A stretch of DNA of 37,621 nucleotides from an uncultured Eubacteriales bacterium (GTDB lineage: Bacteria > Bacillota > Clostridia > Christensenellales > Borkfalkiaceae), in the NCBI GenBank assembly GCA_902797945.1, contig CADBUU010000080.1, positions 1 through 37,621 of the forward strand, written 5' to 3'. Position 1 is the stretch's first letter; the number at the start of each line of letters is the position of its first letter. Position numbers and translations under genes: made by a program. Shown here in pieces: positions 1 through 37,621 of this stretch. The notes under the pieces are model-generated. The model did not search any database and was not told the DNA's origin. It worked only from the letters and a program-made list of their open reading frames with translations.

Positions 1-40
1 ATTGAAAATAAAAGATTCAGCATTTTTCTAAAAAGTAGGT

Positions 41-92
41 AATTGATGGACGGAATTCGGTCGACGGAATATATCAATTCTTTCTCGTCGAC
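41..92 (-). promoter_or_regulatory. Structured 5' leader of a gene left of the window
   Basis: On the minus strand, downstream of the promoter at 129-157, 60-66 pairs perfectly with 86-92 (GTCGACG/CGTCGAC). Inside that, 67-70 pairs with 77-80. A competing helix is possible between 41-47 and 73-79 (AATTGAT/ATCAATT), which would use the hairpin interior. Mutually exclusive helices in a leader of at least 120 nt suggest an attenuator or RNA switch. I do not recognise a known riboswitch class, and the downstream gene is outside the window. Confidence 0.35.
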
Positions 93-128
93 GGTTTTAG
101 CCTTTCGTATCTAAGAGCCTCGGCTATT

Positions 129-157
129 ATTATACTATTTTTAAATTCATTTATCAA
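129..157 (-). promoter_or_regulatory. Leftward sigma-A-type promoter
   Basis: On the minus strand, TTGATA (157-152) and TATAAT (134-129) are separated by 17 bp. Transcription would start near 122 and run out of the left edge of the window, so the gene it serves is not visible. Confidence 0.55.
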
Positions 158-199
158 TCTTTTTGATACAATTAAAGTTTAAAGATAAAAGTAAATCGC

Positions 200-228
200 T
201 TGCTAAAATAATAAAAGTCTGTTAAAAT
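200..228 (+). promoter_or_regulatory. Extended -10 promoter of the phosphatase cluster
   Basis: TTGCTA (200-205), 17 bp, TAAAAT (223-228), preceded by TG at 220-221 in the TGn position. The expected start is near 235, ahead of the GGAG ribosome site at 247-250. It is one of seven TGnTAAAAT elements in the window. Confidence 0.6.
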
Positions 229-259
229 ATATAGGTAAAATATTGTGGAGAATAATGCG

Positions 260-1828
260 ATGCCTTTTGAAACTGTATGGTCTAAAAAATTGAATAAAAT
301 AAAATGGTTAATGCCCATTTTCTTCGTTTTTTCGCTTTTGCTTCTTGTTATGGGAATAGTTTTAATCATGATAAGAGGTTTCGACGGAATGAGCAAAGAG
401 TTCGCTTTTACAATAGGAGCGGATCTCTTCGGAATGGCAGTCAGCGCAACGTTGATTTTCAGTTGCGTTATGTCGAGTCGAAACAGCGATGGGGCAAGCG
501 GATATACGAGAGTTTTCGTAACTCTGCTCGTGGTAAACGCAAATGCGATGTTTCTCGACGAATGTTGCTGGATAGTTCAAGGGATGCCGGAGTTTTCGAC
601 GTGGAATTTAATTATAAACGTCTTTTTTTTCATGAACAGCGCTATGGTAGTTTATATCTTTTGGAGATACGTTACCGACGTTCTCGATTTAGAAGGGACG
701 TTTATGGGCTTTTTAAATAACGTGATGAATTATTTATTGATTCCGGCGCTTATTGCCTGTGTGGTAAATTTTTTCTATCCGTTATACTTCAAAATAGATT
801 ATCAGACGGGAGAATATATAAGGTCGTCCGAGACGTGGATATTAAGCCAGATATATCTCGCCGCAGGCGTTATTTCGGCGGTTTTGGCGTTTATTTTTTC
901 CAAGGTCAATCTCAAAACCAAACTCGTCGCCGGCTCATTTGTGTCGATACCTTTACTTAATCAGATTCTTACCAGAGCGTCTTTCGGTATTTCCACGCAA
1001 TACGCAGCGACTTTGGTTTCCATAGTTTTAATCTACGGAATGTTATTTTCCGATAGGGAAAAGATACTCTCTACCACGGGAAAAGAACTCGCCCTTGCGA
1101 CGAGGATACAGTCGGATATGCTTCCAAATATTTTCCCGCCATTCCCCGAAAGGACGGAGATAGATATTTACGCTTCTATGAATCCTGCGAAGGAAGTAGG
1201 CGGAGATTTTTACGATTTCTTTCTTATCGACGACAATACGCTCGCAATAGTAATAGCCGACGTTTCGGGTAAAGGAATTCCTGCGGCATTATTTATGATG
1301 GTTTCAAAAATTCTCGTTCAGAACTACGCAATGATGAACGCTTCGCCCAAATCGGTATTAGAGTCTGTAAACCGTCAGATATGCGAAAATAACCACGCCG
1401 ATATGTTCGTTACCGTATGGCTTGGAATGCTCGATCTTACAACGGGGGTTCTGACTGCCGCAAACGCAGGACACGAATATCCCGTAATGAAGAAAAAAGG
1501 CGGGCAGTTCGAATACGTTATGGATAAACACGGTTTCGTTATCGGCGGTATGAAATCGCTTAAATATTCCGAATATCAACTTAAAATGGAACCGGGATCT
1601 AAATTATTCGTATATACCGACGGCGTTTTGGAGGCTACCAATAAATCGAGCGAACTGTTCGGCAAGGATAGGCTTTTGGAAGCTCTCGCAAAAGCGGAAA
1701 ATGACAATCCCGAAGAGGTTTTAAAGCGCGTCAGAGAGGAAATAGATGTTTTTGTGGGCGACGCTCCGCAATTCGATGATATAACAATGCTTTGCTTACA
1801 ATATAACGGTAAAGGAGAACAAAGATGA
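260..1828 (+). CDS. Membrane-bound PP2C/SpoIIE-family serine phosphatase (RsbU-like)
   Basis: A 522-residue protein. The N-terminal half (about residues 10-265) holds roughly eight hydrophobic segments. A short helical linker follows, containing RIQSDMLP, the usual entry to RsbU/SpoIIE phosphatase domains. The catalytic domain shows the metal-binding acidic motifs EVGGDFYDFF, IADVSGKG, a TDGVLEA segment and FDDITML. By family knowledge such enzymes dephosphorylate STAS anti-sigma antagonists, here presumably in response to a signal sensed in the membrane. The ATG at 260 is preferred over the upstream GTG at 245, because GGAG at 247-250 lies nine bases before 260 and falls inside the longer reading. 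The stop overlaps the start of the kinase gene (ATGA), so the two are translationally coupled. The sensor part resembles nothing I can name. Confidence 0.9.
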   Translation: MPFETVWSKKLNKIKWLMPIFFVFSLLLLVMGIVLIMIRGFDGMSKEFAFTIGADLFGMAVSATLIFSCVMSSRNSDGASGYTRVFVTLLVVNANAMFLDECCWIVQGMPEFSTWNLIINVFFFMNSAMVVYIFWRYVTDVLDLEGTFMGFLNNVMNYLLIPALIACVVNFFYPLYFKIDYQTGEYIRSSETWILSQIYLAAGVISAVLAFIFSKVNLKTKLVAGSFVSIPLLNQILTRASFGISTQYAATLVSIVLIYGMLFSDREKILSTTGKELALATRIQSDMLPNIFPPFPERTEIDIYASMNPAKEVGGDFYDFFLIDDNTLAIVIADVSGKGIPAALFMMVSKILVQNYAMMNASPKSVLESVNRQICENNHADMFVTVWLGMLDLTTGVLTAANAGHEYPVMKKKGGQFEYVMDKHGFVIGGMKSLKYSEYQLKMEPGSKLFVYTDGVLEATNKSSELFGKDRLLEALAKAENDNPEEVLKRVREEIDVFVGDAPQFDDITMLCLQYNGKGEQR

Positions 1829-2235
1829 GCAAAGAAATCACTGTAAACGCAACTCTCGACAATCTCGGAAAAGTAACCGAATTCGTAAACGGCGAACTTG
1901 AAAAACTCAATTGTCCCTTAAAAGCGCAGATGCAGATCGACGTCGCTATCGACGAACTTTTCGCAAATATCGCCAACTACGCTTATAATCCCGAAGTCGG
2001 CGAAGCGACCGTTTCGGTTAGGACCGAAGAAGATCCGCTCGCAGTCGTAATCACCTTTAAGGATAACGGAAAGCCTTACGATCCCCTTTCCAATGCCGAG
2101 CCCGATGTAAACGCGTCGGTCGAGGACAGAAAAATAGGCGGACTCGGGATTTTTATCGTCAAAAAAACTATGGACGATATAGTTTACGAATATAAAGACG
2201 GACAAAATATATTAAAAATAAAAAAGAATATGTAA
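1825..2235 (+). CDS. RsbW/SpoIIAB-type anti-sigma serine kinase
   Basis: A 136-residue single-domain GHKL ATPase. The N-box DVAIDELFANIANYAY, the G1 box DNGKPYDP and the G2 box GGLGIFIVKKTMD are all present. In this family the protein phosphorylates a STAS antagonist and sequesters a target, often a sigma factor. It overlaps the phosphatase gene by four bases and lies two genes before a protein with a STAS domain, so kinase, phosphatase and antagonist are encoded together. No sigma factor is nearby, so the final target is unknown: it could be a distant sigma factor or the neighbouring enzymes. Confidence 0.88.
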   Translation: MSKEITVNATLDNLGKVTEFVNGELEKLNCPLKAQMQIDVAIDELFANIANYAYNPEVGEATVSVRTEEDPLAVVITFKDNGKPYDPLSNAEPDVNASVEDRKIGGLGIFIVKKTMDDIVYEYKDGQNILKIKKNM

Positions 2236-2250
2236 TTAAAGGAACGCGCA

Positions 2251-2817
2251 ATGGATATTTTTGACAAGGCAATTATTTTCTCTGTAAACGCGCATTCGGG
2301 CATGGTCAGAAAGACTAAGACTACGCCGTATATCCTTCATCCGATGGAAGTCGCGACTATCGTCGGAACGATGACGAGCGACAGAGAAGTTCTTGCGGCG
2401 GCGATTTTACACGATACGGTAGAAGACACATCCGCAACGGCTGAGGAAATAAAAGAAAAATTCGGAGAGCGCATAGCGACGCTTGTCGCTTCGGAAACCG
2501 AGGATAAAAGAATAGAAATGGCGCCCGAAGACAGTTGGGAAATACGAAAAAAAGAATCGCTTGAAGTTCTCCGTAGAAGCGACGATATAAACGTAAAGAT
2601 ACTCTGGATGGGAGATAAACTCGCAAACGTAAGATCTTTTTATCGGGCATGGAGAGAAAAAGGAAACGACCTTTGGTTGGATTTTCATCAAAAAGACGCA
2701 TCGAAGCAGGCATGGTATTACAGAACCATCGCAGAGTTAACCATTGAACTCGACAACACCGACGCTTGGAAAGAATACAATAATTTAATAAATTTGATTT
2801 TTAAAGGAGTAAAATAA
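2251..2817 (+). CDS. SpoT/MESH1-like HD-domain phosphohydrolase
   Basis: A 188-residue stand-alone HD protein. The N-terminal third carries the (p)ppGpp-hydrolase pattern: H near residue 15, RKTKTTPYILHPMEVA, and the HD pair in AAILHDTVEDT, followed by an ExxxxFGxxIA segment. No synthetase, TGS or ACT domain follows, so it matches small alarmone hydrolases (MESH1 type) in length and layout. It lies 15 bp after the RsbW-like kinase and one base before the STAS-kinase gene, in the same orientation, so it is probably part of the same transcript. The substrate is inferred from family, and other pyrophosphate nucleotides are possible. Confidence 0.82.
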   Translation: MDIFDKAIIFSVNAHSGMVRKTKTTPYILHPMEVATIVGTMTSDREVLAAAILHDTVEDTSATAEEIKEKFGERIATLVASETEDKRIEMAPEDSWEIRKKESLEVLRRSDDINVKILWMGDKLANVRSFYRAWREKGNDLWLDFHQKDASKQAWYYRTIAELTIELDNTDAWKEYNNLINLIFKGVK

Positions 2818-2818
2818 T

Positions 2819-4003
2819 ATGAACGAAGTTAAGATGAATGTAGAAGGAAAAATCATTACGGTTTTTTTAAGCGGACGTATAGATTCGGCTAACGCTCCGA
2901 CCGCTGAAAAGGAAATAACCGATTTCCGTTCGAAAAATCCCGCAAATACGATAGTCGTGGATTGCGACAAACTCGAATATATTTCGAGCGCCGGATTGCG
3001 TATTATTCTCAGACTGAAAAAAGAAACTCCCGATACTACTCTTATAAATGTTAATCCGGACGTTTACGAGATATTCGATATGACCGGTTTTACCGAAATA
3101 ATGGATATAAAAAAAGCGTATAGAGTGATTTCTGTCGATGGGTGCGAAGTTATCGGTCAAGGCGCAAACGGTAAAGTTTACCGTATAGATAAAGATACTA
3201 TCGTAAAAGTTTACTTAAATCCCGACGCCCTTCCCGAAATACACAGAGAAAGAGAACTTGCGAGAACAGCGTTCGTCCTCGGTATTCCTACGGCTATTCC
3301 TTACGACGTCGTTCGTATAAGCGACGGGGGTTACGGCTCTGTATTCGAACTGTTGAACGCCAAAAGTTTTGCGAAACTTTTATCGAGCGGTGAAAAGAGT
3401 CTCGACGAAATCGCCGAAATGAGCGTTAAACTCTTAAAGACCATACATTCGACGGTAGTAAAGCCGGAAAGTATGCCCGATATGAAAGAAATAGGCGTAA
3501 ATTGGGTAAAATTCTTAAAGGACTATCTTCCGGAGGACAGTTACGCTAAACTTTATTCTTTCGTTACGGCTATTCCCGAAGACAATCATATGCTTCACGG
3601 AGATTATCACGTCAAAAACGTAATGCTCCAAAACGGCGAATGTCTGCTTATCGATATGGATACTCTTTGCCACGGGCATCCGGTATTTGAATTCGCAAGC
3701 ATATATAACGCCTACGTCGGATACAGCGATCTCGACCACGCTATGACCGAATCTTTCCTCGGGCTTAAAAGAGAGGTTACGGTAGAACTCTGGAATAAAA
3801 TACTTGCGCTCTATTTTAAAGGCGAAAGCGAAGAAAAAATCGCCGACGTCGCAAATAAGGCTATGGTAATCGGTTACGTTCGTAATATGAGGAGAACGAT
3901 TCGCAGAAACGGTTTCGATACCGAACAGGGCAGAGCGACCATTGAAAACTGCAAGAACAAAATTATCGATTTGTTATCTAAAATCGACAGCCTTATCTTT
4001 TGA
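2819..4003 (+). CDS. STAS anti-sigma antagonist domain fused to APH/choline-kinase-like phosphotransferase
   Basis: A 394-residue two-domain protein. Residues 1-105 are a STAS domain with the conserved ISSAGLR loop, in which S56 or S57 would be the site phosphorylated by an RsbW-type kinase. Residues about 110-390 are a kinase of the aminoglycoside/choline kinase fold: Gly-rich GQGANGKVYRI at 113-123, the ATP lysine in IVKVY near 130, catalytic HGDYHVKN at 260-267 and the metal-binding IDMD at 278-281. The key kinase residues are intact. The kinase part resembles the TIGR02172-type family, whose substrate I do not know. The fusion suggests that the partner switch regulates, or is read out by, a small-molecule kinase. 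It begins one base after the HD gene. Confidence 0.85.
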   Translation: MNEVKMNVEGKIITVFLSGRIDSANAPTAEKEITDFRSKNPANTIVVDCDKLEYISSAGLRIILRLKKETPDTTLINVNPDVYEIFDMTGFTEIMDIKKAYRVISVDGCEVIGQGANGKVYRIDKDTIVKVYLNPDALPEIHRERELARTAFVLGIPTAIPYDVVRISDGGYGSVFELLNAKSFAKLLSSGEKSLDEIAEMSVKLLKTIHSTVVKPESMPDMKEIGVNWVKFLKDYLPEDSYAKLYSFVTAIPEDNHMLHGDYHVKNVMLQNGECLLIDMDTLCHGHPVFEFASIYNAYVGYSDLDHAMTESFLGLKREVTVELWNKILALYFKGESEEKIADVANKAMVIGYVRNMRRTIRRNGFDTEQGRATIENCKNKIIDLLSKIDSLIF

Positions 4004-4033
4004 AGATTTAATTTTTAGAAATATTTTACGGCA

Positions 4034-4915
4034 ATGAACTTGGGAGAGATATTTTTAGACAGTTTAATAGATTGCGCGAAGATGCTTCCACTCATTTTTC
4101 TCACTTATATTATTATCGAGATAATTGAGAGAAAGGCGGACTTTGCAAAACACGGCAAATTTCTCGAAGGGAAATTTGCGCCTCTCCTCGGTTCGCTTGC
4201 CGGGGTTTTTCCGCAATGCGGAGTAAGCGTAATGTCGGCGAAACTGCTCGAAAAGGGGCTTATAGGCGCAGGAACGCTTTTAAGCGTCTTTATCGCGACT
4301 TCCGACGAGGCTTTTTCCATACTTATCGCAAGCGATAAAAGGATGGATATTCTTCCCCTCATGGGGATAAAAATACTCCTCGCCGTAGTCATAGGTTATG
4401 CGGTAAACGCCTTGGTTAAAAAGCGTATAGTTTACGATAAAGGCGATACGTTCGGACACGAAGAGGTGTGCGCCCATTGTCACGACCACGTTCACGCCGA
4501 AGGTAAATATTCATGGATATCGAAATATATCCTCATCCCTTTACTACACGCTTTTCAAACCTTTTTATACGTCTTTGTCGTAACGTTCGTGTTCGGAATA
4601 TTTTTCGGAGAAGAAGGACTTATCGGCGAGGAAAAATTTACGGAGTTTTTATCCGTTTCAAAATATTTCGGACCTTTCGTTTCTTCGCTTATAGGGCTTA
4701 TACCCAACTGCGCGTCGTCAGCCGTCATAACGTCCGCCTACGTTAACGGAGCGATATCTTTCGGCTCAATGTTTGCGGGGCTCGTCTCCAACGCAGGAGT
4801 GGGACTTGCGGTATTATTTAAAAATACGGCGAAAATAAAAAGGAATTTACTTATTTTATTAGCCCTTTATCTTATCGGTTCCGTATCCGGACTTATTATC
4901 AATCTTGTTATCTAA
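4034..4915 (+). CDS. ArsP_2-family putative heavy-metal/manganese exporter
   Basis: A 293-residue membrane protein with about eight to ten hydrophobic segments in two blocks, separated by a cytoplasmic or surface loop near residues 137-155 (CAHCHDHVHAEGK) rich in His and Cys. The two halves share a motif of the type FPQCGVSVMSAKL (first half) and IPNCASSAVITSAY (second half), an internal repeat typical of the ArsP_2 (10TM putative heavy-metal exporter) family. The His/Cys loop is a plausible metal-binding sensor. The gene starts 30 bp after the STAS-kinase gene in the same direction and may be co-transcribed, though no strong ribosome site is visible. The metal is not determined by the sequence. 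Confidence 0.75.
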   Translation: MNLGEIFLDSLIDCAKMLPLIFLTYIIIEIIERKADFAKHGKFLEGKFAPLLGSLAGVFPQCGVSVMSAKLLEKGLIGAGTLLSVFIATSDEAFSILIASDKRMDILPLMGIKILLAVVIGYAVNALVKKRIVYDKGDTFGHEEVCAHCHDHVHAEGKYSWISKYILIPLLHAFQTFLYVFVVTFVFGIFFGEEGLIGEEKFTEFLSVSKYFGPFVSSLIGLIPNCASSAVITSAYVNGAISFGSMFAGLVSNAGVGLAVLFKNTAKIKRNLLILLALYLIGSVSGLIINLVI

Positions 4916-4940
4916 CGGAATATAATATAAAGGTGAGAAA

Positions 4941-6290
4941 ATGACTGCCGAAGAAAAATTCAATTATCTTACTTGCGGCAACGTAAAAAAACTTATATTG
5001 AAATTTGCGGCCCCGACGGTGCTTACGATGCTCGTAACCACCTTTTACAATATGGCAGACGCATTTTTTGTCGGAATGATAAATCCGAGCGCCTCGGGCG
5101 CCGTAAGCGTTATATTTTCGTTTATGGCGATTATTCAGGCGTGCGGATTTTTTTTCGGGCACGGCTCGGGTAATTATATTTCGAGAAAACTCGGAGAGGG
5201 CAACAGGGAAGAAGCTGAAAAAATGGCGGTTACGGGATTTACGTTATCCCTTCTTTTCGGGGCTTTAATATCAGTCGTCGGACTTATATCTATAGATGGT
5301 TTGGCGACGATACTCGGTTCAACGTCGACTATCAAGCCTTATGCGATAGAATATCTCAGGTTTATCCTTATCGGCGCTCCGTATATGACCGCCGCTTTAA
5401 CTTTGAACAATCAACTTCGTTTTCAAGGTAGCGCAATATACGCTATGATAGGAATGTGTTCGGGTGGAATTATAAACGTCGGTCTCGACGCTTGGTTTAT
5501 ATCCGGACTTCAAATGGGGACGTCGGGAGCCGGACTTGCGACGGCAATAAGCCAACTATGTTCTTTTCTTTTATTGCTTTTGGGAACGCTGAGAGGGGGA
5601 AATATAAGGCTTAATTTTAAAAAATTATCGTTGAAAGGCTTTTATTTCGGAGAAATAACGAGGGGAGGGCTTCCCTCTCTCGGAAGGCAAGGAATATCCG
5701 CTTTGGCGGTTACTTTTTTAAATCACGCTTGTTCTTTGGTCGTTTCTCCTTCCGACGAACTTATTGCGGCAATGGGGATCGTGGCGAAAGTGACGGGGTT
5801 CTTTTCTTCGGCGATAATCGGCTTCGGTCAAGGCTTTCAACCAATTTGCGGATTTAATTACGGGGCAAAAAAATACGATAGGGTTAGGGAAGGATTTTAT
5901 TTCAGCGTGACGGTAACTACGATTTTTGCGGCATTGTCGGGGCTTTTCGGAACGATTTTCGCCGATAAAATAATTTTTATTTTTACCGATAGTCAAAAAG
6001 TCGTAGAATTCGGAAGGTTGGCAATGATTGCGCAATGTTCGGTGTTTTTTCTTACCAGTTTTATAACTATTTTAAATATGCTTTTGCAAAATATCGGAAA
6101 AGTCGTCCCGGCGACTTTATTGTCGGTTGCAAGACAGGGACTGTTTTTTATTCCCATACTTGCCGTCTTTTCCGCTCTGTTCGGTGTGACGGGGCTATCT
6201 ATCGCTCAAGCGTGTTCCGACGTCCTTACGTTTATAATAGCCGTATTTATTCTTATCAAAACTTTATCAAACTCTTTACGAAGAAGATAA
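4941..6290 (+). CDS. MATE-family multidrug/cation exporter
   Basis: A 449-residue integral membrane protein with about twelve hydrophobic segments in two homologous halves, the normal length and plan of MatE transporters. Typical pieces are the N-terminal KLILKFAAPTVLTMLV stretch, PSASGAVSVIFSFMAI, and the second-half QGISALAVTFLNHA and GFGQGFQPICGFNYGA. It is expected to export cationic drugs or metabolites by Na+ or H+ antiport, but the substrate cannot be read from sequence. AGGTGAG at 4932-4938 precedes the start. The gap to the metal exporter is only 25 bp, suggesting an exporter pair on one transcript. Confidence 0.9.
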   Translation: MTAEEKFNYLTCGNVKKLILKFAAPTVLTMLVTTFYNMADAFFVGMINPSASGAVSVIFSFMAIIQACGFFFGHGSGNYISRKLGEGNREEAEKMAVTGFTLSLLFGALISVVGLISIDGLATILGSTSTIKPYAIEYLRFILIGAPYMTAALTLNNQLRFQGSAIYAMIGMCSGGIINVGLDAWFISGLQMGTSGAGLATAISQLCSFLLLLLGTLRGGNIRLNFKKLSLKGFYFGEITRGGLPSLGRQGISALAVTFLNHACSLVVSPSDELIAAMGIVAKVTGFFSSAIIGFGQGFQPICGFNYGAKKYDRVREGFYFSVTVTTIFAALSGLFGTIFADKIIFIFTDSQKVVEFGRLAMIAQCSVFFLTSFITILNMLLQNIGKVVPATLLSVARQGLFFIPILAVFSALFGVTGLSIAQACSDVLTFIIAVFILIKTLSNSLRRR

Positions 6291-6303
6291 AAAATGATAT
6301 AAT
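6275..6303 (+). promoter_or_regulatory. Extended -10 promoter of dut
   Basis: TTTACG (6275-6280), 17 bp, TATAAT (6298-6303), with TG at 6295-6296 forming TGATATAAT. It overlaps the last codons and stop of the MATE gene and gives dut its own start about 55 bp upstream. Confidence 0.55.
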
Positions 6304-6363
6304 AGAAGAAAATTGAATTTTTATTACAAAATAAACTTAAAATCAGCCTATATGGAGGGGTTT

Positions 6364-6801
6364 ATGCAAATAAAAGTCAAAAAACTTTGCGATAGGGCTA
6401 TTCTTCCGGAATACGGAACGGAAGGAGCGGCGGGAGGCGATCTTCGTTCCGCCGAAGAAAAAGCGATAACCATTAAACCGAAGGAAACCGCCTTAATAGG
6501 TACGGGACTTGCCGTCGCAATTCCCGAAGGCTTCGTCGGGTTGGTCTACGCAAGGAGCGGACTTGCCTCGAAAAGAGGTCTTGCCCCGGCGAATAAAGTA
6601 GGCGTCATAGACAGCGATTATAGGGGAGAGATAAAAGTCGCGTTATACAATCAAAGCGATTGTGTTCAGACAGTCGAGCCGGGCGAAAGAATCGCTCAAC
6701 TCGTCGTCGCTCCTTATATAAAAGCGGAGTATTATGAAACCGATGAACTCGAAAAAACCGTCAGAGGAGAGGGCGGTTTCGGCTCAACCGGCAAGAAATA
6801 G
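6364..6801 (+). CDS. dut: Deoxyuridine 5'-triphosphate nucleotidohydrolase
   Basis: Trimeric-type dUTPase of 145 residues, the usual length. Conserved motifs are seen in order: AAGGDL (22-27), ARSGLASKRG (63-72), GVIDSDYRGEI (80-90), GERIAQLVV (107-115) and the C-terminal arm RGEGGFGSTG (134-143). It hydrolyses dUTP to dUMP and PPi, keeping uracil out of DNA and supplying dTMP synthesis. A uracil-DNA glycosylase is encoded 17 kb away in the same window. The ATG at 6364 is chosen because GGAGG at 6354-6358 sits five bases upstream. Longer readings from 6313 (TTG) or 6352 would cover the ribosome site. Confidence 0.95.
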   Translation: MQIKVKKLCDRAILPEYGTEGAAGGDLRSAEEKAITIKPKETALIGTGLAVAIPEGFVGLVYARSGLASKRGLAPANKVGVIDSDYRGEIKVALYNQSDCVQTVEPGERIAQLVVAPYIKAEYYETDELEKTVRGEGGFGSTGKK

Positions 6802-6863
6802 TCGCTAAAAGGCGAATAAAAAGAAATTTCATTAAAAATATAAATATTTTTAGCGATATTATA

Positions 6864-6892
6864 TTGACAAAAAACGCCTGAATTGTTAAAAT
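6864..6892 (+). promoter_or_regulatory. Promoter of the surface protein
   Basis: TTGACA (6864-6869), 17 bp, TAAAAT (6887-6892) with TG at 6884-6885. It is the best example of the TGnTAAAAT class. A 9-bp inverted repeat (TCGCTAAAA 6802-6810 and 6848-6856) lies just upstream, between the dut stop and the promoter. Confidence 0.75.
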
Positions 6893-6934
6893 ATAATAGT
6901 ATATTCGTAAATTACGATTATTAGGAGTATTCAG

Positions 6935-8530
6935 ATGAAGAGCAAGAAGTTATTGACTTTGATATCGGCGCTTACGGCTGCGACCGTTGCCGTCGGATCA
7001 TATACTGCCGTCGCGTTTGCGGACGACGAGGGAAACGTTACGCAACCTTCCGTTTCATACGGACTTCGTTACGAAAACGGAACTACCGAGAAAGCCGCCT
7101 ACGCCAATCCCTTTGATTATATCGTTCAATACGAGGACGGCGAAGAAGTTGCTTTCGACGCGGAAATAAGCGATTTCAGCGTTTGGTCGGGTAACGACGA
7201 AGTTCCCGAAACGGCTTATGATTTCAATAAAGAAAATCTTACCGTAGAATATTATATTACCGACGACTTTTCCGAACAGGGAATAGAATACGTCGTGAAG
7301 GTTACCGTCGACGGGGAAGTTTACGAGACTAACGTAAACGTTGCGTTGCACGCCCCGGAAAATTCGCTCTATTACGATTTTGACGACGAAAAATTGGAAG
7401 CGGCGAAACATGCGGTTGAAGAGGCTACGGACAACCTTGACGGGAAAACTTCCCTTTCGCTTACTTCAACCGAAGTTACCGAAGCCCTTTGGAATCTCGT
7501 CAAGTCGGAAGTATTTGCGAGAAAGGACCTTAAAATATCCCTTTACGTCGTTACTCCCGGTTCCGGACTTCCTACGTCCGCGACTTCGACTAATACTATC
7601 AGCCTTAGCGCGAGCGGTGAATACAGATTCTGGGTTTTATATCAAGACGCCGAACGCGGCGAATACAACAACAATATGACGACCGACGACCTCGTTTTCC
7701 GCAAAGTAGGAGACGATTATGGTTGGTATGACGCTACCGGAAAACTCGTCGTTCCCGTTTTCTCTTTTAATTTCGTTGCCGAGACCGAGCCGAAAGTAAC
7801 TCCTTCGGGCGGCGGAGAAAGAGGAATACTCAACTATAAATATAACGACGTGACGTTTGCCGTTGAAAACGGAACGGTCGAAAGCATCGAACTTTTCTAT
7901 CGTGCGAGCGAAACCGACGAATGGGCAAAGGCAACCGAGGACGAGGCAACTTTCGACGCCGAAACCTTTACTTCCTCTTCGATCAACTTTACTCCCGTAA
8001 AAAAAGGTGAATTTAAAGTCGTTTGCACCGCAATCGGAACAAAGAACGATACGAGAGTTAAAGGCGAAACTACTGTAAAAGTAAACAGAGAATACGAAGT
8101 TGCCGAACTCGTAGATTTAAGAGTTCAACAATTTTTCCAGAATAACTGGCAATCGCTTATATTCCTCGGAATTGCGGTATTGTGTCTTATCGGAATTATC
8201 GTTATAGCATTCTATAAGCCTAAGGACGCTACCGCTAAAAAAGAAAAGACGGTAGTCGAAGAAGAAAAGACTACGGAAGCGGAAGAGATAACCGAAACCG
8301 AGTCGACGGAAGCAGAAACTACGGAAGAGGTTGCAGAAGCGGATAACGAAACTGCCGAAGAACTTACGGAAGAAGTTACCGAAGCGGATAGCGAGACCGC
8401 CGAAGAAACGAATGAAGCGGCTACCGAAGAGACTGCCGAGGTTCAAACCGAAACTACTGCCGAAGAGGCTCCCGTTGAAGAAAAAGCCGAAGAAGTTAAA
8501 GAAGAAGCCGAAGGCGAAAAAACCGAATGA
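6935..8530 (+). CDS. Secreted, membrane-anchored protein with acidic C-terminal tail, unknown function
   Basis: A 531-residue protein of unknown function. Residues 1-30 are a signal peptide (MKSKKLLTL, hydrophobic core, cut near VAFA-DD). Residues about 30-400 would be extracellular and rich in Asp, Thr and Tyr, with beta-type segments suggestive of two or three Ig-like modules. Residues about 404-425 form a transmembrane helix (FLGIAVLCLIGIIVIAF), followed by YKPK and a roughly 105-residue tail of Glu, Thr and Ala with loose repeats such as TEEVAEAD and TEEVTEAD. If the helix is a stop-transfer anchor, the acidic tail is cytoplasmic. AGGAG at 6923-6927 precedes the start, a strong promoter lies upstream, and an intrinsic terminator follows, so this is a single-gene unit. 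No catalytic motif is visible. Confidence 0.8.
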   Translation: MKSKKLLTLISALTAATVAVGSYTAVAFADDEGNVTQPSVSYGLRYENGTTEKAAYANPFDYIVQYEDGEEVAFDAEISDFSVWSGNDEVPETAYDFNKENLTVEYYITDDFSEQGIEYVVKVTVDGEVYETNVNVALHAPENSLYYDFDDEKLEAAKHAVEEATDNLDGKTSLSLTSTEVTEALWNLVKSEVFARKDLKISLYVVTPGSGLPTSATSTNTISLSASGEYRFWVLYQDAERGEYNNNMTTDDLVFRKVGDDYGWYDATGKLVVPVFSFNFVAETEPKVTPSGGGERGILNYKYNDVTFAVENGTVESIELFYRASETDEWAKATEDEATFDAETFTSSSINFTPVKKGEFKVVCTAIGTKNDTRVKGETTVKVNREYEVAELVDLRVQQFFQNNWQSLIFLGIAVLCLIGIIVIAFYKPKDATAKKEKTVVEEEKTTEAEEITETESTEAETTEEVAEADNETAEELTEEVTEADSETAEETNEAATEETAEVQTETTAEEAPVEEKAEEVKEEAEGEKTE

Positions 8531-8538
8531 GGTTATTG

Positions 8539-8568
8539 AGGAGTTGTTTTAACGCAACTCCTTTTTTA
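8539..8568 (+). terminator. Intrinsic terminator after the surface protein gene
   Basis: Stem AGGAGTTG (8539-8546) with CAACTCCT (8555-8562), an 8-nt loop, then a run of T to 8567. A classic rho-independent terminator nine bases after the stop codon. Confidence 0.9.
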
Positions 8569-8576
8569 TATAATTA

Positions 8577-8608
8577 TTGTTAACCTTATGACAAAAATCG
8601 GTTGACAA
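8577..8608 (+). promoter_or_regulatory. BirA operator (biotin repressor box)
   Basis: Left half TTGTTAACC (8577-8585), a 14-bp spacer, right half GGTTGACAA (8600-8608). The right half matches the reverse complement of the left at 8 of 9 positions. This fits the known BirA box of Firmicutes (TTGTTAACC-N14-GGTTAACAA type). The right half contains the -35 hexamer of the birA promoter, so bound holo-BirA would block RNA polymerase and make birA-bioY self-regulating by biotin. Confidence 0.85.
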
Positions 8609-8630
8609 TAATTTTATAAAAGTATATAAT
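8602..8630 (+). promoter_or_regulatory. Consensus sigma-A promoter of birA-bioY
   Basis: TTGACA (8602-8607), 17 bp, TATAAT (8625-8630), matching consensus at all 12 positions. The birA ATG begins seven bases after the -10, where transcription should start, so the mRNA would be leaderless or nearly so. Confidence 0.85.
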
Positions 8631-8636
8631 AAAATT

Positions 8637-9599
8637 ATGTTAAAAGATGAAGTATATTTGTTTCTAAATCAAAAAGTCGGCGAATTCGTTTCAGGCGAAG
8701 AATTGTCGTTAAATCTTAAAAAGTCGAGAACGGCGATATGGAAAGCCGTAGAGAGTTTAAGAAAAGACGGTTACGAAATAGAAGCCGTTACTAACCGCGG
8801 ATACAGGCTCTCCGAGAGTTGCGACGCTATAAATAAAGGCGTTATAGAACGACTTATTACGCAAAAAGGCGTTTCGGTAGACGTTTATAAAGAAGTTACT
8901 TCTACGCTCGATTTAGGCAGGAATTACGCCGTCGGCGGAGGCGAGGGGATAAAAGTTATCGTGGCGGAAAGTCAGACGGAAGGCAGGGGGAGATTTAAAA
9001 GAAAGTTTTATTCTCCTAAGGGCGGACTGTATATGACGATAGTTTTCAGACCGAAGAGGGACGCAAGGACAAATTTATATATTACGGCGGAAGTTGCTGT
9101 CGCCGTTTTACGGGCGGTAAAAGAGATATGCAAGACTGAAACACGCATAAAATGGGTTAACGACTTATATAAAGACGGTAAAAAAGTTTGCGGAATACTC
9201 ACCGAAGCGCAAGTCAATCTCGAAAGCGGAACGACCGATTTCGTCGCTATAGGAATAGGGATAAACGTCGTTAAACCCGAAGGCGGTTTTGCCGACGAAA
9301 TTAAGGATAAAGCGGGCTATATATCGATAAACGAAGGTCTTGACGTTAAGAACAGGCTCGTTGCGAAAATTGTTTCGGAGTTCTTCGATATATACGAAAG
9401 GGAAAAACTTCAAAATATCAGAAAAGAATACGATGATAGCCTTGCGTTCAAAGGAGAAGAGGTAGAGGTCGTATTATCTGACGAAAGTTTCGTCGCGAAA
9501 GAGATCGGAATAACCGAAGATTTCGGACTTATAGTCGAGACGGAGAGCGGTAAAAAAAGAATTTTGAATTACGGAGACGTAACTTTAAAAAATAAATAA
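8637..9599 (+). CDS. birA: Bifunctional biotin-protein ligase / biotin operon repressor
   Basis: A 320-residue group II BirA. Residues 1-60 are a winged helix (EELSLNLKKSRTAIWKAVESL then NRGYRLSE). The ligase domain follows with GRGRFKRKFYSPKGG (116-130), KWVNDLY (172-178, usually KWPNDL), the GKKVCGILTE segment (181-190) and a C-terminal SH3-like part. It forms biotinyl-AMP and biotinylates carboxyl-carrier proteins. With biotinyl-AMP bound it represses its operator, which is visible just upstream at 8577-8608. No Shine-Dalgarno precedes the ATG, consistent with leaderless translation. bioY follows 13 bp downstream, giving a two-gene biotin homeostasis operon. Confidence 0.95.
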   Translation: MLKDEVYLFLNQKVGEFVSGEELSLNLKKSRTAIWKAVESLRKDGYEIEAVTNRGYRLSESCDAINKGVIERLITQKGVSVDVYKEVTSTLDLGRNYAVGGGEGIKVIVAESQTEGRGRFKRKFYSPKGGLYMTIVFRPKRDARTNLYITAEVAVAVLRAVKEICKTETRIKWVNDLYKDGKKVCGILTEAQVNLESGTTDFVAIGIGINVVKPEGGFADEIKDKAGYISINEGLDVKNRLVAKIVSEFFDIYEREKLQNIRKEYDDSLAFKGEEVEVVLSDESFVAKEIGITEDFGLIVETESGKKRILNYGDVTLKNK

Positions 9600-9612
9600 A
9601 AAGGCTTTAATT

Positions 9613-10173
9613 ATGGGCAATATTGACAAAAAAACTTTTTCTGCAAAAAAATTGGCGCTTATCGGACTTTTCGTCGCTCTTATCTGGCTCGGAGCGATAA
9701 TATCCATTCCTATTCCGCCTGTTCCGTTTACTTTACAGACGCTTTTCGTTTTGATGGCGGGGGCTTTGCTCGGCGGAGTTGAAGGCGCGATATGCGTTGC
9801 CGTATATATTTTTATGGGACTTATAGGAATACCCGTATTTTCGGGGTTTTCGTCGGGATTTTCTTACGTTTTAAATCCGAAATTCGGGTTTTTGGTGGGG
9901 TTTGTTTTCAGCGCGCTCGTTACCGGTCTTGTTATAGGGAAGAGGAAAGACGCAAGTTATAAACGAATTATAACCGCCGTTTTTACGGGAACGGTAGTAA
10001 CTTACGTTTTCGGAATAGTATATTTTTTATTTCTTAAAGCGTTTTATCTCGGCGGAGAAATAAATATGTGGAATATATTGCTCTCCTTTTGGATAACGTT
10101 TATTCCTACCGATATAGCGAAAGGCGCAATAGTCGTCTTTACCACAAAAAAACTCTCGCCCTTATTATATTGA
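9613..10173 (+). CDS. bioY: BioY, substrate-binding (S) component of biotin ECF transporter
   Basis: A 186-residue membrane protein with about six hydrophobic segments and the BioY signatures ISIPIPPVPFTLQTLFVLMA, GLIGIPVFSG and YVLNPKFGFLVGF. It captures biotin at the membrane and works with a shared ECF energy module (EcfAA'T), which is not in this window. It lies 13 bp after birA, so it should be controlled by the BirA box upstream of birA. No biotin synthesis genes are seen here, which suggests reliance on uptake, although they could lie elsewhere. Confidence 0.95.
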   Translation: MGNIDKKTFSAKKLALIGLFVALIWLGAIISIPIPPVPFTLQTLFVLMAGALLGGVEGAICVAVYIFMGLIGIPVFSGFSSGFSYVLNPKFGFLVGFVFSALVTGLVIGKRKDASYKRIITAVFTGTVVTYVFGIVYFLFLKAFYLGGEINMWNILLSFWITFIPTDIAKGAIVVFTTKKLSPLLY

Positions 10174-10181
10174 CAAATCGT

Positions 10182-10211
10182 TTGACAAGTTCGGTTAAAA
10201 TATATTATACT
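10182..10211 (+). promoter_or_regulatory. Promoter of the acidic protein gene
   Basis: TTGACA (10182-10187), 18 bp, TATACT (10206-10211). A second TTGACA at 10170-10175 overlaps the bioY stop region but has no well-spaced -10. GGGGAG at 10237-10242 is the ribosome site for the gene at 10251. Confidence 0.6.
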
Positions 10212-10250
10212 ATTTATGCTTTTTTACGTTAAAAACGGGGAGAAAAACAA

Positions 10251-11162
10251 ATGATAGAAGATAAAGAAACCGACGAATTGAACGAAGAAGTTCCTCTTGA
10301 AAATTCCGAAGAGGAAATCGAAGATATTTTAATGGAAGAAGGCAGTCTTGACGGCGACGAAAGCGAAGTAAACGAACTTGCAGAAGAAAAATCCGACGAG
10401 GAACAATCGGACGGGCAGGAGGAAACGGACGAAACGACGGAAACTCCCGTAGGTGAAATAACCGAAGGAAGTGAGGAAAATTCCGTCGGAAACACGGAAA
10501 CAATTTCCGACTCTCTTTCAATGCAGACTGCTACGACCGAAAAGGATACGGAGGAAGTAAAAGAAGACAAACCCGAGGCGTTTAAGTTGACTGCGCCTGA
10601 AAATCTCGATGAGATAATGTCGGGGATATGTATGAAGAGGGGCAGAAAACTCATCTATCGTCCGAACGAAGCAATTTTCGAACTTTCGACGACGGTTTTG
10701 GGAACGGATAAGAGCAACGAAGAAAAAATAAAGATAAAAAATATTTTAGACGCAGAGATAAAACAAGGCGTGAAACTCGGTTATCTGGATAAGTTCGACG
10801 GTTTAAAGACGAGCGAACTTAAAGAGGAATACGAAAACGACGTCGTATACGAATTTGCGGAACAGGAATTCAAGAGAACGGGGCTTTTCTACGACGGCAA
10901 AAAGGTAAAGGTCTACGTTTTCGATTGGGATATGAAGGCTTGTCATCACGTCGGCTACGTTTCCGACGAGAGCGCCGAACAACTTATTCCCTACCTTATG
11001 GATAAAGAAAAATACAGTTTTGACGTCAGCGGTATTATTACGGGCGGAAAATTCAAAAAATTCATCAAGGACGAGGAAAGCGGTAAGATAACGATCGAAA
11101 AGGGCAACGACGGAAAGTTGGGCATAGAACTCGACGTAACCGTATTGAACAGAAAAGATTAA
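10251..11162 (+). CDS. Acidic protein with disordered N-terminus, unknown function
   Basis: A 303-residue soluble protein. Residues 1-120 are low-complexity and very acidic (Glu, Asp, Thr, Ser) and should be disordered. Residues about 125-303 are an ordinary mixed domain starting NLDEIMSGICMKRGRKLIYRP. No signal peptide or membrane helix is seen. The segment KVYVFDWDMKACHHVGYVSDESAEQLIPYL faintly recalls the end of HIRAN domains, which bind DNA ends, but this is weak. It has its own promoter and stands alone between bioY and a convergent two-component system. It shares the Glu/Thr-rich composition of the tail of the surface protein at 6935-8530, but not its anchor. Confidence 0.7.
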   Translation: MIEDKETDELNEEVPLENSEEEIEDILMEEGSLDGDESEVNELAEEKSDEEQSDGQEETDETTETPVGEITEGSEENSVGNTETISDSLSMQTATTEKDTEEVKEDKPEAFKLTAPENLDEIMSGICMKRGRKLIYRPNEAIFELSTTVLGTDKSNEEKIKIKNILDAEIKQGVKLGYLDKFDGLKTSELKEEYENDVVYEFAEQEFKRTGLFYDGKKVKVYVFDWDMKACHHVGYVSDESAEQLIPYLMDKEKYSFDVSGIITGGKFKKFIKDEESGKITIEKGNDGKLGIELDVTVLNRKD

Positions 11163-11189
11163 AAAATTATAATAAAACCCGATAAAATT

Positions 11190-11230
11190 GATATGCGCCC
11201 CAAAAGTTAGACACTTTTGGGGCGCATATC
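11190..11230. terminator. Long perfect hairpin between convergent genes
   Basis: An 18-bp perfect inverted repeat (11190-11207 with 11213-11230) and a 5-nt loop TAGAC. It lies between the plus-strand acidic gene and the minus-strand kinase gene, so it may end transcripts from both sides. No T tract follows directly on either strand. The segment CCCCAAAAGTTAGAC resembles the ends of some IS3-family elements from memory, so an insertion-derived origin is possible. Confidence 0.5.
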
Positions 11231-11276
11231 ATAATACTCCGTTTTAAATTTTAGTTTTAAATAATTAAAAACTCTC

Positions 11277-12314
11277 TTATTTTTTGAAGATAACATAAAA
11301 ATCGGTGCCTTTATTTTCGGCGGTGTCGACTTTAAGCGTGATTCCGGTAACTTCTGCGATTTTTTTGACCGTCGCAAGTCCGAGACCGTTTCCCGGCGTG
11401 GAACGGGACTTGTCGCCCCTGAAATATTTGTCGAACATTCTTTTTTTCGTATCTTCGTCCATTCCTATTCCGTTGTCGGATACGCATACCGTAGTGTTTT
11501 TATCGTTTTCGGTTATCGTTATTTTTATCTTTCCGCCGTCGTGAGAAAACTTGACGGCGTTTTGTATAACATTAAGAAAGAGTTGGCTGACGAGTTCTTC
11601 GTTTGATACGACGAAATATTCCGTAAAGTCCGCCTCTAAGTCGATATTTTTCGCTTCCCATTGTTCTTGAAGCATTAAAATTTGTCGGCGAATCTGCTCG
11701 GAAAGGTTGTATAATTTAGATTGCACGTCCAGCCTGTCGTTGTCGAGCCTGTCGAGAAGAAGCGTGCCTGCCGTAAGGTCGATGAGCCTGTCGCTCTCGG
11801 TCATTATAACGTCGAGGTATTCTTTTTGCTCTTCGGGGGAAAGATTTCCCTTGGATAGAATTTTCGCAAATCCCCTTATCGAAACGATAGGAGTTTTAAG
11901 TTCGTGTGAAAAGTCGTTTATAAAATCGTTGTTCGACATTTCCGCTTTTTTAAGGTGTTCGGCAAGTTTTATAAGACTTACCGCAACTTTTTTATATCCG
12001 CCGTCGAGGTCGTCGGGAAGTGTAATATCGCATTTGCCCTTGACGAGATTTTCAGCCATTTTAGCGACCGTTTCGGCGTCTTCGTTGCGTTTGGAAACTC
12101 TACCCATATAAGTAAAAGTTCCCGCCGCCACAGAGAAAATAAATACGAACAGAATAAACCAAAAGGCGTTTTCCATTTGAAATTTTATCGAGCCGACAAA
12201 AGCGCTTATTCCTATTATCAAAAGGAAAAAACCTGCGCACGCAGAACTTGTAAGCACGGCGTGAGCGAGGTCGGAAATTCGGAATTTTTTCTTTTTCCCG
12301 TTATTTTCAGCCAT
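11277..12314 (-). CDS. Sensor histidine kinase of an OmpR-type two-component system
   Basis: A 345-residue kinase. Two hydrophobic segments near residues 20-42 and 48-70 leave almost no extracellular loop, so it lacks a classic external sensor. A HAMP-like linker is followed by the H-box FINDFSHELKTPIVSIRGFA, an N-box (FLNVIQNAVKFSHDGG), the G1 box DNGIGMDEDT, the F-box KYFRGDKSR and the G2 box GNGLGLATVKKI. It autophosphorylates on the H-box His and passes phosphate to the regulator encoded just upstream, overlapping it by 8 bp. The divergent MacB-like ABC gene is a likely target or partner. Confidence 0.92.
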   Translation of the reverse strand: MAENNGKKKKFRISDLAHAVLTSSACAGFFLLIIGISAFVGSIKFQMENAFWFILFVFIFSVAAGTFTYMGRVSKRNEDAETVAKMAENLVKGKCDITLPDDLDGGYKKVAVSLIKLAEHLKKAEMSNNDFINDFSHELKTPIVSIRGFAKILSKGNLSPEEQKEYLDVIMTESDRLIDLTAGTLLLDRLDNDRLDVQSKLYNLSEQIRRQILMLQEQWEAKNIDLEADFTEYFVVSNEELVSQLFLNVIQNAVKFSHDGGKIKITITENDKNTTVCVSDNGIGMDEDTKKRMFDKYFRGDKSRSTPGNGLGLATVKKIAEVTGITLKVDTAENKGTDFYVIFKK

Positions 12315-12981
12315 TAGTCTTTACCGCCTTATAGCCAAGCCCTCTGACAGATTTTATTTCTACGCCGACTGTTTCGGGTATTTTTTCCCTTATGCGGTTG
12401 ATGTGGACGTTTAAAGTGTGGTCGTCTTTATCCGACGAGCCCCAAATTTCTTCCATAAGTTCGTTTCTCGTAAATATTTTACCGAGAGAGGATAGCAATT
12501 TAAATAGGAGAAGAAATTCTTTTTGCGTAAGTCCGCTGTCTTTGCCGTTTACGGTTGCCGACATCGAAGAATAATCGAGGGTAAGATCGCCGAATGTTAT
12601 TTTTTGCTCGGAAGCCGCTTTCGCTCTGCGAAGGAGCGCCTTTATGCGCAAAAGCAACTCTTCTTCATCTACGGGTTTGGTCATATAATCGTCCGCTCCT
12701 ACCATAAATCCGTAATGCTTGTCGGACGGAGATTGTTTAGCCGTTACCATGATTATGGGAATATCGGGATCTTTTTTTCTTATAGATTCGGTGAGACGAA
12801 AACCGCTCATATCGGGAAGCATTATATCCGCCAAGACTATATCGGGACGCTTTTCTTCGAGAAGGCGAAGCGCCTCGGTTGAGTTTTCGGCGAGAATAGG
12901 CATATATCCCCCGTTTTTTAAAACTACGCTCATAAGTTTTCTCGTTCCGAAATCGTCCTCTACAATCAATACGGAAAACAT
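12307..12981 (-). CDS. OmpR/PhoB-family response regulator
   Basis: A 224-residue regulator. The receiver domain (about 1-115) shows the acidic pair in LIVEDD, the phosphoacceptor Asp in LADIMLPDMSG and the conserved Lys in MTKPVDEEE. The C-terminal winged helix (about 130-222) ends in HINRIREKIPETVGVEIKSVRGLGYKAV. The ATG at 12981 is chosen because GGAGGT precedes it by eight bases on the minus strand. The longer reading from 13011 adds ten residues across the ribosome site. It lies upstream of and overlaps its kinase gene, and is divergent from the MacB-like gene 186 bp away. Confidence 0.93.
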   Translation of the reverse strand: MFSVLIVEDDFGTRKLMSVVLKNGGYMPILAENSTEALRLLEEKRPDIVLADIMLPDMSGFRLTESIRKKDPDIPIIMVTAKQSPSDKHYGFMVGADDYMTKPVDEEELLLRIKALLRRAKAASEQKITFGDLTLDYSSMSATVNGKDSGLTQKEFLLLFKLLSSLGKIFTRNELMEEIWGSSDKDDHTLNVHINRIREKIPETVGVEIKSVRGLGYKAVKTNG

Positions 12982-13011
12982 AATCTTACCTCCATAAAAG
13001 ACCTTATACAT

Positions 13012-13040
13012 ATTTTAACATAAAAAGTCGATTAAATAAA
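13012..13040 (-). promoter_or_regulatory. Extended -10 promoter of the first two-component operon
   Basis: On the minus strand, TTTATT (13040-13035), 17 bp, TAAAAT (13017-13012) with the TG in position (TGTTAAAAT). The -35 is poor, so the extended -10 carries the call. A 10-bp inverted repeat, AAAGTCGATT (13024-13033) and AATCGACTTT (13105-13114), spans the divergent region and could be a regulator site. Confidence 0.5.
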
Positions 13041-13121
13041 ACGATTTTGTATAATTTTCGTGAAATAAATTTTAAACTCGTGAAAAAATGATAAAAAACG
13101 CAAAAATCGACTTTATTTATA

Positions 13122-13150
13122 TTTACATTTTTTACGATTATTGTTAAAAT
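13122..13150 (+). promoter_or_regulatory. Extended -10 promoter of the MacB-like ABC gene
   Basis: TTTACA (13122-13127), 17 bp, TAAAAT (13145-13150) with TG at 13142-13143. The start would be near 13157, leaving a very short leader with the ribosome site GAGGTGAT at its 5' end. Confidence 0.6.
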
Positions 13151-13167
13151 ACTATCGAGGTGATAAT

Positions 13168-15714
13168 ATGCTTGAACTCGTTAATATCCATAAAGAATAC
13201 AGGACGGAGGACGAAACCGTCGAGGCGCTTAAAGGAATAAGCGTCAAATTCCGTAAGAGCGAATTTGTTTCCGTTCTCGGTCCGTCGGGTTGCGGAAAGA
13301 CGACTTTACTTAATATCGTGGGCGGGCTCGACAGATATTCGTCGGGCGACCTTATAATAAACGGAAAATCGACGAAAGATTTTTCGGATAAAGATTGGGA
13401 TACTTACCGCAATCATCAGATAGGTTTCGTATTTCAGAGTTATAATCTCATTCCTCATCAGACAGTGCTTGAAAACGTCGAACTTGCGTTGACTCTCTCC
13501 GGAATCGGCGCCGACGAAAGGCGAGAAAGGGCGATAGCCGTTCTCGATAAAGTCGGACTTAAAAACAAATTAAACAGCAGACCTAATCAACTTTCGGGCG
13601 GACAGATGCAGAGAGTCGCAATAGCGAGGGCGCTTATAAACGATCCCGAAATTCTCCTCGCCGACGAGCCGACGGGGGCGCTCGATAGTAAAACGAGCGT
13701 TCAGATAATGGATCTTTTAAAGGAAATTTCGGGCGAAAGGCTTATCATAATGGTAACGCATAATCCCGAACTTGCCGAAAAATATTCGACGAGGATAATA
13801 AGACTTTTGGACGGAGAACTCATTTCGGACGAAAATCCGGTTTCGGAGGCGGAGGCAATAGCCGAAAAGAATATTGCGGGCAACGAAGCGAGGACCAATA
13901 AGGGCAAAAAAAAGACGTCGATGTCATTTTGGACCGCCCTTTCGCTTAGTTTTAAAAATATGATGACGAAAAAGGGGAGAACTATTCTCGTCTCTTTCGC
14001 CGGAAGTATCGGCATTATAGGTATTGCGCTCATTCTTTCGCTTTCGAGCGGATTTCAGAATTATATAAATAAAATTCAGGAAGATACGCTTTCAGCCTAT
14101 CCCGTTACAATAAACAAGACTACTACCGATTATTCTGCCGTTTTAAGCGATATGAGCGGAGAACAGGGAGACTTCGAGGAATTCCCCGATACGACTAACG
14201 TTACTACGAACGATACTTTTTCTCATCTTCTCGAAACGATGAATTCGACTACGATAGAAAACGACCTCTCGTCTTTTAAAAAATATCTCGAAAACTCAAA
14301 TTACGACAGAGATAAAATTACCGCAATAGAGTATACCTATAATCTCAATTTCGACGTTTACGGCTTCGACGAAATATATAAAACGGAGAACACCCCGTTA
14401 AGGTCCGTAATGGAAATTTATATGAACGCCATTTCCTCTTTCGGCAGCGCTTCGGCGTTGATGGGCGGGTTTATGAATACGGCGGTATGGAGCGAGGCTT
14501 TGGATAACGCTAAACTTTTACAGTCGCAATACGACGTTTTAAGCGGGAAATGGGCGAATTTTGATTCTCCCGACGAAGTTATGCTCGTCGTCAGTAAGAC
14601 TAACCGCATTCCCGATTACGTCCTTCCGAGCCTTGGACTTATGGATCCCAACGAATTGCTGTATCCTATGGTGAACGCCCTTTCTAAACAAAGTCCTGTT
14701 TACGCTTCTATTTTTCAAGGCGTAACCGAAGTCCCCGAAGATAAAAAGGCAAAAAGGCAATTCGACGTGTCGTCTCTCGTAGGGAAAGAATTTACGACCG
14801 TTACCGTTCCGTATTATTATAGGGAAAACGACGATGGGATTTTTTCTTTGGTAGACGATAAAACTGACGAATATATCCAAGATGTGGTAAAAAACGGCAG
14901 AAAGGTCAAAATAGTCGGCGTCCTTCGTTTAAAAGAGGGAATTACGAGCGGAGCGCTTAAAACCAATCTGGTTTACGGCAAAGCCTTAACTCAGGCGCTT
15001 ATGGCGGATATGGATAACGCTCCCGTCGTAAAAGCGCAACTTGCGGATAAAAATAGAGACGTTTTAACCGGTAAAGAATTTTGGGAAAGCGAAGGTAAGG
15101 CGATAAATTACGAAGCGAATCTTATGACTTTCGGCTACGTTACCGAAGAGGACGTCGAGTCCATAAGCATTTATTCTTCGACTTTCGAAGACAAAGATTA
15201 CGTCGTAAGCCTTATAAACGCATATAACGAAGAAAAAAGCGAAGCCGATCAAATACAGTATACCGACTATATGTCTATACTTATGTCGTCAATAACCGTT
15301 ATAATAAACGCCGTTTCATATATCTTGATAGGATTTGTTTCCGTTTCTCTCGTCGTTTCTTCCATAATGATAGGAATTATAACTTATATTTCCGTTCTTG
15401 AAAGAATAAAGGAAATAGGAATACTTCGCGCTCTCGGCGCTTCGAAAAAAGACGTTTCGAGGGTTTTCAACGCCGAAACGCTCATTATAGGTTTTGCCGC
15501 CGGGGTAATAGGCGTGGGAGTTACGATACTTCTGAATATCCCCATTTCGCTTATTATTCAGTCTTTCTCCGGGATTCATAACGTGGCGTCTCTTCCGATA
15601 GTAGGAGGAATCGTTTTAGTGGGAATTTCTATGCTCCTTACTTTTATAGCGGGGCTTATTCCTTCGAAGATAGCGAGCAAAAAAGATCCCGTAATTGCGC
15701 TTCGGACAGAATAA
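13168..15714 (+). CDS. MacB-type ABC transporter, ATPase fused to FtsX-like permease
   Basis: An 848-residue fusion. Residues 1-230 are the ATPase: Walker A GPSGCGKTT, Q-loop FVFQSYNLIP, signature LSGGQMQRVAIARAL, Walker B ILLADEPTGALD and the switch His in MVTHNPEL. After a charged linker comes one membrane helix (TILVSFAGSIGIIGIALIL), a large outer domain of roughly 400 residues, then three helices, with the MacB/FtsX motif LERIKEIGILRALGASKKDV between them. Such proteins use ATP to drive mechanical changes in the outer domain. Roles include peptide export and cell-wall enzyme control. The ATG at 13168 follows GAGGTGAT. The TTG at 13141 lies in the -10 region. It is divergent from a two-component system, which suggests envelope-stress control. 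Confidence 0.92.
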   Translation: MLELVNIHKEYRTEDETVEALKGISVKFRKSEFVSVLGPSGCGKTTLLNIVGGLDRYSSGDLIINGKSTKDFSDKDWDTYRNHQIGFVFQSYNLIPHQTVLENVELALTLSGIGADERRERAIAVLDKVGLKNKLNSRPNQLSGGQMQRVAIARALINDPEILLADEPTGALDSKTSVQIMDLLKEISGERLIIMVTHNPELAEKYSTRIIRLLDGELISDENPVSEAEAIAEKNIAGNEARTNKGKKKTSMSFWTALSLSFKNMMTKKGRTILVSFAGSIGIIGIALILSLSSGFQNYINKIQEDTLSAYPVTINKTTTDYSAVLSDMSGEQGDFEEFPDTTNVTTNDTFSHLLETMNSTTIENDLSSFKKYLENSNYDRDKITAIEYTYNLNFDVYGFDEIYKTENTPLRSVMEIYMNAISSFGSASALMGGFMNTAVWSEALDNAKLLQSQYDVLSGKWANFDSPDEVMLVVSKTNRIPDYVLPSLGLMDPNELLYPMVNALSKQSPVYASIFQGVTEVPEDKKAKRQFDVSSLVGKEFTTVTVPYYYRENDDGIFSLVDDKTDEYIQDVVKNGRKVKIVGVLRLKEGITSGALKTNLVYGKALTQALMADMDNAPVVKAQLADKNRDVLTGKEFWESEGKAINYEANLMTFGYVTEEDVESISIYSSTFEDKDYVVSLINAYNEEKSEADQIQYTDYMSILMSSITVIINAVSYILIGFVSVSLVVSSIMIGIITYISVLERIKEIGILRALGASKKDVSRVFNAETLIIGFAAGVIGVGVTILLNIPISLIIQSFSGIHNVASLPIVGGIVLVGISMLLTFIAGLIPSKIASKKDPVIALRTE

Positions 15715-15727
15715 ATTTCAAAAAGAA

Positions 15728-15756
15728 TTGATTTTTATATGATTATGTGGTAAAAT
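15728..15756 (+). promoter_or_regulatory. Extended -10 promoter of the lipoprotein gene
   Basis: TTGATT (15728-15733), 17 bp, TAAAAT (15751-15756) with TG at 15748-15749. It begins 14 bp after the stop of the MacB-like gene. Confidence 0.55.
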
Positions 15757-15779
15757 AAAATATAGAGAGGGAAAATTTT

Positions 15780-16160
15780 ATGAGAAAATTATTGATGGTT
15801 TTACTTTCCGTTGTTATTTCAGTGTGTTTTTGTTTGGCAGGATGCGGCAATAACGACGAGGAAATTGCAGACGGCGAATACACGGTAACTTTTAACTTTG
15901 AAAATAAAAAGGTAGGAGAAGTGAAAGTCAAGGACGGTGAAATATACGGTGAGATACCAAAAGTCGAAAAGCCGGGTTATACGGTTACTTTCCCGTTAAA
16001 TCCTTTGCTTGTAATCAAAGATACCACGGTAAACGCCGTCGTGTCGCCTAAGACTTATAAGATAACCTACGACCTCGGAAACGCCGATAAATACAAGGCG
16101 TCGATAGGGGAAACGGAACAGTCGGTGGTTTTCGGCGAAGACTTCGAATACCGAAAGTAG
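15780..16160 (+). CDS. Lipoprotein with Listeria-Bacteroides-type repeats, probably frameshifted
   Basis: A 126-residue reading with a lipoprotein signal (MRKLLMVLLSVVISVCFCLAGC, lipobox LAGC). The mature part has short beta units, YTVTFNFENKKVGEVKVKDGE and a second unit from YKITYDLGN, resembling the Flg_new/InlB-type repeat of surface proteins. The frame ends abruptly at VFGEDFEYRK. The next 42 codons are open one base back (16161-16288) and complete the second repeat unit. One missing C near 16152 (ACCG where ACCCG would keep the frame) explains the break. So the gene is a recent pseudogene, a phase-variable gene or an assembly error. GAGAGGG precedes the start. Function beyond surface location is unknown. 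Confidence 0.65.
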   Translation: MRKLLMVLLSVVISVCFCLAGCGNNDEEIADGEYTVTFNFENKKVGEVKVKDGEIYGEIPKVEKPGYTVTFPLNPLLVIKDTTVNAVVSPKTYKITYDLGNADKYKASIGETEQSVVFGEDFEYRK

Positions 16161-16288
16161 AATCGGACGATTATAATTTTTATTGTTGGAAATTAAACGG
16201 CGAAAAGTTCGAAAACGGCAAATGGGAACTGACCGAGGACATTACGCTTACAGCGGCGTATTCGTCGATTTGGACGGGATATTATTGA
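16161..16288 (+). pseudogene. Out-of-frame C-terminal part of the lipoprotein gene
   Basis: Reading from the CCG at about 16152 gives PKVESDDYNFYCWKLNG, then ENGKWELTEDITLTAAYSS and a stop at 16286-16288. The pattern (W, LNGE, LTEDITLTA) is how Flg_new-type repeats end, so this belongs to the gene starting at 15780. Restoring one base would give a protein of about 169 residues. Confidence 0.65.
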
Positions 16289-16302
16289 TTTTGTCATACC
16301 TT

Positions 16303-16335
16303 AGGGGAGTTCGCTAAAAAGCGATCTCCCCTTTG
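16303..16335 (+). terminator. Hairpin terminator after the lipoprotein gene
   Basis: AGGGGAGTTCGCT (16303-16315) pairs with AGCGATCTCCCCT (16320-16332) with one mismatch and an AAAA loop, then TTGT. The T tract is short. Confidence 0.6.
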
Positions 16336-16370
16336 TAATATATAGAGCGAAAGAAAAATAAAATATTGAT

Positions 16371-17033
16371 ATGAAAGTATTTGCTTGGTTAGGCGTAATT
16401 ATTTTTGCTCTTTGCTCTCTCATATCTTGTGTTTCAACGCCCGTTTCGTCGGGAATGGAAACGCTTACGGTCGTAATAGACGCCGGACACGGCGGTATCG
16501 ACGGAGGCGTTTCGGGCGTCAATACGTCGGTCAAAGAAAGCGACTTAAATCTTGAAATATCCAAAAAATTAAAATCATATTTTTTAAGCGGAGGATTTAA
16601 CGTCGTTATGACGAGGGAAACTTCCGCAGGGCTTTACGGCGGGCTATCAAAGGGGTTTAAAATGAGGGATATGGAAAAGCGAAGGGATATTATAAACGGA
16701 GCCAACGCCGACCTTATGATCTCAGTTCATCTCAATTTTTATTCCTCTCCCGAAAGGCGGGGCGCGCAGGTTTTTTTCAGGCAGGATGACCAAAATTCCG
16801 AAGAACTCGCAAGGTATATCCAAAAACAACTCAATTTTACGGAAAGAGAGTATTCTCCGCTTATGGGAGATTATTACGTCTTAAATCAAACGAATTGCCT
16901 TGCCGTATTATGCGAGTGCGGTTTTTTGTCCAATCCCGACGACGAGAGATTGCTTTTGACCGAAGAATACAGAGATAAAATAGCGTATAGGATATATAAA
17001 GGGTGCATTATGTATATGCTCGAAGGGGCGTAA
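16371..17033 (+). CDS. N-acetylmuramoyl-L-alanine amidase (Amidase_3, CwlD-like)
   Basis: A 220-residue protein. The N-terminus is a signal anchor or lipoprotein signal ending in the lipobox-like LISC at 17-20. The catalytic domain shows VVIDAGHGGIDGG (zinc His), a Glu in the VKESDLNLEISKKL segment, the second zinc His in LMISVHLNFY, and the catalytic Glu in VLCECGFLSNPDDE. It cleaves the amide bond between muramic acid and the stem peptide. Size and layout match CwlD, which in spore formers helps make muramic lactam in the spore cortex, but a vegetative wall role is possible. No strong ribosome site is seen. The helicase gene follows 14 bp downstream. Confidence 0.9.
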   Translation: MKVFAWLGVIIFALCSLISCVSTPVSSGMETLTVVIDAGHGGIDGGVSGVNTSVKESDLNLEISKKLKSYFLSGGFNVVMTRETSAGLYGGLSKGFKMRDMEKRRDIINGANADLMISVHLNFYSSPERRGAQVFFRQDDQNSEELARYIQKQLNFTEREYSPLMGDYYVLNQTNCLAVLCECGFLSNPDDERLLLTEEYRDKIAYRIYKGCIMYMLEGA

Positions 17034-17047
17034 AGCGAGAGGTAAAA

Positions 17048-19648
17048 ATGTATACCGAAAGACAAAGAGAAACCATTGAAAATTTTTCCGACAATATTCT
17101 TCTTTTCGCAAGGGCGGGCGCCGGTAAGACGTTTACCGTCGCGAATAAGATTGCCGAAGGGATAAAAAGAGGAATAAAACCCGAGGAAATATTGTGTCTT
17201 ACGTTTACCGTCAAAGCGGCGGACGAAATTAAATCCGCAGTCGAAAAAATATGCGGCGAAATAGACGCTAACATTTCGACTATTCACGGTTTTTGCTATA
17301 AAATCGTCAGAAATTTCGCAAAACAAAGCGGCGTTTTCAGAGAACCGAGCGTCGCCGACGAAATAGATTGCGGAAGCGTAATCAAAGATTGTTTGAAATA
17401 TTTCGCAGACAAAAGCGACGAATATAAAATTTCGGAAGATGGAAGCATTTTACCCGAAAAACAACTCGTTAAAATAGTTTCCGAACTCAAACACATAAGA
17501 AAAGAGATAGGTTTCGGTTGGTTTGACGAAGGGGGTTACGGACAAGCCTTTAAATTTGCATCGAAAAATTACCACGATTTTATCTCGCTCTTTTCGGTAA
17601 GAAAATTTTCGGTCAAAATTACGGATTACGATTTGTTTGAATTTTTAAAAGTTCACGCCGACGAATTTATGAAAGAATACGAGAGAATATTGCGTTCGTC
17701 AGACCTATTCGACTACGACGACCTTATCTTTTGCGCAAGTTCCGTATTGGATAGGCAAGACTTAAAGAAATCGCCCTATAAGTTGATTATCGTTGACGAA
17801 ATGCAAGATACGAGCATGGCCGAATACGAAGTTATGAGAAAACTTTTCAATAAAGCGCAAGTGGTAATGTGCGGCGACGAATACCAGACGATTTACGCTT
17901 GGAGAGGCTCTTCCCCTACCGAAATAATAAAAGATTTTAAAAAGAATTATTCCGCCGTTACCATAACTCTCGACGGCAACAGGCGTTCTTCGGGGACGCT
18001 CGTTTACGCCGGAAACTATTATCTTTATAGGGCGTTTGGATATAAAAAGCCGAATGACCGACCTATAGAGGGGGATTTGCCCATAGAAATAGCGGAATGT
18101 GGCGGAGATACGGACGAGGCTGAGGTGATTTTTAAGGAATTGTCAGAGTTTAACGGCGAGCCCGACGAGATATGCGTTATGGCGAGGTCAAATTCATATC
18201 TCGCAAGGCTTTGTCAGAAACTTGAAAATATAAATTCGAGATTGCCGGAAGAAAAAAGGCTCGGCTTTTTTACTGCCGATAAAGATTATCAGTTTTATAA
18301 AAAGAAGATAGTAAAGACTTTTTTAGCTTATTTAAGGCTTTTGGTAAACCCCAACGATTTACCCTCTTTCGAGAGAGTCGTTCTGTCTTCCGTTTTCGGC
18401 GTCGGAAGAGCGACACTCTCGGCTTTCAGAGATTACGCCGTAACGGGCGCTTCGCTCGATTGTTTTTTAAGAAAAAGCGCATACGAATACGGCGATAATT
18501 ATCAACCCCTTCTTAACGCATATAAAGATGGGAAAGTCGTCGTCTACGACCTCGAAACGACGGGGCTCGACGTAAATAAAGATGATTTTATACAGATTTC
18601 GGCGATAAAAATCGGCAAAGAAGGAATAAAAGGGCAACTCAATATATTCGTCGTTCCGACCGTTCCTATTTCCGCAGAAGCGGAAAAAACTCACGGCTAC
18701 GGGCTTAAAGAAATAATTGAAAACGGCGGAGTCGACGTAAAAAAAGCGTTGACGGATTTTGCGGATTTTTCAAAAGATTGCGTTTTGATCGGGCATAACT
18801 CGGCGTCTTTCGACGACGTCGTTTTAAGGCGAATTTCAAAAAAAGAAGGGATAGAACTTTCAATCGTAGATAATTACGATACCCTTAAAATCGCGAGCGA
18901 TTATCGCCCCGACCTTAAAAATCGTAAACTTTCCACTTTGTGCGAAGAATTCGGAATAGTCAACGAAAGGGCTCACGACGCTTTTTCCGACGTATCGGCA
19001 ACCGTCGGGGTTTTAAGGCGTTTTATCGAAGAATATATTATTCCTACCAAAAAAGCGAGAGAAGGCGAGATTTTAAGACATCGGGATAAATTCAGAGATT
19101 TCTTTTACAATTACGAAAAATTAAAGAACTACGTTGAAATTAAAGACGTAAAGGGGCTGATGGTCTATATCGGGAAAAATATGGGAGTTCTCGATAAGGC
19201 GGGAGATCAAGAGAGGATTTCCGCTAACGATTTATACAGGTCTTTAAAATTCTTTTTCGACGGGTATGAGGACGGGTTTTGCGCTCTGAGAGAATTCGTT
19301 TCGGCTACCGCAATGTCGGGAAGTCAGATGGATATAATGATAAAGCGATTGAGGAAAATACCTCTTATAACCGTTCATCAATCTAAGGGGTGCGAGTTCG
19401 ACGAGGTTATAATCGCAGGTGCCGACGAAAACGAATTCCCATCTTACGGAGCGAGACTGAGCGGAAACGAAGAGGAAGAAAAAAGAGTTTTTTACGTCGC
19501 TTTAACGAGGGCGAAGAAAAAACTCGTAATAACTTATTCGGCTAAAAAGACGTTCGGACAGAATTCTTACGAGCGAAAGCCTTCTCCCTATCTCGATTAT
19601 CTCCCGTCGGACGCCGTAGACAATATAAAATTTTATACCGAGGAATAA
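17048..19648 (+). CDS. UvrD/PcrA-type superfamily 1 helicase with embedded DnaQ-like 3'-5' exonuclease
   Basis: An 866-residue protein. Helicase motifs: Walker A ARAGAGKTF (21-29), Ia LTFTVKAADE (51-60), II LIIVDEMQDTS (246-256), III MCGDEYQTIYAWRG (274-287) and IV GNRRSSGTL. Between these and the C-terminal motifs lies a complete DEDDh exonuclease domain at about 495-662: VVYDLETTGL (D501, E503), IGHNSASFDD (D589) and HDAFSD (H643, D648). Helicase motifs V and VI then resume: TVHQSKGCEFDEVIIAG (775-791) and RVFYVALTRAKKKL. All key residues of both activities are intact, so it should unwind and trim DNA. The ATG at 17048 follows GAGAGG and ends the longer 17003 reading. Roles in repair or plasmid/phage restriction are inference. 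Confidence 0.9.
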   Translation: MYTERQRETIENFSDNILLFARAGAGKTFTVANKIAEGIKRGIKPEEILCLTFTVKAADEIKSAVEKICGEIDANISTIHGFCYKIVRNFAKQSGVFREPSVADEIDCGSVIKDCLKYFADKSDEYKISEDGSILPEKQLVKIVSELKHIRKEIGFGWFDEGGYGQAFKFASKNYHDFISLFSVRKFSVKITDYDLFEFLKVHADEFMKEYERILRSSDLFDYDDLIFCASSVLDRQDLKKSPYKLIIVDEMQDTSMAEYEVMRKLFNKAQVVMCGDEYQTIYAWRGSSPTEIIKDFKKNYSAVTITLDGNRRSSGTLVYAGNYYLYRAFGYKKPNDRPIEGDLPIEIAECGGDTDEAEVIFKELSEFNGEPDEICVMARSNSYLARLCQKLENINSRLPEEKRLGFFTADKDYQFYKKKIVKTFLAYLRLLVNPNDLPSFERVVLSSVFGVGRATLSAFRDYAVTGASLDCFLRKSAYEYGDNYQPLLNAYKDGKVVVYDLETTGLDVNKDDFIQISAIKIGKEGIKGQLNIFVVPTVPISAEAEKTHGYGLKEIIENGGVDVKKALTDFADFSKDCVLIGHNSASFDDVVLRRISKKEGIELSIVDNYDTLKIASDYRPDLKNRKLSTLCEEFGIVNERAHDAFSDVSATVGVLRRFIEEYIIPTKKAREGEILRHRDKFRDFFYNYEKLKNYVEIKDVKGLMVYIGKNMGVLDKAGDQERISANDLYRSLKFFFDGYEDGFCALREFVSATAMSGSQMDIMIKRLRKIPLITVHQSKGCEFDEVIIAGADENEFPSYGARLSGNEEEEKRVFYVALTRAKKKLVITYSAKKTFGQNSYERKPSPYLDYLPSDAVDNIKFYTEE

Positions 19649-19651
19649 TAA

Positions 19652-19682
19652 AAGCGGTCGGAAAATCCGACCGCTTAATTTT
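19652..19682. terminator. Bidirectional intrinsic terminator
   Basis: AAGCGGTCGGA (19652-19662) pairs with TCCGACCGCTT (19666-19676), followed by AATTTTTT. It lies between the convergent helicase and CvpA-like genes and serves both. Confidence 0.85.
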
Positions 19683-19687
19683 TTAAA

Positions 19688-20356
19688 TTAAAACATTCCG
19701 ACGAACATCGAGTTTAAAGGATTGTTTTCGTAGATAAATCCGCACAGAGGTCCTGCCGAAAGATTTTCGTGCATACCGTTTAAAACGACTTCTATCGAAT
19801 GGTTGAAAGGCTGCATTATGGGAGAATTGCCGAGAAGGGTTTTATACGCTTCTCCGGTATTTAAACCGTGTATTATTCCGAATACTGCGAGAACCACGAC
19901 TCCGAGAATAGCAAGGTTTAAAACCGAGCCAAAGATATTGTCGATGACCTTCCAGAATTTTATTTCGCGAAGTTTATCCAATGGATAACGAAGCGCTTTT
20001 GCAATAACGCCCAAGAGCCAATATCCGAAAACGTATCCGAGAATAAAACTCAATACTCCGAAAGGAACGAAGGCTATTATCATTGAAATTTTTATGAAGT
20101 TTTCCTGAGTCAAGAGTTCGCCTACGTTATTGTGTATATTTCCAAAGAAACTTACTACTCCGTCCGATAATATCGAAAGAAATCCGAAACTGTTCATAAG
20201 GAAATACACGCCTACGGCAACTCCTCCGCCGACGCCGATAGCGAGAATAGTTCTAACTATCGAGAATATCCAATTGCCCATCAATCCCTTTTTTATGCCG
20301 AACCAGAATACGCATATCAAAAGGGCGATGAGAATGCCGTCTATTACGAAATACAT
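19688..20356 (-). CDS. CvpA-like multi-pass membrane protein
   Basis: A 222-residue protein with four or more hydrophobic segments. The start IDGILIALLICVFWFGIKKGLMGNWIFSIVR and the later FWKVIDNIFGSVLNLAI match the CvpA (colicin V production protein) pattern. By family it is an inner-membrane protein linked to division, envelope or export functions that are poorly defined. The minus-strand ATG follows AGGGGG. It has its own promoter in the short gap after pgcA, so it can be transcribed separately although the two genes point the same way. Confidence 0.75.
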   Translation of the reverse strand: MYFVIDGILIALLICVFWFGIKKGLMGNWIFSIVRTILAIGVGGGVAVGVYFLMNSFGFLSILSDGVVSFFGNIHNNVGELLTQENFIKISMIIAFVPFGVLSFILGYVFGYWLLGVIAKALRYPLDKLREIKFWKVIDNIFGSVLNLAILGVVVLAVFGIIHGLNTGEAYKTLLGNSPIMQPFNHSIEVVLNGMHENLSAGPLCGFIYENNPLNSMFVGMF

Positions 20357-20377
20357 AAGGAACCCCCTGTGTATAAT

Positions 20378-20406
20378 AGTATAATATATAAAAAAGTAAA
20401 AGTCAA
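20378..20406 (-). promoter_or_regulatory. Promoter of the CvpA-like gene
   Basis: On the minus strand, TTGACT (20406-20401), 17 bp, TATACT (20383-20378). It lies between the pgcA stop and the CvpA-like start. Confidence 0.7.
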
Positions 20407-20430
20407 CACTTATTTTAATAAAGTTTTGTC

Positions 20431-22161
20431 TTAATCGTTCAAAATGGCGTTGAAACTCTCGCGAAGTTCACCAAGTTGCTTCTCGGCGAGAGCCTTGTCT
20501 TTTGCCCTTACGGAATAATAAACTTTAAGTTTAGGCTCCGTTCCGCTCGGTCTTAAACAGATAAATCCGCCGTTTAAAAGTTCGAAATAAACGCAATTTA
20601 CGTTCTTTATATCGAGTTCCGTTTCTCCGTCGGAATCTATTCTCTTTCCTGTTTTATAGTCTCTTACGCCGCTGACGTTGTATATTCCGACGCTGTCGAT
20701 CTTCTTTTCTCTTACTTTTTCGACAACGGCGTTCATCTCGTTCATTGCGTTAAGCCCCGAATATTTTATATTGTCGGTATAATCGAGAGTGTAGCCGTAT
20801 TTTTCGTAGAGTTCGAGAAGTCTGTCGTAGACCGTCTTGCCGATAAATTGATAATAACACGTCATTTCGGCGAATAACATACTGGCAACTACCGCGTCTT
20901 TATCGCGGGCGTGCGTTCCTCTTAAATAACCGCAACTTTCTTCAAAACCGAAAAGGAAAGTTTTAGAGCCGTCTTCTTCGAATTGCTTTATCTTTTCGCC
21001 GATGAATTTAAATCCGACGGGCGTTTCGATGAGTTCTACTCCGTAATTGTTGCAAATAGGCTTTGCCATTCCGGTAGATACGAAACTCTTTAAAACAACG
21101 CCGTTTTCGGGGAGTTTATCCTCCGATTTGAGTCTTTGAAGAATGTAATCCATAAGGAGGATTCCCGTCTGGTTTCCGGTAAGGGCTTCGAATTCTCCCT
21201 CTTTATTTCTTATTGCGACGCCAAGTCTGTCGCTGTCGGGATCGGTGCCGAATACTACGTCGGCCTTTATCTTGTCGGCAAGCGCGATTCCCATTGAAAG
21301 CGTTTCCTTAAATTCGGGATTGGGAAGTTCTACGGTCGAGAAATTTATATCGGGTTTAGCCTGTTCCTCGACGACCGTTACCTTTATCTTTAATTTTTTC
21401 AAAACGGTGGTAACGGGTATATATCCGCTTCCGTGAACGGGTGTATATACTATTTTGATTTTTTTGCCGACCGCTTTTACCGCTTTTTTCGAAAGCGAAA
21501 GTCTGGCTATTTCGTCATAGTAGCCTTTTTGGAATTTTTTATCTATAATGACGAGATTTATCGGGTTGTTTTTTGACTTGAAGTCGTTTATTTCGGTCTC
21601 TTTTACCGAAAAATAATCGGTTATAGCCGAAATGTATTTAACTACTTCCGCAGTCGCTTCGGGCGACATCTGCGCTCCGTCCTCGCCGTAAACTTTATAT
21701 CCGTTGTATTCTTTCGGATTATGGCTCGCCGTTATCATTATGCCGGCGAACGCCCCCGTCTTTCTTACCGTATACGAAAGCATCGGCACAGGTCTCGGTT
21801 CGGCGTAGGCAAAAACCTTTATATCGTTGCGAAGCAAGACTCCGGCGGCGGCTTTGGCAAATTCTTCCGACTTGTTTCTCGTGTCGAAAGAAATGGCAAC
21901 GCCCCTTCTCATCGCCGCAATTCCTTTGGATTTTATATATTCGGCAAGACCTTGCGTCGCTCTGCGAACAGTGTAGACGTTCATTTTGTTCGTTCCGTAT
22001 CCGATAATTCCTCGCATACCTGCCGTGCCGAATTCGAGTTCGGCGCCGAAAGAATATTCGATTTGTTTTTCGTCGTCTTTTATGGATTTGAGTTCTTCGA
22101 TCCCCTCGTCGTTTAAAAAGGGGCTTGCAAGCCAGTTATCATACAATACTTTATAATCCAT
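20431..22161 (-). CDS. pgcA: Phospho-sugar mutase (alpha-phosphoglucomutase, PgcA type)
   Basis: A 576-residue member of the phosphohexomutase family at the usual length. The active phosphoserine lies in ITASHNPKEYNGYK (S146), the metal loop is GTDPDSDRLGVA, the sugar-binding loop FGFEESCGY and the phosphate-binding loop RPSGTEPKLKVYY. It interconverts glucose 1- and 6-phosphate (or mannose phosphates), feeding UDP-glucose for glycolipid and wall polymers. It is divergent from a membrane glycosyltransferase that would use such sugars. A TTGACT-N17-TATAAT promoter lies upstream. Confidence 0.93.
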   Translation of the reverse strand: MDYKVLYDNWLASPFLNDEGIEELKSIKDDEKQIEYSFGAELEFGTAGMRGIIGYGTNKMNVYTVRRATQGLAEYIKSKGIAAMRRGVAISFDTRNKSEEFAKAAAGVLLRNDIKVFAYAEPRPVPMLSYTVRKTGAFAGIMITASHNPKEYNGYKVYGEDGAQMSPEATAEVVKYISAITDYFSVKETEINDFKSKNNPINLVIIDKKFQKGYYDEIARLSLSKKAVKAVGKKIKIVYTPVHGSGYIPVTTVLKKLKIKVTVVEEQAKPDINFSTVELPNPEFKETLSMGIALADKIKADVVFGTDPDSDRLGVAIRNKEGEFEALTGNQTGILLMDYILQRLKSEDKLPENGVVLKSFVSTGMAKPICNNYGVELIETPVGFKFIGEKIKQFEEDGSKTFLFGFEESCGYLRGTHARDKDAVVASMLFAEMTCYYQFIGKTVYDRLLELYEKYGYTLDYTDNIKYSGLNAMNEMNAVVEKVREKKIDSVGIYNVSGVRDYKTGKRIDSDGETELDIKNVNCVYFELLNGGFICLRPSGTEPKLKVYYSVRAKDKALAEKQLGELRESFNAILND

Positions 22162-22196
22162 TATTACTTTTCTCCCGTTGGAGTATAATCGCCTTT

Positions 22197-22225
22197 ATTA
22201 TACTATATTTATTTATAAAAGTCAA
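22197..22225 (-). promoter_or_regulatory. Promoter of pgcA
   Basis: On the minus strand, TTGACT (22225-22220), 17 bp, TATAAT (22202-22197). The start near 22190 leaves a leader of about 30 nt. Confidence 0.75.
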
Positions 22226-22242
22226 AAATATTTACAAAAATG

Positions 22243-22271
22243 TTTACTTTTACGATAAAAGTTGGTAAAAT
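22243..22271 (+). promoter_or_regulatory. Extended -10 promoter of the glycosyltransferase-ung pair
   Basis: TTTACT (22243-22248), 17 bp, TAAAAT (22266-22271) with TG at 22263-22264. It is nearly identical in both hexamers to the promoter of the second response regulator (27614-27642). Confidence 0.6.
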
Positions 22272-22311
22272 ATTGTCAGTAAGGCGGTAAAACCGTTAAA
22301 AAGAGGTCCGT

Positions 22312-23244
22312 ATGACGGAAAAATTATTGAGCGTCGTTTCTCCGGCGTATAACGAAATCGAGGTCCTTCCGCATTTTATCGAAAAGACCGTGGAAGTTCT
22401 CGAAAAAGAAGGAATAAACTACGAGTTGATACTCGTCGACGACGGTTCGACGGACGGAACGGATAAAATCATAAAAAAAGCGAGCGAAGAAAACAAAAGA
22501 ATAAAAGGCGTTGTTTTTTCCCGTAACTTCGGGCAACTTCCCGCCCTTTATTGCGGATTTGCCAAGGCAAAAGGGGACGCCGTAGTTTCTATCGACTGCG
22601 ATTTGCAGGACGACCCGGAAGTCATTCCCGAAATGGTTAAAAAGTGGCAGGAAGGGTTCGACGTCGTTCACGCCGTCCGGACGGATAGAAAAGGGGAGAC
22701 GGCTTTTAAAAAAGGTTCAGCCGAACTCTTTACGTCCGTAGCGAGAAAAACCACGGGATTAAAATTCAAAGAGGGATCGGGAGAGTTTAAACTTTATTCG
22801 TCTAAAGTCGTAAAAACGCTTCTTTCTATGCCCGAAAGAAATAAATATTTGCGCGCGCAGATACCTTGGATCGGTTTTAAAGAAGCGGAAGTTTATTTCG
22901 AAAGACAACCGAGAGAGGCGGGGAATACTAAATACAACGTAAAAAAACTTTTCGCCATAGCCGAAAAAGCAATACTTCCGAATACCGATTTTTTGTTTAA
23001 GGTCGGTTGGATAACCGCTCTATCGGCGGGCTTTTTATCGATTGCCGCTTTTATCGTCTGTATCGTTTTGACTTGTTTGAAAATAAATATTTCTCCCGTT
23101 TATTGGATTTTCCCGACTATCGGACTTGCGCTTTCGATTGTGCTTATAAACAATTCGGTAAGGGACAGATATATCTGGTTTATTTACGACGAAATAAAGA
23201 AACGACCGCTGTTCGTCGTTAAAGAGGAATACGGAGAAGATTGA
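22312..23244 (+). CDS. Family 2 glycosyltransferase with C-terminal membrane helices (polyprenyl-phosphate type)
   Basis: A 310-residue enzyme. The GT-A domain begins LSVVSPAYNEIEVLPHFIE and shows ELILVDDGSTDGT and the metal-binding DCDLQDDP. Two hydrophobic helices near residues 235-257 and 265-285 anchor the C-terminus. This layout is that of GtrB/CsbB/YkcC-like and dolichol-phosphate-mannose-synthase-like enzymes that load a sugar onto undecaprenyl phosphate for surface glycosylation. The ribosome site is AGAGGT. It is divergent from pgcA, which could supply its sugar nucleotide, and is followed one base later by ung. Confidence 0.88.
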   Translation: MTEKLLSVVSPAYNEIEVLPHFIEKTVEVLEKEGINYELILVDDGSTDGTDKIIKKASEENKRIKGVVFSRNFGQLPALYCGFAKAKGDAVVSIDCDLQDDPEVIPEMVKKWQEGFDVVHAVRTDRKGETAFKKGSAELFTSVARKTTGLKFKEGSGEFKLYSSKVVKTLLSMPERNKYLRAQIPWIGFKEAEVYFERQPREAGNTKYNVKKLFAIAEKAILPNTDFLFKVGWITALSAGFLSIAAFIVCIVLTCLKINISPVYWIFPTIGLALSIVLINNSVRDRYIWFIYDEIKKRPLFVVKEEYGED

Positions 23245-23245
23245 T

Positions 23246-23917
23246 ATGGTAAATATAGGAAACGATTGGGACGAAGTCCTATCTCCGCTTTTTAAAAGCG
23301 AAAATTATCTTAAAATACGGGAATTTTTGAAGAGTGAATATTCTCATAAAACGATATATCCGTCTATGTTCGACATCTTCAACGCCTTCAAGGAAACGCC
23401 GTATAGTGAAGTCAAATGCGTGATTTTGGGACAGGACCCATATCACGAGCCCGGACAGGCTCACGGACTGAGTTTTTCGGTTAAAGAGGGAACTAAACTT
23501 CCTCCGTCGCTCGTCAACATCTATAAGGAACTCTATTCGGATATCGGTATCGAACCGTGTGAAAAAGGCGACCTTACGAAATGGGCTAAAGAAGGCGTTT
23601 TGTTGCTTAACACCACTCTTACGGTCGTTCGGGGACTTGCGAACTCCCATAAAGATTGCGGTTGGACGGAGTTTACGGACGGCGTAATAAGGCTTTTGTC
23701 GCAAAGAAAACGCCCTATGGCGTTTATTTTATGGGGGGCTAATGCAAGGAGTAAAAAACAGTTAATCGACCTATCGAGGCACTTCGTCGTTGAAAGCGCT
23801 CACCCGAGCCCGCTTTCGGCATATTCGGGGTTCTTCGGTAGCAGACCTTTTTCGAAAGTCAACGATTTTTTATTGCGCAATGGCGAAAAACCTATAAATT
23901 GGGACTTAAATAATTGA
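23246..23917 (+). CDS. ung: Uracil-DNA glycosylase, family 1
   Basis: A 223-residue family 1 UDG. The water-activating motif VILGQDPYHEPGQAHGLSFSV holds the catalytic Asp (D64). LLLNTTLTV and LWGANARSKKQ follow, and the DNA-intercalating loop HPSPLSAYSGFFGSRPFSK carries the catalytic His. It removes uracil from DNA and starts base-excision repair, complementing dut in this window. It starts one base after the glycosyltransferase stop and shares its promoter. The typA -35 overlaps its stop codon. Confidence 0.96.
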   Translation: MVNIGNDWDEVLSPLFKSENYLKIREFLKSEYSHKTIYPSMFDIFNAFKETPYSEVKCVILGQDPYHEPGQAHGLSFSVKEGTKLPPSLVNIYKELYSDIGIEPCEKGDLTKWAKEGVLLLNTTLTVVRGLANSHKDCGWTEFTDGVIRLLSQRKRPMAFILWGANARSKKQLIDLSRHFVVESAHPSPLSAYSGFFGSRPFSKVNDFLLRNGEKPINWDLNN

Positions 23918-23942
23918 CAAACGCCGACTGAAATTATATAAT
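23914..23942 (+). promoter_or_regulatory. Consensus promoter of typA
   Basis: TTGACA (23914-23919), 17 bp, TATAAT (23937-23942), identical to consensus. The -35 overlaps the ung stop codon at 23915-23917. The leader to the ATG at 23970 is about 20 nt. Confidence 0.85.
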
Positions 23943-23969
23943 ATTCGTTGTGTTATTTTGGAGAAAAAT

Positions 23970-25796
23970 ATGGATACGAGACAAGAAGTAAGAAACATCG
24001 CTATTATCGCTCACGTCGACCACGGTAAAACGACGCTCGTCGACGGACTTTTGAAACAGAACAATATTTTCCGTTCGAACGAAGTCGTTGCGGAAAGAGT
24101 TATGGACAGCGGAGATATTGAGAGAGAAAGGGGAATTACCATTCTCGCAAAAAATACCGCCGTAATTTATAAAAATACGAAGATAAATATTATCGACACT
24201 CCCGGACACGCCGATTTCGGAGGAGAGGTCGAGCGTATTTTGTCTATGGTCGACGGCGTAGTGCTTTTGGTGGACGCTGTCGAAGGGTGTATGCCCCAGA
24301 CGAGATACGTCCTTAAAAAGGCGTTATCACTCAATAAAAAGCCGATAGTTTGCATAAATAAAATAGACAAAGGAGGAGATCTCGACGCAACGATAGACGG
24401 AATAATCAACTTGTTTATCGAACTCGGAGCGAACGACGATCAACTTGACTTCAAGGTCGTTTACGCAAGCGCAAAGCAAGGTTGGGCGACCAAAGACCTC
24501 AACGTAAAAAGCGAAAATATGAATCCCCTTCTCGATACCATTTTGGAAGAGATTCCCGCTCCGCAAGGCGAACTTAACGGACCGTTGCAGGCGATAATAT
24601 GCAACATAGACTACGACGAATACGTCGGCAGGATAGGAATAGGAAGAATAGTTAGGGGTAGCGTAAAAGACGCTCAACCGATAACCGTTATTCATACGGA
24701 CAAGTCTACGACCAATTCGAGAGTGGGAAAACTCTATCAGTTCGAAGGGCTTAAAAGAATAGAGGTTGAAAGCGCCGAAATGGGTGATATTATCGCCGTT
24801 TCGGGTATAGATAAGATAAATATCGGCGAAACGATTTGTTCGCCCGATTGTATACAGCAGTTGCCCTTCGTAGCCATAGACGAGCCTACCGTTTCAATGT
24901 ATTTTATGGTCAACAACAGTCCTTTTGCCGGAAAAGAGGGTAAATACGTCACTTCAAGGCATTTAAGGGCAAGACTTTTTAAAGAAATCGAAACCAACGT
25001 TTCAATGAGAGTCGAAGAGACCGACAGCGCCGATACGTTTAAGGTTTTCGGAAGAGGAGAACTTCATCTTTCGATCCTCATCGAAAATATGAGACGAGAG
25101 GGTTACGAATTCCAGGTTTCCCGCCCGAAAGTTATTTTTAAGGAAATAAACGGCAAAACGCACGAGCCTATGGAAGACCTCGTCGTCGAAGTCCCGAACG
25201 AATACGTCGGGGCGATAATGAATAAACTCGGAGCGAGAAAAGGAGAACTCGTCGATATGACCGCCGACGATAGGGGCGGAACAAAACTCGAATTCAAAAT
25301 TCCCGCGAGATGTCTTTTCGGATACAGAAGCGAAATGCTTACGGATACAAAGGGCTTCGGTATAATGAGCCACGTTTTCGCCGGATACGAAGAGTATAAG
25401 GGAGATATTCTCGGCAGAACGAGAGGAAGTTTAGTTGCGTTTGAAAGCGGTGTTACAACTCAATACGGACTTTTCAACGCACAGGAAAGATGCACTCTTT
25501 TTATCGGGGCGGGCGAAAACGTTTACGAGGGAGAAGTCCTTGGAGAAAATTCGAGAGAGGATGATCTTGCGGTCAACGTCTGTAAACAAAAACACCTTAC
25601 CAACAGCAGAGCGTCAGGAAGCGACGAGGCTTTAAAACTCATTCCTCCCACGATTTTATCTTTGGAGCAATGCCTTGAATTTATTGCCGACGACGAACTC
25701 GTCGAGGTTACGCCCAAGAGTATAAGACTTCGCAAGAAGATACTTCAACACGACCTTCGTATGAAAGAGTGGGCGAAAAACAGAAAATCTGAATAA
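23970..25796 (+). CDS. typA: Translational GTPase TypA/BipA
   Basis: A 608-residue EF-G-like GTPase. G1 AHVDHGKTT (14-22), the switch I region RGITI (54-58), G3 DTPGHADFGGEV (76 on) and G4 NKID are present. Domains II, III and V follow, and the C-terminal TypA-specific domain includes VTPKSIRLRKKIL near the end. It binds the ribosome and supports 50S assembly and growth under stress or cold. The ATG at 23970 lies six bases after GGAG (23960-23963). The TTG at 23958 overlaps that site. Confidence 0.96.
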   Translation: MDTRQEVRNIAIIAHVDHGKTTLVDGLLKQNNIFRSNEVVAERVMDSGDIERERGITILAKNTAVIYKNTKINIIDTPGHADFGGEVERILSMVDGVVLLVDAVEGCMPQTRYVLKKALSLNKKPIVCINKIDKGGDLDATIDGIINLFIELGANDDQLDFKVVYASAKQGWATKDLNVKSENMNPLLDTILEEIPAPQGELNGPLQAIICNIDYDEYVGRIGIGRIVRGSVKDAQPITVIHTDKSTTNSRVGKLYQFEGLKRIEVESAEMGDIIAVSGIDKINIGETICSPDCIQQLPFVAIDEPTVSMYFMVNNSPFAGKEGKYVTSRHLRARLFKEIETNVSMRVEETDSADTFKVFGRGELHLSILIENMRREGYEFQVSRPKVIFKEINGKTHEPMEDLVVEVPNEYVGAIMNKLGARKGELVDMTADDRGGTKLEFKIPARCLFGYRSEMLTDTKGFGIMSHVFAGYEEYKGDILGRTRGSLVAFESGVTTQYGLFNAQERCTLFIGAGENVYEGEVLGENSREDDLAVNVCKQKHLTNSRASGSDEALKLIPPTILSLEQCLEFIADDELVEVTPKSIRLRKKILQHDLRMKEWAKNRKSE

Positions 25797-25819
25797 AAAA
25801 GGCGGTTATCGCTGTAATA

Positions 25820-25860
25820 TATGCGTCGGGGCGGAGAAAATTTCTCCGCCCCGACGCATA
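25820..25860. terminator. Long GC-rich perfect hairpin between convergent genes
   Basis: A perfect 20-nt inverted repeat: 25820-25839 pairs with 25841-25860. In practice the AAAATTT centre forms the loop. It lies between typA and the minus-strand histidine kinase gene. There is no T tract on either side. Position and outer bases (ATGCG...CGCAT) resemble the hairpin at 11190-11230. Confidence 0.6.
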
Positions 25861-25892
25861 GTCGTATCTGCAATTATAAAAAATCAAACCAT

Positions 25893-26927
25893 TTAGTCGA
25901 CGCTCAGTTTAAGAGTAAATTCGCTCCCTTTTCCGACTTCGCTGTCTACCGATATTTCTCCTCCGATTTTTTCTGTGATTTTTTTGACGAGCGCAAGACC
26001 TAATCCGTTTCCTTCAGTGGAACGAGAGGAGTCGCCCTGATAAAACTTATCGAAAACGTGTTTTTTTATCTCTTCGTCGATGCCGATACCCGAATCTTTT
26101 ACGGCTATTATCGCTTTATTTCCTTCTTGTTTAAGCGTTACCGATATATATCCTTTTTCGGTAAATTTTATTGCGTTGGATAAAAGGTTGTTTACCGCGA
26201 TCTCGACGTAAGAAGGATTTCCCGTAAGTGAAATTTCGTCTATGGAACATAATAGGTCGAGTCCTTTTTTTTCAATAATATCCTCAAATGATAAAACGCA
26301 GTTCCGAACGAGTTCCGAAAGGACGAACAGAGTTTTTTCGTCGTTTATTTCGCCGTGTTCGAGCTTGTTGAGTTTAAGCACGTTTGAAACGAGGTCGGAT
26401 AATCTTTTAGAGGCGGAAACGAGTATTTCGACGTATTCTTTTCTCGTTTTCTCGTCGATTTTTTCGCTCGTTAGCATTGTGGCGTAGTTCTGTATTACCG
26501 AAAGAGGATTTTTTATTTCGTGAGATACGTTGGAAACGAAATCGCTTTTAAGTATTTCATTTTGTGACAGTTCCTTTGCCATAAGGTTGATATTTTGCAT
26601 TATCACGTCGTATCTGTCGTATTTATCTATCCTGTGAACGGGCGTGAGCCTGACGTTAAAATCTCCCGACGCTATCCGTTCGGTTGCTTTAAGAATTTGC
26701 TCGGTTGGACGTGAAACCATAATTTTTCTGCGTAAAATGTCTATAAAAACGCAAACCAAAGTCCCGAAAATGACGTTTCCGAGCATACACGCCGCAATCG
26801 AAGGAATGCTTTGTCCTTGGTTTTGAAGAGTGGCGTAGATGAAAACGGAACTCGTCGTTACTCCTGCTATAACTAAAAAAAATCCTATAAAACCCCAAAG
26901 AGTAAAGCCGACGTCGTGTTTTTTCAT
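25893..26927 (-). CDS. Intramembrane-sensing-type histidine kinase
   Basis: A 344-residue kinase. Two membrane helices near 10-35 and 38-62 have only a short loop between them, so a large external sensor is absent. A HAMP region (ERIASGDFNVRL) leads to the H-box FVSNVSHEIKNPLSVIQNYA, the N-box VNNLLSNAIKFTEKG, the G1 box DSGIGIDEEI, the F-box FYQGDSSRS and the G2 box GNGLGLALVKKI. Such kinases beside ABC transporters often sense through the transporter. The start overlaps the regulator stop (ATGA), and the gene is last in a six-gene operon read from 31102. Confidence 0.93.
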   Translation of the reverse strand: MKKHDVGFTLWGFIGFFLVIAGVTTSSVFIYATLQNQGQSIPSIAACMLGNVIFGTLVCVFIDILRRKIMVSRPTEQILKATERIASGDFNVRLTPVHRIDKYDRYDVIMQNINLMAKELSQNEILKSDFVSNVSHEIKNPLSVIQNYATMLTSEKIDEKTRKEYVEILVSASKRLSDLVSNVLKLNKLEHGEINDEKTLFVLSELVRNCVLSFEDIIEKKGLDLLCSIDEISLTGNPSYVEIAVNNLLSNAIKFTEKGYISVTLKQEGNKAIIAVKDSGIGIDEEIKKHVFDKFYQGDSSRSTEGNGLGLALVKKITEKIGGEISVDSEVGKGSEFTLKLSVD

Positions 26928-27595
26928 TTAAGCACCGCCTTATATCCGAGACCGTGAACGGTCAATATTTCAAAACCGTCGCAACTCTGCGTTTTTTCGC
27001 GAAGTTTGGAAAGATACATATCGACCGAACGAGAACTTGCCGACGAGTCGTAATCCCAAAATTCATTCATAAGTTGCGAGCGAGTAAAAGTTCGCTTCGG
27101 AAAAGATAAAAATTTATACAAAAGGTCGAATTCCCTTACCGTCATTTCGACTTCCTCGCCGTTTATATACGCCGTATGTTCGTCCTTGTCGAGAATAAGG
27201 TTCCCGACCGTAAGTTTTTTATTGGCGTTTATATTCGCTCGCCTTAATATAGCGGAAATCTTAAAATATAATTCCTCTAAGTCAAAAGGTTTTACGACGT
27301 AATCGTCTATGCCGAGCCTGTAACCGAGAGACTTCGAAAACTTGTCGTCGCGAGCGGTGACGAATAAAATCGGGATAAGTTTATTGATTTTTCTGATTTG
27401 TTCCGCAAGCGAAAATCCGTCCGTTACGGGCATCATAACATCTGAGATGATCATATCGAATTTTTCGCTTTCGAAAAGCGAAAACGCTTCGCTTCCGTTG
27501 TAGCAAGAAGTTAACGAATATCCTTTATCGGAAAGATAATCGCGCATTACTTTATTCAGGTCTTTATCGTCTTCCACTATGAGAATTTTTTCCAT
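26924..27595 (-). CDS. OmpR-family response regulator
   Basis: A 223-residue regulator. The receiver domain shows ILIVEDDKD, the phosphoacceptor Asp in ISDVMMPVTDG and the Lys in VVKPFDLEEL. The winged helix ends in MYLSKLREKTQSCDGFEILTVHGLGYKAV. The ATG at 27595 has AGGTG six bases upstream. The GTG at 27604 is part of that site. It overlaps its kinase by four bases and follows two ABC ATPase/permease pairs. It has its own internal promoter and probably binds the 11-bp-period repeat at 31163-31182. Confidence 0.93.
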   Translation of the reverse strand: MEKILIVEDDKDLNKVMRDYLSDKGYSLTSCYNGSEAFSLFESEKFDMIISDVMMPVTDGFSLAEQIRKINKLIPILFVTARDDKFSKSLGYRLGIDDYVVKPFDLEELYFKISAILRRANINANKKLTVGNLILDKDEHTAYINGEEVEMTVREFDLLYKFLSFPKRTFTRSQLMNEFWDYDSSASSRSVDMYLSKLREKTQSCDGFEILTVHGLGYKAVLK

Positions 27596-27613
27596 TTCGT
27601 TCACCTTTTTATA

Positions 27614-27642
27614 ATTTTAACAAATAGAGGTAAAAAAGTAAA
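27614..27642 (-). promoter_or_regulatory. Internal promoter of the second two-component pair
   Basis: On the minus strand, TTTACT (27642-27637), 17 bp, TAAAAT (27619-27614) with TG in place (TGTTAAAAT). The start near 27607 leaves about 12 nt before the ATG, with AGGTG at the very 5' end. Confidence 0.6.
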
Positions 27643-27649
27643 GCGACTG

Positions 27650-27681
27650 AAACGACCGCCGAAAGATTTCGTCGGTCGTTT
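27650..27681 (-). terminator. Hairpin between the ABC genes and the response regulator
   Basis: AAACGACCG (27650-27658) pairs with CGGTCGTTT (27673-27681), with a further CGAA/TTCG helix inside. On the minus strand it follows the second permease and is followed by T-rich sequence, though not an immediate T run. It is probably a partial terminator that separates transporter from regulator levels. Confidence 0.5.
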
Positions 27682-27693
27682 AAGTCTTTGTCG

Positions 27694-28458
27694 TCAGACT
27701 ATATCCGTGTGGTCGAGGATAAATTTACTGCTCAATCCGCCGCAGAATGCGAATATTATACCGCCTGCAAGACAGAGAAATAAATTTATTATACCCGAGT
27801 TTAATGGAGTCATCATAGGTATCGTCGGAAATAGAAGCGCGCTTAAAGCGAGAGAACCGAGTATCGAAAGCCAGGTCTTTTGCTTTGCGAAAACGCTTAT
27901 CAAAAGGTCTATTGACGAAAAAAGAGGAAGAAGGGCTATTTTGGAAAGCATACAAAAAATCAATCCGGTTACGCTTGTGTTGGTAAGTTCGAAGGAAAGT
28001 CCCGCTATTTTGCCGCCGACTATCGCTCCCAAAAAATAAGCGATGAAAGTAAGAGCTCCCGAAAACGAAAGAAGCAGGATTTTGGATAGGACGTATTCTC
28101 CCTTTTTATGTCTTATGGCGAATATGTTTTTGGCGTAGCCGCTTTTGAATTCCTCCGACACGAAGATTCCTACGAGAACGGACGTAAGAAAAAACAAAAG
28201 GTTGATATTCATCATCGACGTAATATCCATCGCCGTTGCGCCTTCTTCGCTTACTGACGATATCGATTGCCAGACGGAAGTAAATATTAAAGTAGACTCT
28301 TCTCCTCCGTTTAGCGTCGTCATTACGAGAATTAGGACGGGGAGGGAGAAAGAAACGCCGATTAAAACGTATAATAGGGGAGAGGCGAAGAGCCTTAAAA
28401 AATCTACTGAAAGCATACTTTTGAGTTTTTTCGGCTTAGTTCTGTCGTATTTTACCAT
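27694..28458 (-). CDS. ABC-2-type permease, second pair
   Basis: A 254-residue protein with about six hydrophobic segments. After a charged start it reads MLSVDFLRLFASPLLYVLIGVSF, very like the first permease (MLGVDFYRLLHTPVFYIFLAISA), and shares EFKSGYAKNIF with the other's DYRSGYVKQLF. It is the membrane half of an exporter of the BcrB/lantibiotic-immunity kind, working with the ATPase whose gene it overlaps by 7 bp. The substrate is unknown. Antimicrobial peptide or bacitracin resistance is the usual role of such operons. Confidence 0.82.
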   Translation of the reverse strand: MVKYDRTKPKKLKSMLSVDFLRLFASPLLYVLIGVSFSLPVLILVMTTLNGGEESTLIFTSVWQSISSVSEEGATAMDITSMMNINLLFFLTSVLVGIFVSEEFKSGYAKNIFAIRHKKGEYVLSKILLLSFSGALTFIAYFLGAIVGGKIAGLSFELTNTSVTGLIFCMLSKIALLPLFSSIDLLISVFAKQKTWLSILGSLALSALLFPTIPMMTPLNSGIINLFLCLAGGIIFAFCGGLSSKFILDHTDIV

Positions 28459-29360
28459 ATTTCATTTTCTCCTTTTTTCATAAGGTCGATATAATATTCT
28501 TCGAGAGAAATTTTTTCTGTCGTAACTTCCTCGACCTTGATTCCGTGTTTAAAAAGATAATTAACCGTTTCTTCGGGGCTTGCGTCGCCGTATATGCGCA
28601 AGAAATTATCTTTTCGGGTTACTTTTATGTATTTTTCCGAAAGTAAATTTTCAGCCGAATTTAAATCGAGAGGTTTTATGGCGACGTATTTCGGACACTC
28701 TCTTTCGAGTTCTTCCGCAGTTACTTGCTTTATCATTTTGCCTCGTCTTATTATTCCGTAGTGAGTGGCTATTTTTTCGAGTTCTCCCAAAATGTGAGAG
28801 GAAATAATTACCGAACATTTCTTTTTTAGTGTTAAGTCGGTAAGGACTTCTCTCATTATTCTTATTCCGTCTGCGTCAAGCCCGTTTATGGGTTCGTCGA
28901 GAATAAGAAGGGCAGGGTTTCCGAGAAGAGCCATTGCTATTCCTACTCTCTGTTTCATTCCGAGAGAACAATTGCGGAATTTGTTGGAAGCGGAACCTTC
29001 CATTCTGACGAGTTTTAACGCTTCGGCGACTTTTTCTTTTGGATTTCTAAGCGAAATATTCGCCGCCTGTATCATCATATTTTGCCATACGCTTAAATTC
29101 GGGAAACACCCCGGCGTTTCTATAAGACAGCCGATTTTATGGCGGACATCCTCGTCGGAAAGGTCTTTTCCGAATAACTTTATTTGTCCGTTGTTTGGGC
29201 GCATAAGACCGCATATTATTTTTTCGGTCGTCGATTTGCCGCTTCCGTTTTCTCCGATAAAGCCGTAGATCGCGCCTTCGGGAACTACCATATCAAGACC
29301 TGAAACGGCTTTTTTTTGCCCGAAAAATTTACTTAAATTGTGTATTTCAACCGCATTCAT
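28452..29360 (-). CDS. ABC transporter ATPase, second pair (BcrA-like)
   Basis: A 302-residue ATPase: Walker A FIGENGSGKSTTEK, a Q-loop region LIETPGCFP, signature CSLGMKQRVGIAMALLG, Walker B LLILDEPINGLD and the switch His in ISSHILGELEKIATHYG. The C-terminal extension of about 80 residues ending in LEEYYIDLM is typical of BcrA/NatA-type ATPases. It is a close paralogue of the ATPase at 30197-31102, with whole motif blocks identical, so the ATPase/permease pair was duplicated in tandem. It follows the first permease by 10 bp. Confidence 0.93.
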   Translation of the reverse strand: MNAVEIHNLSKFFGQKKAVSGLDMVVPEGAIYGFIGENGSGKSTTEKIICGLMRPNNGQIKLFGKDLSDEDVRHKIGCLIETPGCFPNLSVWQNMMIQAANISLRNPKEKVAEALKLVRMEGSASNKFRNCSLGMKQRVGIAMALLGNPALLILDEPINGLDADGIRIMREVLTDLTLKKKCSVIISSHILGELEKIATHYGIIRRGKMIKQVTAEELERECPKYVAIKPLDLNSAENLLSEKYIKVTRKDNFLRIYGDASPEETVNYLFKHGIKVEEVTTEKISLEEYYIDLMKKGENEIW

Positions 29361-29370
29361 AATAGTCTCC

Positions 29371-30195
29371 TTAATAAACGTCGCTTTTCGATAATATTAC
29401 TGAACCTAAAAAGGCGTAGAAAATAAACCATACTATAGATACGATAGCGCCGCTAAAAAACGCTGTGACGGAACTTCCGAGACAGGCGTATACCGACGAG
29501 CCGTATAAAAACAAGTTTAACAGCGAAGAATTTCCGACTATCGCCGCCGCCCCTATTACGGGTATTCCCGTTCCGATAAAGAAAGACAAGGCTATCGCTA
29601 TGCCGAAATGCTTTCTTAATATTACGTTGATAAACGTATAAAGTCCCGCCCAGCCGAGCGAAAGGATCATTTTCGATAATATCGAAATTAGCAAAGACGA
29701 AACGTTAACTTCGAACGACGTTCCCGACAAAATTCCGGAGAATACCGTTCCTATAATGTAAGTAACGCACATACAAGTCATTGAAAATGCGCCCGTAAGC
29801 GATTTTGAAAGCATATAGTCCTGTTTTTGGGGGTGAGTGGTAAAAAGTTGTTTGACGTAACCGCTTCTGTAATCGTGTCCTATAAATATTGAAATCATTA
29901 TTCCGCCGAATATAAACACCATATTCATATTTGCATAATCGGCTATGTCGTTCACGACGTATAAAGGTTGTTTTGCCGCTATCATCTGCCACGTTTCGGT
30001 GTAAAGAGGTTTAGCGATTTCTCCTTCCTGAGACATTCCCGTCATCGATAAAACCATTGCCGGAATTATCGCCGATATTGCAAGAAAAATATAAAAGACG
30101 GGAGTGTGCAAAAGTCTGTAAAAATCAACTCCGAGCATCCTTTTTAGCCTTTCGATAAAAGAGGGTTTGTCAAATATTATCTGATTTTGGTCCAT
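29371..30195 (-). CDS. ABC-2-type permease, first pair
   Basis: A 274-residue membrane protein with about six hydrophobic segments and a soluble N-terminal lead of about 20 residues. It is related to the permease at 27694-28458 along its length but more diverged than the ATPases are from each other, suggesting that the permeases have adapted to different substrates or now form a heterodimer. It begins one base after the ATPase stop. Confidence 0.82.
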   Translation of the reverse strand: MDQNQIIFDKPSFIERLKRMLGVDFYRLLHTPVFYIFLAISAIIPAMVLSMTGMSQEGEIAKPLYTETWQMIAAKQPLYVVNDIADYANMNMVFIFGGIMISIFIGHDYRSGYVKQLFTTHPQKQDYMLSKSLTGAFSMTCMCVTYIIGTVFSGILSGTSFEVNVSSLLISILSKMILSLGWAGLYTFINVILRKHFGIAIALSFFIGTGIPVIGAAAIVGNSSLLNLFLYGSSVYACLGSSVTAFFSGAIVSIVWFIFYAFLGSVILSKSDVY

Positions 30196-30196
30196 A

Positions 30197-31102
30197 TCAA
30201 CATTTCTCCTTTCGGCTCATAACGTCTAAATAGTATTCTTCGAGCCTTATTTTGTTTTTTTTGAGATATTTAATCCGAATTCCGTTTGAAAGTAAATATT
30301 CGGCTATATCGCTCGACGCCTCGTCACCGTAAACCCGCAACTTTCCGTAGTCGTCCGAAACCGCTCCGTCGTATTTCAGCGATAGAAATTTTATCGCTTT
30401 TTTGTTGTCGTCGCATTCGACTAAAATATAAGATTTGGAAGTCCTTTTCATTTCATTCGCCGATATTTCCCGTATCAGTTTTCCTTGCTTGATTATTCCG
30501 TAGTGAGTGGCTATTTTTTCAAGTTCTCCGAAAACGTGAGAGGAAATAAGAACTGTCGAGCCGTAAGTTGCGGTTATATCGGTAAGTATTTCCCGCATTA
30601 TTCTCATTCCGTCGGCGTCAAGCCCGTTTATGGGTTCGTCGAGGATAAGAAGGGCGGGGCTTCCGAGAAGAGCCATTGCTATCCCTACTCTTTGTTTCAT
30701 TCCGAGAGAACAGTTTTTGAATTTTATTTGCGCGTCTTTTTCCATTCTTACGATTTTTAAAACTCTGTTTATCTCTTCGTCGGAATTTTTGAGTCCAAGG
30801 TTTATCGCTTGCATTTTTAAATTATTATAGACGCTTGAATTGGGAAAACAGCCTGCGTTTTCAATGAGCGCGCCGACTTTTGCCCTGACGCCTGCGTCGC
30901 GGTAATCCTTCCCGAACAGTTTTATTGTTCCTCCGTCGGGAACGAGATGACCGCAAATGAGTTTTTCGGTCGTCGATTTGCCGCTTCCGTTTTCTCCGAT
31001 AAATCCGTAAATGCTTCCTACCGGAACTTTCATCGTAAGTCCGTCGACGGCGCGTAGACCTTTAAAACTTTTTGTAAGATCCTTTATTTCTATTGCGAAC
31101 AT
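30197..31102 (-). CDS. ABC transporter ATPase, first pair (BcrA-like)
   Basis: A 301-residue ATPase and first gene of the minus-strand operon. Walker A FIGENGSGKSTTEKL, signature CSLGMKQRVGIAMALLG, Walker B LLILDEPINGLD and the switch His in ISSHVFGELEKI are intact. The C-terminal domain ends IRLEEYYLDVMSRKEKC. GGAGG at about 31109-31113 on the minus strand is a strong ribosome site. The gene order (ATPase, permease, ATPase, permease, regulator, kinase) points to a peptide-antibiotic sensing and export module. Confidence 0.93.
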   Translation of the reverse strand: MFAIEIKDLTKSFKGLRAVDGLTMKVPVGSIYGFIGENGSGKSTTEKLICGHLVPDGGTIKLFGKDYRDAGVRAKVGALIENAGCFPNSSVYNNLKMQAINLGLKNSDEEINRVLKIVRMEKDAQIKFKNCSLGMKQRVGIAMALLGSPALLILDEPINGLDADGMRIMREILTDITATYGSTVLISSHVFGELEKIATHYGIIKQGKLIREISANEMKRTSKSYILVECDDNKKAIKFLSLKYDGAVSDDYGKLRVYGDEASSDIAEYLLSNGIRIKYLKKNKIRLEEYYLDVMSRKEKC

Positions 31103-31128
31103 TTTGCTCCTCCTTTTTTTACGCCTTT

Positions 31129-31182
31129 ATTATATCTTTCGGTTATTGCCGTTTTGTCGGGAAAATGTAAAAGAAATGTAAA
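31129..31182 (-). promoter_or_regulatory. Activator-type promoter with 11-bp-period direct repeats
   Basis: On the minus strand, TATAAT (31134-31129) has no good -35 at 17 bp. Two copies of TTTACATTT lie just upstream, at 31182-31174 and 31171-31163, exactly 11 bp apart. An 11-bp direct repeat next to a weak -35 is the usual binding mode of OmpR/PhoP-family regulators, and one is encoded in this operon. Confidence 0.65.
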
Positions 31183-31206
31183 TGTTATTATTTTTCATCG
31201 CTACGC

Positions 31207-31235
31207 TTGACTTTTGAAACAGGACAGTGTATACT
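31207..31235 (+). promoter_or_regulatory. Promoter of the Re-citrate synthase operon
   Basis: TTGACT (31207-31212), 17 bp, TATACT (31230-31235). The -10 lies inside the first TGTATAC repeat, so a repressor bound there would block initiation. Confidence 0.8.
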
Positions 31236-31255
31236 ATGTATACATTGTATACAAT
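31228..31255 (+). promoter_or_regulatory. Triple TGTATAC operator, likely for the GntR/FCD regulator
   Basis: TGTATAC occurs at 31228-31234, 31237-31243 and 31246-31252, an exact 9-bp period. The last copy lies in the perfect palindrome ATTGTATACAAT (31244-31255), the second in ATGTATACAT (31236-31245). TTGTATACAA-like palindromes are common for FCD-type GntR proteins, and one is encoded second in this operon. Confidence 0.7.
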
Positions 31256-31274
31256 AAAAGGCGGATAATAAAAA

Positions 31275-32654
31275 ATGATAAAATTCAATCCCGAAACACA
31301 CCTTTTGGAGCAAACTCAATACAAATACTCTTTGCAGGACGTTTCCGAACCGAATTTGTATCGCGACGTTTACGAATACACCGAAATTCCCAAAATAGTG
31401 TTCAACAACAGAAAAGTTCCTTCTAAAATGCCGAACGAAATATGGATGACCGACACGACTTTCCGCGACGGACAGCAGGCGCTTCGCCCGTATACTACCG
31501 AACAGATAGTCGATTTATATAAAATGCTTCATAAACTCGGCGGAGAAAAAGGACTTATAAGGCAGAGCGAGTTTTTCATTTACAGCAAAAAGGACAGAGA
31601 AGCTGTTGAAAAATGCCTTTCTCTCGGTTATAAATTTCCCGAAGTTACGACTTGGATAAGGGCGACGAAAGAAGATTTCGAATTGTGTAAAAATATGGGA
31701 ATAAAGGAAACGGGAATTTTAGTGTCCTGTTCCGACTATCATATTTTCAAAAAATTAGGAATGACTCGTTCTCAGGCTCTTAACCATTATCTTAAAGTGA
31801 TATATATGGCGTTCGAGCAAGGTATAGTTCCCCGTTGTCATCTCGAAGATATAACGAGGGCGGATTTTTACGGTTTCGTAGTTCCGTTTGTAAACGAAAT
31901 CAGAGAAATGGCGGACGAGATTAAAATGCCCGTCAGAATAAGAATGTGCGACACTATGGGTTACGGCGTTCCGTTTTCGGGTTCGGCGCTTCCGAGAAGC
32001 GTTCCGGGAATTATATACGGACTTAACCATTATGCCGAAGTTCCGAGCGAATATCTCGAATGGCACGGGCATAACGATTTCTATCTCGGTATAGCAAACG
32101 CATGCACCGCATGGCTTTACGGCGCTTCGTCGGTCAACTGTTCTTTGCTCGGAATAGGCGAAAGAACGGGAAATATTCCCTTGGAAGCAATGTGTATGCA
32201 ATATGCGGCGCTTAGAGGAACGACCGACGGAATGAATTTATCCGTAATCACCGAGATCGCCGAATACTACGAAAAAGTTATAGGATATAAAATTCCGCCA
32301 ATGACGCCGTTCGTCGGTAAAAATTTCAACGTGACGAGAGCGGGTATTCACGCCGACGGACTTTTAAAAGACGAAGAAATATATAATATTTTCGATACGA
32401 AAACCATTTTGAACAGACCTGTCGACGTCGCTATAAGCAGTAACAGCGGTCTTGCGGGTATTGCATATTGGATAAACAATCATTATAAACTTTCGGGAGA
32501 AAACGCAATTTCAAAACACGATAAATTGGTTATTGCGTTAAAAGATGAAATAGATAAAGAATATAACGACGGCAGACTTACGGTAATGTCCGACGAGGAA
32601 ATGGAAGGAATAGTTGAGAGATTGTCGCCGAACGGAGTTAAGAGATCTATATGA
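31275..32654 (+). CDS. Re-type citrate synthase (HMGL-like family)
   Basis: A 459-residue enzyme of the homocitrate/isopropylmalate synthase fold: TDTTFRDGQQALRPY holds the metal and general-base residues, the barrel continues with PRCHLEDITRADFYGF, and the metal-binding EWHGHNDFYLGIANA precedes LLGIGERTGNIPLEAM. It condenses oxaloacetate and acetyl-CoA to citrate with Re-face chemistry if the Re-citrate synthase assignment is right. That assignment rests on length, overall likeness to the known clostridial enzyme and the downstream aconitase and isocitrate dehydrogenase. Homocitrate or isopropylmalate synthase is less likely, as no lysine or leucine genes are near and the LeuA C-terminal regulatory domain is absent. 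The stop overlaps the regulator start by four bases. Confidence 0.85.
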   Translation: MIKFNPETHLLEQTQYKYSLQDVSEPNLYRDVYEYTEIPKIVFNNRKVPSKMPNEIWMTDTTFRDGQQALRPYTTEQIVDLYKMLHKLGGEKGLIRQSEFFIYSKKDREAVEKCLSLGYKFPEVTTWIRATKEDFELCKNMGIKETGILVSCSDYHIFKKLGMTRSQALNHYLKVIYMAFEQGIVPRCHLEDITRADFYGFVVPFVNEIREMADEIKMPVRIRMCDTMGYGVPFSGSALPRSVPGIIYGLNHYAEVPSEYLEWHGHNDFYLGIANACTAWLYGASSVNCSLLGIGERTGNIPLEAMCMQYAALRGTTDGMNLSVITEIAEYYEKVIGYKIPPMTPFVGKNFNVTRAGIHADGLLKDEEIYNIFDTKTILNRPVDVAISSNSGLAGIAYWINNHYKLSGENAISKHDKLVIALKDEIDKEYNDGRLTVMSDEEMEGIVERLSPNGVKRSI

Positions 32655-33298
32655 AAACTCTTGAAAACGAAGTATATCAAAAACTCGAAGCGGATATATT
32701 AAGCGGAAAAATAGATAAGAGCGAAACGCTCAGCGAAATAAAAGTCTGCGAAAGATACGGAGTTTCGAGGACGCCGGCGAGGGAAGCGCTTCTCCTTCTC
32801 GAAAAGGAAGGACTTGTCTTATCGACGGGAAGAGGAATAAAAATCGTAGGAATTTCCGACAAAGATATAGACGATATATACGCTATAAGAATGAGAATAG
32901 AGGGGCTTGCAAGCAGATTTATGGCGCAAAAAGGGAGCGTAAGCGATATTAAAGCCCTTTCGGAGGCGGTCGCTTTGCAGGAGTTTTACGTTTCAAAAAA
33001 TGACGCTCAAAAACTTAGGGAACTCGACACGACCTTTCACGAAATAGTATACAGGGCGTCGGGAAGCAAAATTTTAATAGGAACTTTGTCGACTTTCCAT
33101 AAGCAAATTTGCGTTTATAGGGAAAGATCCCTCGTTTCGGCCGAAAGGTCGGGAAAATCGGTCGCCGAACATAAGCAAATTTTACAGGCTATTTCATCGG
33201 GAAACGGCGAACTTGCCGAAAAACTGACTTACGACCACGTTAAAAACGCATACGAACATATTTTAAAGATGAGAAAAGCAAACGACAGGGAGAATTAA
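32651..33298 (+). CDS. GntR-family regulator, FadR/FCD subfamily
   Basis: A 215-residue regulator. Residues 1-68 are the winged helix (LSEIKVCERYGVSRTPAREALLLLEKEGLV). Residues about 75-205 are an all-helical FCD ligand domain with the metal-binding set D126, H130 (LDTTFHEIVYRAS), H174 (EHKQIL) and H196 (DHVKNAY). FCD domains with this set bind a metal and carboxylic acids, so citrate or a related acid is a natural ligand. It sits inside the operon, overlapping the synthase by four bases and one base before aconitase, and likely acts on the TGTATAC repeats at 31228-31255. Confidence 0.92.
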   Translation: MKTLENEVYQKLEADILSGKIDKSETLSEIKVCERYGVSRTPAREALLLLEKEGLVLSTGRGIKIVGISDKDIDDIYAIRMRIEGLASRFMAQKGSVSDIKALSEAVALQEFYVSKNDAQKLRELDTTFHEIVYRASGSKILIGTLSTFHKQICVYRERSLVSAERSGKSVAEHKQILQAISSGNGELAEKLTYDHVKNAYEHILKMRKANDREN

Positions 33299-33299
33299 A

Positions 33300-35207
33300 A
33301 TGAATTTAACTCAAAAAATAATCTCGGCGCATCTGTCAAGCGGAAACGAACTTCCGCTTCCCGGCGAGGAGATAGGAATAAAAATAGACCAGACTTTGAC
33401 GCAGGACGCAACGGGAACTCTCGCTTACCTCGAATTCGAGGCGATGGGCGTAGACAGGGTAAAGACGGAATTGTCCGTCGCGTATATAGACCATAACACT
33501 CTCGGTTCGGGCTATGAAAACGCCGACGACCACAGATATATTCAGACGGTTGCGAGAAAACACGGTATCCGCTATTCGAAGCAGGGAAACGGCATTTGTC
33601 ATCAAGTCCATCTCGAAAGATACGGAAAACCCGGAAAAACTCTCATAGGCTCTGACAGTCATACTCCGACTGCCGGGGGACTCGGCTCGCTCGCTTTCGG
33701 AGCGGGAGGTCTCGACGTCGCCGTCGCAATGGGAGGCGGAGCGTATTATATAAAAATGCCGAAGGTAATAGGAGTCGAACTCGTCGGCAAGTTGCAAGGA
33801 TGGGCGCAGGCGAAGGACGTGATTTTAGAACTTCTTTCTCGCCTATCAGTAAAAGGCGGCGTCGGCTCTGTAATAGAATATTACGGAGAGGGTGTCAAAA
33901 CTTTAAGCGTTCCCGAAAGAGCGACGATAACCAATATGGGCGCGGAACTCGGCGCTACGAGTTCGATTTTTCCGTCCGACGAAAGAACTCTTGAATTTTT
34001 GAAACAGAACGGAAGGGAGGAAGATTATATTTGCCTTTTGGCCGACGATAATACATACGACCAAAATATAAAGATAGACCTTCGGGAAATAGTTCCGCTT
34101 ATCGCTTGTCCGCATAGTCCCGACAACGTAAAAAAGGTCAGCGATATAGAGGGGTTGAAAGTAGATCAGGTGTGTATAGGTTCTTGCACCAATTCTTCGC
34201 TATACGATTTGACGCTCGTTGCGAAAATACTTAAAGGAAAAACTATTTCTCCCGACGTTTCGCTTTCGATTTCTCCCGGTTCAAGGCAAGTTCTCGTTAA
34301 ACTTTCCGAATCGGGAGCGCTCGCCGATATGATAGCGGCGGGAGCGAGAATTCTCGAATGCGCTTGCGGACCTTGTATAGGAATGGGAAATTCTCCGAAA
34401 TACGGCGGAGTGAGCGTGAGAACTTTCAACAGAAACTTCGAAGGAAGAAGCGGAACGGCGAACGCTCAGGTGTATCTCGCATCGCCCGCAGTTGCGGCGG
34501 CGGCTGCGATATACGGCAAAATTGTAGATCCTAAAATTCTCGGCGATTTACCCGAAGTTATTCTCCCCGAAAAATTTACGGTAAACGACGGAATGACAAT
34601 TATTCCCGACTTTAAAGGAGAAGTCGAAAAAGGACCGAATATTAAATCCGTTCCGATCGGTAAACCGATAGAAAACAACCTTTCGGAGAAGGTCATATTA
34701 AAAGTCGGGGACAATATCACGACCGACCATATTATGCCGGCAGGGGCTAAGATATTGCCGTATAGGTCGAATATTCCCTATCTTTCGCAATTTTGCTTTA
34801 AGGTATGCGACGAAAAATTCGCAGAGAGAGCAAAGGCGGAAGGGGGCGGAATTATAGTAGGAGGAGAAAACTACGGACAGGGCAGTTCGAGAGAACATGC
34901 GGCGCTCGTTCCTCTCTATCTCGGAGTTCGCGCGGTTATTGCGAAATCGTTTGCGAGAATTCACGTCGCAAATCTTATCAATGCAGGAATAATTCCGTTG
35001 ACGTTCGATAGTTTTGATGATTACGACAGTATTTTTGAAGGAACGGTAATTGAAATACGGGGGCTTAAAGAGGGAATAGAAAATTCCGAGTTCGTATATG
35101 CGAATTTTGGAGAAAAGAAAATAAAACTCAAAATAGATTTAAGCGAAAGACAGAGAAAAATAATTTTAAAGGGCGGTTTGCTTAATTATACTAAGGAGAA
35201 TAAATAA
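33300..35207 (+). CDS. Aconitate hydratase (4Fe-4S)
   Basis: A 635-residue aconitase of the shorter bacterial/mitochondrial-like class. GSDSHTPTAGGLGSLAFGAGG is typical. The cluster cysteines lie in VCIGSCTNSS (near residues 292-296, one ligand) and CACGPCIGMGNSP (near 354-359, two ligands). The C-terminal swivel domain has GGENYGQGSSREHAAL. It isomerises citrate to isocitrate, the second step of this operon's pathway to 2-oxoglutarate. The gene starts one base after the regulator. The cluster should be oxygen-sensitive. Confidence 0.95.
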   Translation: MNLTQKIISAHLSSGNELPLPGEEIGIKIDQTLTQDATGTLAYLEFEAMGVDRVKTELSVAYIDHNTLGSGYENADDHRYIQTVARKHGIRYSKQGNGICHQVHLERYGKPGKTLIGSDSHTPTAGGLGSLAFGAGGLDVAVAMGGGAYYIKMPKVIGVELVGKLQGWAQAKDVILELLSRLSVKGGVGSVIEYYGEGVKTLSVPERATITNMGAELGATSSIFPSDERTLEFLKQNGREEDYICLLADDNTYDQNIKIDLREIVPLIACPHSPDNVKKVSDIEGLKVDQVCIGSCTNSSLYDLTLVAKILKGKTISPDVSLSISPGSRQVLVKLSESGALADMIAAGARILECACGPCIGMGNSPKYGGVSVRTFNRNFEGRSGTANAQVYLASPAVAAAAAIYGKIVDPKILGDLPEVILPEKFTVNDGMTIIPDFKGEVEKGPNIKSVPIGKPIENNLSEKVILKVGDNITTDHIMPAGAKILPYRSNIPYLSQFCFKVCDEKFAERAKAEGGGIIVGGENYGQGSSREHAALVPLYLGVRAVIAKSFARIHVANLINAGIIPLTFDSFDDYDSIFEGTVIEIRGLKEGIENSEFVYANFGEKKIKLKIDLSERQRKIILKGGLLNYTKENK

Positions 35208-35208
35208 G

Positions 35209-36363
35209 ATGAATTACGACGTTCAATTAAACGAAGCTTGCGAAAAGTTCAGAAAACTTATGAAAGGACAACTCGAAAGGGTTGAAAGAATGAAAGACGA
35301 CGGAGATTTCGTTGATTATTCCAAAAAAGATAAAATAAGAATAGGAGTCTTGGGCGGTGACGGAATAGGTCCGATAATAACCGCCGAATCGGTAAGGGTT
35401 TTAAAAACGCTTACCAAAGACCTCGTGGAAGAAGGCAAAATAGAAATCGTCGAAATAGAGGGACTTACAATAGAAAACAGAATTGCAAAAATGCAACCTA
35501 TTCCCGACGACGTCTTAGCTGAAATAAAAAAATGCGACGTATTATTGAAAGGACCTACCACAACTCCTCAAAAGGACAGCGGAATGCCTAATATAGAATC
35601 GGCTAACGTCGCAATGAGAAAGGCGCTCGATCTTTTCGCCAACGTTCGCCCCGTTCGCATACCCGAAGAAGGGATAGAATGGACTATTTTCAGAGAAAAC
35701 ACCGAGGGCGGTTACGCCGTCGGCTCAGAGGGAGTAAACGTTACTGACGATCTTGCGATAGACTTTACGGTAACAACCAAACAGGGATCGGAAAGGATAG
35801 CCGCCCTCGCTTACGACTACGCAAGAAAAAACGGCTACGGAAGGGTTTCAATTGTTACAAAAGCCAACGTCATCAAGACGACCGACGGTAATTTTATAAG
35901 AGATTGCAGAAAAGTTTCCGAAAATTATCCCGAAATCGTTACCGACGAATGGTATGCGGATATAATGACCGCTAAACTCATAGATAAAAAGCGTCGCAAG
36001 GACTTTAAGGTGTTGTTGCTTCCCAACCTTTACGGAGATATTATTTCCGACGAGGCGGCGGAATTCCAAGGGGGTGTAGGGACTGCGGGGTCTGCTAATA
36101 TCGGCAAAAAATACGCTATGTTCGAGGCGATTCACGGCTCGGCCCCGAGAATGATTGAAGAGGGAAGGGGAGATTATGCGGATCCTTGCTCGATGCTGAG
36201 AGCCACGGCTATGATGCTTTCGCATATCGGACTCGAAGAAAAGGCGAAAAAACTAAGCGACGCCCTCGATGAATGTTTTGCGGAAAAGAAATTTGTTATT
36301 ACCGGAAGAAAAGACGGCGCTACTTGCCGTCAATACGGCGATTACGTCATTTCGAAATTATAA
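35209..36363 (+). CDS. Isocitrate dehydrogenase (isocitrate/isopropylmalate dehydrogenase family)
   Basis: A 384-residue beta-decarboxylating dehydrogenase. GVLGGDGIGPIITAESVRVL starts the fold. The substrate Arg and Tyr segment FRENTEGGYAVGSEG, the catalytic Lys in VTKANVIKTTDG, the metal aspartates in LLPNLYGDIISDEAAE and the nucleotide loop IHGSAPRMIEEGRGDYADP are present. It oxidises isocitrate to 2-oxoglutarate and CO2. The preceding synthase and aconitase make isocitrate far more likely than isopropylmalate. Cofactor preference (NAD or NADP) cannot be settled by eye. AAGGAG precedes the start, the gap to aconitase is one base, and a weak terminator follows. Confidence 0.92.
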   Translation: MNYDVQLNEACEKFRKLMKGQLERVERMKDDGDFVDYSKKDKIRIGVLGGDGIGPIITAESVRVLKTLTKDLVEEGKIEIVEIEGLTIENRIAKMQPIPDDVLAEIKKCDVLLKGPTTTPQKDSGMPNIESANVAMRKALDLFANVRPVRIPEEGIEWTIFRENTEGGYAVGSEGVNVTDDLAIDFTVTTKQGSERIAALAYDYARKNGYGRVSIVTKANVIKTTDGNFIRDCRKVSENYPEIVTDEWYADIMTAKLIDKKRRKDFKVLLLPNLYGDIISDEAAEFQGGVGTAGSANIGKKYAMFEAIHGSAPRMIEEGRGDYADPCSMLRATAMMLSHIGLEEKAKKLSDALDECFAEKKFVITGRKDGATCRQYGDYVISKL

Positions 36364-36365
36364 AC

Positions 36366-36390
36366 AAACCTCGCCGTAAGTCGGGTTTTT
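36366..36390 (+). terminator. Weak intrinsic terminator after the citrate operon
   Basis: AAACC and CG (36366-36373, one bulged T) pair with CGGGTTT (36382-36388), followed by further T to 36390. Confidence 0.5.
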
Positions 36391-36393
36391 ACT

Positions 36394-36422
36394 TAAAATT
36401 TTATGTAATCGGGTATTATAAT
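36394..36422 (+). promoter_or_regulatory. Possible promoter of the 36459 gene
   Basis: TTAAAA (36394-36399), 17 bp, TATAAT (36417-36422). The -10 is perfect but the -35 matches only four of six. Confidence 0.45.
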
Positions 36423-36458
36423 TTACGTCTTAGTCAATAATCGTTTTGGAGGTAAATT

Positions 36459-37055
36459 ATGACAGGATTAAAAAAAGACGAAATGAAAGAACTCGTGGTA
36501 AAGGCAAAAAAAATAAAAGAAAGCGGAGGAAATCTGAGTAAACTTTTCGCAAGTTTCGCAAGCGAGCGTAATATGGCGAAGGGAACGATCAGAAACGCTT
36601 ATTACGAGATACTCAAACGAGCGGAAACGGATAAGGATTTTAAAGACGAAATATTTTCGGGACAGTCTATCGCCACGAACAAAATAGTTTTTTTCGACGA
36701 AATAGAAGCGAGAGTTATTCTTAAAAAGATACTTTCGGGACTTAGCGAGGGAAAATCGGTAAGAAAGACTATTTCCGAAATGGCAAACGACGAAAAACAA
36801 GCGCTCAGAATTTCAAATAAATACCGCAATATGTTGAAGAGAAAAAGAGAGTTGGTCGAAGAGGTAATTACGGAAATAGAACGGGAAAGAGGTTCGTGTT
36901 TCGATCCCTATTTAAAAAGCGAACAAAACGACGAACTCTATAAAATAAAATGCGAGATAAACGACCTATACGCCCGCATTTTCGGTAAATTACAAGATGA
37001 AAACAGAGAACTTAAATTAAAACTCAAAGAAATAAAAGCGTCTGCCGAAAAATAA
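36459..37055 (+). CDS. Putative DNA-binding coiled-coil protein, unknown function
   Basis: A 198-residue, Lys/Glu-rich soluble protein. Residues about 25-53 (NLSKLFASFASERNMAKGTIRNAYYEIL) read like a helix-turn-helix of the kind seen in RsfA/Myb-like regulators, where a conserved KG-x-(I/V)RN precedes the recognition helix. A second possible HTH is ISEMANDEKQALRISNKYRNML (about 105-127). The C-terminal third is strongly helical and probably coiled coil (DELYKIKCEINDLYARIFGKLQDEN on). No enzyme motif is seen. GGAGGT at 36448-36453 is a strong ribosome site. A terminator overlaps the stop. I suspect a transcription factor, but the family is uncertain. Confidence 0.7.
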   Translation: MTGLKKDEMKELVVKAKKIKESGGNLSKLFASFASERNMAKGTIRNAYYEILKRAETDKDFKDEIFSGQSIATNKIVFFDEIEARVILKKILSGLSEGKSVRKTISEMANDEKQALRISNKYRNMLKRKRELVEEVITEIERERGSCFDPYLKSEQNDELYKIKCEINDLYARIFGKLQDENRELKLKLKEIKASAEK

Positions 37056-37068
37056 GGCGGACGCTTTT
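37035..37068 (+). terminator. Intrinsic terminator overlapping the stop of the 36459 gene
   Basis: AAAGCGTCTGCC (37035-37046) pairs with GGCGGACGCTTT (37056-37067) with one G-U pair and a 9-nt loop, followed by T. The left arm is coding sequence. Confidence 0.8.
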
Positions 37069-37198
37069 CAAATAATAAAAATCCGAGCGCTTTTCCCCCT
37101 CGGAATTTTCATTTTCGTATATTTTCGCTCATAAATTATAGGCGGACTTATAGACGACGGAAACACTTATAATTATAATAATATGATAAAGGATATAA

Positions 37199-37447
37199 GA
37201 AGATTGTTTCGACGCCGAAATAGCCTCGATAATAGTTCCGAGAAAATTATATATCGAAGTCGGCTCGTCGGATACTTGTTTTACTCCCGACGGAGCCGTC
37301 GAAGAATACGGGCGACTTAAATCGTTCGCCGAAAAAAAAGGATTTTCGGATAAACTTTTTTTCAGAGTGTTCGAAGGCGAACACGAATTTTGCAGTGACG
37401 GAAAGTATTTGAATTCGCTATTGCTTGACTTTAAGGTCTCTGAGTGA
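37199..37447 (+). pseudogene. C-terminal remnant of an alpha/beta hydrolase
   Basis: An open frame of 82 codons plus a stop, bounded upstream by TAA (37196-37198) and with no early start codon. It reads EDCFDAEIASIIVPRKLYIEVGSSD, then a long central helix region, then LFFRVFEGEHEF and a stop. The strand VPRKLYIEVGSSD with its acid and the late GEHEF with its His fit the end of dienelactone-hydrolase/acetyl-esterase-like proteins (PRPLYIEVG..D ... GGHEF). The nucleophile half is missing, so this is a decayed gene. It keeps normal codon use, suggesting recent loss. The 37069-37198 stretch shows nothing coding that I can support. Confidence 0.6.
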
Positions 37448-37481
37448 TAAAATATAAACGAACAAACAAAAAGGAGTATAA

Positions 37482-37621
37482 ATGATGAAAACCGTAAAAG
37501 ACAAATATTTAGTCGTAGGCGCAGACTTTGCGGGCTTTCCGCTCAAAGAGGTAGTCGTCGAACACCTCGAAAAGAAAGGTTGGAAGATCCTCGATTTAGG
37601 CGTTAAAAAGGACAGCGATCC
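37482..37621 (+). CDS. RpiB/LacA/LacB-family sugar-phosphate isomerase (N-terminal part, runs off the window)
   Basis: The first 46 residues are visible: MMKTVKDKYLVVGADFAGFPLKEVV then EHLEKKGWKILDLGV. The start (I/V)G(S/A)D.AG...K, followed by a helix and strand with (D/L)LG, is the N-terminus of ribose-5-phosphate isomerase B and the galactose-6-phosphate isomerase subunits. The usual His of DHAG is Phe here, which argues against a standard RpiB and for a LacA-like or divergent isomerase. AGGAG at 37472-37476 fits ATG 37482 (5 nt) or 37485 (8 nt). The rest is outside the window. Confidence 0.8.
   Translation, partial: MMKTVKDKYLVVGADFAGFPLKEVVVEHLEKKGWKILDLGVKKDSD

Follow-up and report, generated by a model that had tools for sequence, protein, structure and literature searches.

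What does a partner switch control when its STAS domain carries an enzyme of its own and no sigma factor lies beside it? The question is raised by four consecutive genes on the forward strand of a 37,621-nucleotide stretch of DNA (the window) from an uncultured Eubacteriales bacterium. These encode a membrane PP2C phosphatase (positions 260–1828), an RsbW/SpoIIAB-type GHKL serine kinase (1825–2235), a stand-alone HD protein of the RelH/MESH1-like small alarmone hydrolase type (2251–2817) and a STAS-APH fusion protein (2819–4003). An earlier, sequence-only reading had placed the four genes at these coordinates and described a 4-bp overlap between the PP2C and RsbW genes, followed by gaps of 15 bp and 1 bp; all of this is borne out and the catalytic residues are intact. 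The PP2C gene starts at ATG 260, with GGAG ten bases upstream, in a frame that is open from GTG 245. On the same strand, an ArsP_2-type permease gene (4034–4915) follows STAS-APH after a 30-bp gap and a MATE transporter gene (4941–6290) follows the permease after 25 bp. This region (4034–6290) probably lies downstream on the four-gene transcript and is not counted as part of the switch; a MATE gene is likewise found 3' of STAS-APH in a sister genome (G013, locus L138).

The first two proteins have the features of a classical switch. PP2C begins with about seven hydrophobic segments, as judged by hydropathy, which are replaced in its relatives by dCache/HAMP or Reg_prop sensors, and its catalytic domain (residues 324–515) is that of a SpoIIE/RsbU-type phosphatase (Pfam SpoIIE, 2e-52). 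The RsbW-like protein has the N box and G boxes of an RsbW/SpoIIAB-type kinase (HATPase_c_2, 6e-22), with E44, N48, D80-x-G82 and G105–G108 invariant among 12 relatives. Homology searches, on which all of the genome-wide statements rest, reveal two RsbW-type kinases in the genome, the operon copy and SpoIIAB. Apart from SpoIIAB and SpoIIE, the operon copies are the only RsbW and PP2C proteins of these types, and STAS-APH is the only STAS protein other than SpoIIAA.

The fourth protein is divided into an N-terminal STAS domain (residues 1–104, positions 2819–3130; Pfam STAS, 3e-15) and a kinase domain of the APH/choline kinase fold (residues 105–394, positions 3131–4003; Pfam APH, 4e-14). The STAS domain scores above the NCBIfam cut-off for anti-anti-sigma factors (TIGR00377, ant_ant_sig), its closest solved structures are SpoIIAA/RsbV and it has the conserved serine: S57, the predicted phosphosite, is invariant in 81 STAS-APH sequences, while S56 is conserved in at least 90%. 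In the same 81 sequences G113, G115, K130, E144, H260, D262, N267 and D279 of the APH domain are invariant, which upholds the earlier claim of an intact APH/choline-kinase-like domain fused to STAS. Both the fold (model pLDDT 93.5) and the HxDxxxxN and (I)DxD motifs (H260, D262, N267, D279) place this domain in the APH phosphotransferase superfamily. The best NCBIfam match of the kinase part is TIGR02172 (1.5e-28), an APH-like family from which it differs in having a STAS domain fused at the N-terminus; the score of 100.2 bits is below the cut-off of 228 and the domain therefore lies outside that family as curated.

The arrangement was surveyed in 113 non-redundant STAS-APH loci, using homology-first gene calls and counting neighbours within 4 kb. 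The module is widespread and is found in gut and rumen Clostridia. An RsbW-type domain is present near STAS-APH in 80 of the 113 loci and PP2C in 59. The RsbW domain changes host: it is fused to PP2C in 41 loci, free in 25 and part of a STAS-APH-RsbW protein in 15, never being attached to both PP2C and STAS-APH, and at least 15 such changes are required on the STAS-APH tree. The STAS-APH-RsbW single polypeptides, one of which is encoded at 544–2136 of locus L131, were confirmed by Pfam, and further cases occur in the class survey. Gene order is conserved among relatives, which refutes the possibility, raised in the sequence-only reading, that it is not conserved. A separate small STAS protein is encoded nearby in 44/113 loci, and STAS-APH is therefore not necessarily the sole RsbW substrate there. 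The cultured Coprococcus catus VPIC661 has a locus (L092) that encodes HD, STAS-APH and a STAS protein. Some STAS-APH loci adjoin SDF symporters; the N-terminal domain of these was considered as an RsbW, but its match is weak (hhalign probability 88) and neither the N box nor the G boxes are present; it was therefore left out of the RsbW counts.

The association extends beyond adjacency. Among relatives, RsbW of this clade is present in 10/10 genomes with STAS-APH and 1/31 without it, with the same counts for PP2C; among genomes of the class, it is present in 19/20 with STAS-APH and 35/371 without (p 4e-17). The single class genome with STAS-APH in which RsbW was not detected is a draft (G619). 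When 18 genomes were picked for having STAS-APH without an RsbW gene close by, RsbW was present elsewhere in all of them. Chance adjacency is rejected by the p values for both relatives and class genomes. The 35 class genomes that have RsbW and lack STAS-APH indicate that the core of the switch predates this output and is more widely distributed.

Taken together, the locus is probably best explained as a partner switch that works without a sigma factor and has an enzyme for its output. Here, a membrane signal would act on PP2C, and the RsbW-type kinase would phosphorylate STAS-APH in its STAS domain, with S57 as the likeliest site, from which PP2C would strip the phosphate. The unphosphorylated STAS domain would be the docking site for RsbW. 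Docking and phosphorylation would alter the activity or location of the attached APH kinase, and no sigma factor would be freed. The neighbouring hydrolase, HD here and PHP elsewhere, would share a pathway with the kinase, and its substrate would probably be a nucleotide-like metabolite that carries phosphate. Which protein phosphorylates or dephosphorylates which is proposed by analogy to SpoIIAA/AB and RsbV/W. Direct modulation of an enzyme by STAS is likely, given the covalent STAS-APH and STAS-APH-RsbW fusions; how APH activity is regulated and the nature of the substrate we infer only. The earlier proposal, a partner switch with an enzyme-bearing STAS protein and no sigma factor, is supported in part: gene order, fusions, co-occurrence and the lack of SigB-type factors speak for it.

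In one variant of this explanation, which is rather unlikely and whose probability overlaps with that of its parent, STAS-APH serves RsbW as a tether, by which the switch brings the kinase to PP2C at the membrane and leaves its activity unchanged. Fusion of RsbW to membrane PP2C in 41 loci would suit such a role. In the 15 loci where RsbW is on STAS-APH itself, however, docking cannot move the kinase relative to RsbW, which argues against it.

The hydrolase bears on what the kinase might do. The HD protein, of 188 residues (Pfam HD_4, 1e-22; best NCBIfam match spoT_relA, 8e-24), consists of a single HD domain that has the catalytic residues of SpoT/MESH1 and, as in small alarmone hydrolases, is not joined to a synthetase domain. 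Its metal and base-pocket residues (R20, H30, H54, D55, E58, D59, D122, N126 and R128) are invariant in 24 sequences, and the model (pLDDT 94.5) superimposes on C. glutamicum RelH (7qoc) with a TM of 0.88. In fold, length and catalytic residues it matches RelH, Listeria Lmo0812, XccSAH and MESH1; unlike them, its gene sits within a partner-switch operon and is once fused to STAS-APH. Relatives such as XccSAH hydrolyse (p)ppGpp or related 2'/3'-phosphorylated nucleotides (PMC9765508). A hydrolase adjoins STAS-APH in 71/113 loci, HD in 54 and PHP phosphatase, which resembles 3',5'-nucleoside bisphosphate phosphatase, in 17 (L135 among them), never both; no third common type was found in the loci without HD or PHP. 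At locus L195, a Pfam check identified one HD-STAS-APH polypeptide. Frequent adjacency, mutual exclusion and this fusion tie hydrolase and kinase together. Some small alarmone hydrolases also accept NADPH or CoA. For this reason, and because PHP replaces HD in other lineages, (p)ppGpp is just one possible substrate of the HD protein.

A speculative extension, rather unlikely as a whole, is that APH phosphorylates a nucleotide or cofactor at the 2' or 3' position of its ribose and HD or, in other lineages, PHP removes the phosphate. Such a reversible mark, set under a membrane signal, would make a new signalling or cofactor cycle distinct from those of (p)ppGpp and c-di-GMP. The switch would then belong to a broader group of sigma-free switches in gut Clostridia that have MATE transporters, GH3 enzymes and HAD hydrolases as their other outputs.

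It is unlikely that APH is instead a protein kinase or antibiotic-type kinase next to an HD protein of unrelated purpose. The APH fold does include protein kinases, such as SrkA/YihE, and Foldseek, which matched the model to APH(2''), methylthioribose kinases and choline kinases, ranked aminoglycoside kinases first. However, the linkage to HD or PHP and the HD-STAS-APH fusion oppose an unrelated hydrolase, and no match was found in plasmid or phage records, the expected home of resistance genes; the readings as an antibiotic-resistance cassette and as a mobile element are rejected.

The remaining alternative, a conventional switch whose sigma factor is encoded elsewhere and in which APH is a second output or scaffold on an anti-anti-sigma factor, is quite improbable: sigma control is the classical role of all three core families, adjacency of sigma genes is not required and HsbR-HsbA of P. 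aeruginosa is linked to both HsbD (PMC5085249) and RpoS (PMC6482189), but natural fusions join RsbW to an enzyme and the sigma factors themselves point the other way. The genome encodes SigA, E, F, G (a truncated ORF), K, H and one ECF, and a genome-wide search did not find SigB. Its other STAS/RsbW/SpoIIE set is the sporulation one, SpoIIAA/AB/E, which belongs to SigF, whose sole gene lies in spoIIA. The window's gene list contains no sigma factor, as noted earlier for the neighbourhood, and neither the cluster nor its surroundings include the cognate SigB/F-type factor of an RsbU-RsbW-RsbV-SigB module. Across the 113 loci, two sigma genes lie within 4 kb, a SigK and an ECF, and none of SigB/F type; genomes with the same core and no STAS-APH also have no neighbouring sigma gene. 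A sigma factor as the sole target, which the sequence-only reading had allowed for, is thus made unlikely.

Compared with known systems, the locus shares PP2C, a GHKL kinase, a STAS protein with a conserved serine and adjacent genes with SpoIIE/SpoIIAB/SpoIIAA-SigF and RsbU/RsbW/RsbV-SigB of Bacillus. It differs from these in having no sigma factor in the locus and no SigB in the genome, in the fusion of STAS to a kinase, in RsbW being often fused to PP2C or STAS-APH and in the linked HD or PHP hydrolase. In SiaABCD and HsbRA-HsbD of P. aeruginosa and BgrSTUWV-BgrR of S. meliloti, a STAS or STAS-like protein directly controls an enzyme (PMC8457831, PMC5085249). The outputs there are separate diguanylate cyclases, all making c-di-GMP, whereas here an APH-fold kinase is covalently attached to STAS, a nucleotide-type hydrolase adjoins, and none of the four proteins and neither of the two following genes has the GGDEF domain expected of a diguanylate cyclase output. 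Enzyme-output partner switches are therefore already known, and an APH-kinase output fused to STAS is a new version; no prior description of the cluster, of TIGR02172 or of RsbW-MATE fusions was found in the open-licence PMC literature.

Sets of RsbW, STAS and PP2C proteins are usually read as sigma regulators, and this widespread gut and rumen version appears to drive an enzyme directly. STAS-APH-RsbW offers a one-polypeptide system in which to ask how partner switches control enzymes, and the operon points to a metabolite handled by an APH-type kinase together with a MESH1-like or PHP hydrolase. Many annotated 'anti-sigma' genes of gut bacteria may control no sigma factor.

The sequence-only reading of this window described, at 260–4003, a membrane PP2C phosphatase, an RsbW-type kinase, an HD hydrolase and a STAS domain fused to an APH/choline-kinase-like domain (STAS-APH). 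The four genes are indeed present, with Pfam and NCBIfam matches in agreement: PP2C at 260–1828, RsbW at 1825–2235, HD at 2251–2817 and STAS-APH at 2819–4003, all on the forward strand. They are spaced as claimed, with a 4 bp overlap followed by gaps of 15 bp and 1 bp. ATG 260 is the best start codon of the PP2C gene. Downstream on the same strand are an ArsP_2-type permease (gap of 30 bp) and then a MATE transporter (gap of 25 bp). Elsewhere in the window, a UvrD-like helicase (17003–19648) has its C-terminal helicase region interrupted midway by an RNase_T/DEDD exonuclease domain; two ABC pairs that resemble transporters for lantibiotic protection (25893–31102; TIGR03740, under the cut-off) adjoin a two-component system; and two proteins have long acidic, Glu-rich stretches (6935–8530, for which a Pfam search gave no match, and 10251–11162). 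A row of LeuA/homocitrate-synthase-like enzyme, GntR regulator, aconitase and isocitrate-dehydrogenase-like genes (31275–36363) looks, by eye, like a Re-citrate-synthase pathway operon.

A scan of public genomes gave 146 STAS-APH loci, 80 of which were kept; with genomes of the same taxonomic order included, this makes 113 non-redundant loci. Within 4 kb of STAS-APH, an RsbW-type domain is encoded in 80 of the 113, a PP2C in 59 and a separate small STAS protein in 44. Gene order across genomes supports the reading, with RsbW domain–HD–STAS-APH recurring in more than 20 named loci. The closest STAS-APH match has 96% identity (L033), and the relatives appear to be rumen Clostridia. The sensor parts of the PP2C differ among loci (dCache plus HAMP, a Reg_prop propeller or membrane segments alone), so that inputs are swapped while the output stays constant.

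Fusions are the best argument for treating phosphatase, RsbW, STAS-APH and HD as a single system. Of the 113 loci, 41 carry RsbW as the C-terminal domain of the PP2C, 15 carry it as the C-terminal domain of STAS-APH and 25 encode it as a free protein. The position of RsbW shifts at least 15 times on the STAS-APH tree, a quick maximum-likelihood tree with many weak branches. PP2C-RsbW and STAS-APH-RsbW occur together in none of the 113, and L066 is the sole locus with both PP2C-RsbW and a free RsbW. One protein of 530 aa (L131) contains STAS, APH and HATPase_c_2 (Pfam), and another of 580 aa (L195) joins HD, STAS and APH. A survey of the class adds six STAS-APH-RsbW proteins, and any PP2C present there is without RsbW.

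STAS-APH is nearly always accompanied by RsbW, which is also found without it, as the co-occurrence counts indicate. In 41 related genomes, RsbW and PP2C of the switch clade are present in 10/10 with STAS-APH and in 1/31 without (G019), with p 1e-8 for each, a value that ignores genome kinship; a weak PP2C match in G024 (29% identity) was left out. In an even sample of 391 genomes of the class, switch-clade RsbW is found in 19/20 genomes with STAS-APH versus 35/371 without (p 4e-17, likewise ignoring kinship). All 18 genomes picked for STAS-APH without a nearby RsbW gene encode RsbW elsewhere.

Classically, the target of such a switch is a sigma factor. This window, contig C80, belongs to a 1.55 Mb draft genome, 92.7% complete, which encodes two SpoIIE-type phosphatases (switch PP2C and SpoIIE), two RsbW-type kinases (switch RsbW and SpoIIAB) and two STAS proteins (STAS-APH and SpoIIAA). 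Two further matches in the search for RsbW-type kinases are histidine kinases encoded in the window. The sigma factors are SigA, SigE, SigF, SigK, SigH and one ECF, plus a truncated reading frame for SigG; no SigB was found in this draft, from which a gene may be missing. The SigG frame (L122 1459–1893, contig C93) breaks about 100 residues into the match, by assembly error or real loss. Since SpoIIAA is the sole other STAS protein and SigF is encoded in its own normal spoIIAA-spoIIAB-sigF operon, STAS-APH is the only STAS protein left for the switch RsbW. With the sigma factors of this genome as probes, a sigma gene is found within 4 kb in 2 of the 113 loci, SigK (L190) and ECF (L109), neither being of a type known to be bound by RsbW-class anti-sigma factors. 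In 15 genomes having RsbW without STAS-APH, no sigma gene lies near the switch core, which is sometimes accompanied by MATE-RsbW or GH3 genes.

Other fusions adjoin these switches. MATE transporters with a C-terminal RsbW-type HATPase_c_2 domain (such as L038 2718–4475, L055 7625–9379, L222 8595–10367, L229 5658–7415 and L248 3665–5359) lie within 4 kb in 11/113 loci and beside switches in genomes without STAS-APH; here a transporter is possibly under partner-switch control. L072 (13466–15508) encodes a GH3-family enzyme with a C-terminal STAS domain, and GH3 genes without STAS are in the switch clusters of L097, L243 and L248. In L068 (5069–6193), STAS is fused to a Cof-type HAD hydrolase directly upstream of RsbW, HD and STAS-APH; L034 has an unfused copy after STAS-APH. 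Sodium:dicarboxylate symporters stand beside switches in L041 (1148–2767) and L067 (5869–7488), with an N-terminal domain that weakly resembles RsbW (hhalign probability 88) and lacks the ATP-binding boxes. Distant STAS-APH proteins (about 42% identity; L215 6167–10415) are in tandem with Y_phosphatase3-type phosphatases, another phosphatase adjoining the kinase.

Across 81 STAS-APH proteins there is no variation at S57, the predicted phosphosite, or, within the kinase domain, at the glycine-rich loop, K130, E144, H260, D262, N267 or D279. This full set of residues would not be expected of an APH domain retained merely as a scaffold. The N and G boxes of RsbW are also invariant. By homology, RsbW would phosphorylate S57, the PP2C would remove this phosphate, and the unphosphorylated STAS domain would be held by RsbW. 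As the partner is an enzyme, the simplest consequence would be a change in activity or location of the APH kinase. A change in activity is favored by the STAS-APH-RsbW proteins, in which docking can be intramolecular. Partner switches acting on an enzyme are already known: in SiaABCD, HsbA-HsbD and BgrV-BgrR these are all diguanylate cyclases (PMC8457831), whereas here the output would be an APH kinase. A fusion of STAS with a glycosyltransferase, all4160, was noted previously (PMC8256260). The STAS-APH module is a variant for which the open-licence literature gave no earlier description.

The hydrolase may offer a clue to the substrate. AlphaFold models of the kinase and HD protein are confident, with pLDDT values of 93.5 and 94.5. 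Foldseek groups the modeled kinase with APH(2''), methylthioribose kinases and choline kinases, and the modeled HD protein with C. glutamicum RelH (TM 0.88), then Lmo0812 and MESH1. The HD protein conserves R20, H30, H54, D55, E58, D59, D122, N126 and R128, the counterparts of the SpoT/MESH1 hydrolase residues. Counting only adjacent genes on the strand of STAS-APH and at most 300 bp away, 54 of the 113 loci have HD, 17 a PHP phosphatase, none both and 42 neither, an exclusivity whose statistic is weakened by kinship of the loci. Ten further class loci follow the same HD-or-PHP rule, and HD and PHP are swapped at least five times on the STAS-APH tree. The best match of the PHP proteins is 3',5'-nucleoside bisphosphate phosphatase, far under its cut-off. 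Small alarmone hydrolases can take 2' or 3' ribose phosphates off alarmones and NADPH (XccSAH, PMC9765508), and MESH1 also removes such a phosphate from CoA (PMC13221220). HD and PHP are unrelated enzymes, both of types that can remove 2'/3' ribose phosphates, and they alternate beside one kinase. The simplest reading of this alternation is a shared ribose-phosphate metabolite, on which HD or PHP would undo, or feed, the kinase reaction.
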